This document shows positions 1 to 64,000 of a stretch of 64,000 nucleotides of DNA, piece by piece. The notes under the pieces are model-generated. The model was not told the origin of the DNA, did not search any database, and saw only the letters and a program-made list of their open reading frames with translations. Position 1 is the first letter of the stretch. Every line of letters begins with the position of its first letter. The DNA is taken from assembly GCF_025154015.1 (NCBI RefSeq), contig NZ_JAOAMV010000006.1:1-64000 (forward strand), written 5' to 3'. This DNA comes from Tsuneonella litorea. Its GTDB lineage: Bacteria; Pseudomonadota; Alphaproteobacteria; Sphingomonadales; Sphingomonadaceae. The position numbers were made by a program, and so were the translations under genes.

Positions 1-6
1 CGGCAT

Positions 7-1503
7 TCACCCCATCGTCGGGATGACGAAGGCGTTCGACCCATCGCCGCCGCCGTCGGGCCAGCGCTGGGTCACTGTCTTGACCTTGGTCCAGAACTTC
101 AGCCCCTCGGTGCCGTACTGGTTGGTGTCGCCGAACGCGCTGCGCTTCCACCCTCCGAACGAGTGGTAGGCGACCGGCACCGGGATCGGCACGTTGATCC
201 CGACCATGCCGACGTTGACGCGGCTTGCGAACTCGCGCGCAGCGTGCCCGTTGCGGGTGAAGATCGCCACGCCATTGCCGTACTGGTGTTCGCTCGGCAG
301 GCGGACCGCCTCCTCGAAGTCCTTCGCGCGGACGATCTGGAGGACGGGACCGAAGATCTCTTCCTTGTAGCTTTCCATGTCGGGCGTCACGCGGTCGAGC
401 AGCGTCGGGCCGACGAAGAAGCCCTTCTCGTGGCCCTGCAGGCTGAACCCGCGCCCGTCGATCACGACCTCGGCACCTTCCTTCTCGGCGGTATCGATCC
501 ACGCCTCGACGCGCGCCTTGTGCTCTGGCGTCACCACCGGACCGTAGTGCGCGTCCTTGTCGGTCGAGACGCCGACGCGCAGCGCGTTGATCGCCGGGAT
601 CAGCTTCTCGCGCAGCCGGTCGGCCGTGTCCTCGCCCACCGGCACCACAACGGGGAGCGCCATGCAGCGTTCGCCCGCCGAGCCGAACGCCGCGCCGGCG
701 AGGTCGCCGACGACCTGGTCGAGATCGGCATCGGGCATCACGATGCCGTGGTTCTTGGCCCCGCCCATCGCCTGGACGCGCTTGCCCGCTGCGACGCCGC
801 GTTTGTAGACATAATGCGCGATGTCCGACGAGCCGACGAAGCTGACCGCGGCGATGTCCGGATGGTCGAGGATCGCATCGACCATCTCCTTGTCGCCGTG
901 GACCACCTGCAGCAGCCCTTCGGGCGCGCCCGCCTCGAGGAACAGTTCGGCGAGGCGCACCGGCACGCTGGGATCGCGCTCGCTCGGCTTGAGGATGAAA
1001 GCATTGCCCGCCGCAATGGCCATGCCGAACATCCACATCGGGATCATCGCCGGGAAGTTGAACGGGGTGATCCCCGCACCGATGCCGAGCGGCTGGCGCG
1101 CCGAATAGACGTCGATCCCCGGCCCCGCGCCGAGCGTGTATTCGCCTTTCAGCACCTGCGGGATGCCGCACGCGTATTCGATCACCTCGAGCCCGCGCTG
1201 CACGTCGCCGTGCGCGTCGTCGATGACCTTGCCGTGCTCGCTCGCGAGCAGGCGGGCGAGGTCGTCCTTGTTCGCCTCGACCAGCTGCTTGAAAGCGAAC
1301 ATGATCCGGGCGCGCCGCTGCGGATTGGTCGCCGCCCATTCGGGCTGGACCTTCTTCGCGGCTTCGACCGCCCGGTCGAGCAGCGCCGCATCGCCGAGCG
1401 CAACCTCGGCCTGGATCTCGCCGGTCGAAGGGTTCCAGATCTGGTGCCTGCGGCCCGACGAGCCGCCGGCGCCGCCGACGATGAAGTGATCGACCTGGCG
1501 CAT
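7..1503 (-). CDS. mmsA: CoA-acylating methylmalonate-semialdehyde dehydrogenase
   Basis: A 498-residue aldehyde dehydrogenase superfamily protein of the usual MmsA length. It should convert (methyl)malonate semialdehyde, CoA and NAD+ to propionyl- or acetyl-CoA, CO2 and NADH in valine, thymine or inositol breakdown in the cytoplasm. Seen: the cofactor-binding segment GITPFNFPAMIPMWM (about 144-158) and the catalytic cysteine Cys280 in GSAGERCMALP. The start MRQVDHFIVG follows a GGGAGA ribosome site; the frame stays open upstream, but that part shows no family similarity. It is divergent from a LysR regulator with about 87 bp between the starts, so local control is likely. The family call is strong; substrate is inferred from overall MmsA resemblance. 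Confidence 0.93.
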   Translation of the reverse strand: MRQVDHFIVGGAGGSSGRRHQIWNPSTGEIQAEVALGDAALLDRAVEAAKKVQPEWAATNPQRRARIMFAFKQLVEANKDDLARLLASEHGKVIDDAHGDVQRGLEVIEYACGIPQVLKGEYTLGAGPGIDVYSARQPLGIGAGITPFNFPAMIPMWMFGMAIAAGNAFILKPSERDPSVPVRLAELFLEAGAPEGLLQVVHGDKEMVDAILDHPDIAAVSFVGSSDIAHYVYKRGVAAGKRVQAMGGAKNHGIVMPDADLDQVVGDLAGAAFGSAGERCMALPVVVPVGEDTADRLREKLIPAINALRVGVSTDKDAHYGPVVTPEHKARVEAWIDTAEKEGAEVVIDGRGFSLQGHEKGFFVGPTLLDRVTPDMESYKEEIFGPVLQIVRAKDFEEAVRLPSEHQYGNGVAIFTRNGHAAREFASRVNVGMVGINVPIPVPVAYHSFGGWKRSAFGDTNQYGTEGLKFWTKVKTVTQRWPDGGGDGSNAFVIPTMG

Positions 1504-1540
1504 CGGACATTCTCCCAATTTGTTTCCGCCTCTCTTGGGC

Positions 1541-1598
1541 GCAGATATTTTTGCAGACAACAGGCAATCTTGCAGATAACTCCTGCAATCATGCAGGA
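1541..1598. promoter_or_regulatory. Candidate LysR operator cluster between mmsA and lysR
   Basis: The divergent promoter region holds a perfect inverted repeat, TCCTGCA-ATCA-TGCAGGA (1581-1598). Upstream are three GCAGA elements (1541-1545, 1553-1557, 1572-1576), two of them within TTGCAGA. The palindrome fits the T-N11-A style of LysR sites and overlaps the proposed lysR start, as expected for autorepression with activation of mmsA. The function is inferred from position and symmetry. Confidence 0.5.
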
Positions 1599-2493
1599 TA
1601 TGGACTGGAGCGACCTGCAGGTCTTCCTGGCGATCGCGCAGACCGGCGGGCTCGGCCGGGCGGGCGCCGCGCTGCGGGTCGACGCCACCACCGTCGGCCG
1701 CCGGCTGCGGCGGCTCGAGGCAAGGGTCGGCGCCAACCTGTTCGAGCAGACTCGCGAGGGCCAGGTCCTGACCGACGCCGGCGAAGCCCTGCTGCTGCGG
1801 GTCGAGCGAATGTCGCGTGCAGCAGCCGAAATCGGAGAGGGAACGCAAGGCCGGCCCGCCAAAGTTTCGGGTACCTTGCGCATCAGCGTGGCCGAAGGGT
1901 TCGGCAGCTGGGTTCTCGCGCGGCACCTGCCCGATTTCGCCCGCGCGCACCCGGGCCTGACCGTCGACCTCGTCGCCAACAGCGGTTTTCTCAGCATGTC
2001 GAAGCGCGAAGCCGACATCGCGGTCATGCTGTCGCGGCCCAAGGCCGGGCCGATCATCGCGGGCAAGCTGTCGGACTACGCGCTGGGCCTCTATGCGTCA
2101 CAGACCTACCTGGCAGCTGCCGGCACGCCGCAACGCGGCGCCGACCTGCTCGCCGGCCACAGCCTGATCGGCTACATTCCCGACCTGCTCTACGCGCCCG
2201 AACTACGTTATCTTGACGAGATCCATCCCGGCCCCACGCCGCGACTGCGATCGTCGAGCATCAACGCGCAGCACCAGCTCATCGCCGGGGGCGCGGGGAT
2301 CGGCGTGCTGCCGTGCTTCATCGGAAACGCCGATCCGTCATTGTCCCCCGTCCTTCCCGACAAGAGGATTTTCCGGGCCTTCTGGATGGTAACCCACAAG
2401 GACACCCACCAGCTGGCAAGGGTGCAAGCGGGCAAGGACTGGATCGTCGCGATGATCGATCGTTGCCGCGGCCTGCTCCTGCCGCGGTCATGA
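1591..2493 (+). CDS. LysR-family transcriptional regulator
   Basis: A 300-residue LysR-type regulator of normal length. Residues about 4-63 form the winged HTH (WSDLQVFLAIAQTGGLGRAG... TTVGRRLRRLE), followed by a substrate-binding domain. It is divergent from mmsA and probably controls it in response to a metabolite of that pathway (inference). Two starts are possible: ATG at 1591 (MQDMDWSD) or ATG at 1600 (MDWSD). The first lies inside a palindromic operator candidate, which makes the second attractive. It ends 21 bp before the convergent kinase gene. Confidence 0.9.
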   Translation: MQDMDWSDLQVFLAIAQTGGLGRAGAALRVDATTVGRRLRRLEARVGANLFEQTREGQVLTDAGEALLLRVERMSRAAAEIGEGTQGRPAKVSGTLRISVAEGFGSWVLARHLPDFARAHPGLTVDLVANSGFLSMSKREADIAVMLSRPKAGPIIAGKLSDYALGLYASQTYLAAAGTPQRGADLLAGHSLIGYIPDLLYAPELRYLDEIHPGPTPRLRSSSINAQHQLIAGGAGIGVLPCFIGNADPSLSPVLPDKRIFRAFWMVTHKDTHQLARVQAGKDWIVAMIDRCRGLLLPRS

Positions 2494-2514
2494 CGTCCGC
2501 CGCGAGCGCGCGGA

Positions 2515-4926
2515 TCAAGCCTGTTGTTCGAGCCGGAGCGCGTCTTCCAGCTCGCTGTCGGAAAACGGCTTAGCCAGCACCGAGACCGCCTGTGCCTGCA
2601 GTTCCTCGGGCACCGAGCCGCCGGATGCGATCACCAGCGTCATGTCGGGATACCGGGCCCTCATGTCGGCCAGGAACGGTGTCGCGTTCCCGTCCGGCAG
2701 CTTCAGGTCCGATATCACCGCGTCGAACACGTTCTCCTCGAGCAACGCTGCGGCTTCCTTCAGCGTGCTCGCTTCCCGCGTCAGGCAGCCGAGCGCCTCG
2801 ATCGATGCCACCATCGACATCCGGATCAGCGGCTCGTCCTCGATCACAAGGACCCGAAGCGCCTTCGTGTCGCGGCCGTGCCTGGCGTCAGCGTCCGGTG
2901 CCGCCGCAGGCTCCGATGCCGCCTTTCCCGACCTGTTGCTGAGCACCTGCTTGATCTTCCTGCTCAGCTTCTCGACCGAATAGGGCTTGCTGATCAGCTC
3001 GATGTCGTCGTCGAGCTTGCCCGCGTGGACGATGGCGTTCTGCGTATAGCCTGACGTGAACAGGACCCCGATGTCGGGAATCCGCTCCTTCGCAAGACGC
3101 GCCAGTTCCGGGGAACGCAGCTTGCCGGGCATGACGACGTCGGTGAACAGGAGGTCGATCGGCATCCCGCACTGCAGGATCGCCAGCGCGCTATCGGCGT
3201 CCGATGCCTCGATGACCTTGTAGCCGAGGTTCGTCAGCAGCTCGACCGCGGTGGAACGCACGTCGGTATCGTCTTCGACCACGAGAATGACCTCGTCGTT
3301 CCCCTTCTCGGCGGCCCATCCACCTTGGGGCCGGCTGGCCATTTCCGCCTTTCGCGTACGGGGAAGGTAAATCCGGACCGTGGTCCCCTCCCCTTCCTCG
3401 CTGTAGATCGTGATGTGACCGCCCGACTGCTTGACGAACCCGAAGACCATCGACAGGCCAAGCCCGGTTCCTTCTCCTGGCGCCTTGGTGGTGAAGAACG
3501 GTTCGAACACCTTCGCCAGGTTTTCCTCGGGAATGCCGCAGCCCGTATCGGTCACCGCGAGCATGACGTACTGCCCGGTCGATGCACCGGGATGAGAGGC
3601 GACGTAATCCTCGTCGAGCGATGCATTCCCGGCCTCGAGCGTCAGCTTGCCCTCGCCCTTCATCGCGTCGCGCGCATTGATGGCGAGGTTCAGAAGCACG
3701 TTCTCCAGCTGGCGCGGATCCACCAGGCAGTTCCAAAGCCCGGCCGCGACGATCGTTTCGATCTCCACCGTTTCGCCGAGCGTCCGGCGGAACATGTCGT
3801 CCATGTCGCGCAGGATCCGGCCCGCGTTGATCGGCTTGGGCTTGAGCGGCTGCTGGCGCCCGAAGGCGAGCAGCTGTGCGGCAAGCTTCGCGCCGCGCTC
3901 GACGCCTGAGAGCGCGTTGTTGATCCGCCCGAGGCTGCGCCCGTCGAGCAGCGGGTCCTGCTTGATCAGCTGAAGGTTGCCGGCGATGACCTGGAGCAGG
4001 TTGTTGAAATCGTGCGCGACGCCCCCCGTCAGCTGGCCGATGGCTTCCATCTTCTGTGCCTGGACAAGCTGGGCTTCGAGCGCCTTGCGCTCCTCGATCG
4101 CCTCCTCCACCCGACGGCGCAGAGCCGCGTTGAACGAATCGAGCGCCTCGCGCGCCTTCAGTTCCTCGTCGATGTTGTGCGCCTCGATGACCGTGCCGAC
4201 GGTCACGCCCTCGGCGTTCTTCATCGGCGAGGCGGTGAAGCCCACGTTGTAGAAATGACCGTCCTTGTGGACGAAGACCTCCTCGCCCTGGGTCTGGCTG
4301 TTTTCCGGGAAGGCGCGGTCGATCGCGCATTCCTCGATCGGAAACGGCCGGCCGTCGGGGTAGGTGTGATGGACCACGTCGTGGAGCGGCTTTCCCTGGG
4401 TCTCCGCGAAAGTGTAACCGGTCAGTTCCTCCGCGGCCCTGTTCATGAACGAACAGTGCTGCCGCTCGTCCATCATGAACACCGCCATGGTGGTGTTGTT
4501 CAGGATCGCGTCAAGACGGCCCGAAACCTCTTCCAGCGCCCGGCGGATTTGGCGCTGTTCGGTAATGTCCTGGATCGCCGCGTAGAATACCGGCAGGTCA
4601 CCGGTCGAGATGAGCTGGAGCCGGACGCTCACGTCGTACGTCGATCCGTCCTTTCTCTGGTGGATCGTCTCGAAGTGAAGCTGCTTCACCTCGCCCTTGA
4701 TGAGCGGCGCTACGAACGCCCTGAACTGATCTTCGGCGAATTCGGGCTTGAGGTCCCAAGGGTGAAGTCTGCTCAGCTCCTCCCTTGAATATCCGAGGTT
4801 TTCACGCGCGCCCTGGTTGACCAGCAGGAACCGGAAATCGTTCTGGCCGAAGATGAACACCTCGGCAGCAGCCTTTTCGACGATTTCGCCCAGGCGCTGG
4901 GTCGTCATCTGGTCCGCTGATGGCAT
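2515..4926 (-). CDS. Hybrid sensor histidine kinase, PAS-PAS-HisKA-HATPase-REC-REC
   Basis: An 803-residue soluble hybrid kinase with no membrane segments. In order: a PAS domain (about 10-125), a second PAS/PAC (about 140-255), a short coiled coil, HisKA with His305 in [12 protein letters not shown], an HATPase_c domain with N box [10 protein letters not shown] and G boxes DTGCGIPEE and GTGLGL, a first receiver (Asp596 in FTDVVMPG, Lys in ISKPY) and a second receiver (Asp740 in ISDLKLPDG, Lys in LAKPF). The HDFNN H-box places it in the NtrB/FixL-like group. Both receivers keep their phospho-acceptor residues, so a phosphorelay or phosphate sink is possible. No dedicated response regulator is adjacent and the signal is unknown. 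The start has AGGGGG upstream. Confidence 0.92.
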
Positions 4927-5105
4927 GGTTTACCGACCCCCTGATGCCCTCAGACATGACCGCGAGGCGCACGTCCGATTGAAACGCGAAGAAAGGCAGA
5001 TGGTTTCCGCGCATCGGCCGCAGCGGCAATCGCCGCAGATGCAGCCGTCACTCGACCGGGCATGGCAGGTCCGAGGCGAACGCGCGCGGGAGACTTCGGG
5101 AAAAC

Positions 5106-5120
5106 TGGTAGCGGAGGAGG
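5106..5120. repeat. attL: Left attachment site (duplicate of tRNA-Met 3' end)
   Basis: TGGTAGCGGAGGAGG, identical to the last 15 nt (including CCA) of the minus-strand tRNA-Met gene at 18634-18648. Identity stops exactly at both edges: C versus A before it, C versus G after it. It marks the left junction of the element, about 180 bp from the kinase start and 190 bp from the integrase. The 4927-5105 stretch between the kinase and this site shows no gene. Confidence 0.85.
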
Positions 5121-5237
5121 CGCTATAACTTTCGTCTCAGGCAATTTCAGAGCGTCTCCAACTACTCTGTAAAATCAGCGATTTATCTTGTAACGTGTTC
5201 GCGGTTGGTCGCCCTGAATCGCCTGAATTCCCGCTGA

Positions 5238-5257
5238 AATGTGGGAACGATTGTGGG
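5238..5257. repeat. Left arm-type integrase site candidate
   Basis: AAATGTGGGAACGATTGTGG, matched at 19 of 20 positions near the other element end (18555-18574). It contains two TGTGG cores 12 bp apart. It lies between attL and the integrase gene, where integrase arm sites normally sit. The rest of 5121-5310 shows no gene. Confidence 0.55.
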
Positions 5258-5295
5258 ACCAAATACCCCCGTTTTTGGTGGTATAACTCCCTGAC

Positions 5296-5308
5296 AGGGA
5301 CTCGAACC
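5296..5308. other. Short tRNA T-loop-like match beside the integrase start
   Basis: AGGGACTCGAACC, identical to the T-arm part of the tRNA-Met gene at 18646-18658. It ends two bases before the integrase ATG. No complete tRNA fold can be made here: the T stem has mismatches and no CCA end follows. It may be part of a larger attP or a decayed tRNA 3' remnant. Confidence 0.35.
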
Positions 5309-5310
5309 TG

Positions 5311-6507
5311 ATGGCGCTGACAGTATTGAAAGTGAAGAACGCGAAGCCCGGTCGCCATGTCGATGGCAGGGGCTTGTGCTTGGTCGTAAAGCCCAGCGGC
5401 GCGCGCACCTGGGTGCTGCGGATGCAGTTGAAAGGCCACCGCCGCGACTATGGGCTGGGGTCGGCGCATGATGTTTCGCTATCCGATGCCAGAACAGCGG
5501 CAGCTGAATTGCGCCGCCGGGTTCGTGACGGCTTCGATCCTGTCGCCGAGCGGCGAAAGGCGCGCAAAGTTATTCCGACCTTCGAAGCGGCGACCCGAAC
5601 CTGCCACGAAGCACTGGGTGACGGGTGGAAGGACGGGCATCATGCCCGATGGTTGTCCGGTTTTGAACGCCACCTCTTTCCACGTATCGGCAAGAAGCCG
5701 GTCGACAAGGTGGACAGCGCCTGCGTGGTCGACGCGTTGTCCCCGATGTGGCTGGAAATACCGGAAACAGCCCGGCGCTTGCTCCAGCGCATCGGCGTAG
5801 TGCTCGATTTCGCGCATGTGAAAGGCTGGGTGCCGGAAGAGGTTTCCTTGCGTTCTGTGCGCAAGGGCTTGCCCCGACAGAACGACAAGCGCGGGCATAT
5901 GGAGGCCATGCCCTATGCCGATGTCCCGTCGCTGATGAAAAAGCTTGCCACCGCCGCACCGACGACCGGACGCGACGCCTTGCGCTTCACGATCTACAAC
6001 GCCGTGCGGTCCAACGAGACGCGCCTTGCGGTATGGACCGAGTTCGATCTCGAAAAAGCGGTATGGACCATACCGGCTGAACGGATGAAGGCGGGCGAAA
6101 CCCATGTGGTGCCGCTTTCGGCACCGGTTGTGGCAATGCTGCGCAAACGCTGGGATGAGCGGACCAGCGACACGGGTTTGGTCTTTTCGAATAATGGCAA
6201 GAAGCCGATCAGCGACATGACCATGACCAAACTGCTGCGCGACGATGGTTTCGCCAGCATCACGGTGCACGGCTTCCGATCTACCTTCACGGACTGGGCC
6301 GCCGAATGCACCGACTTCCCCAAAGAGGTTGCCGACAAGGCATTGGCCCACAAGCTGCCCAACAAGGTTGAAGCCGCTTACCGCCGAACCGATTTCTTCG
6401 AGAAGCGCCGCAGCCTGATGAAGCAATGGGCGGATTATCTGGGCAAAAGCGCCCCGACAGCCAAGAAGGCGGCAGTCGAGCCTAACTCGGCTCCCGCTGC
6501 CGCCTGA
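5311..6507 (+). CDS. int: Tyrosine-type site-specific integrase, P4 family
   Basis: A 398-residue tyrosine recombinase that should catalyse integration and excision of the element at tRNA-Met. The N-terminus (MALTVLKVKNAKPG...) is the DUF4102 arm-binding domain of P4-type island integrases, a SAM-like core-binding domain covers roughly 90-190, and the catalytic domain follows. Catalytic residues are visible: Arg233 (AVRSNETRLAVW), His320 and Arg323 (HGFR), His347 (LAHK) and Tyr357 (AAYRR). The set is intact, so the enzyme may be active. No good ribosome site precedes the ATG, but the N-terminal sequence fits the family start. Its 3' end overlaps the convergent HTH gene by 26 bp. Confidence 0.95.
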   Translation: MALTVLKVKNAKPGRHVDGRGLCLVVKPSGARTWVLRMQLKGHRRDYGLGSAHDVSLSDARTAAAELRRRVRDGFDPVAERRKARKVIPTFEAATRTCHEALGDGWKDGHHARWLSGFERHLFPRIGKKPVDKVDSACVVDALSPMWLEIPETARRLLQRIGVVLDFAHVKGWVPEEVSLRSVRKGLPRQNDKRGHMEAMPYADVPSLMKKLATAAPTTGRDALRFTIYNAVRSNETRLAVWTEFDLEKAVWTIPAERMKAGETHVVPLSAPVVAMLRKRWDERTSDTGLVFSNNGKKPISDMTMTKLLRDDGFASITVHGFRSTFTDWAAECTDFPKEVADKALAHKLPNKVEAAYRRTDFFEKRRSLMKQWADYLGKSAPTAKKAAVEPNSAPAAA

Positions 6508-6676
6508 CCAGTTTGTGCAGACTAGCAGTCGTGATGCGCGTCGATTTGCCAAGCTTGATGGCCTCAATCTCGCCCGACGCAATCAGCTCGTAAAGCTTGG
6601 TGCGACCGACGCCGATCATGCGCGCAGCTTCATTTACCTTCACGCAGATCGGCTCGACCGGCGGCGGCGTGGTCAC
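6482..6676 (-). CDS. Excisionase-family HTH DNA-binding protein
   Basis: A 64-residue protein with a MerR/excisionase-like helix-turn-helix (VNEAARMIGVGRTKLYELIASGEIEAIKLGKSTRI), the HTH_17 pattern. Proteins of this type next to an island integrase usually act as recombination directionality factors or small regulators. It begins with GTG that overlaps the stop of the upstream AlpA-like gene by 4 bp (GTGA), so the two are probably translationally coupled. Its tail is antisense to the integrase tail over 26 bp. Confidence 0.8.
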   Translation of the reverse strand: MTTPPPVEPICVKVNEAARMIGVGRTKLYELIASGEIEAIKLGKSTRITTASLHKLVRRQREPS

Positions 6677-6879
6677 TGCGTCGCGCCCTCATTCCGATAC
6701 GATACCGGATCATCGATCCAGCGGTTCACGGCGGACTCCCGCCAGCCCGCGCCGTGAACGCTGATCTTCACTTGCGACGGGAAAGTCCCCTCGGCAATCT
6801 TGCGATACATGGTGGAGCGGGACAGACCGGTTCGGGCGAGAACGGTCTTGAGACGGATGATCTTGTCAGAGTTGGACAT
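6673..6879 (-). CDS. AlpA-family phage/island transcriptional regulator
   Basis: A 68-residue AlpA-like protein: MSNSDKIIRLKTVLARTGLS, then RSTMYRKIAEGTFPSQVKIS and GWRESAVNRWIDD. AlpA proteins activate integrase expression or act as excisionases in P4-like islands. The frame extends upstream to 7155, but similarity begins at MSNSDK, which has GGAAG 8 bases upstream. It is coupled to the following excisionase-like gene by a 4-bp overlap. Together they probably control excision (inference). Confidence 0.85.
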   Translation of the reverse strand: MSNSDKIIRLKTVLARTGLSRSTMYRKIAEGTFPSQVKISVHGAGWRESAVNRWIDDPVSYRNEGATQ

Positions 6880-7289
6880 GGGACTTGCTTCCATTCGTTG
6901 GCAGTTACTGGTGCCCCCTGATCCAAGAATTTCGCCATGAGGCCTCAAGCGCAACAGAATTCGCGGTCCCTGGCATGGCCATCGCAAAAGCGGATAGAAT
7001 AACTTGCGGAAGGGTAGAGACGGATACGGAAGAGTAGAGAAGCCAACGGACGCAAACACAGGACGACTAGCGGCGATCTTTGTCGCGCCAAATCCGGGCA
7101 CATGCGAAGGCATGTCGGTGCAAGCGAGCCAGCACGACGGATATTTGCTACGCAATGAACGATATTTGCGCCTGAATCATTCGGATTCGGAAACCCTGCT
7201 CCACAACTGCCTCAGCAATTCGTGGAAAGCGCAAGGTCAGGCTGCTAAGCGGGCATCATGCTTTTGCCCGCCCTGCTCCTCCCCGCCGC
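6880..7289. other. 410-bp regulatory interval with two short phased repeats
   Basis: No convincing gene here apart from a possible 11-codon leader at its right end. Two direct repeats stand out: CGGAAGGGTAGAGA / CGGAAGAGTAGAGA at 7007-7020 and 7027-7040 (period 20) and GATATTTGC at 7140-7148 and 7161-7169 (period 21). The spacings are near two helical turns, as for regulator or recombinase half-sites. The interval separates the leftward alpA unit from the rightward RM gene and should hold both promoters. Confidence 0.4.
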
Positions 7290-7293
7290 ATGA
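7258..7293 (+). CDS. Possible 11-residue leader peptide overlapping the RM gene start
   Basis: ATG at 7258 opens [11 protein letters not shown] and stops with a TGA that shares ATGA with the start of the MmeI-like gene at 7290. The RM gene has no clear ribosome site of its own (the bases before it are pyrimidine-rich), so its translation could depend on ribosomes finishing this leader. Upstream there is only a weak purine stretch, AAGCGGG. A chance ORF is possible. Confidence 0.3.
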   Translation: MLLPALLLPAA

Positions 7294-10214
7294 CCCCCGC
7301 CCAATTCATCGCCAAGTGGCGCCATGTCGAACTCAAGGAGCGCTCCGCATCGCAGGAACACTTCCTTGATCTGTGCGAACTGCTCGACATTGAAAAGCCC
7401 GCCAGCGCCGACCCAAAGGGCGAATGGTTCACCTTCGAAAAGGGCGCATCGAAAACCGGCGGCGGTGAAGGCTGGGCCGATGTCTGGCGCAGGCATTGCT
7501 TCGCCTGGGAATACAAAGGCAAGAAGAAGGACCTCGACCGCGCCTTCGCCCAGCTCCAGCAATATGCCATCGCGCTGGATAACCCGCCGCTGCTGATCGT
7601 CAGCGACATGGACCGGTTCCGGATCCACACCAACTGGACCAACACGGTGCAGGAGGTGCGCGAGTTCGCGCTGGACGACCTGCTTGACGGTGCAACCCGC
7701 GATTTGCTGCGTGCCTGCTTCCTCGATCCAGAGCGGCTGAAGCCGGCCAAGACCCGCCAGATGCTGACCGAAGAGGCAGCGGAAGAGTTCTCGCAACTGG
7801 CGCAGCGCCTGCGCGCGCGCGGGCATGATCCCCATTCGGTCGCGCATTTCGTTAACCGGCTCGTGTTCTGCATGTTCGCCGAGGATGTCGGCCTGCTGCC
7901 CGATCACATGTTCACCAAGATGCTGAAGGCCAGCGCCAAGACCCCGGAGCGGTTCGAAGGCAACGCCGCCAAGCTGTTTGCCGCGATGCACAAGGGCGGC
8001 GATCTGGATTTCACCCCCATTGAATGGTTCAACGGCGGGCTGTTCGACGATGACAGCGCCCTGCCGCTGAAACGCGCGGACATCGACAATCTGCTCGCCG
8101 CCGCCGCGCTCGACTGGTCGGAGATTGACCCCTCGATCCTCGGCACGCTGTTCGAACGCGGGCTGGACCCGGACAAGCGCAGCCAGCTCGGCGCGCACTA
8201 TACCGATCGCGACAAGATCATGCAAATCGTCGAGCCGGTCATCATCCGCCCGCTGACGACCGCGTGGGAGGCGGTGCGCGCAGAGATTGAAAGCCTGATC
8301 GCCAGCGCCCCCCGGCAGACGGCGGAAAAGCTGCTGAAAGGGGCCGAGCGGACGAGGCGTGACCGGGCCTTTGCCAAGGCGCAGGAACTGTTGCGCGGCT
8401 TTCTGGAGCGGCTGCGCAATTTCCGCGTGCTCGATCCCGCCTGCGGATCGGGCAATTTCCTCTACCTGTCGCTGCTCGCGCTCAAGGATATCGAGCACCG
8501 CGCCAATCTGGAGGCTGAGGCGCTGGGCTGCACGCGCGAGTTTCCCGCTGTCGGCCCAGAATGCGTGCTGGGGATCGAGCTCAACCCCTATGCCGCCGAA
8601 CTGGCGCGCGTGTCGGTGTGGATCGGCGAAATCCAGTGGATGCGCCGCAACGGGTTTGAGGCGGCCAAGAACCCGATCCTGCGCAGCCTCGGCAATATCG
8701 CAAACCGCGATGCCGTGCTGGTGACGGACGGGCACGGCAATCCGGTGCTGGATGCCGAGGGCAAGCCGCAGCGCGCATCATGGCCCGATGCGGACGTGGT
8801 GGTGGGCAATCCGCCGTTCCTCGGCAACAAGAAGATGATCGGCGAACTGGGCGAGGATTACACCGTCGCGCTGCGCAAGGCATGGCCGCAGGTGCCAGGA
8901 GGGGCTGATCTTGTTTGCTACTGGTTCGCGGGCGCGTGGGACCGGATGGCGGCGGGCCGATTGCACCGCGCCGGGCTGGTCGCCACCAATTCCATTCGCG
9001 GCGGCGCGAACCGCGCAGTGCTCAAGCCCGTGGTGGAGCATGGCCGGATTTTCGAGGCGTGGAGCGACGAGGACTGGACCGTCGAGGGCGCGGCGGTGCG
9101 GGTGTCGCTGGTGTGCTTCGAGCGCGAGGCTGGCGCGGGAGCGGCGCTGCTGGATGGTCTCGAAGTTGCGCGGGTCCATGCTGACCTGTCTGGGGGCGGC
9201 TCTGGTGTTGATCTCACTAAATCAACGCGGCTACCGCAGAACCAGTCAGTCTGCTTTGAGGGGCTTAAGAAATACGGCGACTTTGAGGTTCCGGGCGAAG
9301 TAGCTCGCAGATGGTTGCAGCTTCCCCGCAATGTAAATGGCCTATCAAATTCCCATGTCCTAGCCCCTTGGGTCATCGCAATCGACATAGTCCGCCGTCC
9401 ACTTGATCGTTGGGTGGTCGATTTTGAAGACGCCCTGAGCCTGGCTGAAGCGGCCTGCTTTGAAGCCCCTTTCGCCCACGTTGAAGCTAACGTGAAACCA
9501 ACCCGCGCCAAGGATCGCAACACGCGAACGAGGGACTTCTGGTGGAGGTTCGAGCGAAGCCGTCCCGAGTTGCGGGTGCGTCTAACTGGTCTCAAGCGCT
9601 ACATCGCGACACCGGTCGTGGCGAAACATCGCATATTTTCATGGGTGCCTAGTTCGGCTCTGCCCTCTAATCTGCTGGACGCCATCGCCCGCGACGACGA
9701 CACCACCTTCGGCATCCTGCACAGCCACTTCCACGAGGTCTGGTCGCTGCGCATGGGCACCTCGCTGGAGGACCGACCGCGCTACACCCCTTCGACCACC
9801 TTCGAAACCTTCCCCTTCCCCGAAGGCCTGACGCCCGACATTCCCGCCGCCGACTATGCCGCTGACCCGCGCGCGCAGGCCATCGCCGCTGCCGCCGAGC
9901 GGCTCAACACCTTGCGCGAAAACTGGCTGAACCCGCCCGATCTGGTCGAGCGCGTGCCCGAAGTCGTCCCCGGCTATCCCGACCGCATCCTGCCACAGGA
10001 CGAAGCCGCCGCGCAGGAACTGAAGAAGCGCACGCTCACCAACCTCTACAATGCCCGCCCCGCCTGGCTCGATCACGCCCACCGCGCATTGGATGAAGCG
10101 GTCGCCGATGCCTATGGCTGGGGCGAAGACTACCGCGCCGGCACCCTGACCGACGACGAAGTGCTCGCCCGGCTGTTCCGCCTCAACCAGCAGCGCGCGG
10201 GGCCAGCAAGATGA
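7290..10214 (+). CDS. MmeI-like (type IIL) restriction endonuclease-DNA methyltransferase
   Basis: A 974-residue single-chain RM protein of the MmeI family, which cleaves unmodified DNA at a distance and methylates adenine on one strand of its site. N-terminal PD-(D/E)XK nuclease: Asp64-x9-Glu74-Tyr-Lys76 (in FAWEYKGK), the exact D-x9-ExK spacing of MmeI. A helical spacer follows, then a gamma-class N6-adenine methyltransferase with motif I ([10 protein letters not shown], from about 381) and motif IV NPPF (Asn507). A target-recognition region (about 637-790, including [17 protein letters not shown]) and a C-terminal helical part complete it. The TRD stretch (about 9200-9660) is visibly AT-richer than the flanks, consistent with specificity exchange. 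It overlaps the convergent ynfA by 32 bp. Its role is element-borne defence or retention. Confidence 0.93.
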
Positions 10215-10524
10215 TCGCCGCGCCGCCGAGGCACACCGCCCCGCCCAGCACATCCCACCGGTCTGGCCGTGCGCCTTCCGCCAGCCACTGCCAGCACAGC
10301 GCGGACAGGATATAGACCCCGCCATAGGCAGCATAGGCACGCCCGGCATAGTCGCTTTCCACCAGCGTCAGCAGCCAGGCAAACAGCGCCAGCGATGCCA
10401 TGCCGGGGATCAGCCACCACACCGGCTTGTCAAGCCGCAGCCAGGCCCAGAAGGCAAAGCAGCCAGCAATCTCCGCCACGGCAGCACCAAGGTAGACCAG
10501 CAGGGAAAGAACGTTGGGCTGCAA
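10183..10524 (-). CDS. ynfA: YnfA/UPF0060 family small membrane protein
   Basis: A small integral membrane protein of about 108-113 residues with four predicted membrane helices. Family hallmarks: [38 protein letters not shown] and a C-terminal [18 protein letters not shown]. YnfA proteins are DMT-like small transporters linked to multidrug or cation tolerance; the exact substrate is not established. No ATG lies at the expected position. A TTG at 10522-10524 ([13 protein letters not shown]) gives a normal length; the reading frame further upstream is unrelated. It overlaps the MmeI-like gene tail-to-tail by 32 bp. Confidence 0.8.
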
Positions 10525-10596
10525 GGCGATTCCAGACCGGATGACAAGTAGAGGCGTCTGCCGGTATGCCGACCCGCAGAGTTCGTGCAAGCATGA

Positions 10597-10683
10597 TCGC
10601 CCTTGCCCCGGCGCACCCGATGCTGGAAGGCGCTGGGACTGGTGCTCGTGGTCGCGGGGTTGAAGATGATCGGTTTTTACTGA
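10597..10683 (+). pseudogene. Possible C-terminal remnant of a membrane protein
   Basis: A short frame without a start, bounded upstream by a stop at 10594-10596, reads ...[20 protein letters not shown] and then stops. It looks like the last transmembrane helix and end of a lost transporter. The family cannot be identified from this length. It lies between ynfA and crcB in the transporter cargo and fits a deletion scar. Confidence 0.25.
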
Positions 10684-10758
10684 TGCGAATGATAAGGCGC
10701 GGCATGCTGACACTGCCGTGTTACCGCTGCAATTGGACATGCTTGACGGGATGATGTC

Positions 10759-11139
10759 ATGATCCGCCATACGCTCATTGTATTTCTGGGTGCAGGGCTT
10801 GGCGGTGCGCTCCGCCATCTGGCGAACTTCGCAATAACGCGCGCCCTTGGCTCGACTTTTCCGTCAGGCATCCTTGCGGTGAACATCGTCGGATGTTTCG
10901 CCATGGGGGCCATCATCGGCTGGTTCGCCCTGCGCCATGATCCGGGGCAAGACTGGCGATTGTTCCTGACGACGGGATTTCTGGGCGGTTTCACGACCTT
11001 TTCCGCTTTCGCGCTCGACAGCGCGACGCTGTGGGAACGTGGAGCCGAAGGCAGCGCGGCGGCCTATGTCCTTGTCTCGGTGATCGGCTCGCTCGTCGCC
11101 GTGGGCGCGGGGCTGGCGCTGGTGCGCAGCCTGTCGTGA
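10759..11139 (+). CDS. crcB: Fluoride exporter CrcB/Fluc
   Basis: A 126-residue four-helix CrcB protein that should dimerise in the inner membrane and export fluoride. Family motifs: [29 protein letters not shown] and [17 protein letters not shown], which carries the pore phenylalanines and the central sodium-binding turn. Length is typical. It is convergent with the corA pair (34 bp gap). I looked for a crcB-motif fluoride riboswitch in the 75 bp upstream and could not match the consensus. Confidence 0.93.
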
Positions 11140-11172
11140 CGCTGGGTGGGCGGATATCGGCCGTACTGGCCC

Positions 11173-12141
11173 TTAAAGCCAGCCCCGCCGCTTGAAGTAG
11201 AAGAATGGCAGCAAGACCGAGATTACCATCAGCCCAAGCGCAAAAGGGTAGCCCATCGGCCACTTGAGTTCAGGCATGAATTCGAAGTTCATGCCGTAGA
11301 TCGAGGCTACCAGTGTGGGTGGCAGAAAGACCACCGCGGCGACCGAGAAAATCTTGATGATGCCATTCTGTTCGATGTTGATCATGCCCAGCGTGGCGTC
11401 GAGCAGGAAGTTGATTTTCTGAGACAGAAAAGCATCGTGATCCGCCAGCGAGCGGATATCCCGTGCGATAGTCTTCATCCGCTCGCGGATGTCCTTGCGG
11501 CTCTTGCGCTGTAGCAGCAGCGTTGTGGCGAAGGTGCAAAGGCGCTCCAGCGAGACCAGGCTGTCGCGCACATTGGAGACGGCATTGGCGTGCCGGCCAA
11601 GATTGGCGAGGACCCTGCCAAAATCCTGCGGCACACGGGAATGGATATCGGTCTTGGCGAAAACCGTCTTGGACACGCCTTCGATTTCCTTGCCGTATCG
11701 TTCGAGGATATCAGCCAGGCGATCAACAATCGCTTCAAGCAACTGGACGAAAACCTCTTCACCATCGCTGGCGATTGCAAGGCCGCGATCGGAGCGCTGG
11801 AGCATCAGCGAGAAGACGCGTGGTTCGTGATGGCGCAAAGTGACCAGCGATTTGGCCGACAGGACAAAGGTAACGGGTGCCATCTCGGGCTCCTCCGAGT
11901 CACCGAAGGCAGGCAATATGGCGGTCATGAACGCCGTTGAACCCTCAAGATAGAGACGCGAGGAGATTTCGATCTCCTCCATCTCTTCCCGGTCAGGAAT
12001 CTCGACGCCGAGCCAACGATTAATCTCCCGCTCTTCCTCTGCAGTCGGGCGCAGGAGGTCGATCCATGTCGCCTCGGTCTGGGGGTCCAGACTTGCCGCA
12101 ACAGAGCGCAATCTGCCGCCTTGGCTTTCGAAAATATGCAT
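11173..12141 (-). CDS. corA: CorA-family magnesium/divalent cation transporter (copy 1)
   Basis: A 322-residue CorA protein: a soluble N-terminal funnel domain, long coiled helices (about 130-250), then two C-terminal membrane helices with the signature YGMNFEFMPEL between them and the basic tail FKRRGWL. The GMN motif and MPEL loop indicate Mg2+/Co2+ selectivity rather than ZntB-type efflux. It lies 45 bp downstream of a second corA on the same strand and is probably cotranscribed with it. Its partner is clearly diverged, so this is not a recent duplication. Confidence 0.93.
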   Translation of the reverse strand: MHIFESQGGRLRSVAASLDPQTEATWIDLLRPTAEEEREINRWLGVEIPDREEMEEIEISSRLYLEGSTAFMTAILPAFGDSEEPEMAPVTFVLSAKSLVTLRHHEPRVFSLMLQRSDRGLAIASDGEEVFVQLLEAIVDRLADILERYGKEIEGVSKTVFAKTDIHSRVPQDFGRVLANLGRHANAVSNVRDSLVSLERLCTFATTLLLQRKSRKDIRERMKTIARDIRSLADHDAFLSQKINFLLDATLGMINIEQNGIIKIFSVAAVVFLPPTLVASIYGMNFEFMPELKWPMGYPFALGLMVISVLLPFFYFKRRGWL

Positions 12142-12186
12142 TGCACTACCTATTCCGATTGAGTGCCCGAACAGCGTTGGGCAGGC

Positions 12187-13158
12187 CTATAGCCAGCCGG
12201 ATTTCTTGAAGCGTACGAATAGCACGAGGCAGATCGCCGCAATCACGCCCAGCACCACGAAATAGGCGTATTCCATGCGCAGCTCCGGCATATTGTCGAA
12301 ATTCATGCCGTAAATTCCTGCAATGGCTGTGGGAACGGCAAGGATTGCCGCCCACGAGGCCAGCTTGCGGGTGATGTCGCCTTGACGCTGCTGTTCGATA
12401 AGGGCGCTTGTTTCCATCACCGAGTTGAGCATTTCCCGATGGAGAGCCGCAAGCGAGGCAACCCGCCGCACGTGGTCAAGCACGTCACGGAAATAGGGGC
12501 GAACCTCGGCATCGATATTGGGCAAATCGAGGGTCGCAAGCTTGGCGCAAACATCCTCCATCGGGATCAGCATCCGCTGAAGCAGTAACAGGTCGCGGCG
12601 CAGATTGAACAATTCGCGCATCTCGGCCCGGGTCAACGCGGACTCCAGCGCGCTTTGTTCGAGCCTGCCGACGATTTCACCGGCCGCGTCGATGACCGGG
12701 AAGTAATTGTCAGCGATGAGATCGAGCACCGCGTGCAATACGTAGTCAACGCCATGCGCCAGTAGCGAAGGTCGGGACTCCAGCTTGGTGCGCAAGCCGG
12801 AATGGCCCTGATCGGAACCGTGCCGAACGGTCACGATATGGTTGGAACCCACGAATATGGCCGTCTCGCCATAAGCGATCTTCCCTTCCGCCATTTTCGC
12901 CGTGCGCACCACAATGAACAGCTGGTCGCCATAGATTTCCAGCTTCGGCAGCTGATGCGCGTGCAAGGCATCTTCGACCGCCAGCGGATGAAGGCTGAAT
13001 GCGCTCGCGCAGGCGCTAAGTTCCTCGGCGGTGGGCTCGAACAGACCTACCCAGCTGAAAGCGTCCGGAGTCTCTTTGTGCGTTGCCTGGCCGATATTGT
13101 CAGGCAAGTCCCCGGCAGGGTGACCCGCCTTGTACTCACGCGCCGCAATGATTGCCAT
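12187..13158 (-). CDS. corA: CorA-family magnesium/divalent cation transporter (copy 2)
   Basis: A 323-residue CorA paralogue ending in two membrane helices with YGMNFDNMPEL and the tail FKKSGWL. The frame is open further upstream, but the start MAIIAAREYK has AGGAGG 7 bases before it. Its first 23 bp overlap the end of the preceding methyltransferase gene, implying one transcript methyltransferase-corA-corA. Two diverged CorA proteins could form separate pentamers with different ion preference (inference). Confidence 0.93.
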   Translation of the reverse strand: MAIIAAREYKAGHPAGDLPDNIGQATHKETPDAFSWVGLFEPTAEELSACASAFSLHPLAVEDALHAHQLPKLEIYGDQLFIVVRTAKMAEGKIAYGETAIFVGSNHIVTVRHGSDQGHSGLRTKLESRPSLLAHGVDYVLHAVLDLIADNYFPVIDAAGEIVGRLEQSALESALTRAEMRELFNLRRDLLLLQRMLIPMEDVCAKLATLDLPNIDAEVRPYFRDVLDHVRRVASLAALHREMLNSVMETSALIEQQRQGDITRKLASWAAILAVPTAIAGIYGMNFDNMPELRMEYAYFVVLGVIAAICLVLFVRFKKSGWL

Positions 13159-13900
13159 CGGCACTCCTCCTGCCCACCAGCAGCCCTTTGGCTCCCCCGC
13201 CCTCGAAAAGAAAATCGAAATCTTTCCATCTCTTGCGCCACCGCCGCGCAATAACCCGTTCTCCCGGCCGTGCGGCGTCATCGAGCATGATCGCGCCGCC
13301 GGGAGTGATCCGATCAAACAGGCGCTCGGCCATGCCCCTTGCAAAGGGATGCACCGCCCATGGCGGTCCATCGATCACCAGCAAATCGATCCGGGGGGGC
13401 AGATGGGAAAGCGCATACCAGAGACCCGGCCATGCGGCATCGCGGAGGGTGAGCGGGGCGTAATGAAACGCGGCTGACAACCCGTTCTCGTCAAGCCACG
13501 CATCCATCTGTCTCACGAAAGGCTCGTGCTGGTCGTAGCTGTGCAAACTGCCGCCGCCGTGCAGCAAGAGCGCCTTGGCGATGACCAGCGACGTCGCCCC
13601 CGAACCCAGTTCAACAACCACAGCTGGCTTGCGCGCCTCGATTTCATCGACAATCCGGTGAAGCAGATAGGTATCCGCCTTCCAGCTTCCGAGGTGCGGC
13701 AAGGCGTCGAGTTCCAGTTCGACCCGTTCGAGAAGGGCGCGCTTTTCAGCTTGCGTGCCGCCGTAAAGGCTCTTGAGCAACCAGGGCCACTGAACGAGCG
13801 CAAAACCGATTTGGAACAGCCTTTCACCGAACGTTCGTGTAGCGCTCCCATGGTCTGAAAGGTCTTTGGCCAGCAGGCCCGTGAGATGTTTTGAGGTCAA
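13136..13900 (-). CDS. Class I SAM-dependent methyltransferase (Methyltransf_24-like)
   Basis: A 254-residue protein with a Rossmann-fold methyltransferase core: motif I VVELGSGATSLVIAKAL, then LHSYDQHEPF, LLVIDGPPW and a later GGAIMLDDAAR, as in O-methyltransferase/FkbM-like small-molecule enzymes. The substrate is unknown. The only available start is a TTG (13898-13900) with a weak ribosome site. Its end overlaps the start of corA copy 2 by 23 bp, so it heads the cation-transport operon. Confidence 0.7.
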   Translation of the reverse strand: MTSKHLTGLLAKDLSDHGSATRTFGERLFQIGFALVQWPWLLKSLYGGTQAEKRALLERVELELDALPHLGSWKADTYLLHRIVDEIEARKPAVVVELGSGATSLVIAKALLLHGGGSLHSYDQHEPFVRQMDAWLDENGLSAAFHYAPLTLRDAAWPGLWYALSHLPPRIDLLVIDGPPWAVHPFARGMAERLFDRITPGGAIMLDDAARPGERVIARRWRKRWKDFDFLFEGGGAKGLLVGRRSADGNHCGA

Positions 13901-14069
13901 CGTATATCAGCCTGATTGAATTGGGTGGTCGGCGTTGCGGTAGCGAAGCCTTGTTGCGATTGCGAACAGAAAAGGGTCGGCGGTCAGCAGGCGAATGCCG
14001 TTCATGCAAACGGATGGGATGTTACTCTATTGCCGGGTCACGGCTTGTGCACCATTGGGTAACATCGAG

Positions 14070-14375
14070 TCAGTCCTGCTGCGTTCGAACTTTTGCTTCC
14101 GCCTCAAACGCCCGCTTCCCCTTACGCTTCCACAGCACCAGCGCCTGTTCACGATCATCGCCGCGCATTTTGGCCGCGACGGTGAGGAACGCGCCGTAGA
14201 GCGTGGCGCGATCATCATCGGCCAGTTCGACCAGCCCGGCCTTCACCACCAAGCCGCCCAGTTCGATCAGTTGCCGCGTGCGTTCGCGGCGTTTGACCTG
14301 CCATTCGCGCATGTCGGTTCGCGCCTTTGCCGCCTCAAGCCGATGCCGCGCCGCCGTCAAGCGGGAGAGTGCCAT
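14070..14375 (-). CDS. traD: Conjugal transfer protein TraD (Ti-type, PF06412-like)
   Basis: A 101-residue basic protein containing REWQVKRRERTRQLIELGGLVVKAGL and DDRATLYGAFL, the core of the small Ti-plasmid-type TraD family, which is unrelated to F TraD. It is probably a relaxosome accessory. The ATG at 14375 has AAGG upstream and lies 5 bp after the traC stop. An upstream ATG at 14396 (MDLKASRM) would overlap traC by 17 bp. The C-terminus is lysine-rich. The 13901-14069 gap before the methyltransferase gene shows nothing clear. Confidence 0.85.
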   Translation of the reverse strand: MALSRLTAARHRLEAAKARTDMREWQVKRRERTRQLIELGGLVVKAGLVELADDDRATLYGAFLTVAAKMRGDDREQALVLWKRKGKRAFEAEAKVRTQQD

Positions 14376-14379
14376 CCGG

Positions 14380-14640
14380 CTAGCCTTGAGGTCCATCGCC
14401 ACGCTTGCGCGCCTTGCTCTGAAAGAAGGCCGCGCCCCGCTTGCGCCACGCTTCCTTCCGTTGGGCTTCGCTGTTTTCCGCAATAACCAGCAGCGCACCG
14501 GCCAACGTTTCCGCATCGGTTGCATCGGCCCCTGTGGCGATCACCAGTTCGCCGAGTTGCTGCACGCGGCGTTCCTTCAGTTGCTTCGCCTTGTCGGCGA
14601 GCGCCTTCAGTTCCGAATCAAAGTCGCGGGGTTTGCGCAT
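14380..14640 (-). CDS. traC: Conjugal transfer protein TraC (Ti-type)
   Basis: An 86-residue protein beginning MRKPRDFDSELKALADKAKQ, with VQQLGELVIATGADATDAETLAGALL and a basic end AAFFQSKARKR. This is the TraC-like relaxosome accessory found beside Ti/sphingomonad TraA relaxases. GGAGA lies at the right distance before the ATG. It is divergent from traA; the intergenic region carries the oriT candidate, the same arrangement as traC/traA of Agrobacterium plasmids. Confidence 0.87.
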   Translation of the reverse strand: MRKPRDFDSELKALADKAKQLKERRVQQLGELVIATGADATDAETLAGALLVIAENSEAQRKEAWRKRGAAFFQSKARKRGDGPQG

Positions 14641-14756
14641 CGAAGTTCTCCATTGAGAGGTGATGCGCTGATGATAATATCGATGCTCCGCCAATGCTGT
14701 AGAGTCGTCGAGACGGCCTGATACTGGATAGTCCCGAGCAGGATTTTATCATGGGA

Positions 14757-14783
14757 GGGCGCGCTTATACGTCGTGCCGACGT
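14757..14783. other. oriT: Candidate origin of transfer (oriT) with nick-type motif
   Basis: Between divergent traC and traA lies GGGCGCGCTTATACGTCG, directly followed by the other half of an inverted repeat ACGTCG-TGC-CGACGT (14769-14783). From memory it resembles the Ti/RSF1010-type nic region (GGGCGCAATTATACGTCG). Position, symmetry and motif agree with the MOBQ relaxase encoded alongside. The nick position is not determined here. Confidence 0.65.
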
Positions 14784-14812
14784 GGCGCTCATGGCGTAGA
14801 TGGATTGCCGTC

Positions 14813-17698
14813 ATGGCGATCTTCCATCTCTCCGTCAAAGTCATCAGCCGGTCGAGCGGACGCAGCGCCGTGGCCGCCGCAGCCTATCGCACGGCCGAAC
14901 GGCTGCACGATGACCGGCTCGACCGCGACCATGATTTCACCAACAAGGACGGTGTCGTCCATTCCGAGGTGATGTTGCCGGAAGGCGCGCCCGAAGAGTT
15001 CGCCGACCGCGAGAAGCTTTGGAATGCGGTCGAGGCCGCCGAGAAGCGCAAGGATGCGCAGCTTGCCCGCGAGGTCGAATTCGCCATTCCGCGCGAGCTG
15101 ACCAAGGAACAGGGCATTGAACTGGCGCGGGAGTTTGCCGAGGCCGAGTTCGTCGAAAAGGGCATGATCGCCGACCTCAATGTCCACTGGGATATTGGCG
15201 CGGACGGCCAGCCCAAGCCCCACGCGCACGTCATGCTCACCATGCGCGAGGTGGGCAAAGATGGCTTCGGCCCGAAGGTGCGCGAGTGGAACAAGGCCGA
15301 ACTGGTCGAGCAGTGGCGCGAACGCTGGGCCGATCATGTCAATCAACGCCTGGCCGAACTCGATATCGATGCGCGGATCGATCACCGCAGCCTGGAGGCG
15401 CAGGGCATTGCGCTGGAACCGCAGGACAAGATCGGCCCCGCCGCGTCGCGCATGGGGGTGCGCGGACTTGAGGCTGAACGGATCGAGGAACACCGCGCCG
15501 TCGCGCAACGCAATGGCGAGCGGATCATCGCAAATCCCGCGCTCGCCCTCGACGCGATCACGCACAGCCAGGCCACCTTCACGAACCGCGACCTTGCCAT
15601 GTTCGTGCACCGGCACAGCGACGGGAAAGAGCAGTTCGATCTGGCGATGAGCGCGGTGCGCGGCTCGCCTGATATGATTGCGCTGGGCAAGGACGGACGC
15701 GGCGAGGACCGGTTCACCTCGCGCCAGATGATCGAGACCGAACAGCGGCTTGGCCGCGCATCGGAATTGCTCGCGGGGCGCGAGCGGCATGGCCTCGATC
15801 AACGAGGCCGGGAAGGTGCGCTGGCGCGCGCGGCGGAGCGCGGGCTGGCGCTATCCGGCGAGCAGCGCGCGGCGTTCGAGCATGTGACCGATAGTCGCGG
15901 CCTCAGCGTTGTTGTCGGCTATGCCGGGACCGGCAAAAGCGCGATGCTGGGCGTGGCGCGCGAAGCCTGGGAAAGCGCTGGCTATACCATTCGCGGTGCC
16001 GCCCTTTCCGGCATTGCCGCCGAGGGACTGGAGCACGGTTCGGGCATTGCCTCGCGCACCATTGCCAGCCTTGAACATCAGTGGGGCCAGGGCCGCGAAT
16101 TGCTCACCTCGCGCGACGTGCTGGTCATCGACGAGGCAGGCATGGTCGGCACGCGCCAGATGGAGCGCGTCCTCTCCCATGCCGCCGATGCAGGCGCAAA
16201 AGTGGTGCTGGTTGGCGACTCGCAGCAGCTCCAGGCCATCGAAGCCGGGGCCGCCTTCCGCGCGATCCATGAACGGCACGGCGGCGTCGAAATCAGCGAA
16301 GTGCGCCGTCAGCACGAAGGCTGGCAGCAGGATGCCACACGGCACCTTGCCACCGGGCGCACCGGCCTTGCCATTCAGGCCTATGGCGAACGCGCCATGG
16401 TCCACACCGCCGAGACGCGGGAGGCAGCGCGTGGCGAGCTGATCGAGCGTTGGAATCGCGACCGCCAGGCCAGTCCCGGCGATACGCGGATCATCCTCAC
16501 CCACATCAATGACGAGGTGCGCGAACTCAATGACGCGGCGCGTGGTAGGCTGCGCGCCAGTGGTGAACTAGGCAACGACGTGGCCATCCGTGCCGAGCGG
16601 GGCGAGCGTCATTTCGCCAGCGGCGACCGCATCATGTTCCTGCGCAATGAGCGGGGTATGGGCGTCAAGAATGGCACACTCGGTACTGTAGAACAGGTGA
16701 CGCCGCAGCGCATGGTGGTCCGCACCGACGATGGTCGCAGTGTCGCCTTCGACACCAAGGATTATGCGCACATCGATCACGGCTATGCAGCGACGATCCA
16801 CAAGGCGCAGGGGATGACGGTGGACCGCGCCCATGTGCTGGCGACGCCGGGCATGGACAGCCACGGTGCCTATGTGGCGATGTCCCGCCACCGTGACGGC
16901 CTTGCCCTGCATTATGGCCGCGACGACTTCGCCGATCAGTCGAAACTGGTCCGCACTCTAAGCCGCGAGCGCGGCAAGGACATGGCCGGCGACTACAAAC
17001 CGGAGCAGCAGTTCGCCGAGCGGCGCGGCATTACCTTCCGCGAACGTATCGTGGAAATCGCCCGTCAGCTGCCGGAGCGCGCGAAGTCGATCTTCGCCGG
17101 TTTCCGCCCGCAGGCCAACCGGCTCGAAGCGCTGCCAAGAGATCAGGCTGGCCTTCCCGATCAGCGCCGGGCGGTCGAACGCTATGCCCGTGCCGCCGCA
17201 GACATCGGACAAATGCGCGAACAGGGATTGCCCGTCCTGCCCCACCAGCGCGACGCGCTGGAGAAGGCCGGGAAGGCGCTCGATGCGATAAGGCCCCATG
17301 GCGCAGCCGACCTCGCCAGCGCCTTGCAGCGCCAGCCCTCGCTGGCCCGCGAGGCCGCCGATGGTCGCAGTCAGGGTGCAATCCGCGCCATGCAGCTTGA
17401 AGCCGAAATCCGCGTCGATCCCGCGCAGCGTGCAGACCGCTTTGTCAGCGACTGGCAACGGCTCGGGCAGGCACGACAGGCCATGCAGCGCGATGGTGAC
17501 ACCAAGGGCGCGCAGAAGCTTACCAACCACATGACGGACATGGCGAAGGGGCTGGAGCGCGACGCGCAGGTTGAATCCCTTCTGCGCAGCCGCACCCGCG
17601 AGCTTGGCATCAAGACAGAACTCGGTCGCGATCTGGCCCGCGATCTTGGCGCTTCCATCTCAATGGAGCGGAGCCGGTCAATCGGCATGGGCCTGTAG
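14813..17698 (+). CDS. traA: Ti-type conjugative relaxase-helicase TraA (MOBQ)
   Basis: A 961-residue protein that should nick oriT, stay linked to the strand through a tyrosine, and unwind DNA for transfer. The N-terminal MobA/MobL relaxase starts MAIFHLSVKV, has the likely catalytic Tyr25 (AAAAYR) and the metal-binding histidines His125, His137 and His139 (PHAHVML). An SF1/RecD-like helicase follows, with Walker A GYAGTGKS (369-376), Walker B VLVIDEAGM (from 436), VLVGDSQQLQ and a late UvrD-C-like part (GYAATIHKAQGMTVD). A helical C-terminus follows. The upstream frame extension carries the oriT and is unlikely to be coding. Its TAG stop is part of the ribosome site of the next gene. Confidence 0.95.
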   Translation: MAIFHLSVKVISRSSGRSAVAAAAYRTAERLHDDRLDRDHDFTNKDGVVHSEVMLPEGAPEEFADREKLWNAVEAAEKRKDAQLAREVEFAIPRELTKEQGIELAREFAEAEFVEKGMIADLNVHWDIGADGQPKPHAHVMLTMREVGKDGFGPKVREWNKAELVEQWRERWADHVNQRLAELDIDARIDHRSLEAQGIALEPQDKIGPAASRMGVRGLEAERIEEHRAVAQRNGERIIANPALALDAITHSQATFTNRDLAMFVHRHSDGKEQFDLAMSAVRGSPDMIALGKDGRGEDRFTSRQMIETEQRLGRASELLAGRERHGLDQRGREGALARAAERGLALSGEQRAAFEHVTDSRGLSVVVGYAGTGKSAMLGVAREAWESAGYTIRGAALSGIAAEGLEHGSGIASRTIASLEHQWGQGRELLTSRDVLVIDEAGMVGTRQMERVLSHAADAGAKVVLVGDSQQLQAIEAGAAFRAIHERHGGVEISEVRRQHEGWQQDATRHLATGRTGLAIQAYGERAMVHTAETREAARGELIERWNRDRQASPGDTRIILTHINDEVRELNDAARGRLRASGELGNDVAIRAERGERHFASGDRIMFLRNERGMGVKNGTLGTVEQVTPQRMVVRTDDGRSVAFDTKDYAHIDHGYAATIHKAQGMTVDRAHVLATPGMDSHGAYVAMSRHRDGLALHYGRDDFADQSKLVRTLSRERGKDMAGDYKPEQQFAERRGITFRERIVEIARQLPERAKSIFAGFRPQANRLEALPRDQAGLPDQRRAVERYARAAADIGQMREQGLPVLPHQRDALEKAGKALDAIRPHGAADLASALQRQPSLAREAADGRSQGAIRAMQLEAEIRVDPAQRADRFVSDWQRLGQARQAMQRDGDTKGAQKLTNHMTDMAKGLERDAQVESLLRSRTRELGIKTELGRDLARDLGASISMERSRSIGMGL

Positions 17699-17708
17699 GA
17701 GAAATGCG

Positions 17709-18533
17709 ATGGATACCGATACGGATGACGTGGAACTGCCACTTGACCTTGAGCCGGAACCCGAACCCGAACCCGACCCAGCCACCCCGGATACCGCTGG
17801 CGATCCCGCCGCCGAGGCGTTTGCCCGCCTTGAGGGCGAGTTGGCCCTGATGCGCCGGGCGGTCCAGCACCTTGCCGCCGAGCGTGCAGACATTGTCATT
17901 CCCGACTACGGTGCGACCCTCACCGACATAACAAAGCGGATGGGCGCGATTAGCGAGAGCCTGCAGGCCATGGCTGGCCATCCGGCGATGCAGTTGACCC
18001 CCGACAGCATCGGCCAGCGGATTGCAGCCGCAGCCGAGGCAGCGCGGCGCTGCGATCAGGACAGGATCACTCAGGCCCGAAGTGACTTGAACCACGCCGC
18101 CCAGGAGATGCGCAGCGTCACGGCCCATGCGCGCACCGCCGCCGAACAGCGGCAGCAGCTCTACCAGTTAGCAGGCGGGGCTTTGCTGGCTGGCATCATG
18201 CTATGGTCCTTCCTTCCCGGCACCATTGCTCGCGCGATGCCGGAAAGCTGGCACTGGCCAGAGCGTATGGCGGCGCGGATCGTGAGCGCACCCTCACGCT
18301 GGGATGCAGGCGCGCGGCTGATGCAGAGCGACAACCCCGAAGCCTGGAATGCACTAGCGCAGGCGGCTGAGATCCAGCGCGACAACCGCGATACCATCGA
18401 TGCTTGCCGCCAGAGCGCTGCATCTTCCAAGCGGCCGGTGCGATGCACCGTCAAGATTCGTCAAAGCAGTCAAGAAGGAGAAACAGCCGCAACGCCAGTG
18501 GGGGCCGCGCAACGATCCTACAGAGGAGCATAA
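17709..18533 (+). CDS. DUF6118 family protein (TraA-associated membrane protein)
   Basis: A 274-residue protein of the family commonly found directly after sphingomonad TraA. It has an acidic proline-rich N-terminus (repeated EPEP), a helical stretch (about 35-150) and one membrane helix (about 158-178: LYQLAGGALLAGIMLWSFLPG), then a C-terminal soluble part. AGGAG precedes the ATG, 10 bp after traA, so the two are cotranscribed. Its role is unknown; a membrane-linked mobilization accessory is a reasonable guess from context. The family name is by recollection of sequence style. Confidence 0.75.
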   Translation: MDTDTDDVELPLDLEPEPEPEPDPATPDTAGDPAAEAFARLEGELALMRRAVQHLAAERADIVIPDYGATLTDITKRMGAISESLQAMAGHPAMQLTPDSIGQRIAAAAEAARRCDQDRITQARSDLNHAAQEMRSVTAHARTAAEQRQQLYQLAGGALLAGIMLWSFLPGTIARAMPESWHWPERMAARIVSAPSRWDAGARLMQSDNPEAWNALAQAAEIQRDNRDTIDACRQSAASSKRPVRCTVKIRQSSQEGETAATPVGAAQRSYRGA

Positions 18534-18554
18534 CAGCCCATTCCGACCCGCACA

Positions 18555-18574
18555 AAATGTGGGAACGAATGTGG
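18555..18574. repeat. Right arm-type integrase site candidate
   Basis: AAATGTGGGAACGAATGTGG, in the same orientation as the copy at 5238-5257 with one mismatch. It lies 60 bp inside the right attachment site. The rest of 18534-18633 is AT-richer and shows no gene, as expected for an integrase/IHF binding arm. Confidence 0.55.
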
Positions 18575-18633
18575 TTTCGATTCTCCGAAAAAGTCATTTT
18601 ATCCTTTGAAAACAAAGCGATAAATGACTTGAA

Positions 18634-18648
18634 TGGTAGCGGAGGAGG
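18634..18648. repeat. attR: Right attachment site inside tRNA-Met
   Basis: TGGTAGCGGAGGAGG, the 3' terminal 15 nt of the tRNA-Met gene read on the plus strand and identical to 5106-5120. The integrated element leaves the tRNA intact, typical of tRNA-targeted islands. Confidence 0.85.
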
Positions 18649-18710
18649 GACTCGAACCCCCGACACGCGGATTATGATTCCGCTGCTCTAACCGGCTGAG
18701 CTACTCCGCC
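18634..18710 (-). tRNA. tRNA-Met (CAT), elongator type
   Basis: A complete 77-nt cloverleaf with encoded CCA: acceptor GGCGGAG/CTCCGCT, D arm GCTCAGCCGGTTAGAGC, anticodon loop ATCATAA with anticodon CAT between GCGGA/TCCGC, and T arm GGGGG-TTCGAGT-CCCTC. The G1-U72 pair and overall match to alphaproteobacterial elongator tRNA-Met argue against initiator tRNA. A lysidine-type tRNA-Ile also reads CAT and is the alternative. It is the integration target of the neighbouring element. Confidence 0.93.
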
Positions 18711-18778
18711 CCAAGGGCTGGCCTGGCGTCATTCGGGCGCGAGGCAGGCGGCGCCTTTAGGGCCGGCTCCGCGCCGGG

Positions 18779-19471
18779 TCAACCGGGCAAATGACCCGGC
18801 GAACCGGCCGAGCCACGGGTGGCCGCTGCCTCGTTCATCCGGCGGATCTTGGCGGCAAGGGCGCGGTTGAGCGCGCTGTCGAAAGCGGCGCCGATCTCGG
18901 GTGCGACCTCGGCCATCTGGGCGAGCGCGACCCGGTCGACCTCGGCGATGCGCATCGGGTTGGTCACCACGACGGCGGTCGACGCCGGCTCCCCGGTCGC
19001 CACGCTCATGTCGCCGAGAAAATCGCCTTCGCCCGCCACCCCCACCAGGCGTCCGTCGAGTTCGATCCCGGCCGCGCCCGACGCGATGTAGATCAGCGGC
19101 GGATGCGGCTGGCCCTGGCGGATCAGCACCTCTCCCGGCTCCGCATCGCGCCAGGTGAGCAGGCCGATCAGCCGCCGCTGGCGCGCCGGATCCTCGACGC
19201 GCAAGATGTCTTCCAGAAGTGCGCGCTCCTCGGCACGCATCGCGCCGATCCGCCGGCGCCGGGCCGCCAGCGCCAGCTGCGCCCCGTTCGCGGCAACGAA
19301 CACCGCCGCCCAGGCCACCAGGGCGCCCGCGCCTCCGTTGACGAGCCCCCACCCGAGCGCGGCGATGCCCGCCGCGATCGCGAACAACCGCACGCCACGC
19401 AGCGAGCGCATCGCGGCCGAGCCGACGAGCAGCGCGGCGGCCAGGTGGAACAGCAGGTCGCCGGTTTCCAT
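18779..19471 (-). CDS. Popeye-like membrane protein with cyclic-nucleotide-binding domain
   Basis: A 230-residue protein. Three hydrophobic segments cover about residues 5-75 (LLFHLAAALLVGSAAM, LFAIAAGIAALGWGLV, ALVAWAAVFVAANGAQLAL). A cNMP-binding domain follows, with GEVLIRQGQPHPPLIYIASG and EGDFLGDMSVATGEPASTAVVV. Three helices plus a cAMP-type domain is the Popeye (POPDC) layout. The usual phosphate-binding GE...RAA signature is altered (GDMSVATGEPAS), so the ligand is uncertain. A GAGGG site precedes the ATG. It follows the 2H phosphoesterase gene on the same strand by 15 bp. Confidence 0.8.
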   Translation of the reverse strand: METGDLLFHLAAALLVGSAAMRSLRGVRLFAIAAGIAALGWGLVNGGAGALVAWAAVFVAANGAQLALAARRRRIGAMRAEERALLEDILRVEDPARQRRLIGLLTWRDAEPGEVLIRQGQPHPPLIYIASGAAGIELDGRLVGVAGEGDFLGDMSVATGEPASTAVVVTNPMRIAEVDRVALAQMAEVAPEIGAAFDSALNRALAAKIRRMNEAAATRGSAGSPGHLPG

Positions 19472-19486
19472 GTGCGAGCCCTCTTC

Positions 19487-20023
19487 TTAGCCCTTCGTGC
19501 GGTGACTACCCCGAAACGGCCAGCGATGCACGGCCTCCCACGGTCCCCCGCGATAGCGGTGCAGCGCAAGCCCGGCGAATGCAAATTCTCGCGGTTCGAT
19601 CGCCGGCGCAAGCGCGGCCTGGAGCGCCTTGGCCACCGAGGGCGCGACCTTGTTCTGGATCGTCACGTGGAGCCGCGGAACCTGCTGGTCCTGCGGGGTC
19701 AGGAGTCCGTGAAACCGGCTCGCGAGGCGCTCGCGCAGGTCGAGCATCGCCGGGCTCGACAGCCGCAGCGCTGTGCCCCGGCCGAGGTTCATCAGGCCTT
19801 CGAGCCGAGCGCGAACGGGCGCCGCCCGCGCCTCGGCTGCAAGCGCGTCCCGAAGTTCGCCTTCCACCATCGGCGGGAGCGCGTGGAACAGGGTGACGTG
19901 GGCCTTCAGGTGATTGCGCTCGGGCGGGAAATGCGCCGCACGCAGCTGGTCGGCGCGCGATTGCAGCGCCTCGGGCAGTTCGGCGGTGACGATCAGCGGG
20001 GCGAGATCACCGCCGGGGTTCAA
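19487..20023 (-). CDS. 2H phosphoesterase / 2'-5' RNA ligase family protein
   Basis: About 178 residues with the two H-x-T motifs of the 2H superfamily: HVTLFHALP and HVTIQNK, in the usual ligT/ThpR-like spacing. Such enzymes act on 2',3'-cyclic phosphates of RNA or on small cyclic phosphodiesters; the substrate here is unknown. A TTG start at 20021-20023 shares TTGA with the mltG stop and has GGGGAG 5 bases upstream, so I prefer it to the upstream ATG at 20059, which would run far into mltG. Confidence 0.75.
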   Translation of the reverse strand: MNPGGDLAPLIVTAELPEALQSRADQLRAAHFPPERNHLKAHVTLFHALPPMVEGELRDALAAEARAAPVRARLEGLMNLGRGTALRLSSPAMLDLRERLASRFHGLLTPQDQQVPRLHVTIQNKVAPSVAKALQAALAPAIEPREFAFAGLALHRYRGGPWEAVHRWPFRGSHRTKG

Positions 20024-20982
20024 TCGAGCTCCCCGCGCGCGCGGCGAATAGCGAACCACTTGCGCACGTTGGCGTTGTGCTCCGCGAGCGTTGTCGAGAA
20101 GACGTGCCCGCCTTTCCCGTCCGCGACCATGTAGAGGGCGTCGGTCCTGGCGGGGTCGAGCACGGCGGCGATCGATTCCCTGCCGGGATTGGTGATCGGA
20201 CCATTGGGCAGCCCGCTCATGGTGTAGGTGTTGTACCCGTTGACCGCGGCGATCTCGGACTGGCGGATGCGCCGGCCGAGCGGCTTGCCCTTGGTGATCG
20301 GGTAGATGATCGTGGGATCGGCCTGCAGCGGCATCCCCTGCTTCACCCGGTTGGAATAGAGCCCGGCGACCATGCGCCTCTCGCTGGCGACACCGGTCTC
20401 CTTCTCGACGATCGAGGCGAGCGTCACTGCTTCCTGCGGACTCGAAACGGCGATGCCCGGCTTGCGGTTGGCCCAGGCCTCGGCGAGATAGGACTTCATC
20501 GCCGCCTGCATCCGCGCGAGAACCTTGGTACGGGCGTCGCCACGCTCGAAATCATAGGTGTCCGGCAGCACCGAGCCTTCCTCGGGCACCGGAATCGGGC
20601 CGGTCAGCAGCGGCTCGGCCATCAGGCGCTCGTAGACCATGATCGAAGGCAGCCCCTCGGGAACCGTCACGAAGCGGCGGATCGCCTGTCCGTGCTGAAG
20701 CGTATCGAGGATCGTCGCGGGGCTTGCGCCTTTCGGCAGCGCGAATTCGCCGCGCTGGACCGGATCGCCGCTGCCCAGAATCTTCGCGCGCAGCAGGAAG
20801 GCGTCCGACGAGCCGATCAGCCCTTCGTCTTCCAGCTTGCGCGCCACGCTCGTCAGGGTTGCACCATCGGGAACGGTGAACGCGGCCTCCTTCTCGACCG
20901 TGCTCGATCCGTACCAGCCGAACGCGAACCAGGCGAACGCCAGCGCGCCGACAAGCGCGGCGGCAAAGAGGAGGCGCTTCAC
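20020..20982 (-). CDS. mltG: Endolytic murein transglycosylase MltG
   Basis: A 320-residue YceG-family protein anchored by one N-terminal helix (LLFAAALVGALAFAWFAFGWY). A periplasmic domain cleaves nascent glycan strands. Seen: LysM-like N-terminal part, then the catalytic region with the conserved glutamate in ASIVEKETG, followed by QADPTIIYPI, YNTYTMSGLPNGPITNPG and the C-terminal LYMVADGKGGHVFSTTLAEHN. Length is normal. It starts just one base after the fabF stop, the common fabF-mltG order. Confidence 0.95.
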   Translation of the reverse strand: MKRLLFAAALVGALAFAWFAFGWYGSSTVEKEAAFTVPDGATLTSVARKLEDEGLIGSSDAFLLRAKILGSGDPVQRGEFALPKGASPATILDTLQHGQAIRRFVTVPEGLPSIMVYERLMAEPLLTGPIPVPEEGSVLPDTYDFERGDARTKVLARMQAAMKSYLAEAWANRKPGIAVSSPQEAVTLASIVEKETGVASERRMVAGLYSNRVKQGMPLQADPTIIYPITKGKPLGRRIRQSEIAAVNGYNTYTMSGLPNGPITNPGRESIAAVLDPARTDALYMVADGKGGHVFSTTLAEHNANVRKWFAIRRARGELD

Positions 20983-20983
20983 C

Positions 20984-22243
20984 TCAGTCGACCTTCTTGA
21001 AGATCACGCTCGCGTTGGTTCCGCCGAAGCCGAAACTGTTCGACAGCGCCGCTTTAACCTCGCGCTTCCTCGCGTGGTGCGGCACGAGGTCGACGCCTTC
21101 GGTGCCCTCGTCCGGGTCGTCGAGGTTGAGGGTCGGCGGAACGACCTGGTCGCGGATCGCCAGCACGCAGAAGATCGCCTCGACCGCGCCGGCGCCGCCG
21201 AGCAGGTGCCCGATCGCGCTCTTCGTGCTCGACATCGACGCGCCCGAAAGGTCATCGCCCAGCACGCGCTTGGCGGCGGCGAGTTCGATTGTGTCGGCCA
21301 TCGTCGAGGTGCCGTGGGCGTTGACGTAGTCGATGTCGCCCGGCTGCAGATCGGCCTTGCGCAGGGCCATCTTCATCGCGAGTTCGGCGCCCCTGCCTTC
21401 CGGGTGGGGGGCGGTGACGTGGTAGGCATCGCCCGACAGCCCGTAGCCGACGACCTCGGCATAGATCTTCGCGCCGCGCGCCTTGGCGTGCTCGTACTCC
21501 TCGAGCACGATGACGCCCGCGCCCTCGCCCATGACGAAGCCGTCGCGTCCCTTGTCGTAGGGACGGCTGGCCTTCTCTGGCTGGTCGTTCATGCTCATGT
21601 TGAGCGCCTTGGCCTGCGCGAAGCCGGCGATGCCGATCGGGTTGATCGTGCTTTCCGCTCCGCCCGCCAGCATCACGTCGGCGTCGCCGTCCTTGATCAT
21701 CCGCGCCGCGTCGCCGATCGAGTGCGCGCCAGTGCTGCACGCGGTGACCACCGAATGGTTCGGCCCCATCAGCCCGTACTTGATCGAGACCTGCCCGCTG
21801 GTGAGGTTGATCAGGCGCCCGTGGACGAAGTGCGGGCTCACGCGGCCCGGGCCCTTCTCGGCCAGGACCAGCGATTCGCTCTCGATCCCCGGAAGGCCGC
21901 CGATGCCCGAACCGATCGAAACGCCCGCGCGTTCCTTTTCCTCGTCGGTCATGTTCTCGAGGCCTGCGTCCTCGATCGCCTGGCCGGCGGCGTCGATCGC
22001 GTAGACGATGAACGGGTCGACCTGGCGCTGGACCTTGAAATCGACGCGCTTGTTGGGGTCGAAGCCCCACGGATGATCGGCCGGCTTCACTTCGCCGGCG
22101 ATCTTGGCCTTCTGGTCGCTGACGTCGAAGCGGGTGATCGGGCCGATCCCGCTCTTGCCCGCGATCAGGTTCGACCACGTCGTCTCGACGTCCGCCCCCA
22201 GCGGGGTGACGAGGCCCAGTCCGGTTACGACCACTCGGCGCAT
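20984..22243 (-). CDS. fabF: Beta-ketoacyl-ACP synthase II
   Basis: A 419-residue KAS II that elongates acyl-ACP with malonyl-ACP in fatty acid synthesis. Catalytic residues are visible: Cys169 in VTACSTGAHS and the two histidines in NAHGTSTM and SAIGHLLGGAG. The end NSFGFGGTNASVIF is typical. GGAGAG precedes the ATG. It lies between acpP and mltG on one strand, with a stem-loop between acpP and fabF that may adjust fabF level. Confidence 0.97.
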   Translation of the reverse strand: MRRVVVTGLGLVTPLGADVETTWSNLIAGKSGIGPITRFDVSDQKAKIAGEVKPADHPWGFDPNKRVDFKVQRQVDPFIVYAIDAAGQAIEDAGLENMTDEEKERAGVSIGSGIGGLPGIESESLVLAEKGPGRVSPHFVHGRLINLTSGQVSIKYGLMGPNHSVVTACSTGAHSIGDAARMIKDGDADVMLAGGAESTINPIGIAGFAQAKALNMSMNDQPEKASRPYDKGRDGFVMGEGAGVIVLEEYEHAKARGAKIYAEVVGYGLSGDAYHVTAPHPEGRGAELAMKMALRKADLQPGDIDYVNAHGTSTMADTIELAAAKRVLGDDLSGASMSSTKSAIGHLLGGAGAVEAIFCVLAIRDQVVPPTLNLDDPDEGTEGVDLVPHHARKREVKAALSNSFGFGGTNASVIFKKVD

Positions 22244-22260
22244 GCTACTCTCCGTAAACG

Positions 22261-22297
22261 CGACAGGCCCGAACCCCGCGAAGGGCCGAGCCTGTCG
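22261..22297 (-). terminator. Stem-loop between acpP and fabF
   Basis: CGACAGGC (22261-22268) pairs with GCCTGTCG (22290-22297), with extra pairing inside. On the minus strand it follows acpP and precedes the fabF ribosome site; no long U tract follows. It is more likely a partial attenuator or an mRNA-stabilising hairpin, making acpP mRNA more abundant than fabF. Confidence 0.45.
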
Positions 22298-22341
22298 TTG
22301 CCCCGCCGACTGCCGTCAGGCGAGCACGGCGGGATGGGCGA

Positions 22342-22578
22342 TCAGCCCTTGTGCTCTTCGATGTACTTGGTCGCATCGCCGACGGTGGCGATCTTTTCGG
22401 CCGCATCGTCGGGGATTTCGACGCCGAATTCCTCTTCGAACGCCATGACCAGTTCGACGATGTCGAGGCTGTCCGCGCCGAGATCGTCGATGAAGCTCGC
22501 GTCCTGGGTGACCTTGTCGGCCTCGACGCCGAGATGTTCGACGACGATCTTCTGCACGCGGTCGGCGGTATCGCTCAT
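22342..22578 (-). CDS. acpP: Acyl carrier protein
   Basis: A 78-residue acidic ACP beginning [17 protein letters not shown]. The phosphopantetheine attachment serine is in [19 protein letters not shown]. It shuttles acyl chains for FabF, FabZ and the KAS III homologue also in this window. The frame is open upstream, but the family start and a ribosome site support 22578. It is the promoter-proximal gene of acpP-fabF-mltG. Confidence 0.97.
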
Positions 22579-22664
22579 GAGTGTTCCCTCTGTGACTGGG
22601 GTTTTCGAATTGCCTGTCGCCCTAATGAACGCGGCTTGAGTGCGCAAGTGCCGGAGAGGTCCCG

Positions 22665-24488
22665 CTAGCCCGCGGCGGGATCGACCAGCTTGTCGGGATT
22701 GGCCGGAGCAGGTCCCTTCGGCGGGTCGATCAGGCGGATGTGGACGTCGCGCAGCTGCCGCGGGGACACCTGGCTCGGCGCGCCCATCATCAGGTCCTGC
22801 GCCCGCTGGTTGAGCGGGAAGGCGATGACTTCGCGGATGTTGGGTTCATCGGCCAGCAGCATGACGATGCGGTCGATTCCGGGGGCCGAGCCGCCGTGCG
22901 GCGGTGCGCCGAGCTTGAACGCCTCGATCATGCCCGAGAAGTTCGCGTCGACATCCTCGCGCGAATAACCCGCGATCTCGAACGCCTTGTACATGATGTC
23001 CGGGCGGTGATTCCGGATCGCGCCCGAAGACAGCTCGTAGCCGTTGCAGACGATGTCGTACTGCCAGGCGAGCACGTCGAGCGGGTCCTTTGTCTCCAGC
23101 GCCTCCATCTCGCCCTGCGGCATCGAGAACGGGTTGTGGCTGAAATCGACCTTCTTGGCGTCCTCGTCGTATTCGAACATCGGGAAGTCGACGATCCAGC
23201 AGAAGTCGAAGCGGTCGTCGGGAATCAGGCCCAGTTCCTCTCCCACGCGGGTACGCGCGGCCCCGGCAAGGCGGACGGCGTCCTTCTCCTTGCCCGCCGC
23301 GAAGAACAGCCCGTCGTTCGCGCCCAGGCCCAGATCGGCATAGAGCGCCTCCATGCCCTCGGTCCCGTGGTTCTTGGCGATCGGGCCGCCGAATTCGCCG
23401 CCCTTGCGGGTGACGTAGCCGAGTCCGGCAAAGCCTTCGCGGCGCGCCCAGTCGTTCATGTCGTCGAAGAACTTGCGGCTCTTCTCGTGCGTGGCCGGCG
23501 CGGGGATTGCGCGTACGACCCCGCCGGTGCCGACGATCTTCTCGAACAGGCCGAAGCCTGACTTCTCGAAATGGCCCGACACGTCGGAGATGATCAGCGG
23601 GTTGCGCAGGTCGGGCTTGTCGGTGCCGTACTTGAGCATCGCCTCGCGATAGGGAATGCGCGGGAAGCTGCCCGCCGGGGTCACGCGCTTCCCGTTCGCG
23701 AATTCCTCGAACACGCCCGCGAGCACCGGCTCGATCGCGTTGAACACGTCCTCCTGGGTGACGAAGCTCATCTCGAAGTCGAGCTGGTAGAACTCGGGGC
23801 TGCGGTCGGCGCGCAGGTCCTCGTCGCGGAAGCACGGCGCGATCTGAAAATAGCGGTCGAAACCGGCGACCATCAGCAGCTGCTTGAACATCTGCGGCGC
23901 CTGCGGAAGCGCGTAGAAGCGGCCCGGATGCAGGCGGCTGGGGACGAGATAGTCGCGCGCGCCCTCGGGGCTCGAGGCGCCGAGGATCGGGGTCTGGAAC
24001 TCGGTGAACCCCTGCTCGATCATCCGCCACCGCAGCGAGGCGATAACGTTGGAACGCAGCATGATGTTGGCGTGCACGCGCTCGCGCCTGAGGTCGACGA
24101 AGCGGTACTTGAGGCGCGTCTCCTCCGGATAGTCTTCCGCCGAATTGACGATGAGCGGCAGCTCTTCGGCCCGGCTCTGCACGGTCACGTCGCGGGCGAA
24201 GACCTCGATTTCGCCGGTGGGCAGGTTCGGGTTCACCGCCGCCTCGGCGCGCGCCTTGACCGTGCCGTCGATGGTGACGACCGATTCGAGCTTCAGCTTC
24301 TCGAGCACGGGCAGCGCGGGGCTGTCGCTGTCGGCGACGACCTGCGTGATCCCGTAGTGATCGCGCAGATCGACGAACAGCACGCCGCCGTGATCGCGCT
24401 TGTTGTGCACCCAGCCCGACAGGCGGACGGTCTCGCCGACGTCGCCCTTGGTCAGGGCACCGCAACTGTGGGTACGATAGGCGTGCAT
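22665..24488 (-). CDS. aspS: Aspartyl-tRNA synthetase
   Basis: A 607-residue class IIb synthetase of bacterial type. N-terminal OB-fold anticodon-binding domain ([23 protein letters not shown]), motif 2 region ([23 protein letters not shown]), the bacterial GAD insertion and motif 3 [14 protein letters not shown]. It charges tRNA-Asp, and in many alphaproteobacteria also tRNA-Asn with GatCAB; which applies here cannot be told. It ends 86 bp before acpP and may be transcribed separately. Confidence 0.97.
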
Positions 24489-24645
24489 CTAAATTCTTTC
24501 CATTTTCGGCTGTATGGCGCTAGGGGCGCGGCGCGCGCTGCCCATAGGCGGAAACGACGCGCGCTAACAGGGGAACGGGGTTGCTTTGTCAAGGCATCCA
24601 GGGCTCCCGAGGGCGGTACTCCGCCCGAGAGACAAGAAAAGTACG

Positions 24646-25839
24646 ATGAAGATACACGACCTGATTACCACGACCGCCGCGCTCTCCGACCTTTGCGAGC
24701 GCCTTGCGAAATCCGATTTCGTCACGGTCGACACCGAATTCATGCGCGAGAACACCTACTGGCCGGAACTGTGCCTGGTGCAGATCGCCAACACCGAAGA
24801 GGCCGCGGCGATCGACCCGCTCGCCGACGGGATCGACCTCACTCCCCTGCTCGATCTCCTGTGCGAGAACGAGGACGTGCTCAAGGTCTTCCACGCGGGC
24901 GGACAGGACGTCGAGATCGTCTACAACCTCACGGGCAAGACCCCCCACCCGATCTTCGACACCCAGGTGGCGATGATGGCGATCAGCCAGTCGGAGCAGA
25001 TCGGCTACGCCAACCTCGTCGAGAGCTGGCTCGGCTTCACGGTCGACAAGGGCGCGCGCTTCACCGACTGGAGCCGCCGCCCGCTGACCGACCGCCAGAT
25101 CGAATACGCGATCGGCGACGTCACGCACCTGTCGGCAATCTTTCCCAAGATCCTGAAGAAGCTGTTCAAGACCGGCCGCGGCGCCTGGCTCGACGCCGAG
25201 ATGGACAAGCTCGCCGACCCGGCGAACTATGCCAACGACGCAGAACAGGCCTGGCAGCGCATCCGCGCGCCGAGCCGCAACGCGACGGTCCTCGGCCGGC
25301 TCAAGGCGCTCGCCGCCTGGCGCGAGCAGGAGGCCCAGCACAAGAACATCCCGCGCGGCCGGATCATGCGCGACGAAACGCTCGCCGACCTCGCCAGCCA
25401 TCCGCCCAGGCAGCAGTCCGACCTGGTCAAGGTGCGCGGGCTGTCGGCCGCATGGAAGGACAACGACATCGGCAAGCGGCTGATGAAGGTCCTCGAAAGG
25501 GCCGAACCGCTTCCTGCCAGCGAGATGCCCGACAAGCCCAAGAGGGGTGCGCCGCTCGGCAAGGAAGGCGCGCTGGTGGCCGACCTGCTCAAGCTCTTGC
25601 TCAAGATTCGCAGCCGCGAGATCGACGTCGCCGCCCGCCTTCTGACCCGCAGCGACGAGATGGAAGCGCTCGCCGCCGGCGTGCGCGACCTGCCGGTGCT
25701 CAAGGGCTGGCGCTACGAGGTGTTCGGCAAGGACGCGCTCGAACTGGTCGAGGGCAAGCTCGGCTTCGGAGTCGAGAACGGCCGCCTCAAGATGACCCGG
25801 ATCGAAGTACCCGAGGCGCAGGCGCAAGCGGCGGAGTGA
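24646..25839 (+). CDS. rnd: Ribonuclease D
   Basis: A 397-residue 3'-5' exoribonuclease for tRNA and stable RNA maturation. DEDD nuclease motifs: VDTEFMRENTYWPELCLVQ, FHAGGQDVEIVYN and YAIGDVTHLSAIF. An HRDC domain follows (about 210-290) with a second helical domain at the C-terminus. Start MKIHDLITTT is favoured by family alignment; in-frame codons upstream are non-homologous. Its stop overlaps the GTG start of the OxyR gene by 4 bp. Confidence 0.95.
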   Translation: MKIHDLITTTAALSDLCERLAKSDFVTVDTEFMRENTYWPELCLVQIANTEEAAAIDPLADGIDLTPLLDLLCENEDVLKVFHAGGQDVEIVYNLTGKTPHPIFDTQVAMMAISQSEQIGYANLVESWLGFTVDKGARFTDWSRRPLTDRQIEYAIGDVTHLSAIFPKILKKLFKTGRGAWLDAEMDKLADPANYANDAEQAWQRIRAPSRNATVLGRLKALAAWREQEAQHKNIPRGRIMRDETLADLASHPPRQQSDLVKVRGLSAAWKDNDIGKRLMKVLERAEPLPASEMPDKPKRGAPLGKEGALVADLLKLLLKIRSREIDVAARLLTRSDEMEALAAGVRDLPVLKGWRYEVFGKDALELVEGKLGFGVENGRLKMTRIEVPEAQAQAAE

Positions 25840-26744
25840 CCACCTACCTGCCCACGATCAAGCAGCTCCAGTATCTCGTGGCGCTGCACGAACATGGCCA
25901 CTTCGGCCGCGCGGCAGACGCCAGTTTCGTTTCGCAGTCGACCCTTTCGGCAGGCATTCGCGAGCTCGAATCGCTGCTCGGCGTGATGCTCGTCGAGCGC
26001 AGCCGCCGGGTGGTCCGGTTCACGCCGCTGGGCGAACAGGTTGTCGCCAAGGCGCACCGCTTGCTGCGCGAGGCGGAGGAACTGTCCGACTTGGTCCAGG
26101 CGAGCGGGAAACCGCTTTCGGGCGAATTGCGGATGAGCGTGATCCCGACGATCGCGCCGTTCCTGCTGCCGCGCATCCTGCCGCGGCTGCGCAAGGAGAG
26201 GCCGAACCTCAAGCTGTTCCTGCGCGAGGAGACGAGCGACCACGCGGTGGAAAGCCTCCATCACGGCCGCGCCGATTGCGTGCTGCTGGCGCTGCCCTTC
26301 GCCACCGGCGAGGTCGACAGCGCCCACATCGCCGATGACCGGCTGTTCGTCGCCTTTCCGAAGAACGACCCGCGCGATCCGCCCGCCGAAATCCCGGCCT
26401 CGATGATTGACACGATGAGTTCGGGGGGCCGGCTGCTGCTGCTCGAGGACGGGCACTGCCTCAAGGAGCACGCGCTCGCTGCCTGCAACCGGCCCGAATT
26501 GCGTGCCTCGGCGACGATGATCGGCACATCGCTGCACACCCTCGTGCAGATGGTCGACAACGGGCTCGGCCTTACCATGCTGCCGGAAATGGCGATCGAC
26601 GCCGGGATCCTGCACGAAACCGACGTCGTCGCCCGCCCCCTCAAGGGCAAGGCGCCCAGTCGCGAGATCGCGCTGATCTGGCGCAAGAATTCTCCGCGCG
26701 CGGACGAGTTCAGGCTGCTCGCAGAAGAACTGCGCGCGGGCTGA
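25836..26744 (+). CDS. oxyR: OxyR hydrogen-peroxide-responsive LysR regulator
   Basis: A 302-residue LysR protein of OxyR type. HTH: PTIKQLQYLVALHEHGHFGRAADASFVSQSTLSAGIRELE. The regulatory domain has two cysteines, Cys208 and Cys217 (HCLKEHALAAC), with the same 9-residue separation as the peroxide-sensing disulfide pair of E. coli OxyR, so redox sensing is likely. The GTG start overlaps the rnd stop (GTGA), making it translationally coupled to RNase D. No katG/ahpC target is in the window. Confidence 0.9.
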   Translation: MTTYLPTIKQLQYLVALHEHGHFGRAADASFVSQSTLSAGIRELESLLGVMLVERSRRVVRFTPLGEQVVAKAHRLLREAEELSDLVQASGKPLSGELRMSVIPTIAPFLLPRILPRLRKERPNLKLFLREETSDHAVESLHHGRADCVLLALPFATGEVDSAHIADDRLFVAFPKNDPRDPPAEIPASMIDTMSSGGRLLLLEDGHCLKEHALAACNRPELRASATMIGTSLHTLVQMVDNGLGLTMLPEMAIDAGILHETDVVARPLKGKAPSREIALIWRKNSPRADEFRLLAEELRAG

Positions 26745-26749
26745 ACCGC

Positions 26750-28498
26750 TCAATCCGGTCGCGGGCCCTTGCGATGCGGCTTGCCCTTGGGCTTCCCGCG
26801 CGGGGGCGGTCCCGCGTGATCGCGGTGTCGCTTGAAAGGCGGCTTTCCGCCCGGTTTTCCGCCCTTGCGGTGTTCGCGCGCCATGTCGCGCGGGCTCTCG
26901 GCCGACGCCTCTATCAGGATGTCGCCGCCGTCCTCCGTTCCGGCGGTCCGCGCGACCGCGTCGGCGAAGCGGTCCGCGATCGTGCGCGGGACCTGGAAGA
27001 ACGTTTCCGACGGGCCGATACGAATCGCCCCGATCTCGTTGCGGGTGATGTGGCCGCGGCGGCAGAGCAGCGGCAGGATCCACCGGGGGTCGGCGTTATG
27101 GCGCCGCCCGACGTTCATCCGGAACCAGACGACATCCTCGAATCCCGGACGATGGCGGTCCTGCTTGTCCGCCCGGCGTGCCTCGGGCGTATCCGGGATC
27201 AGTTCCTCGACCTGCGGGAGCGCCGAGCGGTGCATCCGGACGAGCGCGGCGGCGATGTCCTCTGCGCTGCGCTGTTCGAGCAGTTCGGCTGCCAGCGCCC
27301 GGTCCTCGTCGTCGAATTCCTGCGGCGCCAGCAGGCCTTCGAGCAGTCGCTTGCGGTCGTTGGCGCGGATATCGGACGCGGTCGGGGCGGAGATCCACGC
27401 GGCCTCGATCTTCGCGCCGCGCAGCATCGATTCGACCCGGCGGCGGCGGGGATAGGGGACGATCAGCACCGCGGTGCCCTTCTTGCCCGCCCGTCCCGTC
27501 CGGCCTGAGCGGTGCTGCAGCGTTTCCGCATCGCGCGGGATCTCGACGTGGATGACCAGGCTGAGCGCCGGCAGGTCGATCCCGCGCGCGGCAACATCGG
27601 TCGCCACGCAGACTCGCGCGCGCCGGTCGCGCAGGGCCTGGAGCGCGTGGTTGCGCTCGGACTGCGAGTGTTCACCCGACAGGGCGACGACGGCAAAGCC
27701 GCGCTCCTGCAAGGTGGCGTGGAGCCGGCGCACGTTTTCGCGCGTCGCGCAGAACAGCATCGCGGTTTCCGCCTCGTGGAAGCGCAGCAGGTTGACGACC
27801 GCGTGCTCGATCTCCGACGGACTGACGGTCACGGCCTGGTAGGCGATGTCGCCGTGCCCGCGCGCGTCGCCCACGGTCGAGATGCGCAGGGCATCCTTCT
27901 GGTAGCGGCGGGCCAGCGCCGCGATGGCGGCGGGGATCGTGGCCGAGAAAAGCAGCGTCCGGCGTCCCTGGGGCGTCGCATCGAGCAGTTCTTCCAGGTC
28001 CTCGCGGAAGCCCATGTCGAGCATCTCGTCCGCTTCGTCGAGCACCACGCAGCGAATCGCCGAAAGATCGAGAGCGCCCCGTTCGAGGTGGTCGCGCAGC
28101 CGCCCCGGCGTACCGACCACGATCTGCGGCCCCGCGCGCAACGCGCGGCGCTCCTTGGATGGATCCATCCCCCCGACGCAGGTCGCCACGCGCACCCCGG
28201 CGCCGGCATACAGCCAGATCAGTTCACGGCTGACCTGAAGCGCGAGTTCGCGGGTGGGCGCGACGACCAGCGCACGCGGGCATTCGGTCGGCAGCTGGAC
28301 CGCGCCGTCTTCGAGGAGCTGGTCGGCCATCGCGAGCCCGAAGGCGACGGTCTTGCCCGAACCCGTCTGCGCGGAAACGAGCAGATCGCGGACGGCGGCC
28401 TCGGGCTGCAGCACTGCTGACTGAACGGGGGTCGGTTCGGCATAGCCGCGCTCGGCGAGCGCGCCCGCAAGGAAATCCGGCAATGGGGGAAAAGGCAT
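26750..28498 (-). CDS. DEAD-box RNA helicase with DbpA-type RNA-binding domain
   Basis: A 582-residue ATP-dependent RNA helicase. Motifs in order: Q motif region, AQTGSGKT, PTRELALQV, VLDEADEMLD, LFSATIP, ARGIDLPAL and HRSGRTGRAG. After the helicase core comes a DbpA-like RNA-binding fold (MNVGRRHNADPRWILPLLCRRGHI) and a basic tail rich in K, R, G and P. Likely work: ribosome assembly or RNA remodelling. The start MPFPPLPDFL has AAGGGGG upstream; the longer frame is not supported. It is convergent with oxyR (5 bp gap). Confidence 0.93.
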   Translation of the reverse strand: MPFPPLPDFLAGALAERGYAEPTPVQSAVLQPEAAVRDLLVSAQTGSGKTVAFGLAMADQLLEDGAVQLPTECPRALVVAPTRELALQVSRELIWLYAGAGVRVATCVGGMDPSKERRALRAGPQIVVGTPGRLRDHLERGALDLSAIRCVVLDEADEMLDMGFREDLEELLDATPQGRRTLLFSATIPAAIAALARRYQKDALRISTVGDARGHGDIAYQAVTVSPSEIEHAVVNLLRFHEAETAMLFCATRENVRRLHATLQERGFAVVALSGEHSQSERNHALQALRDRRARVCVATDVAARGIDLPALSLVIHVEIPRDAETLQHRSGRTGRAGKKGTAVLIVPYPRRRRVESMLRGAKIEAAWISAPTASDIRANDRKRLLEGLLAPQEFDDEDRALAAELLEQRSAEDIAAALVRMHRSALPQVEELIPDTPEARRADKQDRHRPGFEDVVWFRMNVGRRHNADPRWILPLLCRRGHITRNEIGAIRIGPSETFFQVPRTIADRFADAVARTAGTEDGGDILIEASAESPRDMAREHRKGGKPGGKPPFKRHRDHAGPPPRGKPKGKPHRKGPRPD

Positions 28499-28565
28499 CC
28501 GCCCCCTTAACAGCCCCTCGGCAAAACGCACGCATTATTGTGCAAGTGCGAAAGGAGGCGATGCC

Positions 28566-29171
28566 TCAGTCCATGTGCCTGAGGCCCACCCGCAGGTAAT
28601 CCCAGCCGGTGATCAGGGTCAGCACCGCGGCGGCCCACAAGCTGCCCAGCCCGACGAGATGGATCCACTGGCCCGCCAGCGGCCCGCAGTCGCCCCGCAC
28701 GACGCACGGGGCGCCGTGGACCGCGCCGCCGAGGATCAGCGCGCCGAGGCTGACGAGCTGGAACGTCGTCTTCCACTTGGCGAGTTTGGAAACCGGGACC
28801 GAAACCTGCAGCGGACCGAGGAATTCGCGCAGGCCCGAAACGGCGATCTCGCGGATGAGGATGATGAGGCCGGCGATAACGTGGAGATCACCCACGTACG
28901 GACCGCGCATGTACCCCTGGGCCGCAAGCACGAGGATCACGGCCGCGACCATGATCTTGTCGGCGATCGGGTCGAGAAACTGTCCGAGCTTGCTCACCGT
29001 GCCTTGTGCCCGGGCGAGGTATCCGTCGAGATAATCGGTAAAGCCGATCACGCAGTAGAGCACGAAGCCGATTGCGTAGCCCATTCGCCATTCGGGCCAC
29101 CACAGCATGAACGCCAGCAGCGGGACGGCGAAGATGCGGCTCAATGTGAGCAGGTTGGGCAGCGTGAGCAT
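28566..29171 (-). CDS. pgsA: CDP-diacylglycerol-glycerol-3-phosphate 3-phosphatidyltransferase
   Basis: A 201-residue integral membrane CDP-alcohol phosphotransferase making phosphatidylglycerol phosphate. The family signature D-G-x2-A-R-x8-G-x3-D-x3-D is intact in DGYLARAQGTVSKLGQFLDP followed by IADKI. Start MLTLPNLLTLSRI is typical. With pssA, psd and cdsA elsewhere in the window it covers most of the phospholipid head-group pathway. It is divergent from the MFS transporter gene by about 110 bp. Confidence 0.95.
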   Translation of the reverse strand: MLTLPNLLTLSRIFAVPLLAFMLWWPEWRMGYAIGFVLYCVIGFTDYLDGYLARAQGTVSKLGQFLDPIADKIMVAAVILVLAAQGYMRGPYVGDLHVIAGLIILIREIAVSGLREFLGPLQVSVPVSKLAKWKTTFQLVSLGALILGGAVHGAPCVVRGDCGPLAGQWIHLVGLGSLWAAAVLTLITGWDYLRVGLRHMD

Positions 29172-29281
29172 CGACGCTGGCCCTAGCGCACCCGCAGCCG
29201 TGGCAAAAGCGCCGTTAACGCTTGTCCCGTGCGCGCGAGCCGCTAGACCCGGCGCTCCGAGAGGCTGGCGACAGGACCTGC

Positions 29282-30592
29282 ATGACCGTTTCCACGCACA
29301 TGCTGCGCCGCCGGCGATTTCTTCCGCTGTTCGTCACCCAGCTTCTCAACGCCTTCAACGACAATCTCTACAAGACCGCGATGGTGCTGTTCGTGGTCTA
29401 CAGCGTCTACAATTCGGAGGCCGCCGAAGGAACCTTCAGCGCGATCGCCAGCGGGGTCTTCATCCTTCCGTTCTTCCTCCTGTCCGCGCTCGCCGGCCAG
29501 CTCGCCGACATGCGCGACAAGGCGCGGATCATCCGCATCGTCAAGGCCGCCGAGATCGTCATCATGAGCGTGGGCGCGGCCGGCCTGTTCCTGGCCTGGA
29601 AGGGCATCGCGGTCCACCTACTCGCCATTCCGCTCCTGATGCTCGCGCTGTTCGCGATGGGCGTGCATTCCACCTTCTTCGGCCCCATCAAGTACGCAAT
29701 CCTGCCGCAGCACCTGCGCGAGGACGAGGTTCTGGCGGGGACCGGCCTGGTCGAGGCGGGCACCTACGTCGCGATCCTGTTCGGTACCATCCTTGCGGGC
29801 TGGATACCGGTCGAGATCGCAGCGATCGGCGTCATCGGCACGGCGGTGATCGGCTATCTCGTGGCCCGCCAGGTCCCCGAGGCGCCTGCCCAGGGCGAAG
29901 TCGAACCGCTCGACTTTCACTTCGTGCGCAGCTCGATCGCGCTGGTGCGCAACACGAGCCACGATCGCCGCGTGTTTCTCGCGATCATGGCGATCAGCTT
30001 CTTCTGGACGATCGGCGCGGTCCTGTTCATCCAGTTCCCCCCGCTGGCGAAAAACGTCCTGACCGCAAGCAAGGAAGTGGCGAGCCTGTTCCTGGTGATC
30101 TTCTCGGTCGGCGTCGCGATCGGCTCGGTCTCGGTCAACGCCCTGCTGAAGGGGACCGTGTCTGCCCGTTATTCCCCGGTGTCCGTGATCGCGATGGGCC
30201 TGTTCGTGCTGGCCTTCTATTACGTCTGCCGGGCATGGCCGGGCGAGCCGCAAGGCACCCTGCTGAACGTCGCCGAATTCATCGCCCACCCGATGGCCAT
30301 CCCGCTGCTGCTTTGCCTGCTGGGAATAGCGATCGCGGGGGGGATGTTCGTCGTCCCCCTCTACGCCTTCCTGACGACCTTCGTGCCGAAGACCCAGACG
30401 GCGCGAACGATCGCGGCGAACAACATCGTCAACTCGGGCGCGATGGTCGTGGGTTCGCTGATCGCGACCGGCCTGTCGGCGGTCGGCCTCGACATCGTCC
30501 ATCACCTGCTGCTGAGCGCGGCAATGTGCCTCGTGTCGGCGTGGCTGGGCGTTTTGCTGCTGCGCGCCGAGCGCGCCGCGCGCACAGCCTAG
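29282..30592 (+). CDS. MFS transporter, LplT-like
   Basis: A 436-residue, 12-helix major facilitator. The start region FLPLFVTQLLNAFNDNLYKTAMVLFVVY and the cytosolic motif GQLADMRDKARIIRIVKAAE resemble LplT lysophospholipid flippases and the MFS half of acyltransferase-fused homologues. No acyltransferase domain is present here. The ATG at 29282 has AGGA upstream; a possible earlier start at 29222 would add a non-hydrophobic stretch. Neighbouring pgsA makes a lipid substrate plausible, but that is inference. Confidence 0.82.
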   Translation: MTVSTHMLRRRRFLPLFVTQLLNAFNDNLYKTAMVLFVVYSVYNSEAAEGTFSAIASGVFILPFFLLSALAGQLADMRDKARIIRIVKAAEIVIMSVGAAGLFLAWKGIAVHLLAIPLLMLALFAMGVHSTFFGPIKYAILPQHLREDEVLAGTGLVEAGTYVAILFGTILAGWIPVEIAAIGVIGTAVIGYLVARQVPEAPAQGEVEPLDFHFVRSSIALVRNTSHDRRVFLAIMAISFFWTIGAVLFIQFPPLAKNVLTASKEVASLFLVIFSVGVAIGSVSVNALLKGTVSARYSPVSVIAMGLFVLAFYYVCRAWPGEPQGTLLNVAEFIAHPMAIPLLLCLLGIAIAGGMFVVPLYAFLTTFVPKTQTARTIAANNIVNSGAMVVGSLIATGLSAVGLDIVHHLLLSAAMCLVSAWLGVLLLRAERAARTA

Positions 30593-30780
30593 AGGATGAA
30601 GATCGCGACTGCCGCGAGACAGGCGAAATAGGCGCCGGCAAAACCGTATAGATCATCGCGCGAGACGCCCCACCTGCGGGCGGGAATCACGCGTCCACCG
30701 CGGCAGACGTGCGGTGGTTGCTGGGCGCGGAAGGGGTGCCGGGACTGTTCGTCCGTAACTACGAGAGAGCGTCGCATCAT
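30589..30780 (-). CDS. Hypothetical small single-helix membrane protein
   Basis: About 63 residues from ATG-ATG at 30775-30780 (MMRRSLVVTDEQ) to a strongly hydrophobic C-terminus, FAGAYFACLAAVAIFIL. An RWGVSRDDLYGF segment precedes the helix. I do not recognise a family. The C-terminal tail-anchor layout looks protein-like, but there is no clear ribosome site and the N-terminus is uncertain (the frame opens at 30846). It overlaps the MFS gene end by 4 bp. Confidence 0.4.
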   Translation of the reverse strand: MMRRSLVVTDEQSRHPFRAQQPPHVCRGGRVIPARRWGVSRDDLYGFAGAYFACLAAVAIFIL

Positions 30781-30879
30781 GGTGCGCTTAACGATTTCGT
30801 AACCAATGCGCTCCGGCGGATTCAAGCCTGTCGCGCGACGGGACATTAATCCTGTTCGTTGACCAGGCGGAACACCCGC

Positions 30880-30913
30880 AAAAGAAAAGGGCCGCCCGCG
30901 TGGGACGGCCCTT
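30880..30913 (-). terminator. Intrinsic terminator after csbD
   Basis: AAGGGCCG (30887-30894) pairs with CGGCCCTT (30906-30913), with GC pairs in between; on the minus strand the hairpin is followed by TTTTCTTTT. It is well placed 18 bp after the CsbD gene stop and is a canonical rho-independent terminator. Confidence 0.85.
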
Positions 30914-30931
30914 CATCCGGCGTGGACGGGA

Positions 30932-31114
30932 TCAGATCTTGTCGCCGAGGTCGCCCTTTATCTCGCCCGAAAGGTTCTGCGCTTCGCCCTTGCGTTCCTG
31001 CGCTTCGCCTTCTGCATCGAGCGAGGGATCGTCGGTCGCTTCGCCAGCCATCTGTTTGGCATTCCCGGCGATCTCGTTGCTCACGCCCTTTGTCTTGTCC
31101 TTGAGTTCACCCAT
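30932..31114 (-). CDS. CsbD family stress protein
   Basis: A 60-residue, highly hydrophilic helical protein: MGELKDKTKGVSNEIAGNAKQ... and repeated E/K/G-rich segments (GEAQERKGEAQNLSGEIKGD). CsbD-like proteins are general-stress or osmotic-stress induced, with no known enzymatic role. A GGAGACGC site precedes the ATG. It is followed by its own strong terminator, so it is probably a single highly expressed unit. Confidence 0.9.
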   Translation of the reverse strand: MGELKDKTKGVSNEIAGNAKQMAGEATDDPSLDAEGEAQERKGEAQNLSGEIKGDLGDKI

Positions 31115-31196
31115 GGTGCGTCTCCTTGATGGGACGGCGGCGAGATTGCCGCCAGCTACCCCTACCCAACGGCCGACAGCACCGGTCGTTCCGATC

Positions 31197-31607
31197 CTAA
31201 CTTCTTGCAAGTCCTAGGATATATTCCCACTCGGCTGGCCTGATTTCGGCCACGGACAGACGCGACTGCCGGATCAGTTCGATATCCTCGAGCGCCTTGT
31301 CGGCCTTGATTTCGGCGAGCGTGACCGGCCTTTTCAATTTCTCCACCGGCCGCACCCTGACGGCCGCCCACTTGCCGCTGTCGTCGGTAGGATCGTTCAG
31401 CCCGGCAACGCTGATCTCGACGATGCCGACGATCTCCTTGCCGATGTTCGAATGGTAGAAGAAGGCCCTGTCCCCCACCTCCATCGCCGCGAGGTTGTTG
31501 CGCGCGCGATAGTTGCGGACCCCGTCCCAGGTGCCCTCGCCCTCAGCGACGAGATCGTCCCAGCTGTAGGCGTCGGGTTCCGATTTCATCAGCCAGAAAC
31601 GCGGCAA
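31197..31607 (-). CDS. EVE domain-containing protein
   Basis: A 136-residue EVE/PUA-like protein. Hallmarks are FWLMKSEPDAYSWDDL, WDGVRNYRARNNLAAM, GDRAFFYHSNIGKEIVGIVEI and a C-terminal EWEYILGLA. EVE domains bind modified nucleobases in DNA or RNA. It begins with TTG (MPRFWLMKSEPD), with GGGAG 8 bases upstream; the first ATG inside would cut the conserved N-terminus. It is divergent from the GGDEF-EAL gene. Confidence 0.9.
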   Translation of the reverse strand: MPRFWLMKSEPDAYSWDDLVAEGEGTWDGVRNYRARNNLAAMEVGDRAFFYHSNIGKEIVGIVEISVAGLNDPTDDSGKWAAVRVRPVEKLKRPVTLAEIKADKALEDIELIRQSRLSVAEIRPAEWEYILGLARS

Positions 31608-31707
31608 TTCGAGATCTCCCGTTCAGTGTGAATGTACATATTTTCGCCTTAACGCGATTTTCAGGCTCATAGGCGATAGCCGGCTCATCGCAACAGCGGG
31701 GGCCAAG

Positions 31708-33387
31708 TTGCCAAGCGGTGATGCACATAACAGCGTGAGCGTGTCCGATGACCCGACGATGGGGCGGGCGGAGCGCGACCTCGTCGCGCTCGGCATCGCG
31801 GTGGCGGCGATCTTCCTGTTCGTCGGGACCGGGGGCATGGTCCTGCCGCAAGTGGTCCGATCGTGGATGGGCCTCGGCGTCGCGCCCGACCCGGTCCTCG
31901 TCAGCGTCCTCCTGCTCAACATCGCGCTCGTGATCTTCGGCTGGCGGCGCTACGCCGAGCTGACCGAGGAGATCGCGGTGCGCCGCCGCGCCGAGGAGCT
32001 TGCCCGGCGCCTCGCGGAGACAGACCCGCTGACCGGCAGCCTCAACCGGCGCAGCGTCCGGGCGGCGGCGGATGACCTGCTCGCCCAGGCCGAAGCCGAT
32101 GGGCTGGCGGTCGCCTTCGTGATGGTCGATCTCGACAACTTCAAGTCGATCAACGACCTCAACGGGCACCAGGCGGGCGACAGCCTGCTGTGCGTAACCG
32201 CGGACCGGATCCGGGCGATCTTGCCGCGCGATTCGCTGCTCGCCCGTCTCGGCGGGGACGAGTTCGCCTGCGTGGTGCCGTTCGACCCCCGCTTTCCGGA
32301 CCGCATCGACCAGTTTGCCAGCACCCTCATCGAACGGGTCGGAGAGCCTTCGGAACACGACGGGCTTTCGTTCGAGATCACCGTTTCGGTGGGCATCACC
32401 GGCAACGTCGACGTCAGCGGGCAGCGGGTTGCCACCAACGACGTGCTGACGCTGATCCATCGCGCGGACATCGCGATGTACCACGCCAAGAAGCAGGGCA
32501 AGAACCGCTACTTCTGGTTCGAGGAGGCAATGGAAAGCGAGCTGCGCTTCCGCAGCGAGCTGGAGACGGGCATCCGCCGTGGCATCCCGCGCGGTGAGTT
32601 CGTGCCGTTCTACGAGCAGCAGATCGACCTCGACACCGGCGAGATTGCCGGTTTCGAGATGCTGGCACGCTGGCAATCGCCCACCCTCGGCCTTGTCGGG
32701 CCCGATGTCTTCATTCCCGTCGCCGAGGACATCGGCGTGATCGCCGAACTTAGCGAAAACCTGATCGACCAGGCACTGGCACACGCCCGCGACTGGGACC
32801 CGGCGCTGTCACTCTCGGTCAACATCTCGCCGATCCAGCTGCGCGACCCGTGGTTCGCGCAGAAGATCCTCAAGCTGCTCGTCAAGCACAACTTCCCGCC
32901 CAACCGGCTGGACATCGAGATCACCGAAAGCTGCCTGCACGACAACATCGGCGTGGTCCGGTCGATCATCACCAGCCTGAAGAACCAGGGCGTGACAATC
33001 AGCCTCGACGATTTCGGAACCGGTTTCTCCAGCCTTGCCCAGCTGCGCACGCTTCCGTTCGACCGGCTGAAGATCGATCGCAGCTTCGTGTCGGAACTCG
33101 CAACCGAAGAGCATAGCGACAAGCTGGTGCGGGCGATCGTCTCGCTCGGCGACGGGCTCGACCTGCCGATCACCGCCGAAGGGATCGAGGATACCGCGAT
33201 TCTCGACAAGCTGCGCTCGATGGGCCGGCTGAAGGGCCAGGGCTATTTCTACGGCCGGCCGGAAAGCATCGCGGAGGTGCGCGCCCGTCTCTCGGCCGCG
33301 GGCAAGCTGAACGGTCTCGGCACCGTGCCCCGTCCAGTCCGCGACGAAGGCACCGAGACGGCTGCGGACCAGCGCAAGACCGGCTGA
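31708..33387 (+). CDS. Membrane-bound GGDEF-EAL cyclic-di-GMP enzyme
   Basis: A 559-residue protein with two N-terminal membrane helices (about 28-45 and 62-78), a GGDEF domain with the intact motif at 182-186, and an EAL domain. The EAL domain has Glu317 in EMLARW and VNISPIQL, IEITES, LDDFGTGFSS and DRLKIDRSF, with a late glutamate in AEGIED. Both catalytic sets appear complete, so synthesis, breakdown or both are possible. The TTG start at 31708 has GGGGG upstream; GTG 31735, GTG 31741 or ATG 31759 are alternatives. No sensory domain is evident besides the membrane part. Confidence 0.92.
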   Translation: MPSGDAHNSVSVSDDPTMGRAERDLVALGIAVAAIFLFVGTGGMVLPQVVRSWMGLGVAPDPVLVSVLLLNIALVIFGWRRYAELTEEIAVRRRAEELARRLAETDPLTGSLNRRSVRAAADDLLAQAEADGLAVAFVMVDLDNFKSINDLNGHQAGDSLLCVTADRIRAILPRDSLLARLGGDEFACVVPFDPRFPDRIDQFASTLIERVGEPSEHDGLSFEITVSVGITGNVDVSGQRVATNDVLTLIHRADIAMYHAKKQGKNRYFWFEEAMESELRFRSELETGIRRGIPRGEFVPFYEQQIDLDTGEIAGFEMLARWQSPTLGLVGPDVFIPVAEDIGVIAELSENLIDQALAHARDWDPALSLSVNISPIQLRDPWFAQKILKLLVKHNFPPNRLDIEITESCLHDNIGVVRSIITSLKNQGVTISLDDFGTGFSSLAQLRTLPFDRLKIDRSFVSELATEEHSDKLVRAIVSLGDGLDLPITAEGIEDTAILDKLRSMGRLKGQGYFYGRPESIAEVRARLSAAGKLNGLGTVPRPVRDEGTETAADQRKTG

Positions 33388-33441
33388 ACCGCGCCCGCCA
33401 CTGGACGCGCGGCCCGCCCCCGCATAGAGCCCGATCCCAAG

Positions 33442-34254
33442 ATGCGGGTTCCTTTCATCAAGATGCACGGCCTGGGCAACGACTTCGTCGTGCTCGACGC
33501 GCGGACCGAGGCGTTGCCGCCGATCGGGCCGGCCGCGGTCGCTGCGCTGGCGGAGCGCCGCACGGGGATCGGCTGCGACCAGCTGATCCTGCTCGAGCCC
33601 GCCGATGATGCCGATTTCCGGATGCGCATCTTCAACGCCGACGGCAGCGAAGTGGAAGCCTGCGGCAATGCGAGCCGGGCAGTCGCCCTGCTCCACGGCA
33701 AGCCGGCCCGGGTCCAAACCGCCGGCGGTACGATCGCCGTCGAGCCGACCGGTCAGGGTGCGCGGATCGACATGGGCGCGCCGCGCTTCGAATGGGACCA
33801 GTTGCCGCTCGCCTACGCGATGGACACCATGTCGATGCCCGTCGGATGGGACGGGCTGGAAGCACCGGCCGCGGTCAACGTGGGCAACCCGCACGTGGTG
33901 TTCTTCGTGGCCGACGTACAGGGCGTGCCCCTCGAACGGCTCGGCCCCGAGATCGAGCGGGACCCGCTGTTTCCCGAGCGGGTCAACGTCAACGTCGCGC
34001 AAGTGACCGGTCCAGCCTCGATCGACCTCAGGGTCTGGGAACGCGGCGCGGGCCTGACCCGGGCCTGCGGCACTGGAGCCTGCGCGACGACGGTCGCGGC
34101 GATCCGGCGCGGCCTGATCGCGGGGCGCACGGCGACGGTCCACCTGCCCGGCGGCCCGCTCGAGATCGAGTGGGACAGCGACGGACGCGTGCTGATGACC
34201 GGCCCCGCCGCCGAGTCCTTTCGCGGCACCTTCGACTGGGGCGACTTCGCTTGA
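33442..34254 (+). CDS. dapF: Diaminopimelate epimerase
   Basis: A 270-residue PLP-independent epimerase converting LL- to meso-diaminopimelate for lysine and peptidoglycan. Both catalytic thiols are present: Cys74 in ACGNASRA and Cys209 in ACGTGACA. The start MRVPFIKMHGLGNDF is typical. It is first gene of an operon whose members all overlap by 4 bp: dapF-mtaB-ftsY-yciB. Confidence 0.97.
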   Translation: MRVPFIKMHGLGNDFVVLDARTEALPPIGPAAVAALAERRTGIGCDQLILLEPADDADFRMRIFNADGSEVEACGNASRAVALLHGKPARVQTAGGTIAVEPTGQGARIDMGAPRFEWDQLPLAYAMDTMSMPVGWDGLEAPAAVNVGNPHVVFFVADVQGVPLERLGPEIERDPLFPERVNVNVAQVTGPASIDLRVWERGAGLTRACGTGACATTVAAIRRGLIAGRTATVHLPGGPLEIEWDSDGRVLMTGPAAESFRGTFDWGDFA

Positions 34255-35423
34255 CGGTCCAGGTCGTGACGCTGGGATGCCGGATGAACCTGTCCGAAAG
34301 CGAGCGCATTCGTACCATGCTCGCCGGTGAGACTGACGTGGTCGTCGTCAACTCCTGCGCGGTCACTGCCGAAGCGGTGCGCCAGACCCGCCAGGCGATC
34401 CGGCGGGCGCGGCGCGATGCACCCGGCGCACGGCTCGTGGTGACGGGATGCGCCGCCGAGGTCGAGCGTGCGTCCATCGTCGCCATGCCCGAAGTCGACG
34501 GCCTTGTCGCCAATGCCGAGAAGCTCGACCCGCGGGCCTGGAACGTACCTCCCGCTCCGCTCGCCGGGGCGGCGGAGCACTCGCGCGCGTTCGTCGCCGT
34601 GCAGAACGGTTGCGACCACGCCTGCACCTTCTGCGTCATCCCGCAGGGACGCGGCCCCAGCCGCTCGCTCAGCGTGCAAGACGTCCTCCGCGCAGTCGAG
34701 ACCGACCTGGCGCGCGGCGCGGCGGAGGTCGTGCTGACCGGCATCGACCTGACGAGCTGGGGCGCCGACCTGACGGGGGCGCCCAGGCTTGGTACCCTGG
34801 CGGCAGCGATACTCGACGCGTTTCCCGCCCTCGGGCGGCTCCGGCTGTCATCGGTGGACGGCATCGAGATCGACCCGCTCCTCGAAGAACTGATCGCGGG
34901 CGAGCCGCGGGTGATGCCGCACCTCCACCTTTCCCTGCAGCACGGACACGACCTGATCCTCAAGCGGATGAAGCGGCGCCACCTGCGCGCCGACGCCACC
35001 GCGCTGGTCGAGCGGCTGCGCGTGCGCCGACCCGACATCGCGATCGGCGCCGACCTGATCGCGGGCTTTCCGACCGAAAGCGACCCGCACCACGAGGCGA
35101 ACCTTTCGATCATCCGCGACTTGCGGATCGTCCACGGCCACGTGTTTCCCTATTCCCCCCGCCCCGGCACCCCCGCCGCGCGTATGCCGCAGGTCGACCG
35201 CCAGATCGTGCGCGCCCGGGCCGCCGAACTGCGGGCCGCGGTGGCTGAAGCCCGCACCCGATGGCTCGAGACCCACCTCGGCCAGCCGCTTGTCGTCCTT
35301 GCCGAGCGCGATGGAACTGGCCACGCGGCCGATTTCGCGCGCGTCCGCCTGCCCGCCGGCGCACGGGCCGGCGAAATCCTGACCATGACCCCCACATCGA
35401 TAGAAGAAGGCCTGCTGGCATGA
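34251..35423 (+). CDS. mtaB: tRNA t6A37 methylthiotransferase MtaB
   Basis: A 390-residue radical-SAM methylthiotransferase making ms2t6A in tRNAs reading ANN codons. The N-terminal UPF0004 domain has three cluster cysteines (LGCRMN, NSCAVT, TGCAAE). The radical SAM motif is Cys121-x3-Cys125-x2-Cys128 (GCDHACTFC), and a TRAM-like end follows. It starts with TTG that shares TTGA with the dapF stop. It is somewhat short at the N-terminus but keeps all cluster ligands. MtaB is preferred over MiaB on sequence style and dapF linkage. Confidence 0.9.
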   Translation: MTVQVVTLGCRMNLSESERIRTMLAGETDVVVVNSCAVTAEAVRQTRQAIRRARRDAPGARLVVTGCAAEVERASIVAMPEVDGLVANAEKLDPRAWNVPPAPLAGAAEHSRAFVAVQNGCDHACTFCVIPQGRGPSRSLSVQDVLRAVETDLARGAAEVVLTGIDLTSWGADLTGAPRLGTLAAAILDAFPALGRLRLSSVDGIEIDPLLEELIAGEPRVMPHLHLSLQHGHDLILKRMKRRHLRADATALVERLRVRRPDIAIGADLIAGFPTESDPHHEANLSIIRDLRIVHGHVFPYSPRPGTPAARMPQVDRQIVRARAAELRAAVAEARTRWLETHLGQPLVVLAERDGTGHAADFARVRLPAGARAGEILTMTPTSIEEGLLA

Positions 35424-36352
35424 GCGAAACGCAGGAGCGTTCCTGGGCGGAACGGCTGTTCGGCGGCTTTCGCAAGACCTCCGAACGATTGAGCGAGAAC
35501 CTGACCGGGGTGGTCGGGACCGCCAAGCTGGACGACGCGACGCTCGACGACGTCGAGGACGCGCTGATCATCTCGGACCTCGGACCGGCGGCCGCGAAGC
35601 GTATCCGCGACAAGCTCGCCGAAAAGCGATTCGGCCTCGGCATTACCGAACGCGAGCTCAAGGAAGCGGTCGCCGAGGAGATCGCCGCGATCCTGCGCCC
35701 TGTGGCGAAACCGCTCGAGATCACCGCCTTTCCCCGCCCGCAGGTGATCCTCGTCATCGGGGTCAACGGCAGCGGCAAGACGACCACCATCGCCAAGCTC
35801 GCGCACTGGCTGACCGAGGACGACTATGGCGTGATGCTGGCAGCCGGCGATACCTTCCGCGCGGCTGCGATCGGCCAGCTCGCCACCTGGGCCGAGCGGG
35901 TCGGCGTGCCGATCGTCAAGGGGCCAGAGGGCGGCGACCCCGCATCGATCGTGTTCGATGCGGTCAAGGAAGCGACCGCCACGGGCATCGACGCGCTGGT
36001 CGTCGACACCGCCGGGCGCCTCCAGAACAAGCGCGAGCTGATGGAGGAACTGGCGAAGATCCGCCGCGTGCTCGGTCGGCTCAACCCGGAAGCCCCGCAC
36101 GACGTGATCCTCGTGCTCGACGCGACCAACGGGCAGAACGCGCTATCGCAGATCGAGATATTCAAGGAAGTCGCCGGGGTGACGGGCCTCGTCATGACCA
36201 AGCTCGACGGTACCGCGCGCGGCGGGGTGCTGGTCGCCGCGGCCGAGCAGTTCGGACTGCCGATCCACGCCATCGGGGTGGGCGAGAAGCTCGACGACCT
36301 GCGCCCGTTCGACCCCGACCTGGTCGCGCGCGTCATTGCGGGAGTGGCATGA
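35420..36352 (+). CDS. ftsY: Signal recognition particle receptor FtsY
   Basis: A 310-residue SRP GTPase docking ribosome-nascent chains at the inner membrane. The NG domain is complete: G1 GVNGSGKTTTIAKLA, the insertion-box region DTFRAAAIGQL, G3 VVDTAGRLQNK, G4 TKLDGTARGG and the closing GVGEKLDDLRPFDP. The acidic A domain is almost absent, as in many alphaproteobacteria. ATG shares ATGA with the mtaB stop. Confidence 0.97.
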   Translation: MSETQERSWAERLFGGFRKTSERLSENLTGVVGTAKLDDATLDDVEDALIISDLGPAAAKRIRDKLAEKRFGLGITERELKEAVAEEIAAILRPVAKPLEITAFPRPQVILVIGVNGSGKTTTIAKLAHWLTEDDYGVMLAAGDTFRAAAIGQLATWAERVGVPIVKGPEGGDPASIVFDAVKEATATGIDALVVDTAGRLQNKRELMEELAKIRRVLGRLNPEAPHDVILVLDATNGQNALSQIEIFKEVAGVTGLVMTKLDGTARGGVLVAAAEQFGLPIHAIGVGEKLDDLRPFDPDLVARVIAGVA

Positions 36353-36996
36353 TGGCGGATGCCCCGCAGAAGAAGCCCTCGGGGTGGCTGAACATCGCCA
36401 TCGACTACGGGCCGATCCTCGTTTTCTTTCTGGTCTATCGCTGGTCGAAGCCCGAGGAGACATCGCCCGCGGCGGAAATCCTGGCAGTCGTCCAGAGCAC
36501 CGGTGCGTTTATCGTCGCAGCGATCGCCGCACTCATTTTCTCGAAGTGGAAGCTGGGCCGCGTCTCGCCGATGCTGATGCTCTCGACCGCGCTGATCGTC
36601 GGGTTTGGCGCCCTCACCATCTGGCTGCGCGACGAGCGGTTCATCCAGATCAAGCCGACCGCGATCTATGCGCTGTTCGCGGTGCTGCTGATCGGCGGAT
36701 GGCTGCGCGGCAAGGCGCTGCTTCAGATATTGCTCGAAGCCGCCTTCGAAGGGCTGGACCGCGAAGGGTGGCTCAAGCTCAGCCGCAACTGGGGTTTCTT
36801 CTTCGTCTTTCTCGCGATTCTCAACGAGGTGCTGCGCGCCCAGCTCGACTTCGGTGACTGGCTGTGGGCTAAACTGTGGGTGTTCATGCCGCTGTCGTTC
36901 ATCTTCACTTTCGCGCAGATCCCCATGCTCATGCGCCACGGGCTCGCGGGCGAGGGGTTGCAGGAAGAGGAAAAGACCCCGCCTCCGACGGGCTGA
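36349..36996 (+). CDS. yciB: Inner membrane septation protein A / intracellular septation protein
   Basis: A 215-residue IspZ/YciB-family protein with about five membrane helices. Family features: IAIDYGPILVFFLVYRW, KPTAIYALFAVLLIGG, LSRNWGFFFVFLAILNEVLR and a last helix. YciB affects envelope synthesis and septation in enterobacteria. The first ATG overlaps the ftsY stop (ATGA); the second ATG three bases later also fits. It is convergent with kup (3 bp gap). Confidence 0.93.
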   Translation: MMADAPQKKPSGWLNIAIDYGPILVFFLVYRWSKPEETSPAAEILAVVQSTGAFIVAAIAALIFSKWKLGRVSPMLMLSTALIVGFGALTIWLRDERFIQIKPTAIYALFAVLLIGGWLRGKALLQILLEAAFEGLDREGWLKLSRNWGFFFVFLAILNEVLRAQLDFGDWLWAKLWVFMPLSFIFTFAQIPMLMRHGLAGEGLQEEEKTPPPTG

Positions 36997-36999
36997 GGC

Positions 37000-38925
37000 T
37001 TACAGCTCGACCTGGCTGCCGAGCTCGACCACGCGGTTCGTCGGCAGGCGGAAGAACTCCATCGCGGTCGCCGAATTGCGCAGCATCCAGCTGAACAGCT
37101 TCTCGCGCCAGACAGACATCGCCGGTCGCTTGCTGGCGATGAGCGTCTGGCGGCTGAGGAAGAAGCTGGTCTGCATCATGTCGAACATGCCGCCGCACTC
37201 GCCCATGCCCTTGAGCGCGGCGGGCACGTCGGTTTCCTCCATGAAGCCGTAGTGCAGCACGACGCGGAACAGGCCGTCGCCGACTTCGTGAATCTCGAAC
37301 CGCTCCTCGGCATCGACATAGGGCACGTCGGCGATCTGGACCGTGAGGATGACCACCCGTTCGTGCAGCACCTTGTTGTGCTTGATGTTGTGCAGCAGCG
37401 CGCTCGGCACGCCGCCGCTGGTCGAGGCCATGAAGATCGCGGTCCCCGGCACCCGGGTCGCGGAGTTGCGGGCGCTCTTGGCGAATATCGCGATCGGCAG
37501 GGCGACCTCGCTCATCCGGTCGCGCATGAGCTTGCGTCCGCGCGCCCAGGTCGTGAGCAGGGTAAAGGCGATCGCGCCGACGAGCAGCGGGAACCAGCCG
37601 CCCGCGGGAACCTTGGGCACGTTCGCTCCGAAGAATGCCCCGTCGACGAGGAAGAACACGCCGGCCACAGGCAGCGCCATCCACAGCCTCCAGCGCCAGA
37701 CGGCAACGAACAGCACCGCCATCAGGCAGGTGTCGATCAGCATCGCCCCGGTCACCGCGATGCCATAGGCGCTCGCCAGGTTCGACGAGTTGCGGAAGGT
37801 CAACACAAGCAGGATCACCGCGATCATCAGCACCCAGTTCACGAACGGGATGTAGATCTGCCCGTGCTCGGTCTCGCTGGTGTGCAGGATCGACAGGCGG
37901 GGAACGAAGCCGAGCTGGATGGCCTGCTGGGTGACCGAGAACGCACCAGAGATCACTGCCTGGCTGGCGATGAAGGTCGCGCAGGTGGCGAGCAGCACCA
38001 GCGGCAAGCGGAAGGTTTCGCTCGCCATCACGAAGAACGGGTTCTGGATCGCTTCCGCCGCGGCGGCGGCCTCGAGATTGAGGATCATCGCCGCCTGGCC
38101 GAAATAGTTGAGCAGGAGGCACGGCATCACGAAGCCGAACCAGCTCATCCGCAAGGGACCGCGCCCGAAATGGCCCATGTCGGTATAGAGCGCCTCGGCC
38201 CCGGTGACCGCCAGCACGACCGATCCCAGCGCGAGAAATCCGAGCAGCTTGTCGGTCATGAAGAACTGCACCGCGTACCACGGGTTGAGCGCCGCCAGCA
38301 CGCCCGGATTGTCGACGATGTGAATGATGCCGAGCACGGCCAGGGTGGTGAAATAGACGACCATGATCGGTGCGAAGAGGCGGCCGATCGTCCCCGTTCC
38401 GCGCTTCTGGAGCAGGAACAGCGCGATGAGCAGCGTCAAGGCGATGGGTATGACGAACGGGGCAAGCCCCTTCTCGACGGTGGTCAGGCCCTCGACCGCC
38501 GACAGCACGGATACCGCCGGCGTGATCATGCTGTCGCCGTAGAACAGCGAGGTCGCAAAGACCCCCAGCATGACCGCGATCCAGCCGCGGTTCGTCCCGC
38601 CGATCTTCTGCGAAATCAGCGCGACCAGCGCCAGCGTGCCGCCCTGCCCCTTGTTGTCGGCGCGCATCAGGATGGTGACGTATTGCAGCGACACGACGAT
38701 CGTCATCGCCCAGAAGATCAGGCTGACGACGCCCATCAGGTGCAGCGTGTCGAGCGTCAGCGGATGGTGGCCGACGAAGGTTTCGCGAAAGGCGTAGATC
38801 GGACTCGTGCCGATGTCGCCGAAGACGATGCCGATCGCGCCGACGGCAAGCTTCGCCTTGGCACTGGCGGTCTTCTCGCCGCCCGCGCCACCGAGGGTTG
38901 CCTGGCTCATCGAGGCTTTGTCCAT
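37000..38925 (-). CDS. kup: Low-affinity potassium transporter Kup
   Basis: About 641 residues with 12 N-terminal membrane helices and a soluble C-terminal domain, the KUP/HAK/KT layout of K+/H+ symporters. Seen: [49 protein letters not shown] and [19 protein letters not shown]. The start is uncertain because no Shine-Dalgarno is obvious: 38925 (MDKASM) or 38910 (MSQATLG). Both give a complete transporter. Confidence 0.95.
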
Positions 38926-38988
38926 GCCATGAAGGGGGCGGCGCTTAGCACCGCGGCTCGGCCCCCGCAATCGCGCGCATGTGCCCCT

Positions 38989-39618
38989 CTACTGGTTGCC
39001 GGCTTGCGCGATGAGAACGTCGAGGCGGTCCAGCCGTTCCTTCAAACCGTCTCGCCACGCCGCATCCGGGGGCGCCTTTTCGAGCATCTCGGCCCACAGC
39101 GCGCGCGCCTGCACCAACCGCCCGCTGCGGATCAATGCCACGCCAAGGAAGAAACCGGGGCCCGGCTGGTCCGGCTGGACCCGCCCGGCCTGTTCGTACG
39201 CATAGACTGCGGCAGGCGTAAGCTGGCCTTCGGCGTGCTCGGTGAGCGCGTTGGCGAGCGCGAGCCAGGCTTCCGGATCGTCGGGCTGCCTGGCGAGGGA
39301 ACCACGCAGGATGCCCGCCGCATCGGCGAACTGGCCGCGACGGGCGAACCCGTCCGAAACCGTCACGTAGCGGCTCGGCGGCGCGGGTCCGTAGATCGCG
39401 CGGCGGGCCTCGACCAGCTCGGCTCCTTCGCTTCCCAAATCGCTCGCCGCAGACTTCGGCGCACCGGCCTGGCCCGGCGATCCCTGCAGCGCATAGCCGG
39501 CAAGTCCGAACATCAGCGTCGCACCCAGCAAAGCCCAGGCCGGCCGCGGCAGGCGAAGCGCGATCGCGGCAAAGGCGAAGGCCGCGATGGCCAGCAGCAG
39601 GATCGGTACGAAGGTCAT
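38989..39618 (-). CDS. ccmI: Cytochrome c biogenesis TPR protein CcmI-like
   Basis: A 209-residue protein: two N-terminal membrane helices (about 3-20 and 29-46), then periplasmic TPR repeats (about 85-190: [57 protein letters not shown]). It should hold apocytochrome c for haem ligation with CcmF/CcmH. It is shorter than two-domain CcmI. ATG overlaps the ccmH stop by 4 bp, with GGAGGAG upstream. It is last gene of the ccm operon. Confidence 0.87.
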   Translation of the reverse strand: MTFVPILLLAIAAFAFAAIALRLPRPAWALLGATLMFGLAGYALQGSPGQAGAPKSAASDLGSEGAELVEARRAIYGPAPPSRYVTVSDGFARRGQFADAAGILRGSLARQPDDPEAWLALANALTEHAEGQLTPAAVYAYEQAGRVQPDQPGPGFFLGVALIRSGRLVQARALWAEMLEKAPPDAAWRDGLKERLDRLDVLIAQAGNQ

Positions 39619-40019
39619 GCGCTCCTCCGGAAACGGCGCCAGATCAGCAGCGCGGCGATTCCGAGCAGGACGAGCGGACCGGCGAACAGCGGCCAGGTCG
39701 TGCGACTGACGACGGGGGCATAGCTGACGTAGTCGCCGTAACGCTCCATCATCCATTCGCGGATCGCTTCGGGATCCTCGCCCGCGGCGATGCGGGTGCG
39801 GACCTGGTGACGCATGTCGCCGGCCATCGGCGCGTCGCTGTCGGCGATCGACTGGCTCTGGCACTTGAGGCAGCGCAGCGTTTCCATGAGGCCCTGCGCC
39901 CGCGCCTCGAGCGCCGGGTCCTCGAGCTGGCGGTACGCGTAGGGCGCGGGAGGCATAGCGTCCTGCGCGGCAAGCGGCAGCGCGGCGAGTACAAGCAACA
40001 GACCGGCGAGTGCCCTCAT
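39615..40019 (-). CDS. ccmH: Cytochrome c maturation thioreductase CcmH
   Basis: A 134-residue CcmH/CcmL protein: signal peptide (MRALAGLLLVLAALPLAAQ), the thiol motif LRCLKCQSQSI that reduces the apocytochrome CXXCH pair, a three-helix periplasmic domain and a C-terminal membrane anchor (PLFAGPLVLLGIAALLIWRRF). Start chosen by signal peptide and GGAGG site. It overlaps ccmI and ccmG by 4 bp each. Confidence 0.95.
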   Translation of the reverse strand: MRALAGLLLVLAALPLAAQDAMPPAPYAYRQLEDPALEARAQGLMETLRCLKCQSQSIADSDAPMAGDMRHQVRTRIAAGEDPEAIREWMMERYGDYVSYAPVVSRTTWPLFAGPLVLLGIAALLIWRRFRRSA

Positions 40020-40546
40020 CGCCCTGCCTCCCGCAGCTTTTCCATCAGCATCGGCACGTCGCTCGCACGGATATCCCCGATGTGCTGATAGCGGATGATC
40101 CCGTCGCCATCGATCACGAACGTCTCGGGCACCCCCGAGCTGCCGATAGCGAGCTGCAGCTCGCTCAGGTCGTCGGCGCCGATCCGGTCGAACGGGTTGC
40201 CGTAGCGGGCGAGGAAGGCCGCCACGTCCTCGGGCCGGTCGCGGATTGCGACCCCGACGATCGGGGCACCCTGCGCCTTGAGCGCGGCGAGCTGGGGCGC
40301 CTCGGCGGCGCAGGGAATGCACCAGCTGGCCCAGATGTTGAGCAGCTTGGGCGTGCCGTCCTTCAGGTCAGCCAGCGACAGGCCCGGCCGATCCGGACTG
40401 GCAGGGCGCATCGCGAACTCCGGCATGGGCCTGCCGATCATCGTCGAATGGACGAAATCGTCCTTGGGCTGCGTCAGCTGGTACCCGGCGATGCCGAGAA
40501 AGAGCGCGAAGATGCCGAGCGGCAGAAAGAAGCGCCAGCCCCTCAT
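40016..40546 (-). CDS. ccmG: Thiol:disulfide interchange protein CcmG/DsbE
   Basis: A 176-residue membrane-anchored thioredoxin-fold protein. One N-terminal helix is followed by the active site WASWCIPCAAEAP and the cis-proline region SSGVPETFVID. It passes reducing power to CcmH or the apocytochrome. ATG shares ATGA with the ccmF stop. Part of ccmC-D-E-F-G-H-I. Confidence 0.95.
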   Translation of the reverse strand: MRGWRFFLPLGIFALFLGIAGYQLTQPKDDFVHSTMIGRPMPEFAMRPASPDRPGLSLADLKDGTPKLLNIWASWCIPCAAEAPQLAALKAQGAPIVGVAIRDRPEDVAAFLARYGNPFDRIGADDLSELQLAIGSSGVPETFVIDGDGIIRYQHIGDIRASDVPMLMEKLREAGR

Positions 40547-42483
40547 GCCGCTGCTTCCCTGCGCTCGGCGGCCTTGCGGGTGACGTAACGCCGCCGCAGG
40601 TCGTCCCGCACGCGGCCGAGCAGGGCGAGCAGCCCGCCGAGTGCGACCAGCAGGCCGCCGTACCAGATCAGCGTCACGAACGGCTTCCACCACAGGCGCA
40701 CCTGCCACCGCTCGCCATCCGCCGCCTTGCCGAGCACCGCGTAGAGCTGGCCGTTCCAGCGCGTGGCGAGCGCGCTCTCGGTGGTCTCCTGCGGCGGCGA
40801 CCAGAAACTGCGCGCCTGCGGATGCAGCTCGATCGGGGCGCCGCCGTCATAGCTTGCGAGCATCACCCCCTCGAGCGCGGTCCAGTTCGGCCCCGCGACC
40901 GGGTCGACCGCCGCAAGGGTGACCTGCCACGGACCGACCGACGCCTGCTGACCGACCTTGATCGCCGCCAGCCGTTCCTCGCTGAAGGCGCTCTCGCTGG
41001 CCATGCCGAGCAAGGCCACGGCGATGCCCAGGTGCGCGGTCACCATGCCCCGGGTGGCCAGCGGAACACGGCGCAACCGGCGACCCTTCAGCGGCAGGAC
41101 GCTCGCGACGGCCAAACCGGCGCCCAGCGCGATGCCGAGGGTGGGGAGCACGCCGGCTCCCAGCGCGATTGCCAGCAACAGACCGGCAAGAACGGCGACC
41201 ATCCCGATGATCGCACTCCGCCGGACCCGCGCAAGCCGGTCCTGCCGCCAGCGTAACAGCGGGCCCACCAGCATGACCAGCAGCATCGGGACCACGAAGA
41301 TCGCGCCGACCGGGTCGAAATAGGGCGGGCCGACCGATACCCGCACGCCCATCGCCTCGGTCAGCAGGGGATAGAGCGTCCCGAGCAGCACCACGCCGAG
41401 AATGGCCGACAGGAGCACGTTGTTGATGACCAGCGCGCCTTCGCGGCTCACAGCCTCGAACTTCCCGCCCTCGGCCACCGAACCCGCGCGCAAGCCGAAA
41501 ACCGCGAGCGCGCCGCCGATGTAGATCGCCAGCAGGACGAGGATAAAGGTGCCCCGTTCGGGATCGACCGCGAAGGCATGGACGCTGGTCAGGATGCCCG
41601 AGCGCACGAGAAAGGTGCCGACCATGCTCATGGAAAAAGCGACGACGCCCAGCATGATGGTCCACGCCCGCAGGGCGTCGCGCGCGGCGAGCACGCTCGC
41701 CGAATGGAGCAGCGCGGTCGCCGCGAGCCACGGCATGAGCGAGGCGTTCTCGACCGGGTCCCAGAACCACCAGCCGCCCCAGCCCAGCTCGTAATAGGCC
41801 CAGTACGAGCCCGCGGTGATGCCGACGGTCAGGAATATCCACGCGCCGAGCACCCACGGGCGCATGGCGCGGGCGAAGTCGGGCGTCACCTGGCGCGTCA
41901 AGAGCGCGCCGACTGCGAAGCTGAATGCCACGGAAAGCCCGACGTAGCCGAGGTAGAGCGTGGGTGGATGGAAGGCGAGGCCGATGTCCTGCAGCAGTGG
42001 GTTGAGGCCGTTGCCCTCGAGCGCGGGGATCGGCAGCCGCTCGAACGGGTTCGAGCTGAACAGCAGGAAGGCATAAAAACCGAGCGCGACGAAGCCCTGC
42101 GCGGCGAGCGTCGCTTGCATGGTGCGGTCGGGCAGGCGCCGCTCGACCAGCGCGATCAGCGCGCCCGCCGCGCTCATCACCGTCACCCACAGCAGCATCG
42201 AGCCCTCGTGATTGCCCCAGGCCCCGGCGAGCTTGAAGACGAGCGGCTTGTCGGAGTGGGAATTCATCGCGACAAGCTTCACCGACAGGTCGGTCCGCGC
42301 GAACAGCCAGACCAGCATGGCGAATGCAAAGGCGCACAGCACCCCCTGCACGACCGCTGCCGGGCGCACGAGGATCGCGATCTCGGCGTCGTCCTGCCGC
42401 GCCGCGAGGAACCCGGCTGCAAGCTGCAGCGCGGCAAGCGCCGCGGCCATCCACAGGGCCGCCAGTCCGAGTTCTGCGATCAT
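40543..42483 (-). CDS. ccmF: Haem lyase subunit CcmF
   Basis: A 646-residue polytopic membrane protein of the haem-handling superfamily. The WWD haem-binding motif is present as WGGWWFWDPVENAS, with flanking periplasmic histidines likely, and the protein ends in a periplasmic domain plus a last helix. With CcmH and CcmI it attaches haem to apocytochrome c. Overlaps ccmE and ccmG by 4 bp each. Confidence 0.96.
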   Translation of the reverse strand: MIAELGLAALWMAAALAALQLAAGFLAARQDDAEIAILVRPAAVVQGVLCAFAFAMLVWLFARTDLSVKLVAMNSHSDKPLVFKLAGAWGNHEGSMLLWVTVMSAAGALIALVERRLPDRTMQATLAAQGFVALGFYAFLLFSSNPFERLPIPALEGNGLNPLLQDIGLAFHPPTLYLGYVGLSVAFSFAVGALLTRQVTPDFARAMRPWVLGAWIFLTVGITAGSYWAYYELGWGGWWFWDPVENASLMPWLAATALLHSASVLAARDALRAWTIMLGVVAFSMSMVGTFLVRSGILTSVHAFAVDPERGTFILVLLAIYIGGALAVFGLRAGSVAEGGKFEAVSREGALVINNVLLSAILGVVLLGTLYPLLTEAMGVRVSVGPPYFDPVGAIFVVPMLLVMLVGPLLRWRQDRLARVRRSAIIGMVAVLAGLLLAIALGAGVLPTLGIALGAGLAVASVLPLKGRRLRRVPLATRGMVTAHLGIAVALLGMASESAFSEERLAAIKVGQQASVGPWQVTLAAVDPVAGPNWTALEGVMLASYDGGAPIELHPQARSFWSPPQETTESALATRWNGQLYAVLGKAADGERWQVRLWWKPFVTLIWYGGLLVALGGLLALLGRVRDDLRRRYVTRKAAERREAAA

Positions 42484-42953
42484 TGGGTGGTTTCGGCCAC
42501 GGCGGCCTTCTTCTGCGCGGCGGTCATCGCCTGAAGCTCGCGCGGCACGTAGTTCTCGTCGTGCTTGGCGAGCAGCTTGTCGGCAAGGAAGGTGCCGTTC
42601 GCCTGCATCCGCCCTTCGGCGACGACGCCCGAATCTTCTATGAACAGGTCGGGCACGATCCCCGAATAGCGGACGGGGACCCGCGCATCGCCGTCGCCGA
42701 CGACGAAGTTGATCGTCACCCCGTCGTTCTCGGTCACGATCGACCCTTTCTCGACCATGCCGCCCAGCCGCACCGCCCGGCCGGGCGCCGGGGGGTCCTT
42801 CACGATCTGGCTGGGGACATAGAAATAGCTTGCCTGGTTGCGCAGTGCCCAGGTCGCGATCACCGCCGCAGCGACGAGGGCGACGATCGCGAGGACGACC
42901 AGCGCGAGGCGCTGGTGCTTGGCCTTGGGCCGCCTGGCGGTCTTGTCGTTCAC
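42480..42953 (-). CDS. ccmE: Haem chaperone CcmE
   Basis: A 157-residue periplasmic haem chaperone with one N-terminal anchor helix (LALVVLAIVALVAAAVIATWAL) and an OB-fold. The covalent haem-binding histidine lies in AKHDENYVP, the family H-D-E-x-Y motif. It starts with GTG sharing GTGA with the ccmD stop; the longer frame upstream belongs to ccmD in another frame. Confidence 0.95.
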   Translation of the reverse strand: MNDKTARRPKAKHQRLALVVLAIVALVAAAVIATWALRNQASYFYVPSQIVKDPPAPGRAVRLGGMVEKGSIVTENDGVTINFVVGDGDARVPVRYSGIVPDLFIEDSGVVAEGRMQANGTFLADKLLAKHDENYVPRELQAMTAAQKKAAVAETTQ

Positions 42954-43087
42954 TTGCGCGTTTCCTCGCGTCGCCGTTCGGCCCGGCGCATCGCCAGCCA
43001 GCTCCAGCCGACCAGAACCAGCGTCACGCCGATCACCAGCGTATAGGCGGCAATCACGAACGGCCAAGGGTCAAGCGTCTCGCGCAC
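42950..43087 (-). CDS. ccmD: Haem exporter accessory CcmD
   Basis: A 45-residue protein read between ccmC and ccmE: MRETLDPWPFVIAAYTLVIG, then VTLVLVGWSWLAMRRAERRR and EETRK. One membrane helix, a typical positive C-terminus and the W-PF-I-A-Y opening identify CcmD. The GTG start at 43085-43087 is one base after the ccmC stop; its TGA overlaps the ccmE GTG. It stabilises CcmC-CcmE for release of holo-CcmE. Confidence 0.9.
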   Translation of the reverse strand: MRETLDPWPFVIAAYTLVIGVTLVLVGWSWLAMRRAERRREETRK

Positions 43088-43088
43088 G

Positions 43089-43808
43089 TCAGCCCTCGCG
43101 CGCCCTGCGGCGCAGTCGCGCCTCCAGCTGGGCCTCGGCCAGCAGCGCCCTCATGCGCATCAGCACGACCGCGGCGAACAGCAGCGAGAAGCCGAGCGTC
43201 GCGACCAGCAGCGGCCACAGGAACGCCGGGGCCATCGCCGATCCCCCCGTCGTGATGCTGGGCGGCTGGTGGATCGAGGACCACCAGAGCACCGAATAAT
43301 GGATCACCGGCACGTTGATCACGCCGACGATGCCGAAGATCGCCGGTATCCGCGAAGGCGCCCCGTCGCGCGCCGCAGCCCCGGCGAGTGCCATGTAGCC
43401 GAAATAGAGGAACAGCAGGACCAGCATGCTGGTCAGGCGGCCATCCCATTCCCACCAGGTGCCCCACGCCGGCCGGCCCCAGAGCGATCCGGTGGCCAGG
43501 CACAGCGCGGTGAACACAGCGCCGGGAAGCGCCGCGGCGCGGCCGGCAATTGCGGCCAGCGGATGCCGCCAGACCAGTTCCGCCACGCTGGCGCCCGCGA
43601 CGGCGGTCCACCCCGCCATGCCGAGCCACGCTGTCGGAACGTGAATGAACAGGATGCGCACGGTTTCTCCCTGCAGGCGCTCTGCCGGGGCCGCGAGGAT
43701 TCCCCACGCCAGCGCCCCTCCCGCAAGCACCAGACCCAGGCCAAGAAGCCAGGGGGTCAGCGGGCGAGCAATGCTCAGGAAGCGCGTGGGATTGGCAAAG
43801 CCGTGCAT
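43089..43808 (-). CDS. ccmC: Haem exporter protein CcmC
   Basis: A 239-residue six-helix membrane protein with the tryptophan-rich WWD haem motif (WGTWWEWDGRLTSMLVLLFLY) and flanking histidines (FIHVPTAWLGM and VIHYSVLWWSSIHQ). It loads haem onto CcmE. It is the first gene of this operon. ccmA and ccmB, usually just upstream, are missing here; the next gene upstream is a dehydrogenase. Confidence 0.95.
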   Translation of the reverse strand: MHGFANPTRFLSIARPLTPWLLGLGLVLAGGALAWGILAAPAERLQGETVRILFIHVPTAWLGMAGWTAVAGASVAELVWRHPLAAIAGRAAALPGAVFTALCLATGSLWGRPAWGTWWEWDGRLTSMLVLLFLYFGYMALAGAAARDGAPSRIPAIFGIVGVINVPVIHYSVLWWSSIHQPPSITTGGSAMAPAFLWPLLVATLGFSLLFAAVVLMRMRALLAEAQLEARLRRRAREG

Positions 43809-43858
43809 CGGATAACCGTCGTCGCCGCTTTGGCAGCCCCCGGCGAGTGCGGCAAGGG

Positions 43859-43880
43859 GCCGGTGAGGCTATTCACCGGC
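43859..43880 (-). terminator. Hairpin after the amino-acid dehydrogenase gene
   Basis: Perfect 8-bp arms GCCGGTGA / TCACCGGC around a 6-nt loop, directly downstream of the dehydrogenase stop on the minus strand. No U tract follows, so it may be a weak terminator or a 3' stabilising structure before ccmC. Confidence 0.4.
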
Positions 43881-43886
43881 GCGGCA

Positions 43887-44948
43887 TCAACGCCCGATCA
43901 GTTTCTGCGCCATGCGGTCGGCGACCTGGTCCGACGAAACGCCGGTGCGGTCGCTCTCTTCCCAGATCGCGTTCAACCGGTCCGGGATGTGCGCGATGCG
44001 CTTGCGCACCTCGTTGATGTCGCACGGCTCGCCGTTCGTGCGGGCGAGATATTCCAGCGTCACGGAGATGATGCCGCCTGCATTGATCACATAGTCAGGG
44101 GCGTAGAGGATTCCGCGTTCGGCCAGCAGCTTGCCATGCTCGGCGCGGGCAAGCTGGTTGTTCGCGCCGCCAGCAACGATCGCGCAGTCGAGCCGGGCGA
44201 TGCCCCCCTCGTCGAGGATCGCGCCGAGCGCGTTCGGGCTGAACACGTCGCAGGCGACGGACATGATCTGCTCGGGAGCGACCGCCTCACCGCCGACTTC
44301 CTTGGCGAGCGCCCCGGCGCGCGCCTCGTCGACATCGGCGACCACCAGCCGGGCGCCGTCCTTGGCGAGCAGCCGCGCGACGCCGCCGCCGACGCTCCCG
44401 GTGCCCTGCAGGGCGATCGTGACGCCGGCAAGGCTGTTCTTGCCGAGCTTGTGCGCGACCGCTGCCTTGATCCCGTGGTAGATGCCCATCGCGGTAAAAG
44501 GCCCGGGATCGCCGCCCGCCTGACCCTCTCCGACGGGCAAGCCCGAAACATAGCCAGTGCGCTGCGAAACGGCGACCATGTCGGCTTCGCTTATGCCCAC
44601 GTCCTCGGCGGTCACGTACTTGCCGCCAAGGGCCTCGACCGCATCGCCGAACGCGGCCAGCATCTCGGGCGTCTTGGCCCGGTTCCGGTCGGCCAGGATG
44701 ACCGCCTTGCCCCCGCCCATCGGCAGGCCGGCCATGGCGTTCTTGTAGCTCATCCCCCGGCTCAGGCGGAGCGCATCGCGCATCGCGTCGGCAGGCTCGG
44801 CATAGTGCCAGAAACGCGTGCCGCCGGCGCCGGGCCCGAGGTGGGTCGAGTGCAGCGCGATGATCGCGGTGAGGCCCGACCTCGCGTCGCGAACCAGCTG
44901 AACCAGTTCATGGTCGTCGAAATCCGCGTGGGTCCAGAAAGCGGTCAT
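43887..44948 (-). CDS. Leucine/Glu-Leu-Phe-Val family dehydrogenase
   Basis: A 353-residue NAD-dependent amino acid dehydrogenase of leucine-dehydrogenase type. Catalytic segment GLPMGGGKAVILAD carries the active-site lysine, HLGPGAGGTRFW is in the N-terminal domain, and the Rossmann GTGSVGGGVARLL is in the C-terminal one. It deaminates branched-chain or related amino acids; with mmsA this suits a Val/Ile/Leu catabolic lifestyle, though they are 42 kb apart. Start MTAFWTHADF; upstream frame runs into tRNA-His. Confidence 0.9.
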   Translation of the reverse strand: MTAFWTHADFDDHELVQLVRDARSGLTAIIALHSTHLGPGAGGTRFWHYAEPADAMRDALRLSRGMSYKNAMAGLPMGGGKAVILADRNRAKTPEMLAAFGDAVEALGGKYVTAEDVGISEADMVAVSQRTGYVSGLPVGEGQAGGDPGPFTAMGIYHGIKAAVAHKLGKNSLAGVTIALQGTGSVGGGVARLLAKDGARLVVADVDEARAGALAKEVGGEAVAPEQIMSVACDVFSPNALGAILDEGGIARLDCAIVAGGANNQLARAEHGKLLAERGILYAPDYVINAGGIISVTLEYLARTNGEPCDINEVRKRIAHIPDRLNAIWEESDRTGVSSDQVADRMAQKLIGR

Positions 44949-45009
44949 GAAAGTCCCCGAATGGCGCTCGGCTATCGCGCTGGAATCGCTTGACAACGCA
45001 TGGGGAGAA

Positions 45010-45087
45010 TGGGGCGATCGAGGGGTCTCGAACCCCCGACCTCCGGTACCACAAACCGGCGCTCTAACCAACTGAGCTACGATCGCC
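45010..45087 (-). tRNA. tRNA-His (GTG)
   Basis: Complete cloverleaf with encoded CCA. Acceptor GCGATCG/CGATCGC with the extra G-1 opposite C73 typical of histidine tRNA, anticodon loop TTGTGGT (anticodon GTG) on CCGGT/ACCGG, and T arm TTCGAGA. It lies 61 bp upstream of the dehydrogenase gene on the same strand. Confidence 0.95.
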
Positions 45088-45265
45088 ACACGCCCCCGGC
45101 ATGCCGTGATGGGGGGCCATGATAGCCGCGAAAGGAACCGTCAAGGCGGTTACCGCGCGGGCGAGGGCCTGTTGCACAAGGCCGCCGGTTTGGGAAGCGA
45201 AAACTGCGCTGTCCTGCCGGGTGCGCAAGATTGTTTCGCGCGCATGTTTGACCTACCATCGCCCG

Positions 45266-45898
45266 ATGGTCGCTCCCGGCGAATCTTCGGCCCAAGTCCT
45301 GATGGAAACGCCCGGAATGCGGCGCGCGCCGTTCCCCAAGCTGGAGCTGTTCCAGCTGCGCGGATTCCTCCCTCCACCCTTGTGCGAAGACCTGATCGCC
45401 CTGATCGACGCCAACCGGCGCCCGTCAACCATCGCCGATCCCAACGGCGACCACTATTTCCGCACCAGCGAAACCTGCGACCTCGACCCGGCAGAGTCCT
45501 CGGTCAGCGAGCTCGAGGCACGGCTCATGGCCCTCAACGGGATCGACCCGGCCCACGGCGAACCGGTGCAGGGCCAGCGGTATGCCGTGGGGCAGGAATT
45601 CAAGCCGCACACCGACTACTTCGAGCCGGGGGGCGCGGACTACGCTCGCTACTGCGCGATTGCCGGCCAGCGGACCTGGACCTTCATGATCTACCTCAAC
45701 GCGGTCGAGGCGGGCGGCGGCACCCGCTTCGGCGTGCCGAAAAAGATCATCCACCCCGAACCGGGCAAGCTCCTGGCCTGGAACAACCGTCGAGCCGACG
45801 GGCAGCCGAATCCCAACACGCTCCACCACGGCATGAAGGTCCGCCAGGGCGTCAAATACGTGATCACGAAGTGGTATCGCGAGAAGCCTTGGGGATGA
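45266..45898 (+). CDS. 2-oxoglutarate/Fe(II) dioxygenase, prolyl 4-hydroxylase-like
   Basis: About 210 residues with a P4Hc-type jelly roll. Iron ligands: His and Asp in KPHTDYF and the distal His in TLHHGMKV; the 2-oxoglutarate-binding basic residue is in GVKYVITKWYR. GQRYAVGQEF precedes the metal motif, as in bacterial prolyl hydroxylases. The substrate is unknown. No clear ribosome site supports any start: ATG 45266 (MVAPGESS) or 45302 (METPGMRR) both leave the fold intact. Confidence 0.87.
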   Translation: MVAPGESSAQVLMETPGMRRAPFPKLELFQLRGFLPPPLCEDLIALIDANRRPSTIADPNGDHYFRTSETCDLDPAESSVSELEARLMALNGIDPAHGEPVQGQRYAVGQEFKPHTDYFEPGGADYARYCAIAGQRTWTFMIYLNAVEAGGGTRFGVPKKIIHPEPGKLLAWNNRRADGQPNPNTLHHGMKVRQGVKYVITKWYREKPWG

Positions 45899-45904
45899 AA
45901 CGAC

Positions 45905-45932
45905 AAAGGGCGGCCCCGCGGGACCGCCCTTT
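45905..45932. terminator. Intrinsic terminator, probably bidirectional
   Basis: AAAGGGCGG (45905-45913) and CCGCCCTTT (45924-45932) form a 9-bp stem with further GC pairs, T or A ends on both sides. It lies between the convergent dioxygenase and rpmE genes and can serve both. Confidence 0.8.
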
Positions 45933-45956
45933 CGAAAACTACAATCGCAGACCGGC

Positions 45957-46181
45957 TTACTTCTTGAGGGTGAGCCCGCCGAAGCGCTGGTTGAACTTGG
46001 CCACGCGGCCGCCTTCGGACACCTGCTGCTTGCCGCCGGTCCAGGCGGGGTGGCTCGTCGGGTCGATGTCGAGCGCGAGCACGTCGCCCTCGGCGCCCCA
46101 GGTCGAGCGGGTCTGGAACTCGGTACCGTCGGTCATCTTGACGGTGATCATGTGGTAGTCGGGGTGACCTTCGGTCTTCAT
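45957..46181 (-). CDS. rpmE: 50S ribosomal protein L31
   Basis: A 74-residue bL31: [22 protein letters not shown], then [28 protein letters not shown]. The four zinc-binding cysteines of the C+ form are absent, so this is a zinc-independent variant, common in alphaproteobacteria. Its terminator lies just downstream. The frame opens further upstream, but the family start is at MKTEG. Confidence 0.96.
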
Positions 46182-46278
46182 CGCGTGTCTCCGTAGCCTC
46201 GGAACGGTTCCGACCGGTCCAGCTGTTGGTGGGAAAGGCGCGCCCCTAGCGACGGGGACGCGATTTGGCAAGCGGCGA

Positions 46279-46758
46279 TCAGTCCTTCGGCGGATCGGCG
46301 ATCATCGCGGTGAACTCGACCTCGCAGGTCGTGTTGCCCTCGACGCTCGCACGGCCTTTGAACTTGCACACCCGGCTCGACTTGCGGGTGAACTCGACCT
46401 CGAGGTCGAGCAGACAGCCGGGCTCCACCGGCGCGCGGAACTTGGCGTTCTCGATCGCCATGAAGATGACGAGCTTGCCCGATCCCGCCAGCTCGAAGCT
46501 CTCGATCCCGAGAACGCCCGCGGCCTGCGCGAGCGCCTCGATCTGGAGCACGCCCGGCATGATCGGGCGTCCGGGAAAATGGCCCTGGAAGAACTGCTCG
46601 TTGAAGGAAACCGCCTTCACCGCGTGGATCCGGGTCCCCAGCTCGATCGACCTGACGCGGTCGACCAGCAGAAGCGGATAGCGGTGCGGCAGGGCCTTGA
46701 GCACCTTGAGGATGTCGTACGCACCCGTATCCGGGCTGCCTGCTGTGTCCTCGCTCAT
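46279..46758 (-). CDS. fabZ: 3-hydroxyacyl-ACP dehydratase FabZ
   Basis: A 159-residue hot-dog-fold dehydratase of fatty acid synthesis. The active-site His is in [15 protein letters not shown] and the glutamate in [11 protein letters not shown]. The N-terminal [22 protein letters not shown] is typical. It sits downstream of bamA-ompH as in the classical bamA-skp-(lpxD)-fabZ order; lpxD is not between them here. Confidence 0.97.
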
Positions 46759-46781
46759 CGGCCCTGCCCCCTGCTTGCGGA

Positions 46782-47456
46782 TCAGCGGCCGCCGGCGGCC
46801 GGCGGGTTGGTCGCCGGGGTCTGGCCCTGGGCAGCGGCCTGCGCCGCCTGCTGCTCGCGCACCTGGCGCGGCACCCAGCCCTGCGGAGGGACGAGCTGTG
46901 CGGTCGGCAGCAGCGCATTGAGCTCGTTAAGCACGTCCTGCGTCATGTTGTAGGCCGCGTCGGCGTACAGCACCGCGCCCTGCGTCGGATCGAGGATCAG
47001 CTGCACGTTCTTCTTCTTGGCGGCGGCCTGCACCGCGGCGTCGAGCTTGTCCTCGATCTGCTCGGTCACATAGGCCTCGCTCAGCGCGACCGGCTGGATC
47101 AGCTGCTGGAGTTCCTGCTGGCCCGACTGCTGGATCTGCTGGATCGCCGCCGCCTGCTGCTGCAGCGCCGGGTTGTTCGGGTTGGCCTGGCGGTCCTTGT
47201 TGAACTTGTCGACCAGCGGCTGGAGCTGCGCCGAAATGGCGGCACGGCGCGCTTCGGCCTGGTCGATCTGCGGCTTGTAGGTGACCGGACGCTGCTGCTG
47301 CGCGACCTTGTAGGCGTTGGAATTGGCGACCACCGCCGGAAGGCTGACGACGCCGATGCCCTTGACGACCTGCGCGGCGGCAGGCGCCGCGGCGATCGGC
47401 GAAAGGGTGGCGAAGGCGACGCTTGCTGCGAGCAGGCTCTTCGAGAAATTGGTCAT
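46782..47456 (-). CDS. OmpH/Skp-family periplasmic chaperone
   Basis: A 224-residue protein with a signal peptide ([20 protein letters not shown]... AAAQ) and a long Gln/Ala-rich helical hairpin (about 60-150) as in Skp, ending in a Gln/Ala/Pro-rich tail. Skp escorts outer-membrane proteins to BamA, whose gene directly precedes it. Start and bamA stop overlap by one base (TGATG). Confidence 0.9.
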
Positions 47457-50152
47457 CAGAATTGGGTTCCTACGTTGAACGTGAAGCGCTTGGTGTCATC
47501 ACCGGGCTGCTTCAACAGGACTTGGGCAAAATCGATCCTGAACGGACCGAAGGGTGAATTCCAGTTGACCCCGATGCCCACCGAAACGCGCGGGCTGGGG
47601 CTGTCGCCCAGATAGACTTCCTGGAAGGGCGGAACGTTGCTGATCAGCGCCGTGTTGGCCGAACCGTCAGGCGCGGTCGGGGACGTGACCAGGGTGGTGG
47701 TGGTGCTGCCGTCGGGGTTTATGACGGTCTGGGTAAACAGCGGATCGCCGTTCGCGTCGCGCTGTGGGAAGTCGATTCCGCCGGGGAACGGGCTGTTCGA
47801 CAGCACCGGCCTGCGGCCGCCCCACAACGCGCCGACGTCGACGAACATCGAGGGGCGCAGACCCAGCTCCTTGACCCCGCTGCCAAGTGGAATCTCGAGC
47901 TCGGCGCGGCCGAGATAGTAGAACTTTCCGCCCAGCGCATCATCCGACACCCGGTTGCGATCGGTGATGACAAGCGGATCGGGGTTCGTCGCGTCCGCGC
48001 TGTCGGGATCCGGGACGATCGGCTGGCGCAGGACGCGCGGGCCGACGCCGCGGATGTCGAAGCCGCGGATCTGCGGTTCGCCGAGGAAGAAGCGATCGGT
48101 CAGCTGGACGTTGCCGCCGCTGAGCGCCTCGATCACGCCACCTTCGGCCTGCAGCGAGAAGATGAAGCCCTTGCCGAGCGGGAAATACTGGGCCGCCCTG
48201 CCGCGCAGGCGGGCGTATTTCACCGAACCGCCGAGACCCGCGAATTCGCCGGTGATCGAGGCCGAACGACCGCGCGTGGGACGCAGCCGGCTGTCGAGCG
48301 AATCGTAGGCGAAGGTCAGCCCGAGGATCGAGCTCGTGCGGTCGCCCACCGCCTCGCACAGGTAACGCCCGGCCAGCAGCGGATCGCAGGTCAGGTTCGG
48401 CGGGTCGAGACGGTTCGAGAAGAACTGGTTCTTGTCGAGCGTGACCTCGTCGAAGTTCAGCGTGTAGCTGCCGATCAGCGAGGTGTACTCGGTCAGCGGC
48501 ACGCCCAGCCGGAGCTGGCCGCCCGTGGTGGTCTGCTGGAAGGTCGTGTTGCGATTGCTGTTGAGGTAGTTGAAGCTGTTGAGGTCGCGCCGGTAGATGT
48601 CGATCCCGGCCGAGATGTTGCGATCAAAGACGTAGGGCTCCGAGAAGCTCAGGTTCGCGCTCTTCGAATAGCGCGAATAGTTCACGCCCGCGCCCACGGT
48701 CTGGCCGCGGCCGCGGAAGTTGCGCTGCTGGATCGAGGCAGCGAGGATGAAGCTTTCGATCGACGAGAAGCCGGCGGAAAGCTGGAGCTGGCCGGTCGCC
48801 TGCTCCTCGACGTTGGCCTCGAGCGCGATGCGGTCGGGAGTCGTGCCTTCCTTCTGCGAGATCTCGAAGTTCTCCTGGAAGAACCCGAGCGACTTGATGC
48901 GATTTTCCGACCGCTTGACCTGCAGCGTGTTGAACGCATCGCCCTCGACAAGGCGGAACTCGCGCCGGATGACCTTGTCCTGCGTCAGCGTGTTGCCGTT
49001 CACGTCGACCCGCTCGACGTAGACCCGCGGGGCCTCGCGCAGGACGAACGAGACGTTCATCGTCAGGCTGTCCTTGTCGCGGCGGAAGCGCGGCTCGACC
49101 TCGGCGAAGGCATACCCGAACGTGCCGGCCAGTTCCTTGAACTGTTCCGACGTGTCCTCGACCAGCTTGGCGTCGTACCAGTCGCCCTGCTTCATCGGGA
49201 GGTTGCGGGTCAGCGCATCGCTCGAAAAATCGCGCAGCTCGCTCTGAACCTCGACGTCGCCGAACTTGTAGCGCGGGCCTTCCTCGACGACGTAGGTGAT
49301 GATGAAATCGCGCTTGTCGGGGGTAAGCTCCGCCACCGCCGACACGACCCGGAAATCGGCATAGCCCTGGGTCAGGTAGAACTGGCGCAGCTTCTGCTGG
49401 TCGAATGCCAGGCGATCGGGATCGTAGCTGGTGCGGGACGACAGGAAGCTCGACAGGCGGGCCTGCTTGGTCAGCATCTCGCCGCGCAGCTCGCCGTCGG
49501 AAAACGCCTCGTTGCCGATGATGTTGATCTGGCGAACCTTGGACTTGGGTCCCTCGTTGATCTCGAACACCACGTCGACGCGGTTCTGCGACAGCTCGAC
49601 CATCTTCGGCTCGACCGTCGCGGCGAAGCGGCCCTGCCGCTTGTAGAGTTCGACGATGCGGGCAACGTCGGCACGAACCTTCGAGCGGGTGAAGATCTGC
49701 CGCGGTGCGAGCTTGATCTCGGGCAGGATCTTGTCGTTCTTGATCCGCTTGTTGCCTTCCAGCACGATGCGGTTGATCACCGGGTTCTCGACCACGGTGA
49801 TGACGACGTCGCCGTTGTTGTTGACGATGCTGGCACTGGCGAACAGTTCGGTCGCGTAGAGGTCCTTGAGCGCCTGGTCGGCCGCGGCCTGGGTATAGAC
49901 CTGGCCGGTCCGCAGGCGGATGTACGACACGATGGTCTGCGGCTCTAGGCGTTCGGCCCCGGCGACGGCGATCGTGCGGATCACGTCGGCCTGGGGCGCG
50001 GCGCCGTTCGCCGCAGGGGCGGCTGGCGCAGGCGCATCCTGGGCCATCGCGGCCACAGGCATGCCCGCAAGCATCGTTCCGCACAGAAGCGACAGGCCCA
50101 GCTTCGCTGGCCCCGGCCGGCCCTTGTTACCGGCTGTATCGCGTGCCTTCAT
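47456..50152 (-). CDS. bamA: Outer membrane protein assembly factor BamA
   Basis: About 898 residues. A signal peptide from MKARDTAGNKGRPG to AAMAQ is followed by five POTRA domains (about 55-470) and a 16-strand Omp85 barrel ending RFTFNVGTQF, with the terminal phenylalanine of a BAM signal. The lid-loop region around RGFDIRGVGPR is visible. It inserts beta-barrel proteins into the outer membrane. The start is not certain: 50152 gives a standard signal peptide; 50185 (MDCFLDG) is the alternative. Confidence 0.96.
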   Translation of the reverse strand: MKARDTAGNKGRPGPAKLGLSLLCGTMLAGMPVAAMAQDAPAPAAPAANGAAPQADVIRTIAVAGAERLEPQTIVSYIRLRTGQVYTQAAADQALKDLYATELFASASIVNNNGDVVITVVENPVINRIVLEGNKRIKNDKILPEIKLAPRQIFTRSKVRADVARIVELYKRQGRFAATVEPKMVELSQNRVDVVFEINEGPKSKVRQINIIGNEAFSDGELRGEMLTKQARLSSFLSSRTSYDPDRLAFDQQKLRQFYLTQGYADFRVVSAVAELTPDKRDFIITYVVEEGPRYKFGDVEVQSELRDFSSDALTRNLPMKQGDWYDAKLVEDTSEQFKELAGTFGYAFAEVEPRFRRDKDSLTMNVSFVLREAPRVYVERVDVNGNTLTQDKVIRREFRLVEGDAFNTLQVKRSENRIKSLGFFQENFEISQKEGTTPDRIALEANVEEQATGQLQLSAGFSSIESFILAASIQQRNFRGRGQTVGAGVNYSRYSKSANLSFSEPYVFDRNISAGIDIYRRDLNSFNYLNSNRNTTFQQTTTGGQLRLGVPLTEYTSLIGSYTLNFDEVTLDKNQFFSNRLDPPNLTCDPLLAGRYLCEAVGDRTSSILGLTFAYDSLDSRLRPTRGRSASITGEFAGLGGSVKYARLRGRAAQYFPLGKGFIFSLQAEGGVIEALSGGNVQLTDRFFLGEPQIRGFDIRGVGPRVLRQPIVPDPDSADATNPDPLVITDRNRVSDDALGGKFYYLGRAELEIPLGSGVKELGLRPSMFVDVGALWGGRRPVLSNSPFPGGIDFPQRDANGDPLFTQTVINPDGSTTTTLVTSPTAPDGSANTALISNVPPFQEVYLGDSPSPRVSVGIGVNWNSPFGPFRIDFAQVLLKQPGDDTKRFTFNVGTQF

Positions 50153-50335
50153 CGACGTGGGACTCCCGTCCAAAAAACAATCCATGTGCTCAGGTATGCT
50201 CCGTGTCGCCTGCTGCGGCACGGGCGGACGAGCGAGTGGCCGCCCTTGCCCGATACCCGGTCCCCGATCAAGCGGTGGAAGGCCTCTTGTGCCCTGCGAA
50301 CTCCCGTGGCGCGCCCGATCCCTCGACTGAGCCCG

Positions 50336-51478
50336 CTATCGCCCGAAGACGGGCAATGACAGCAGGTCGTTGACCGTGACGAACAGCATCAGCGCGAGGA
50401 TTACGGCCACGCCGGCACGGAACGCCAATTCCTGACCGCGCGGGCCGACCGGCTTTCGACGGACCGCTTCGGCCGCGTAGAAAGCCAGGTGCCCGCCGTC
50501 GAGGGCGGGAATTGGCAAGAGGTTGATGAACGCCAAGTTAAGCGAGATCAGCGCAGCGAAGCCGACGAAGGCTATCGGGCCGAGGCTGAGCTGCTCGCCC
50601 GAGAACTTGGCGATCTTGATCGGTCCGCCGAGTTCCTTGACCGACCGCTCGCCGGTGACGATCTGGCCGATCCCGGTGACCATCATCCGCACCAGGTCGG
50701 CGCACTCCTTGAAGCCCAGTCCGATGGATTCGAGCAGCCCGACCGGTTCATAGCGGATCGGGCTCGACCACACGCCCAGGCGACCGACGCGCGACTCGTT
50801 GCCGAAACGGTCGGTCTCGACCGCGCTGCCGATCGTGAGCGGAACGCGCAGTCGTTCGCCTTCGCGCTCGACCGCGATGACCACCGCCTTGCCAGGGTGC
50901 ATCAGCACGCGCTCGGTGATGTCGCGGAACTCGGTCACCGGCGCCCCGTCGATGGCCACGATCCGGTCGCCCACCTGCATCCCGGCCGCTTCGGCAACCG
51001 ATCCGGCCGCGAAGCGCTGGACCACGTTCGTCTCGGCCGGATCGACCTGGACCGGCTTGCCGATCGTCATGAAGAACGCCGCAAAGATCGCGACCGCCAC
51101 GACGAGATTGGTGATCGGCCCGGCCGCCACGATCAGCGCGCGCTTCCACAGCGCGGCATGGTGAAAGCTGCCGTCACGCTCATCGGCGGGCATGGCAGCG
51201 ATGGCGTCGGCATTGGGTATCGACGCCGGGTTCATGTCGCCCTTGAACTGGCAGTAGCCACCAAGCGGCAGCGCCGAGAGCTTCCAGCGCGTACCGCGCC
51301 GGTCGGTAAAGCCAGCGAGTTCCTTGCCGAAGCCGACCGAAAACGCCTCTACCCCGACGCCGAACAGCCGGCCCATCAGATAGTGGCCAAATTCATGGAC
51401 AGTCACCAATGGACCGAGCAGCAGCACGAAACCGACGAGGTAGAACCAGAAGGGCGGCGATTCGATCAATTCAGGCAA
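50336..51478 (-). CDS. rseP: RIP metalloprotease RseP
   Basis: A 380-residue site-2 protease. Zinc motif VTVHEFGHYLMG in the first helix, a central PDZ domain (about 125-215: GDRIVAIDGAPV), and the third zinc ligand in PIPALDGGHLAFY. It cleaves membrane proteins, classically anti-sigma factors, and removes signal peptides. It overlaps dxr by 8 bp and precedes bamA after 183 bp with no clear feature. Confidence 0.95.
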   Translation of the reverse strand: MPELIESPPFWFYLVGFVLLLGPLVTVHEFGHYLMGRLFGVGVEAFSVGFGKELAGFTDRRGTRWKLSALPLGGYCQFKGDMNPASIPNADAIAAMPADERDGSFHHAALWKRALIVAAGPITNLVVAVAIFAAFFMTIGKPVQVDPAETNVVQRFAAGSVAEAAGMQVGDRIVAIDGAPVTEFRDITERVLMHPGKAVVIAVEREGERLRVPLTIGSAVETDRFGNESRVGRLGVWSSPIRYEPVGLLESIGLGFKECADLVRMMVTGIGQIVTGERSVKELGGPIKIAKFSGEQLSLGPIAFVGFAALISLNLAFINLLPIPALDGGHLAFYAAEAVRRKPVGPRGQELAFRAGVAVILALMLFVTVNDLLSLPVFGR

Positions 51479-52622
51479 GCTCCAGCAATTCTTCGGCGCG
51501 GGCCCGCGCCTCGCGATCGACCGCCAGCACTTCGTCGAGCGAGGCGGGCGGCGGCGGCAGGTCGCGAGACAGCACCCGCTCCACCGTTAGCGCAATCCGT
51601 GTGAACGCGATCTTTCCAGCCAGAAAGGCCGCGACGGCGGATTCGTTCGCCGCGTTCAGCACGGCAGGGGCAGCGCCGCCCGCCTGCGCCGCCTCGCGCG
51701 CAAGCCGGGTGGCAGGGAAGCGCGTTTCATCGGGCGCCTCAAAGGTCAGGCTGCCGAGCGCGACGAGGTCGAGCGGCGCCATCGGCGTCTCCATCCGCCG
51801 CGGCCATGCAAGGCACGAGGCGATGGGTACCCGCATGTCGCTCGGGCCAAGCTGGGCCAGCGTCGATCCATCGCGATATTCGACCATCGAGTGGATGACG
51901 CTCTGCGGATGGACGACGATGGCGATCTTCTCGAGCCCGACGGGAAAGAGATGATGCGCCTCGATGAATTCGAGCCCCTTGTTCATCATCGTCGCCGAAT
52001 CGACGCTGATCTTGGCGCCCATGTCCCAGTTGGGATGCGCAACCGCCTGCCCGGGCGTGGCGGTTTCGATCCGCTCGCGCGACCAGGTCCGGAACGGCCC
52101 GCCACTAGCGGTCAGGGTGATCCGGCGGACGTCCTCGATCCGGTTGCCCGCAAGGCACTGGAAAATCGCGTTGTGCTCGCTGTCGACGGGCAGCAGGGTC
52201 GCGCCGTGCTTCACCACCGCGGCGGTCATCACCTCGCCGGCGGAAACGAGGGCTTCCTTGTTGGCGAGCGCGATGCTGCCGCCCTGCTCGATCGCCGCCA
52301 TCGTGGGGGCGAGGCCGGCGCAGCCGACGATCGCCGCCACCGTCACGTCCGCACCGCGCGCGGCCGCGTCGATCAGCGCCGCCGGTCCGCCGGCCGCCTC
52401 GATCTGTGTCCCCCCCAGCGCCTCGCGCAGTGCGGGCAGCCGCGCCTCGTCCGCAACGACGGCGATTTCGGCGGAAAACTCGCGTGCCAGTGCCGCTAGC
52501 GCGTCGGCGTTGCCGTTCGCGGTCAGCGCGACCACCCGCCACGCCCCGCGATCGCGGCGCACGAGATCGAGGGTCGATGCCCCCACCGAGCCAGTCGCCC
52601 CGAGGATCGAGATCGATCGCAT
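51471..52622 (-). CDS. dxr: 1-deoxy-D-xylulose 5-phosphate reductoisomerase
   Basis: A 383-residue MEP-pathway enzyme. NADPH-binding ILGATGSVGASTLDLV at the N-terminus, VDSEHNAIFQCL and ASGGPFRTW in the catalytic part, and the metal-site region VDSATMMNKGLE are all present. Its ATG overlaps the cdsA stop by one base. Its product feeds the isoprenoids used by the UppS enzyme two genes upstream. Confidence 0.97.
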   Translation of the reverse strand: MRSISILGATGSVGASTLDLVRRDRGAWRVVALTANGNADALAALAREFSAEIAVVADEARLPALREALGGTQIEAAGGPAALIDAAARGADVTVAAIVGCAGLAPTMAAIEQGGSIALANKEALVSAGEVMTAAVVKHGATLLPVDSEHNAIFQCLAGNRIEDVRRITLTASGGPFRTWSRERIETATPGQAVAHPNWDMGAKISVDSATMMNKGLEFIEAHHLFPVGLEKIAIVVHPQSVIHSMVEYRDGSTLAQLGPSDMRVPIASCLAWPRRMETPMAPLDLVALGSLTFEAPDETRFPATRLAREAAQAGGAAPAVLNAANESAVAAFLAGKIAFTRIALTVERVLSRDLPPPPASLDEVLAVDREARARAEELLELA

Positions 52623-53338
52623 CAGGTTGCCATCGCCGCGGCGATCGCGCCGACGGCGATCGCCACCGGCAGCATCCCGTCGACCCGGTCGAACACGCCG
52701 CCGTGGCCCGGGATCAGCTTCGAGCTGTCCTTCACCCCCGCCCGGCGCTTGAGCCAGCTCTCGAAAAAATCACCCGCCTGTGCGAGCACGGCCAGGCCAG
52801 CGCCCAGCAGCGCGGCCGCGCCGAGGTTGCCGGGCGAGAGGGCAAGACCCAGTTCGAACCGCGGACCGGCGATGCCCCCATCGATCGCCACGACCCACAG
52901 CACGACCCACAGCGCCGCCCCCGCCATCCCGCCGACGAGGCCGGCCCAGGTCTTCGAGGGGCTGATCGACGGCGCGATCTTCGGGCCGCCGATCGCGCGG
53001 CCGGCGAAGTAGGCAAAGGTATCGGTGAACACGACCGTGCCCACGACCAGCACGATCAGGAAATCTCCGGCACCCGCAAGCACCGCGGCGGCCAGGCCGA
53101 AGTAGAGTGCGCCCGCGATGATCGCCGCCAGCCGGTACGGTACGTGCGCTGTCGCTCCCACCACGAGCAGCACGAACTCGGCGAACGCAACAAGGCTGAC
53201 AAGGACGACGAACGTGTCAAACACCGTGCCCCCGGCGATCAGCGCGCCGATAGCCAGCGCCAGCATGACCACCGCCGACGCCAGCCGGACCGGCAGGTCG
53301 CTCTGCCTGGGCTTCGGCGCGGCGTCAGCGTCCGCCAT
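52622..53338 (-). CDS. cdsA: Phosphatidate cytidylyltransferase
   Basis: A 238-residue polytopic enzyme making CDP-diacylglycerol. C-terminal signature [20 protein letters not shown] followed by VFDRVD matches the CDS family pattern. Start [12 protein letters not shown]; it overlaps uppS by 14 bp. Its product is the substrate for pgsA and pssA elsewhere in the window. Confidence 0.95.
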
Positions 53339-54008
53339 AGCGTCTCTCCCTGCGCGCGAACGCGTCGAGCGCATCGTGCAGGTGCGCGGGCGTGAAGTCC
53401 GGCCACAGCACCTCGGTGAACATCATCTCCGCATAGGCGCACTGCCATAGCAGGAAATTCGACAGCCGTACCTCGCCGCTCGTGCGGATGAGCAGGTCAA
53501 GCGGGGGTAGCGGCGCGGTGTCGAGATGCCGCTCGATGGCCTCGGGCGTGATCTCGCCCTCCGCCGCGGCGCGTGCCGCCGCACGGGCGATCTCGCCTTG
53601 CGCGCCATAGTTCAGCGCGACCGCAAGCGTGCGCGAACCGCCCGCGGTTTTTGCGAGGGCATCCTCGAGCATCTCGACAATGTCGGGGGCCAGGGCTCGC
53701 CAGTCGCCCAGGATGTGCAGCTTCACATCATTGGCGATGAATTCGGGCAGGTCCGATTTCACGAACTTGCGCATGAGGTTCATGAGATCACCGACCTCGT
53801 CCTGGGGCCGGCGCCAGTTCTCGGTGCTGAAAGCGTACAGCGTCAGGCACTCCACGCTGGTGTCCTTGAGACCGCGGACCAGCTTGCGCACCGCCTCGAC
53901 CCCGCGCTGGTGGCCGACCGCGCGCGGCAGGTGCCGGGCCTTCGCCCAGCGCCCGTTGCCGTCCATGATGATCGCGACGTGACGAGCCACTGCGTCAGCG
54001 TTCGCCAT
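53325..54008 (-). CDS. uppS: Undecaprenyl diphosphate synthase
   Basis: A 227-residue cis-prenyltransferase. [13 protein letters not shown] carries the pyrophosphate-binding aspartate, [14 protein letters not shown] the substrate-binding part, and [16 protein letters not shown] the C-terminal signature. It makes the lipid carrier for peptidoglycan. It is 25 bp downstream of frr. Confidence 0.96.
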
Positions 54009-54033
54009 CAGGCCACTCCGGTCAACCGCCCGG

Positions 54034-54591
54034 TCACTGGGAAAGGATTTCCTTCTCCTTCGCCGCCGCCGCCTCGTCGGCGAGGCCGACGTACCTGTCG
54101 GTCAGCTTCTGGACCTCGTCCTCGCCGCGCTTGCGGTCGTCCTCGGAGATGTCCTTCTTCTTCTCGTCTTCCTTGAGCGCTTCCATCCCGTCGCGGCGGA
54201 CGTTGCGAATGGCGATCTTGGCGTTCTCGGCATACTTGCCGGCGAGCTTGGCAAGTTCCTTGCGTCGTTCCTCGGTCAGGTCGGGGATCGGGAGGCGGAT
54301 GGTCTGGCCGTCGATCATCGGGTTGAGGCCGAGGTTGGCGTGCGCGATGCCCTTTTCGACCGCAGTCAGGTTCGACTTGTCCCACACCTGCACGCTGAGC
54401 ATCCGCGGCTCGGGCGCCGAGACGGTCGCCACCTGGTTCAGCGGCATCATCGCGCCGTAGACCTCGCACACGACGGGATCGAGCAGGCTGGTGTTGGCCC
54501 GGCCCGTGCGCAGGCCCTGCAGATCGCTTTTCAGCGAGTCCACCGCGCCCTGCATCCGCCGCTCGATGTCGGCCTTGTCGTACTTTGCCAT
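54034..54591 (-). CDS. frr: Ribosome recycling factor
   Basis: A 185-residue RRF with the three-helix bundle and hinge: [20 protein letters not shown] near the start, then [19 protein letters not shown] and [13 protein letters not shown]. It splits post-termination ribosomes with EF-G. It begins 3 bp after the pyrH stop, the usual pyrH-frr pair. Confidence 0.97.
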
Positions 54592-54594
54592 GAT

Positions 54595-55314
54595 CTAGCT
54601 TCCCTGCACTATCGTCTGGACGCCCTGCCCCTCCAGCACCTTCGCCAGGTTGCCCTGTTCGCGGATCGAGAAGACCACGATCGGGATGCCGTTGTCGCGG
54701 CACAGCGCGACGGCGGACGCGTCCATCACCTTGAGATTATCGGCCAGCACCTTGTCGTAGGTTACTGTATCGAAACGTTTTGCACTCGGATTTTTCTTCG
54801 GGTCGCTGTCGTAGACCCCGTCGACGCTGGTACCCTTGAGCAGTGCGTCGCACTTCATCTCGGCCGCGCGCAGCGCCGCGCCGCTGTCGGTCGTGAAATA
54901 GGGTGCGCCGACGCCGGCCGCGAAGATCACCACCCGGCCCTTTTCGAGGTGGCGTTCGGCGCGGCGGCGGATCACCGGCTCGCAGACCTTGTCCATCTCG
55001 ATCGCCGACTGCACGCGCGTCGCCACGCCGAGCTGCTCGAGCGCGCTTTGCATCGCAAGCGCGTTCATCACCGTGGCGAGCATCCCCATGTAGTCGGCCT
55101 GCGCGCGGTCCATGCCCTGTGCCGCGCCCGCCATGCCGCGAAAGATGTTGCCGCCGCCGATGACGAGGCAGACCTCGAGCCCGGTGTCCTTTGCGGCCTT
55201 CACCTCTTTGGCCAGTTCCATGACGAACGACGGATCGATGCCGAACTGCTGGCCACCCATGAGCACTTCGCCCGAGAGCTTCAGCAGGACGCGTTTGTAT
55301 CTCGGTGTAGCCAC
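54595..55314 (-). CDS. pyrH: Uridylate kinase
   Basis: A 239-residue UMP kinase of the amino acid kinase fold. Seen: [35 protein letters not shown]-like segment ([17 protein letters not shown]) and [12 protein letters not shown] start. It is divergent from the MBL-fold hydrolase, which separates it from tsf, so it probably has its own promoter in the 99-bp gap. Confidence 0.97.
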
Positions 55315-55413
55315 GGGAGGGCGAAATCCTTACGGTCGGCGGGAATGGAGGCTCCCTTAGCGAGCAACCGTCAGGGGCGCAAAGGGAAAGCCTGTCGGAA
55401 GGGGGAAGCACCG

Positions 55414-56478
55414 ATGCGCCGTTGGATGATCGCGCTGGCCGCGGCTGCGCTCGTGCTGGTGGTGGCCGTCTTCCTGCTCCAGAAGGACATCGGCGAATGG
55501 CTGTACGATCGCGCGGTCGGCGAGCGCATCGCCGCTGCGCCGCTGGCCGCCGCGACGGGACTCACCGTGGGCCTGTGCGGGACCGGATCGCCGATGCCGG
55601 GGACGGATCGCGCGGGGGCCTGCACCGTGGTCCTGGCAGGCGACCAGGTGATCCTCGTCGATGCGGGCGAAGGGGCTGCGCGGAACCTCGCCCGCATGGG
55701 CGTCGATCCCGGCCGCGTGAGCGCGGTTTTCCTGACCCATTTCCATTCCGACCACATCGATGGCCTCGGACCGCTGAACCTGCTGCACTGGACCGGCAAG
55801 CGCGACCGCGTGCCCCTGCCGCTGATCGGCCCACCGGGAGTCGAGACGGTCGCGGCCGGTTTCAACGGGGCCTATGCCCTCGATCACGGATACCGGGTGG
55901 CGCACCATGGCGATCGAATCGCCCCCGCGACCGGCGGGACACTGCTGGCACAGCCGTTCGCCCTGCCCGCCCGCCCCCAGGTCGTCTTCGAGCGCGCGGG
56001 CCTGCGCGTCACCGCGTTCGCCGTCGATCATCGTCCCGTCGCGCCCGCCGTCGGCTATCGGATCGACCACCGGGGACGCTCGGTCGTCGTCAGCGGCGAC
56101 ACCGCGCAATCCGCCTCCCTCGAGCGGGTCGCAAGCGGCGCGGACCTGCTCGTCCACGAGGCGCTCCAGCCCCGCATGGTCGCCAGCCTGACCCGTGCGC
56201 TCGAGAAAGCCGGACGTGTCCACACGGCGCAGATCACGCGCGACATCCTGACGTATCATGCGACGCCCGCCAAAGCTGCCGAAAGCGCGCAGCGCGCTCG
56301 GGTGCGCCAGCTCGTCCTGACGCACCTCATCCCGCCGCTTCCCCGGGCGTACTTCTACCCTGCGTTCCTCGGCGAGGCGTCCGAGCGATTCGACGGTCCG
56401 ATCATCGTCGGCGACGACGGCCTGGTGTTCGACCTGCCGGCCGGCTCGCGCGAGATCCACCGGTCAAACCGCTTCTGA
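55414..56478 (+). CDS. MBL-fold metallo-hydrolase, RNase Z-like, membrane-anchored
   Basis: A 354-residue protein with an N-terminal hydrophobic anchor or signal (MIALAAAALVLVVAVFLL). A metallo-beta-lactamase domain follows: LCGTGSPMPGTDRAG, FLTHFHSDHIDGL (zinc ligands), VVSGDTAQS and LTHLIPP. It resembles RNase Z/arylsulfatase-type hydrolases, but the N-terminal export signal argues against tRNA processing in the cytoplasm. The substrate is unknown. GGGGGAAG precedes the ATG. It is inserted, in opposite orientation, in the otherwise conserved tsf-pyrH block. Confidence 0.88.
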   Translation: MRRWMIALAAAALVLVVAVFLLQKDIGEWLYDRAVGERIAAAPLAAATGLTVGLCGTGSPMPGTDRAGACTVVLAGDQVILVDAGEGAARNLARMGVDPGRVSAVFLTHFHSDHIDGLGPLNLLHWTGKRDRVPLPLIGPPGVETVAAGFNGAYALDHGYRVAHHGDRIAPATGGTLLAQPFALPARPQVVFERAGLRVTAFAVDHRPVAPAVGYRIDHRGRSVVVSGDTAQSASLERVASGADLLVHEALQPRMVASLTRALEKAGRVHTAQITRDILTYHATPAKAAESAQRARVRQLVLTHLIPPLPRAYFYPAFLGEASERFDGPIIVGDDGLVFDLPAGSREIHRSNRF

Positions 56479-56491
56479 CCGGAGATGCGAA

Positions 56492-56521
56492 AACGGCCGC
56501 CGGATCGCTCCGGCGGCCGTT
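56492..56521 (-). terminator. Intrinsic terminator after tsf
   Basis: Perfect 13-bp arms AACGGCCGCCGGA / TCCGGCGGCCGTT with a 4-nt loop; on the minus strand TTTTCG follows. It lies 25 bp after the tsf stop and also just behind the convergent MBL-fold gene. Confidence 0.85.
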
Positions 56522-56546
56522 ATCGGTTCAGGCGGGGAAAGGGGGT

Positions 56547-57473
56547 TCAGCCCTTGACCGCTGCGGCCACCTCGGCGGCGAAGTCGGTTTCTTCCTTCTC
56601 GATCCCTTCGCCGAGCTGGAAGCGGACGTAGTCCTTCAGCGTGATCGGCGCGCCGGCTTCCTTGCCGGCCTTCGCCACGACTTCGCTGATGGGGGTCTTG
56701 TTGTCCATCACGAACACCTGGCTGAGCAGCGCGTTCTCCTTGGCGAACTTGGCGATCGCACCGTCGACCATCTTGGCCTGGACTTCCGCCGGCTTGCCGC
56801 TTTCGGCGGCCTTCTCGGCGGCGACCTTGCGCTCGCGCTCGATCACTTCGGCGTCGAGACCGTCGGCGTCGAGCGCCTGCGGGAACGCGGCGGCGATGTG
56901 CATCGCGAGCTGCTTGCCCAGCGCCTCGAGCGCGCCCTTGTCGGCGGTCGATTCGAGCGCGACGAGCACGCCGATCTTGCCGAGGTTCGGCGCGGCGGCG
57001 TTGTGCATGTAGGGGACCACGACGCCGTCCGAGACCGAGACGTGCTTGAGGCGGCGGATCTGCTGGTTCTCGCCGATCGTGGCGACGTTGTCGGTGAGCT
57101 TGTCGGCAACGGTGCCCCCGTCGGGATAGGCCGCGCCCTTTAGCGCCTCGACGTCGTCCGAACCCTGCGCCAGCGCGACTTCGGTCACCTTGCGGACGAA
57201 GTCCTGGAACTTGTCGTTCTTGGCGACGAAGTCGGTTTCCGAGTTCACCTCGACCGCGACGCCGCGGGTGCCTTCGACGGCCACGCCAACGAGGCCCTCG
57301 GCCGCGGTGCGGCTGGACTTCTTGGCGGCGGTGGCCAGACCCTTGGCGCGCAGCGCGTCGACCGCGGCCTCGATGTCGCCGTTCGAAGCCTCGAGGGCCT
57401 TCTTGGCGTCCATCATGCCCGCGCCGGTCTTCTCGCGCAGGTTCTTCACGTCGGCGGCGGTGAAAGCAGCCAT
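56547..57473 (-). CDS. tsf: Translation elongation factor Ts
   Basis: A 308-residue EF-Ts, the nucleotide exchange factor of EF-Tu. N-terminal UBA-like domain with [20 protein letters not shown], then the core with [13 protein letters not shown] and AMHIAAAFP. It follows rpsB by 78 bp with a hairpin in between and ends at a strong terminator. Confidence 0.97.
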
Positions 57474-57500
57474 GGTACAATTCCTTCTTGAAAGCGGTGC

Positions 57501-57526
57501 GGCGCCGGGTGGTAAGGCCCGGCGCC
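57501..57526 (-). terminator. Hairpin between rpsB and tsf
   Basis: GGCGCCGGG (57501-57509) pairs with CCCGGCGCC (57518-57526), a 9-bp GC-only stem with an 8-nt loop. No U tract follows on the minus strand. It is most likely an attenuating or processing structure that sets the rpsB:tsf ratio. Confidence 0.5.
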
Positions 57527-57551
57527 TGGTATCAGGTACTCGGGAAGCCGA

Positions 57552-58322
57552 TCAGGCTTCGGTGGCGGCTTCGGCGGCCGCGGCTTCGGCCGGCGGCTCG
57601 GCCATCGCGCCGACGTCTTCGCCCGAATCGATCGTGGCCTTGCCCTTGCCGGTCGAGGCCGCTTCGGCGACCGCGTCGCAGTAGAGGCGGACGGCGCGCG
57701 CGGCGTCGTCGTTGCCCGGGATCGGGAAGGCGATGCCGGTCGGATCGACGTTCGAATCGAGCACCGCGACGACCGGGATGCCGAGCACGCCGGCTTCCTT
57801 GATCGCGAGGTCTTCCTTGTTCGCGTCGATCACGAACATCACGTCGGGAATGCCGCCCATGTCACGGATGCCGCCGAGCGACAGTTCGAGCTTGTCGCGC
57901 TCGCGGGTGAGCTGGAGGATTTCCTTCTTGGTCAGGCCCGAGGTGTCGCCCGAGAGCTGTTCCTCGAGGCTCTTGAGCCGGCGGATCGAGCCCGAGATGG
58001 TCTTCCAGTTGGTCAGCATCCCGCCGAGCCAGCGGTGGTTGACGAAGTGCTGGCCGGACCGGCGCGCGGCCTCGGCGATCGGCTCCTGCGCCTGGCGCTT
58101 GGTGCCGACGAACAGCACCTTGCCGCCCGAACGCACGGTGTCCTGGATGAAGTCGAGCGCACGCGCCATCAGCGGCACGGTCTGCGACAGATCGATGATG
58201 TGAACCCCATTGCGGGCGCCGAAGATGTACGGCTTCATCCGCGGGTTCCAGCGGTGGGTCTGGTGGCCGAAGTGTGCGCCGGCCTCGATCAATTGCTGCA
58301 TGGTGACGGTCGGGGCCGCCAT
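57552..58322 (-). CDS. rpsB: 30S ribosomal protein S2
   Basis: A 256-residue S2: [47 protein letters not shown] and [16 protein letters not shown]. An Ala/Glu-rich tail follows, common in sphingomonads. AAAGGA precedes the ATG. Upstream lies a 228-bp leader (58323-58550) without a gene; it holds the promoter, and two CGTCGCGA repeats 21 bp apart (58505-58512, 58526-58533). Confidence 0.97.
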
Positions 58323-58550
58323 AGGTAATTCCTTTCCGGTTGAGCCTCTGGAGAACTGGAACCGTGCGGAGATCCCGCAGCCGGCACCGGTATGTGGCGC
58401 TCTCCATGTGGATTTGCCCGTCCTGTCGGCCCGCCGGAACGGCAGGATTCGGAACGAACGGCGGCGCCCTTAGCGTCCGCGGGGCGAGAAATCCACCCTC
58501 AATTCGTCGCGAGGAATGCGAATCCCGTCGCGAATTCGCTTGACTAGGAG

Positions 58551-58565
58551 GAACAAATAGGGAAC
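58551..58565. promoter_or_regulatory. Candidate LexA (SOS) box, GAAC-N7-GAAC
   Basis: GAACAAATAGGGAAC fits the alphaproteobacterial LexA motif GTTC-N7-GTTC in direct-repeat form (reverse strand GTTCCCTATTTGTTC). It lies just after a -35-like TTGACT (58540-58545), where bound LexA would cover a plus-strand promoter, 96 bp before the small membrane protein at 58662. It is also 228 bp upstream of rpsB. The remaining sequence to 58661 shows one DnaA-box-like TTGTCCACA (58613-58621) and no gene. Confidence 0.5.
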
Positions 58566-58661
58566 AAACAACCCGTCGCGGGAACGTCTCGCGGCTTGGT
58601 GGTTTCCACCAGTTGTCCACAGGCTGTCAACACGCCTGTGCCGCTTCGAGGGTTCCGACTG

Positions 58662-58931
58662 ATGACTGCCATCCTGCTCACCCTGCTGTTCGCAACCGTC
58701 GCCGTGGCGAGCGCGCTCACCCTTGCCGACGCAGTCGTGCGGGGCCGAGCCGCCGTTCGGCGGGTTCGCGCAGAGCTGTCACGGTGCGATGCGATGCGCA
58801 CGGTCACGATGACTGTCGACGGCGCGCCAGGCGCGCGGATGCCTGCCCTGCGCCCCGCGCCAGTTAATGCAGTTCGCTCGTCGCAGCGTCGAACGGCGCG
58901 GGCACCGGCCCCGCGGCGCGTTGCCGCCTGA
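58662..58931 (+). CDS. Small single-pass membrane protein, possibly SOS-regulated
   Basis: An 89-residue protein. One N-terminal hydrophobic helix (TAILLTLLFATVAVASALTL) is followed by a basic stretch (VVRGRAAVRRVRAEL) and an Arg/Pro/Ala-rich tail. I do not recognise a named family. GAGGG lies 9 bases before the ATG. A LexA-type box upstream suggests damage induction. Small membrane proteins under LexA often delay division (Caulobacter SidA is one), but that role is only a guess. Its end overlaps pssA by 68 bp in antisense, so the real C-terminus may have drifted. Confidence 0.55.
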   Translation: MTAILLTLLFATVAVASALTLADAVVRGRAAVRRVRAELSRCDAMRTVTMTVDGAPGARMPALRPAPVNAVRSSQRRTARAPAPRRVAA

Positions 58932-59712
58932 TCTTCGCATAGCGCAGGATCGACCACGGCATCGTCGCCAGGTACACCAGGCAGATCACCGCCAGCGTCC
59001 ACCACGGTTCGAGCAGCAGCGCCGCAAAGACCATTCCGACCACTGCAATCACGCCCAGCCGCACGTCACGCCGCGGACGCATCCGCCCCCAGCTCAGCGT
59101 CGCCAGGTTCGAGATCATCAGGAATGCCACGAACGCGGTCCACGGCGCCACCACCAGCGGATCGCGGAAGGTTTCATCGCCGGTAGCCATCCACAGGTAG
59201 ACCGGGAGGAATGCCAGGCCCGCCCCCACCGGGGCCGGCACGCCGGTCAGGAAACCGGCCGACTTGTGCGGCTGGTCCTTCACGTCGATCTGGGCATTGA
59301 ACCGCGCGAGGCGAAGGGCGCCGGAAATCGCGAAGGCGAGCGCGGCGAACCATCCGATCCGGGACAGGTCGCCGAGCGACCAGAGAAACAGGATCAGCGC
59401 CGGGGCCGTACCAAAGCTGAGCGAATCGGCCAGGCTGTCGAGCTCGGCCCCAAAGCGCGACTGCGCCTTGAGCAGGCGTGCGGCACGCCCGTCGATCCCG
59501 TCGAGCACGCCTGCAAGGATGATCGCGATCACCGCCTCGCGCCACATCCCGTCGATCGCGAAGCGTATCCCGGTGAGACCCGAACACAGCGCCGCGGCAG
59601 TGATCGCATTGGGCAGCACCGCCCGCATCGGCAGGCCCTGGCTTCGTCCCTGCGGGCGAAGCGGCGTCTCGTCCTCGGCCGCCTTGGGCCCGATGCGCGG
59701 CTCGTCGGGCAT
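58864..59712 (-). CDS. pssA: CDP-diacylglycerol-serine O-phosphatidyltransferase
   Basis: A 282-residue CDP-alcohol phosphotransferase with about seven helices. The signature is complete: DGIDGRAARLLKAQSRFGAE followed by LDSLADSLSFG. It makes phosphatidylserine, which the overlapping psd gene product decarboxylates. The start overlaps the psd stop by one base. Confidence 0.95.
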   Translation of the reverse strand: MPDEPRIGPKAAEDETPLRPQGRSQGLPMRAVLPNAITAAALCSGLTGIRFAIDGMWREAVIAIILAGVLDGIDGRAARLLKAQSRFGAELDSLADSLSFGTAPALILFLWSLGDLSRIGWFAALAFAISGALRLARFNAQIDVKDQPHKSAGFLTGVPAPVGAGLAFLPVYLWMATGDETFRDPLVVAPWTAFVAFLMISNLATLSWGRMRPRRDVRLGVIAVVGMVFAALLLEPWWTLAVICLVYLATMPWSILRYAKIRRQRAAGPVPAPFDAATSELH

Positions 59713-60461
59713 TACTGGCTGACCCCTTCGATGAGTTGCTGCGTGCCGGCTTCGGCGAGCACGGTTTCACCTGCGACGACGGTCTGCCCCAGCACGACCC
59801 GGGCGGCCGTCCCTGCCGGCAAGTAGACGTCGACGCGGCTGCCGAAGCGGATCAGGCCGATTCGCTGGCCGCTCGCCACGAGGTCGCCGGGCTTCACGAA
59901 CGGCACGATCCGCCGCGCTACGAGGCCGGCGATCTGGGTGAAGCCGATCAGTAGGCCATCGGGACGCTCGATCAGCAGATGCTGGCGCTCGTTGTCCTCG
60001 CTCGCCTTGTCGAGATCGGCGTTCATGAACTTGCCGGGGATGTAGACCAGCCGCTTCACCGTTCCGCCGATCGGCGCCCGGTTAATGTGCACGTCGAACG
60101 CCGACATGAAGATCGAGATGCGGGTCACCGGCCCCGACGACAGGCCGCGGGTGCCGCTCCCGTCGTCGATGGTCAGCTCCTTGGGCGGCTCGACCTCCGC
60201 GATCAGCGAGACGAGGCCGTCGGCGGGCGAGACGATCAGGTCGTCCCCCTGCGGCACCACGCGCTCGGGATCGCGAAAGAAGGCGAGGATGCCGATCGTC
60301 AGGAATGCGAGCGGCCAGGCCAGCGTTTCCCACGCCAGAAGCGCGGTCACCAGACTGGCGGCGGCGGCGATCAGGGCAAACTTGCGACCTTCGGGATGGA
60401 CCGGCGGCAACCGCCAATGCGCGTCCCCCCGGCCCCTGTTGTCGAGTATTTCTCCGGCCAT
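59712..60461 (-). CDS. psd: Phosphatidylserine decarboxylase proenzyme (short form)
   Basis: A 249-residue archaeal/alphaproteobacterial-type Psd with an N-terminal membrane stretch (about 28-60), [16 protein letters not shown] in the middle and the self-cleavage Gly-Ser in [12 protein letters not shown], which forms the pyruvoyl group. It makes phosphatidylethanolamine. psd-pssA is a two-gene operon. Confidence 0.95.
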
Positions 60462-60509
60462 GGGCCGAAGGCTTAGGTGCTGGGCTCGCCAGTCACAAGC
60501 GAAACCGGC

Positions 60510-61631
60510 TCATGTCGCCTTGCGCACGAATACGGTTCCAGCCGAATACCCCGCCCCGAACGAACAGATGAGCCCGATGTCGCCATAGGCCAGATCGGCC
60601 GAATGCTTGTGGAAGGCGATGATCGACCCCGCGCTGGAGGTATTGGCATAGGTGTCGAGCACGGTCGGGCTTTCGTCGGCGGTCGCTTCGTGCCCGAGCA
60701 CCTTCTGCGCGATCAGCCGGTTCATGCCCGCGTTGGCCTGGTGGAGCCAGAGCCGGCGCAGGGACGCGGGTTCGATGCCGAGCCGCTCGGCCTCCTCGCA
60801 GATCATCGCGGCAACCATCGGGACCACTTCCTTGAACACCTTGCGCCCTTCCTGGACGAACAGCTTGTCTGGTCCGTCGCGGGTTTCGGGCGCGGTGCGG
60901 TTGAGAAAGCCGAAGTTGTTGCGGATGTTGTTCGAGAAGACGGTCTTCAGCTTCGTGCCGAGGATGTCCCAGTGATCGACCGGAGCGATCTCGGCGTCCT
61001 CGACCAGCACCGCGGTCGCCACGTCGCCGAAAATGAAATGACTGTCCCGGTCGCGCCAGTTGAGGTGGCCGCTGGTGATCTCCGGGCTGACGACAAGCAC
61101 GCTGCGCGCGTTGCCTGCCCGGATGTAATCTGCGGCCGTCTGGATGCCGAAGGTCGCCGACGAGCACGCCACGTTCATGTCGAACCCAAAACCCTCGACG
61201 CCGAGCGCATGCTGGATTTCGATTGCCATCGCGGGATAGGCGCGCTGCATGTTCGACGCCGCGCACAGGACTGCATCGACGTCTTCCGCCTCGCGCCCTG
61301 CCCGTTCGAGCGCCTCGCGCGCGGCCGCGACACCGATCTCCGCCATGATCGACAGCTCCTCGTTCCCGCGCTCGGGTATTCGCGGGCACATCGTCGCCGG
61401 ATCGAGCACGTTCGCCTTGTCGACGACATGGCGCGCCTTGATCCCGCTCGCCTTTTCGATGAATTCCACCGAACTGGGTTCCAGCGCGGCGACCTCTCCG
61501 GCGGCGATCGCTTCCGCGTTGTCAGCATTGTGCCGCGCGACGTAGGCATTGAAACTCTCGACGAGTTCCTCGTTCGTGATGGTCTGCGCAGGTGTGAACA
61601 GGCCGGTGGCCGAAATGACGGGACGGGGCAT
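60510..61631 (-). CDS. Beta-ketoacyl-ACP synthase III homologue
   Basis: A 373-residue KAS III-fold enzyme, longer than E. coli FabH (317). The catalytic triad is visible: Cys156 in NVACSSATFGIQ, His in LHQANAGMN and Asn in YANTSSAGS. The N-terminal insertion (about 25-60, NAYVARHNADNAEAI...) and the pattern SGIKARHVVDKANVLDP mark the group often annotated as FabH-like without assigned substrate. It may start fatty acid synthesis or condense a longer acyl-CoA. acpP and fabF are elsewhere in the window. Confidence 0.9.
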   Translation of the reverse strand: MPRPVISATGLFTPAQTITNEELVESFNAYVARHNADNAEAIAAGEVAALEPSSVEFIEKASGIKARHVVDKANVLDPATMCPRIPERGNEELSIMAEIGVAAAREALERAGREAEDVDAVLCAASNMQRAYPAMAIEIQHALGVEGFGFDMNVACSSATFGIQTAADYIRAGNARSVLVVSPEITSGHLNWRDRDSHFIFGDVATAVLVEDAEIAPVDHWDILGTKLKTVFSNNIRNNFGFLNRTAPETRDGPDKLFVQEGRKVFKEVVPMVAAMICEEAERLGIEPASLRRLWLHQANAGMNRLIAQKVLGHEATADESPTVLDTYANTSSAGSIIAFHKHSADLAYGDIGLICSFGAGYSAGTVFVRKAT

Positions 61632-61721
61632 GGCCGCCGATTAGGCGCGCGCGCGCCGGCCGACAAGAGACGGTGGCACGACGCCCTGCTTGCCCGGGGG
61701 TGCGGCGGAAGCCGGCGAGGG

Positions 61722-63395
61722 TCAGGGCTTCGACCGCGCAGCCTCGCTCGCGTCGCGGATGGACTTGAACTCGGACCCAGCCTTCCAGCCCGGCCAGCGA
61801 TCCGAGTTGGCCAGTTCGGCGCCGATGTCGCGGAACAGCGCGATGTCCTGCACCGCGCCGGCCAGGTTCCATTCCTCGCTCCACGCGTCGCAGGCGGCAT
61901 GATAGCAGGTGCCGGTGTAGGCATCGACCCATGCCTGCCCAGCGGCGGTGCCGCCTTCGACAAGATCGGACGCGCCGGCAATTCCCATCAGCAGGAGCAC
62001 CGGCACCCCGCGCTTGGCGAGGCTGAAGTGGTCCGCGCGATAGAACAGCCCGCGCTCTGGCAGGCTTTCCTCGCTCACCGTGCGTCCCTGCGCGTCGGCA
62101 AAGCGCGCAAGGTCGTCCTCTAGCGTGGTCTGCCCCTTGCCGACGAGGATGACGTCCCGCGCGCGACCGGCGGTCTGCAGGATGTCGATCGCGAAGTTGG
62201 CGACCGTCGTGTCGAGCGGGTAGACCGGGTTGGCCGCGTAGTACTCGGAACCCAGCAAGCCGCGTTCCTCGGCGGTCCAGAACGCAAAGACGACGCTCCG
62301 CTCGGGCGCGGGCGCCGCCCGGAACGACCGCGCGATCTCGAGCAGCGCGGCCACGCCCAGCGCGTCGTCGTTCGCACCGGCACGGTAAATCCGCCCCTGC
62401 GCGTCAGGTTCGCCAGCGCCGTAGGCGTCCCAGTGGGCGCCGTACATCACGACCTCGTCCGGACGCGCCGCGCCGGGGATCCGCGCCAGCACGTTCTGGC
62501 TCCGGACCACTTCCTGCTTCACCGGGAACGAGGCGGAAAAGGTCGTCTTCAGGTCGACCGGCCTGAAGTCCTTGCGCCGTGCGGCCGCGCTCAACTTCGC
62601 AAGATCGTACCCGGCATCGGAAAACAGCGCCCGGGCGGTTTCGCCGCTGATCCACCCCTGCAGGGCGAGGCTGGTCACTTTGCCGGGATCGCGCACGACA
62701 TCGTAGTTTTCGCCGCCGGGACTCCTGATCACGTTCCATCCGTAACCGGCGGCGGCCGTCTCGTGCACGATCAGCGCGCCGACCGCGCCGCGCCGCGCGG
62801 CCTCCTCGAACTTGTAGGTCCAGCGGCCGTAGTAGGTCATCGTGCGCCCGCCAAATGTCCCGGCGACAGGCTCGCCCTTGGCCGCGTGGAAATCGGGATC
62901 GTTGACCAGGAATACGGCTACCTTGCCTTTGAGGTCGATGCCCTTGAAGTCATCCCAGCCGCGCTCGGGCGCGTTGACCCCGTAGCCGACGAAGACCAGC
63001 GGCGCCTCTGCGATCTCGACCGCGTCGGAGGGTTGCAGCGTCGAAAGATAGACGTCGTCCGGAAAGGCCAGCGGACGGATCTTTTCCCCGTGCCTGAACG
63101 CGAGGGCCCGCGGCGCGCCGAGCCGGGTGTGCAGAAGCGGCACGACCTGGGTCCAGGACCCGTCCCTGCCGCCAGGGTCCAGCCCCAGCGCCTGGAGGCG
63201 GCCGATCAGATAGCCGACCGTCCGTTCCTCGCCGGCCGTCCCCGGCGCGCGCCCCTCGAACTGGTCGGAGGCGAGCGTGCGCACCGATTCCGCCAACCTG
63301 CCTGCTTCGATGGGCGTGTCCGGCATCGCTGGCTCGTGCGCCAGGGCCGGCGCAGCAACAAGAAGGGGCACGGCGGCCAGCAAGCGGGCGATCAT
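61722..63395 (-). CDS. Secreted M28-family zinc aminopeptidase
   Basis: A 557-residue protein with a signal peptide (MIARLLAAVPLLVAAPALAH), a PA-domain insertion (about 130-270) and an M28 catalytic domain: YGAHWDAYG, GANDDALGVAALLEIAR (bridging Asp), TAEERGLLGSEYYA (Glu pair) and IDILQTAG. It probably removes N-terminal residues from peptides in the periplasm or outside. Neighbours show no linked function. Confidence 0.93.
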   Translation of the reverse strand: MIARLLAAVPLLVAAPALAHEPAMPDTPIEAGRLAESVRTLASDQFEGRAPGTAGEERTVGYLIGRLQALGLDPGGRDGSWTQVVPLLHTRLGAPRALAFRHGEKIRPLAFPDDVYLSTLQPSDAVEIAEAPLVFVGYGVNAPERGWDDFKGIDLKGKVAVFLVNDPDFHAAKGEPVAGTFGGRTMTYYGRWTYKFEEAARRGAVGALIVHETAAAGYGWNVIRSPGGENYDVVRDPGKVTSLALQGWISGETARALFSDAGYDLAKLSAAARRKDFRPVDLKTTFSASFPVKQEVVRSQNVLARIPGAARPDEVVMYGAHWDAYGAGEPDAQGRIYRAGANDDALGVAALLEIARSFRAAPAPERSVVFAFWTAEERGLLGSEYYAANPVYPLDTTVANFAIDILQTAGRARDVILVGKGQTTLEDDLARFADAQGRTVSEESLPERGLFYRADHFSLAKRGVPVLLLMGIAGASDLVEGGTAAGQAWVDAYTGTCYHAACDAWSEEWNLAGAVQDIALFRDIGAELANSDRWPGWKAGSEFKSIRDASEAARSKP

Positions 63396-63508
63396 CGCAA
63401 TCTCCAGGGTCCGGGACGAGGCGCAAGCCTAGCCGGGTGAAAACCGCTTGCAACCCCTGCACCGCCGCCCGGCGCTCGTGCCGCTTCTGTGGCGATCCGC
63501 ATGTAAAA

Positions 63509-63539
63509 GGCCCCGCCTCACTCGATGGAAGGCGGGGCC
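63509..63539 (-). terminator. Intrinsic terminator on the minus strand
   Basis: GGCCCCGCCT (63509-63518) pairs with AGGCGGGGCC (63530-63539); on the minus strand TTTTAC follows. The only gene it could terminate is tRNA-Tyr 360 bp upstream or an unannotated transcript in between. Confidence 0.7.
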
Positions 63540-63900
63540 ACTGTTTGGGGTCGTCCCGTCCACGGAACGCGGCGCTTGTACGGCTCGGTACGCGGCGGCA
63601 CAATTTTCGAAAGTTAGCAAAATGCGCGGCGAAGCGGATTTCTGTGGTCGTGCGCGTGCGCTTCGCCTCCGTCCGGCTGCCGCCCGATAAATGGCTTTCC
63701 TGTCCTCCGGCAGGCGGGACGGGTGCGTTGCCGGGCGCAGACCCCGTGGTCAGCGGCGGGCGCTTCCAGTGACCAGTTCGCTACCGCGCCGCAGCCGCCG
63801 TAATAGCGGTAGATGATCTTCCCGTACGCTCGGTGCCAAGGGCCGCCCAGTTCGCAACTGCCCAGTTCGCAAAGGGAGGTGACCATTCTCGGGAGTTGGG
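63540..63900. other. Region without a convincing gene between tRNA-Tyr and a terminator
   Basis: Open frames here (for example a minus-strand 90-codon one starting MVTSLCELGSCELGG) have no recognisable family and poor codon style. A tandem CCCAGTTCGCAA occurs twice (about 63846-63872), with a related CCAGTTCGCTA at about 63773. Because a good minus-strand terminator ends the interval, a trailing transcript of tRNA-Tyr or a small RNA could lie here. I cannot assign more. Confidence 0.3.
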
Positions 63901-63986
63901 TGGTGGACAGGGCTGGATTCGAACCAGCGTACGCTTGCGCGGGCAGATTTACAGTCTGCTGCCTTTAACCACTCGGCCACCTGTCC
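63901..63986 (-). tRNA. tRNA-Tyr (GTA)
   Basis: An 86-nt class II tRNA with encoded CCA: acceptor GGACAGG/CCTGTCC, anticodon loop CTGTAAA (anticodon GTA) on GCAGA/TCTGC, a long variable arm (CCGCGCAAGCG region) and T arm CTGGTTCGAATCCAG. It reads UAU/UAC. The window ends 14 bp beyond its 5' end. Confidence 0.95.
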
Positions 63987-64000
63987 ACACAGGGCCTGCC

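Follow-up and report, generated by a model that had tools for sequence, protein, structure and literature searches.

Sequence comparison indicates that the 13,543-bp region at positions 5106–18648 of the window (the whole 64-kb stretch of Tsuneonella litorea DNA analyzed here) is very probably a complete integrative and mobilizable element (IME) whose mobilization module is of the Ti-like traACD type. From left to right it consists of a 15-bp core, a TGTGGGA-containing leader, genes for an integrase, an AlpA-family regulator, a type IIG restriction enzyme, YnfA, CrcB, two CorA proteins, a methyltransferase, and TraD/TraC, a candidate oriT, genes for TraA and a DUF6118 protein, and the second core within tRNA-Met. 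The comparison shows its exact ends, the empty site of one of its sister elements, and, in a relative, a likely helper.

Boundaries of the element

The IME is bounded by the exact 15-bp repeat TGGTAGCGGAGGAGG, which a sequence-only reading of this DNA had placed at both ends and which was confirmed at 5106–5120 and 18634–18648 (both on the plus strand). These are the only two copies within the 64 kb, where no third was found at up to two mismatches; about 0.0003 chance exact matches are expected from base composition, and 0 of 100 shuffles contained two. The left copy, the attL core, duplicates the tRNA-Met 3′ end; the right copy, the attR core, is that 3′ end itself, including its CCA, in the target gene, an intact predicted tRNA-Met(CAT) (18634–18710, minus strand). 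Two TGTGGGA repeats in the left leader (5237–5258, plus strand) are candidate arm-type integrase sites and are also found in the left ends of relatives; they recur close to the right end, where another candidate arm-type site (18555–18574, plus strand) matches the left copy at 19 of 20 positions.

DNA alignments of genomes G043, G123, G131, and G230 and of plasmid pYT40 to the window begin exactly at base 5106, and that of G274 begins 7 bases before it. Across six elements, each from a different genus, the inner ends match completely or almost completely (for pYT40, the left end only). Outside the left end the DNA of the sister elements cannot be aligned to that of the window; G131 and pYT40 share theirs. 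The earlier proposal that the repeats are attL and attR, marking exact ends, is thus borne out by where the relatives' alignments start and by the agreement of the inner ends. As shown by comparison, the IME sits between two copies of the 15-bp tRNA-Met 3′ end with the tRNA kept intact, and by sequence it has, as an IME would, its own site-specific integrase and attL/attR pair.

Bare copies of the 15-bp repeat do exist without an IME of this family, at the ends of other elements. Copies of the tRNA-Met 3′ end measuring 45–66 bp lie away from the tRNA in three genus relatives (G008, G004, and G005; loci L043, L044, and L045), which suggests other islands at the same gene. Just past tRNA-Met, at 18779–19471, lies a gene for a cyclic-nucleotide-binding, POPDC-like protein.

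Integrase and cargo

The tyrosine integrase (5311–6507, plus strand; Pfam Arm-DNA-bind_3, Phage_int_M, and Phage_integrase) begins 190 bp inside the left core, at the end away from tRNA-Met, and the relaxase module occupies the tRNA end. An alignment of 70 integrases, that of the window included, shows near-invariance (at least 98%) of residues R233, K260, H320, R323, H347, and Y357, which we take to be the catalytic R-K-H-R-H-Y set; the enzyme therefore looks intact, as had been claimed. The AlpA-family regulator (6673–6879, minus strand; Phage_AlpA, 4e-15; start chosen by reading) is likely the excision directionality factor. In P4-type tRNA islands the integrase is typically adjacent to the tRNA. 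The element is like such islands, as they are generally understood, in its Arm-DNA-bind_3 tyrosine integrase, AlpA, and tRNA 3′-end core, but its integrase starts at 5311 and the tRNA at 18634.

The largest cargo gene encodes a MmeI-like type IIG restriction-methyltransferase (7290–10214, plus strand; Pfam MmeI domains; PADLOC REase_MTase_IIG, 1065 bits). Matches to the MmeI N-terminal, helicase-spacer, methyltransferase, TRD, and, weakly, C-terminal models predict the fused nuclease, methyltransferase, and recognition domains of a type IIG enzyme. It is followed by genes for a YnfA/UPF0060 membrane protein (10183–10509, minus strand; approximate start), a CrcB fluoride channel (10759–11139, plus strand; profile matches), a CorA-family transporter (11173–12141, minus strand; profile matches), a second CorA-family transporter (12187–13158, minus strand; Pfam CorA; start by reading), whose NCBIfam corA score of 198.8 is just below the cut-off of 200.75, and a Methyltransf_24 methyltransferase (13136–13900, minus strand; profile match). 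No fluoride or other riboswitch was found by crcB in a search of 4500–19500 at E ≤ 1, which returned only the tRNA and a sub-threshold match on its opposite strand. The cargo may provide DNA restriction and perhaps tolerance of fluoride or metal ions.

Mobilization module

The right part of the element encodes the relaxosome protein TraD (14070–14396, minus strand; PF06412, 7.6e-23; start by reading), a TraC-like relaxosome protein (14380–14640, minus strand; a reading frame with tblastn matches in sister loci), and, in the opposite direction, the MobQ relaxase-helicase TraA (14813–17698, plus strand; MobA_MobL, 5.8e-76; start by reading). TraA scores 1624 bits against NF010464 (above its cut-off), 266.5 against the MobQ model NF041496 (cut-off 200), and 939 against TIGR02768 (cut-off 590), and so passes the curated MobQ and TraA_Ti cut-offs. 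Directly after traA lies the gene for a DUF6118 protein (17709–18533, plus strand; profile match; start by reading), which follows traA in the same order on two sphingomonad plasmids; none of the papers listed in a literature search contained the term DUF6118.

The candidate oriT, GGGAGGGCGCGCTTATACGTCGTGCCGACGT (14740–14800, plus strand), lies between the divergent traC and traA and is conserved in sister elements and plasmids. Its conserved block, GCGCGCTTATACGTCG followed, after at most one extra T, by TGCCGACGT, sits between traC and traA and occurs in the window, five sister genomes, and three plasmids, one of them from Mesorhizobium; the last bases vary in some other members, e.g., TTCCGACGT in L122, L126, and L128. 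A loose search pattern for the block also matched scattered unrelated sites. The element would accordingly have a relaxase and an oriT of its own, with traA divergent from traC-traD around an oriT that is called Ti-like by comparison with the Mesorhizobium plasmid. Among 71 related loci, which reach at most 11.3 kb to the right, TraA lies right of the integrase in 23 (22 in the orientation of the window) and was not seen in 48, many of them incomplete.

Genes for a mating pore are missing from the element: Pfam scans of its open reading frames gave no type IV secretion system (T4SS) family, and models for VirB4 (PF03135) and the coupling protein (PF02534), run on the whole genome, matched only on contigs C28 and C31 and not on that of the window (C29). 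This supports the earlier reading of the element as an IME without TraG or T4SS genes, which would need a helper.

Sister elements

Among the 397 genomes in this family group, 196 have an integrase match at E ≤ 1e-60, and integrases 93–94% identical to that of the window are found in four other genomes, all of other genera. The left-end signature is present in eight of the 397 family genomes, the window's included (backward-pattern control, 0), and members of the element family come from records bearing the names Erythrobacter, Novosphingobium, Sphingobium, and others. The six elements compared range from 9,804 to 19,944 bp. Two parts are conserved, from 5106 to ~6900–7060 (int-alpA) and from ~14100 to 18651 (traD/traC-oriT-traA-DUF6118). 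The cargo between them is unlike that of the window in the sisters except for G043, which has the type IIG gene (88%; the only other of the six to have it) and a stretch of CorA and methyltransferase genes (72%); G131 and G123 have another large protein in common. In G043 the left and right IME modules and the type IIG gene are 88–90% identical to those of the window, and the chromosomal right flank is 70–77% identical. Cargo appears to be exchanged between conserved end modules.

A whole tRNA-Met stands at the end of four of the six elements (window, G131, G043, and G274). At the end of the G123 element the core adjoins a short tRNA-like piece, and the G230 element ends at a bare core, which means that the tRNA gene is not the target in every case; G230 has a tRNA-Met on another contig, beside a different flank.

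In a plasmid search 57 records matched, each over less than 80% of the element. Long matches involve the mobilization module or, in pYT40, int-alpA, and shorter ones fall in the cargo; all matches above 90% identity are shorter than 100 bp. Plasmid pYT40 (L046) carries a left end of this type of IME next to the flank also seen in G131, with an IS6100-flanked tet(G)/floR further in and no second core found within the 37-kb locus.

The empty site

The sequence-only reading predicted that relatives lacking the element would join its left flank directly to tRNA-Met. Such a junction was found for a sister element, L153 of Erythrobacteraceae bacterium E2-1, and none was found for the window's own kinase flank. 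The 1-kb left flank of L153 matched 60 of 397 genomes searched (E ≤ 1e-8). Of the best 25 places, 24 have the flank followed by tRNA-Met at the core, and the other, in G043, is occupied by the IME; nine of the 24 are 98–100% identical and the others 69–90%. Judged from these alignments, the junctions are the empty site for L153. The flank itself forms the terminus of a different element with its own integrase (integrase, toprim, Strawberry-notch helicase, and ParB), so the IME appears to have inserted between that resident element and the tRNA.

This other tRNA-Met element (L153:1–9796 and L196–L204; integrase, toprim/DUF7146, Strawberry-notch helicase, and, in L153, ParB) has a tRNA-side 1 kb that is 98–100% identical in nine genomes with seven genus codes, which points to very recent spread; G365, which bears this end, has no VirB4 match. 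The nine include L204, in which a partial extra core lies directly before the core of an intact tRNA-Met, perhaps the scar of a past integration.

For the window, none of the genus relatives joins the kinase flank to tRNA-Met (11 genomes, G000 and 10 relatives). The DNA adjoining tRNA-Met differs among species of the genus; some pairs share outer blocks, none of which is the left flank of the window. Among the kinase-region matches listed for 377 family genomes, only the window's own reached the core, and 11 kinase-region loci of other genomes had no tRNA within flanks of ~1.5 kb. In G010 a 51-bp core copy is followed by apparent moaA/moeA genes and then by the LysR/aldehyde-dehydrogenase genes of the window's left edge. 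A search with the left flank of G043 in three genomes of its genus gave no empty site.

Core sequence and integrase phylogeny

Of 79 named relative loci, 71 were labelled by core; L180–L187 (partial or <50% identical) were left out of labels and tree, and two of these, L180 and L181, show the Met core. The labels are Met (26), Arg (19), Glu (18), and Leu (5), with three loci lacking a tRNA label ('x' and 'alt'). Met and Arg were assigned from ARAGORN predictions in relatives and Glu by reading the adjacent tRNA in L130; the Leu label is presumptive. A tree of 72 integrases, in which near-identical copies ease clustering, explains the labels with 6 changes, against a minimum of 5 and a mean of 37.4 after shuffling (none of 200 shuffles gave so few). 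One fully supported group contains all 27 Met rows plus a single unlabelled row. Core sequence (Met, Arg, and others) thus seems to follow integrase phylogeny. For Erythrobacter integrative and conjugative elements (ICEs), clustering of integrases by tRNA site was reported previously, in the available text of PMC4919336.

Helper systems and transfer

Excision of the window's IME would begin with the integrase recombining the two cores, AlpA favoring this direction, to give a 13,528-bp circle. TraC and TraD would bind oriT and TraA would nick it; a conjugative element in the same cell, either a Trb/TraG ICE like the one found in tandem in G131 or a VirB-type system, would supply the coupling protein and mating pore that receive the strand, and the circle would then re-integrate at a tRNA-Met core.

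Directly next to its IME of this family, G131 has a 47.8-kb ICE (358147–405914; L244, L245, L107, and L077) bounded by the same core; the order is ICE, IME, tRNA, with three core copies. The ICE encodes TrbI, VirB9, VirB8, TrbL, part of VirB4/TrbE, TraG, ArdC, ParB, a DUF3363/relaxase protein, and an integrase. With TraA, TraC, and TraD in the IME and TraG and the pore in the ICE, the pair could complement each other, and the ICE is a plausible helper for IMEs of this family. Plasmid pSYA3-1, which has the same TraA-DUF6118 module, is typed in PLSDB as conjugative MPF_T, so a VirB route may also be open. Searches of the window's genome found a single VirB4, part of a VirB cluster on C28, and a single coupling protein, TrwB-like, on C31. 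According to the available text of PMC4919336, all strains of that study had a T4SS copy that co-evolved with their genomes, and the C28 cluster may, by analogy, be of this type. Beside the TrwB-like protein are apparently two integrases and a MobF relaxase (L104; G000:C31:60000–79900), perhaps a second mobilizable element in the same genome.

Three other explanations bear on whether the element is real and how it moves. That a chance repeat adjoins an unrelated integrase, with the real ends elsewhere, could be argued from the short core, 15 bp as against mostly 35–66 bp for the tRNA-Met 3′ copies in genus relatives; with homology starting exactly at 5106 in five sequences (two with a common flank) and both inner ends conserved, this is extremely improbable and is refuted as far as sequence can refute it. 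A stranded island, which entered as an IME and no longer moves for want of a compatible helper, is unlikely but deserves more weight. No Trb/TraG-type system was found in the window's genome, so the element may be stranded now; no circular attP junction was detected in 377 genomes (up to three mismatches) or, as an exact match, in the viral contigs searched; and the C28 cluster, if it is the co-evolved T4SS of PMC4919336 as that source's available text describes it, is perhaps not a conjugation pore. Yet both cores, the integrase, alpA, oriT, and traA look intact, the 93–94% identical integrases lie in four other genera, and the same TraA-DUF6118 module is carried by a plasmid typed conjugative MPF_T.

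The element might also travel mainly within an ICE-IME tandem that excises between the outermost cores, rather than alone. This is less likely still, even though G131 has the ICE-IME-tRNA order with three cores, pYT40 has the same outer flank and integrase, and, of 31 Met-core flanks at least 1.5 kb long, 8 have a related integrase in the same direction no more than 200 bp beyond the left end (L112, L116, L132, L153, L170, G131, G043, and pYT40). In 22 of the 31 flanks, the window's included (L113 and G230 being a single record entered twice), there is no such integrase within 3 kb, and no second core lies left of the window's element, in a contig that begins at window base 1. In G123 the outer integrase points the opposite way, 679 bp off. 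The flank survey did not support an initial reading of the L121 flank as the end of an element with such an integrase. A complete IME moved by a helper remains the preferred reading.

Relation to known elements and significance

The closest described elements are in Mesorhizobium, where the available text of PMC8627217 reports a divergent, Ti-like traACD locus in 25 IMEs, whose integration sites include tRNA-Met and tRNA-Arg, in a genus that also has Trb ICEs. The window's element shares with IMEMl R88B and its relatives the divergent traA versus traC/traD around oriT and the integration at a tRNA; host order and cargo differ, and TraA, MobQ by the models used here, is counted as MOBF in that survey. 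IMEs without traACD carried a T4CP (PMC8627217, available text), which we read as implying that those with traACD lack one; no coupling protein was found in the window's element either. In those elements a putative RDF gene lies downstream of traA, whereas in the window AlpA is beside the integrase and DUF6118 follows traA; the element is therefore likened to the IMEMl R88B group and not filed in it.

Erythrobacter ICEs at tRNA-Met-CAT share with it the target gene, the bacterial group, and integrase clustering by tRNA site; they differ in being ICEs, with the integrase just after the tRNA rather than at the far end (PMC4919336, available text). Plasmids NC_008036 of S. alaskensis and pSYA3-1 of S. 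yanoikuyae have the same traA-traD-traD-DUF6118 order and oriT block, with 77% DNA identity over 3.4 kb in NC_008036, but are plasmid records. Tandem ICE-IME structures at tRNA genes are described in a review (PMC5704250), in the available text of which the example is S. agalactiae; the relatives' IME between a resident element and the tRNA resembles these in its shared target core, and the window itself has no tandem. A sphingomonad plasmid has been described as an IME, without tra genes as far as the available text goes (PMC3516476). Among the titles listed in a literature search, which is no proof of absence, there was no sphingomonad IME with this mobilization module. Since Mesorhizobium traACD IMEs and ICE-IME tandems are published, the element is best seen as a new lineage of a known kind.

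More broadly, it is an even call whether these elements are a lineage of small traACD IMEs within the Sphingomonadales in which integrase and core have diverged, switching the tRNA target repeatedly, and in which the ends and the mobilization module have stayed similar. Some members would parasitize Trb/TraG ICEs with the same 15-bp core and might travel in tandem with them. If so, the ICE helper and the hitch-hiking IME would share one address. For this precisely delimited element family the ends are known, sites both occupied and empty have been found, and there is an oriT candidate as well as, in a relative, a candidate helper, which makes the choice of tRNA target, its switching, and the sharing of an address with ICEs directly testable.
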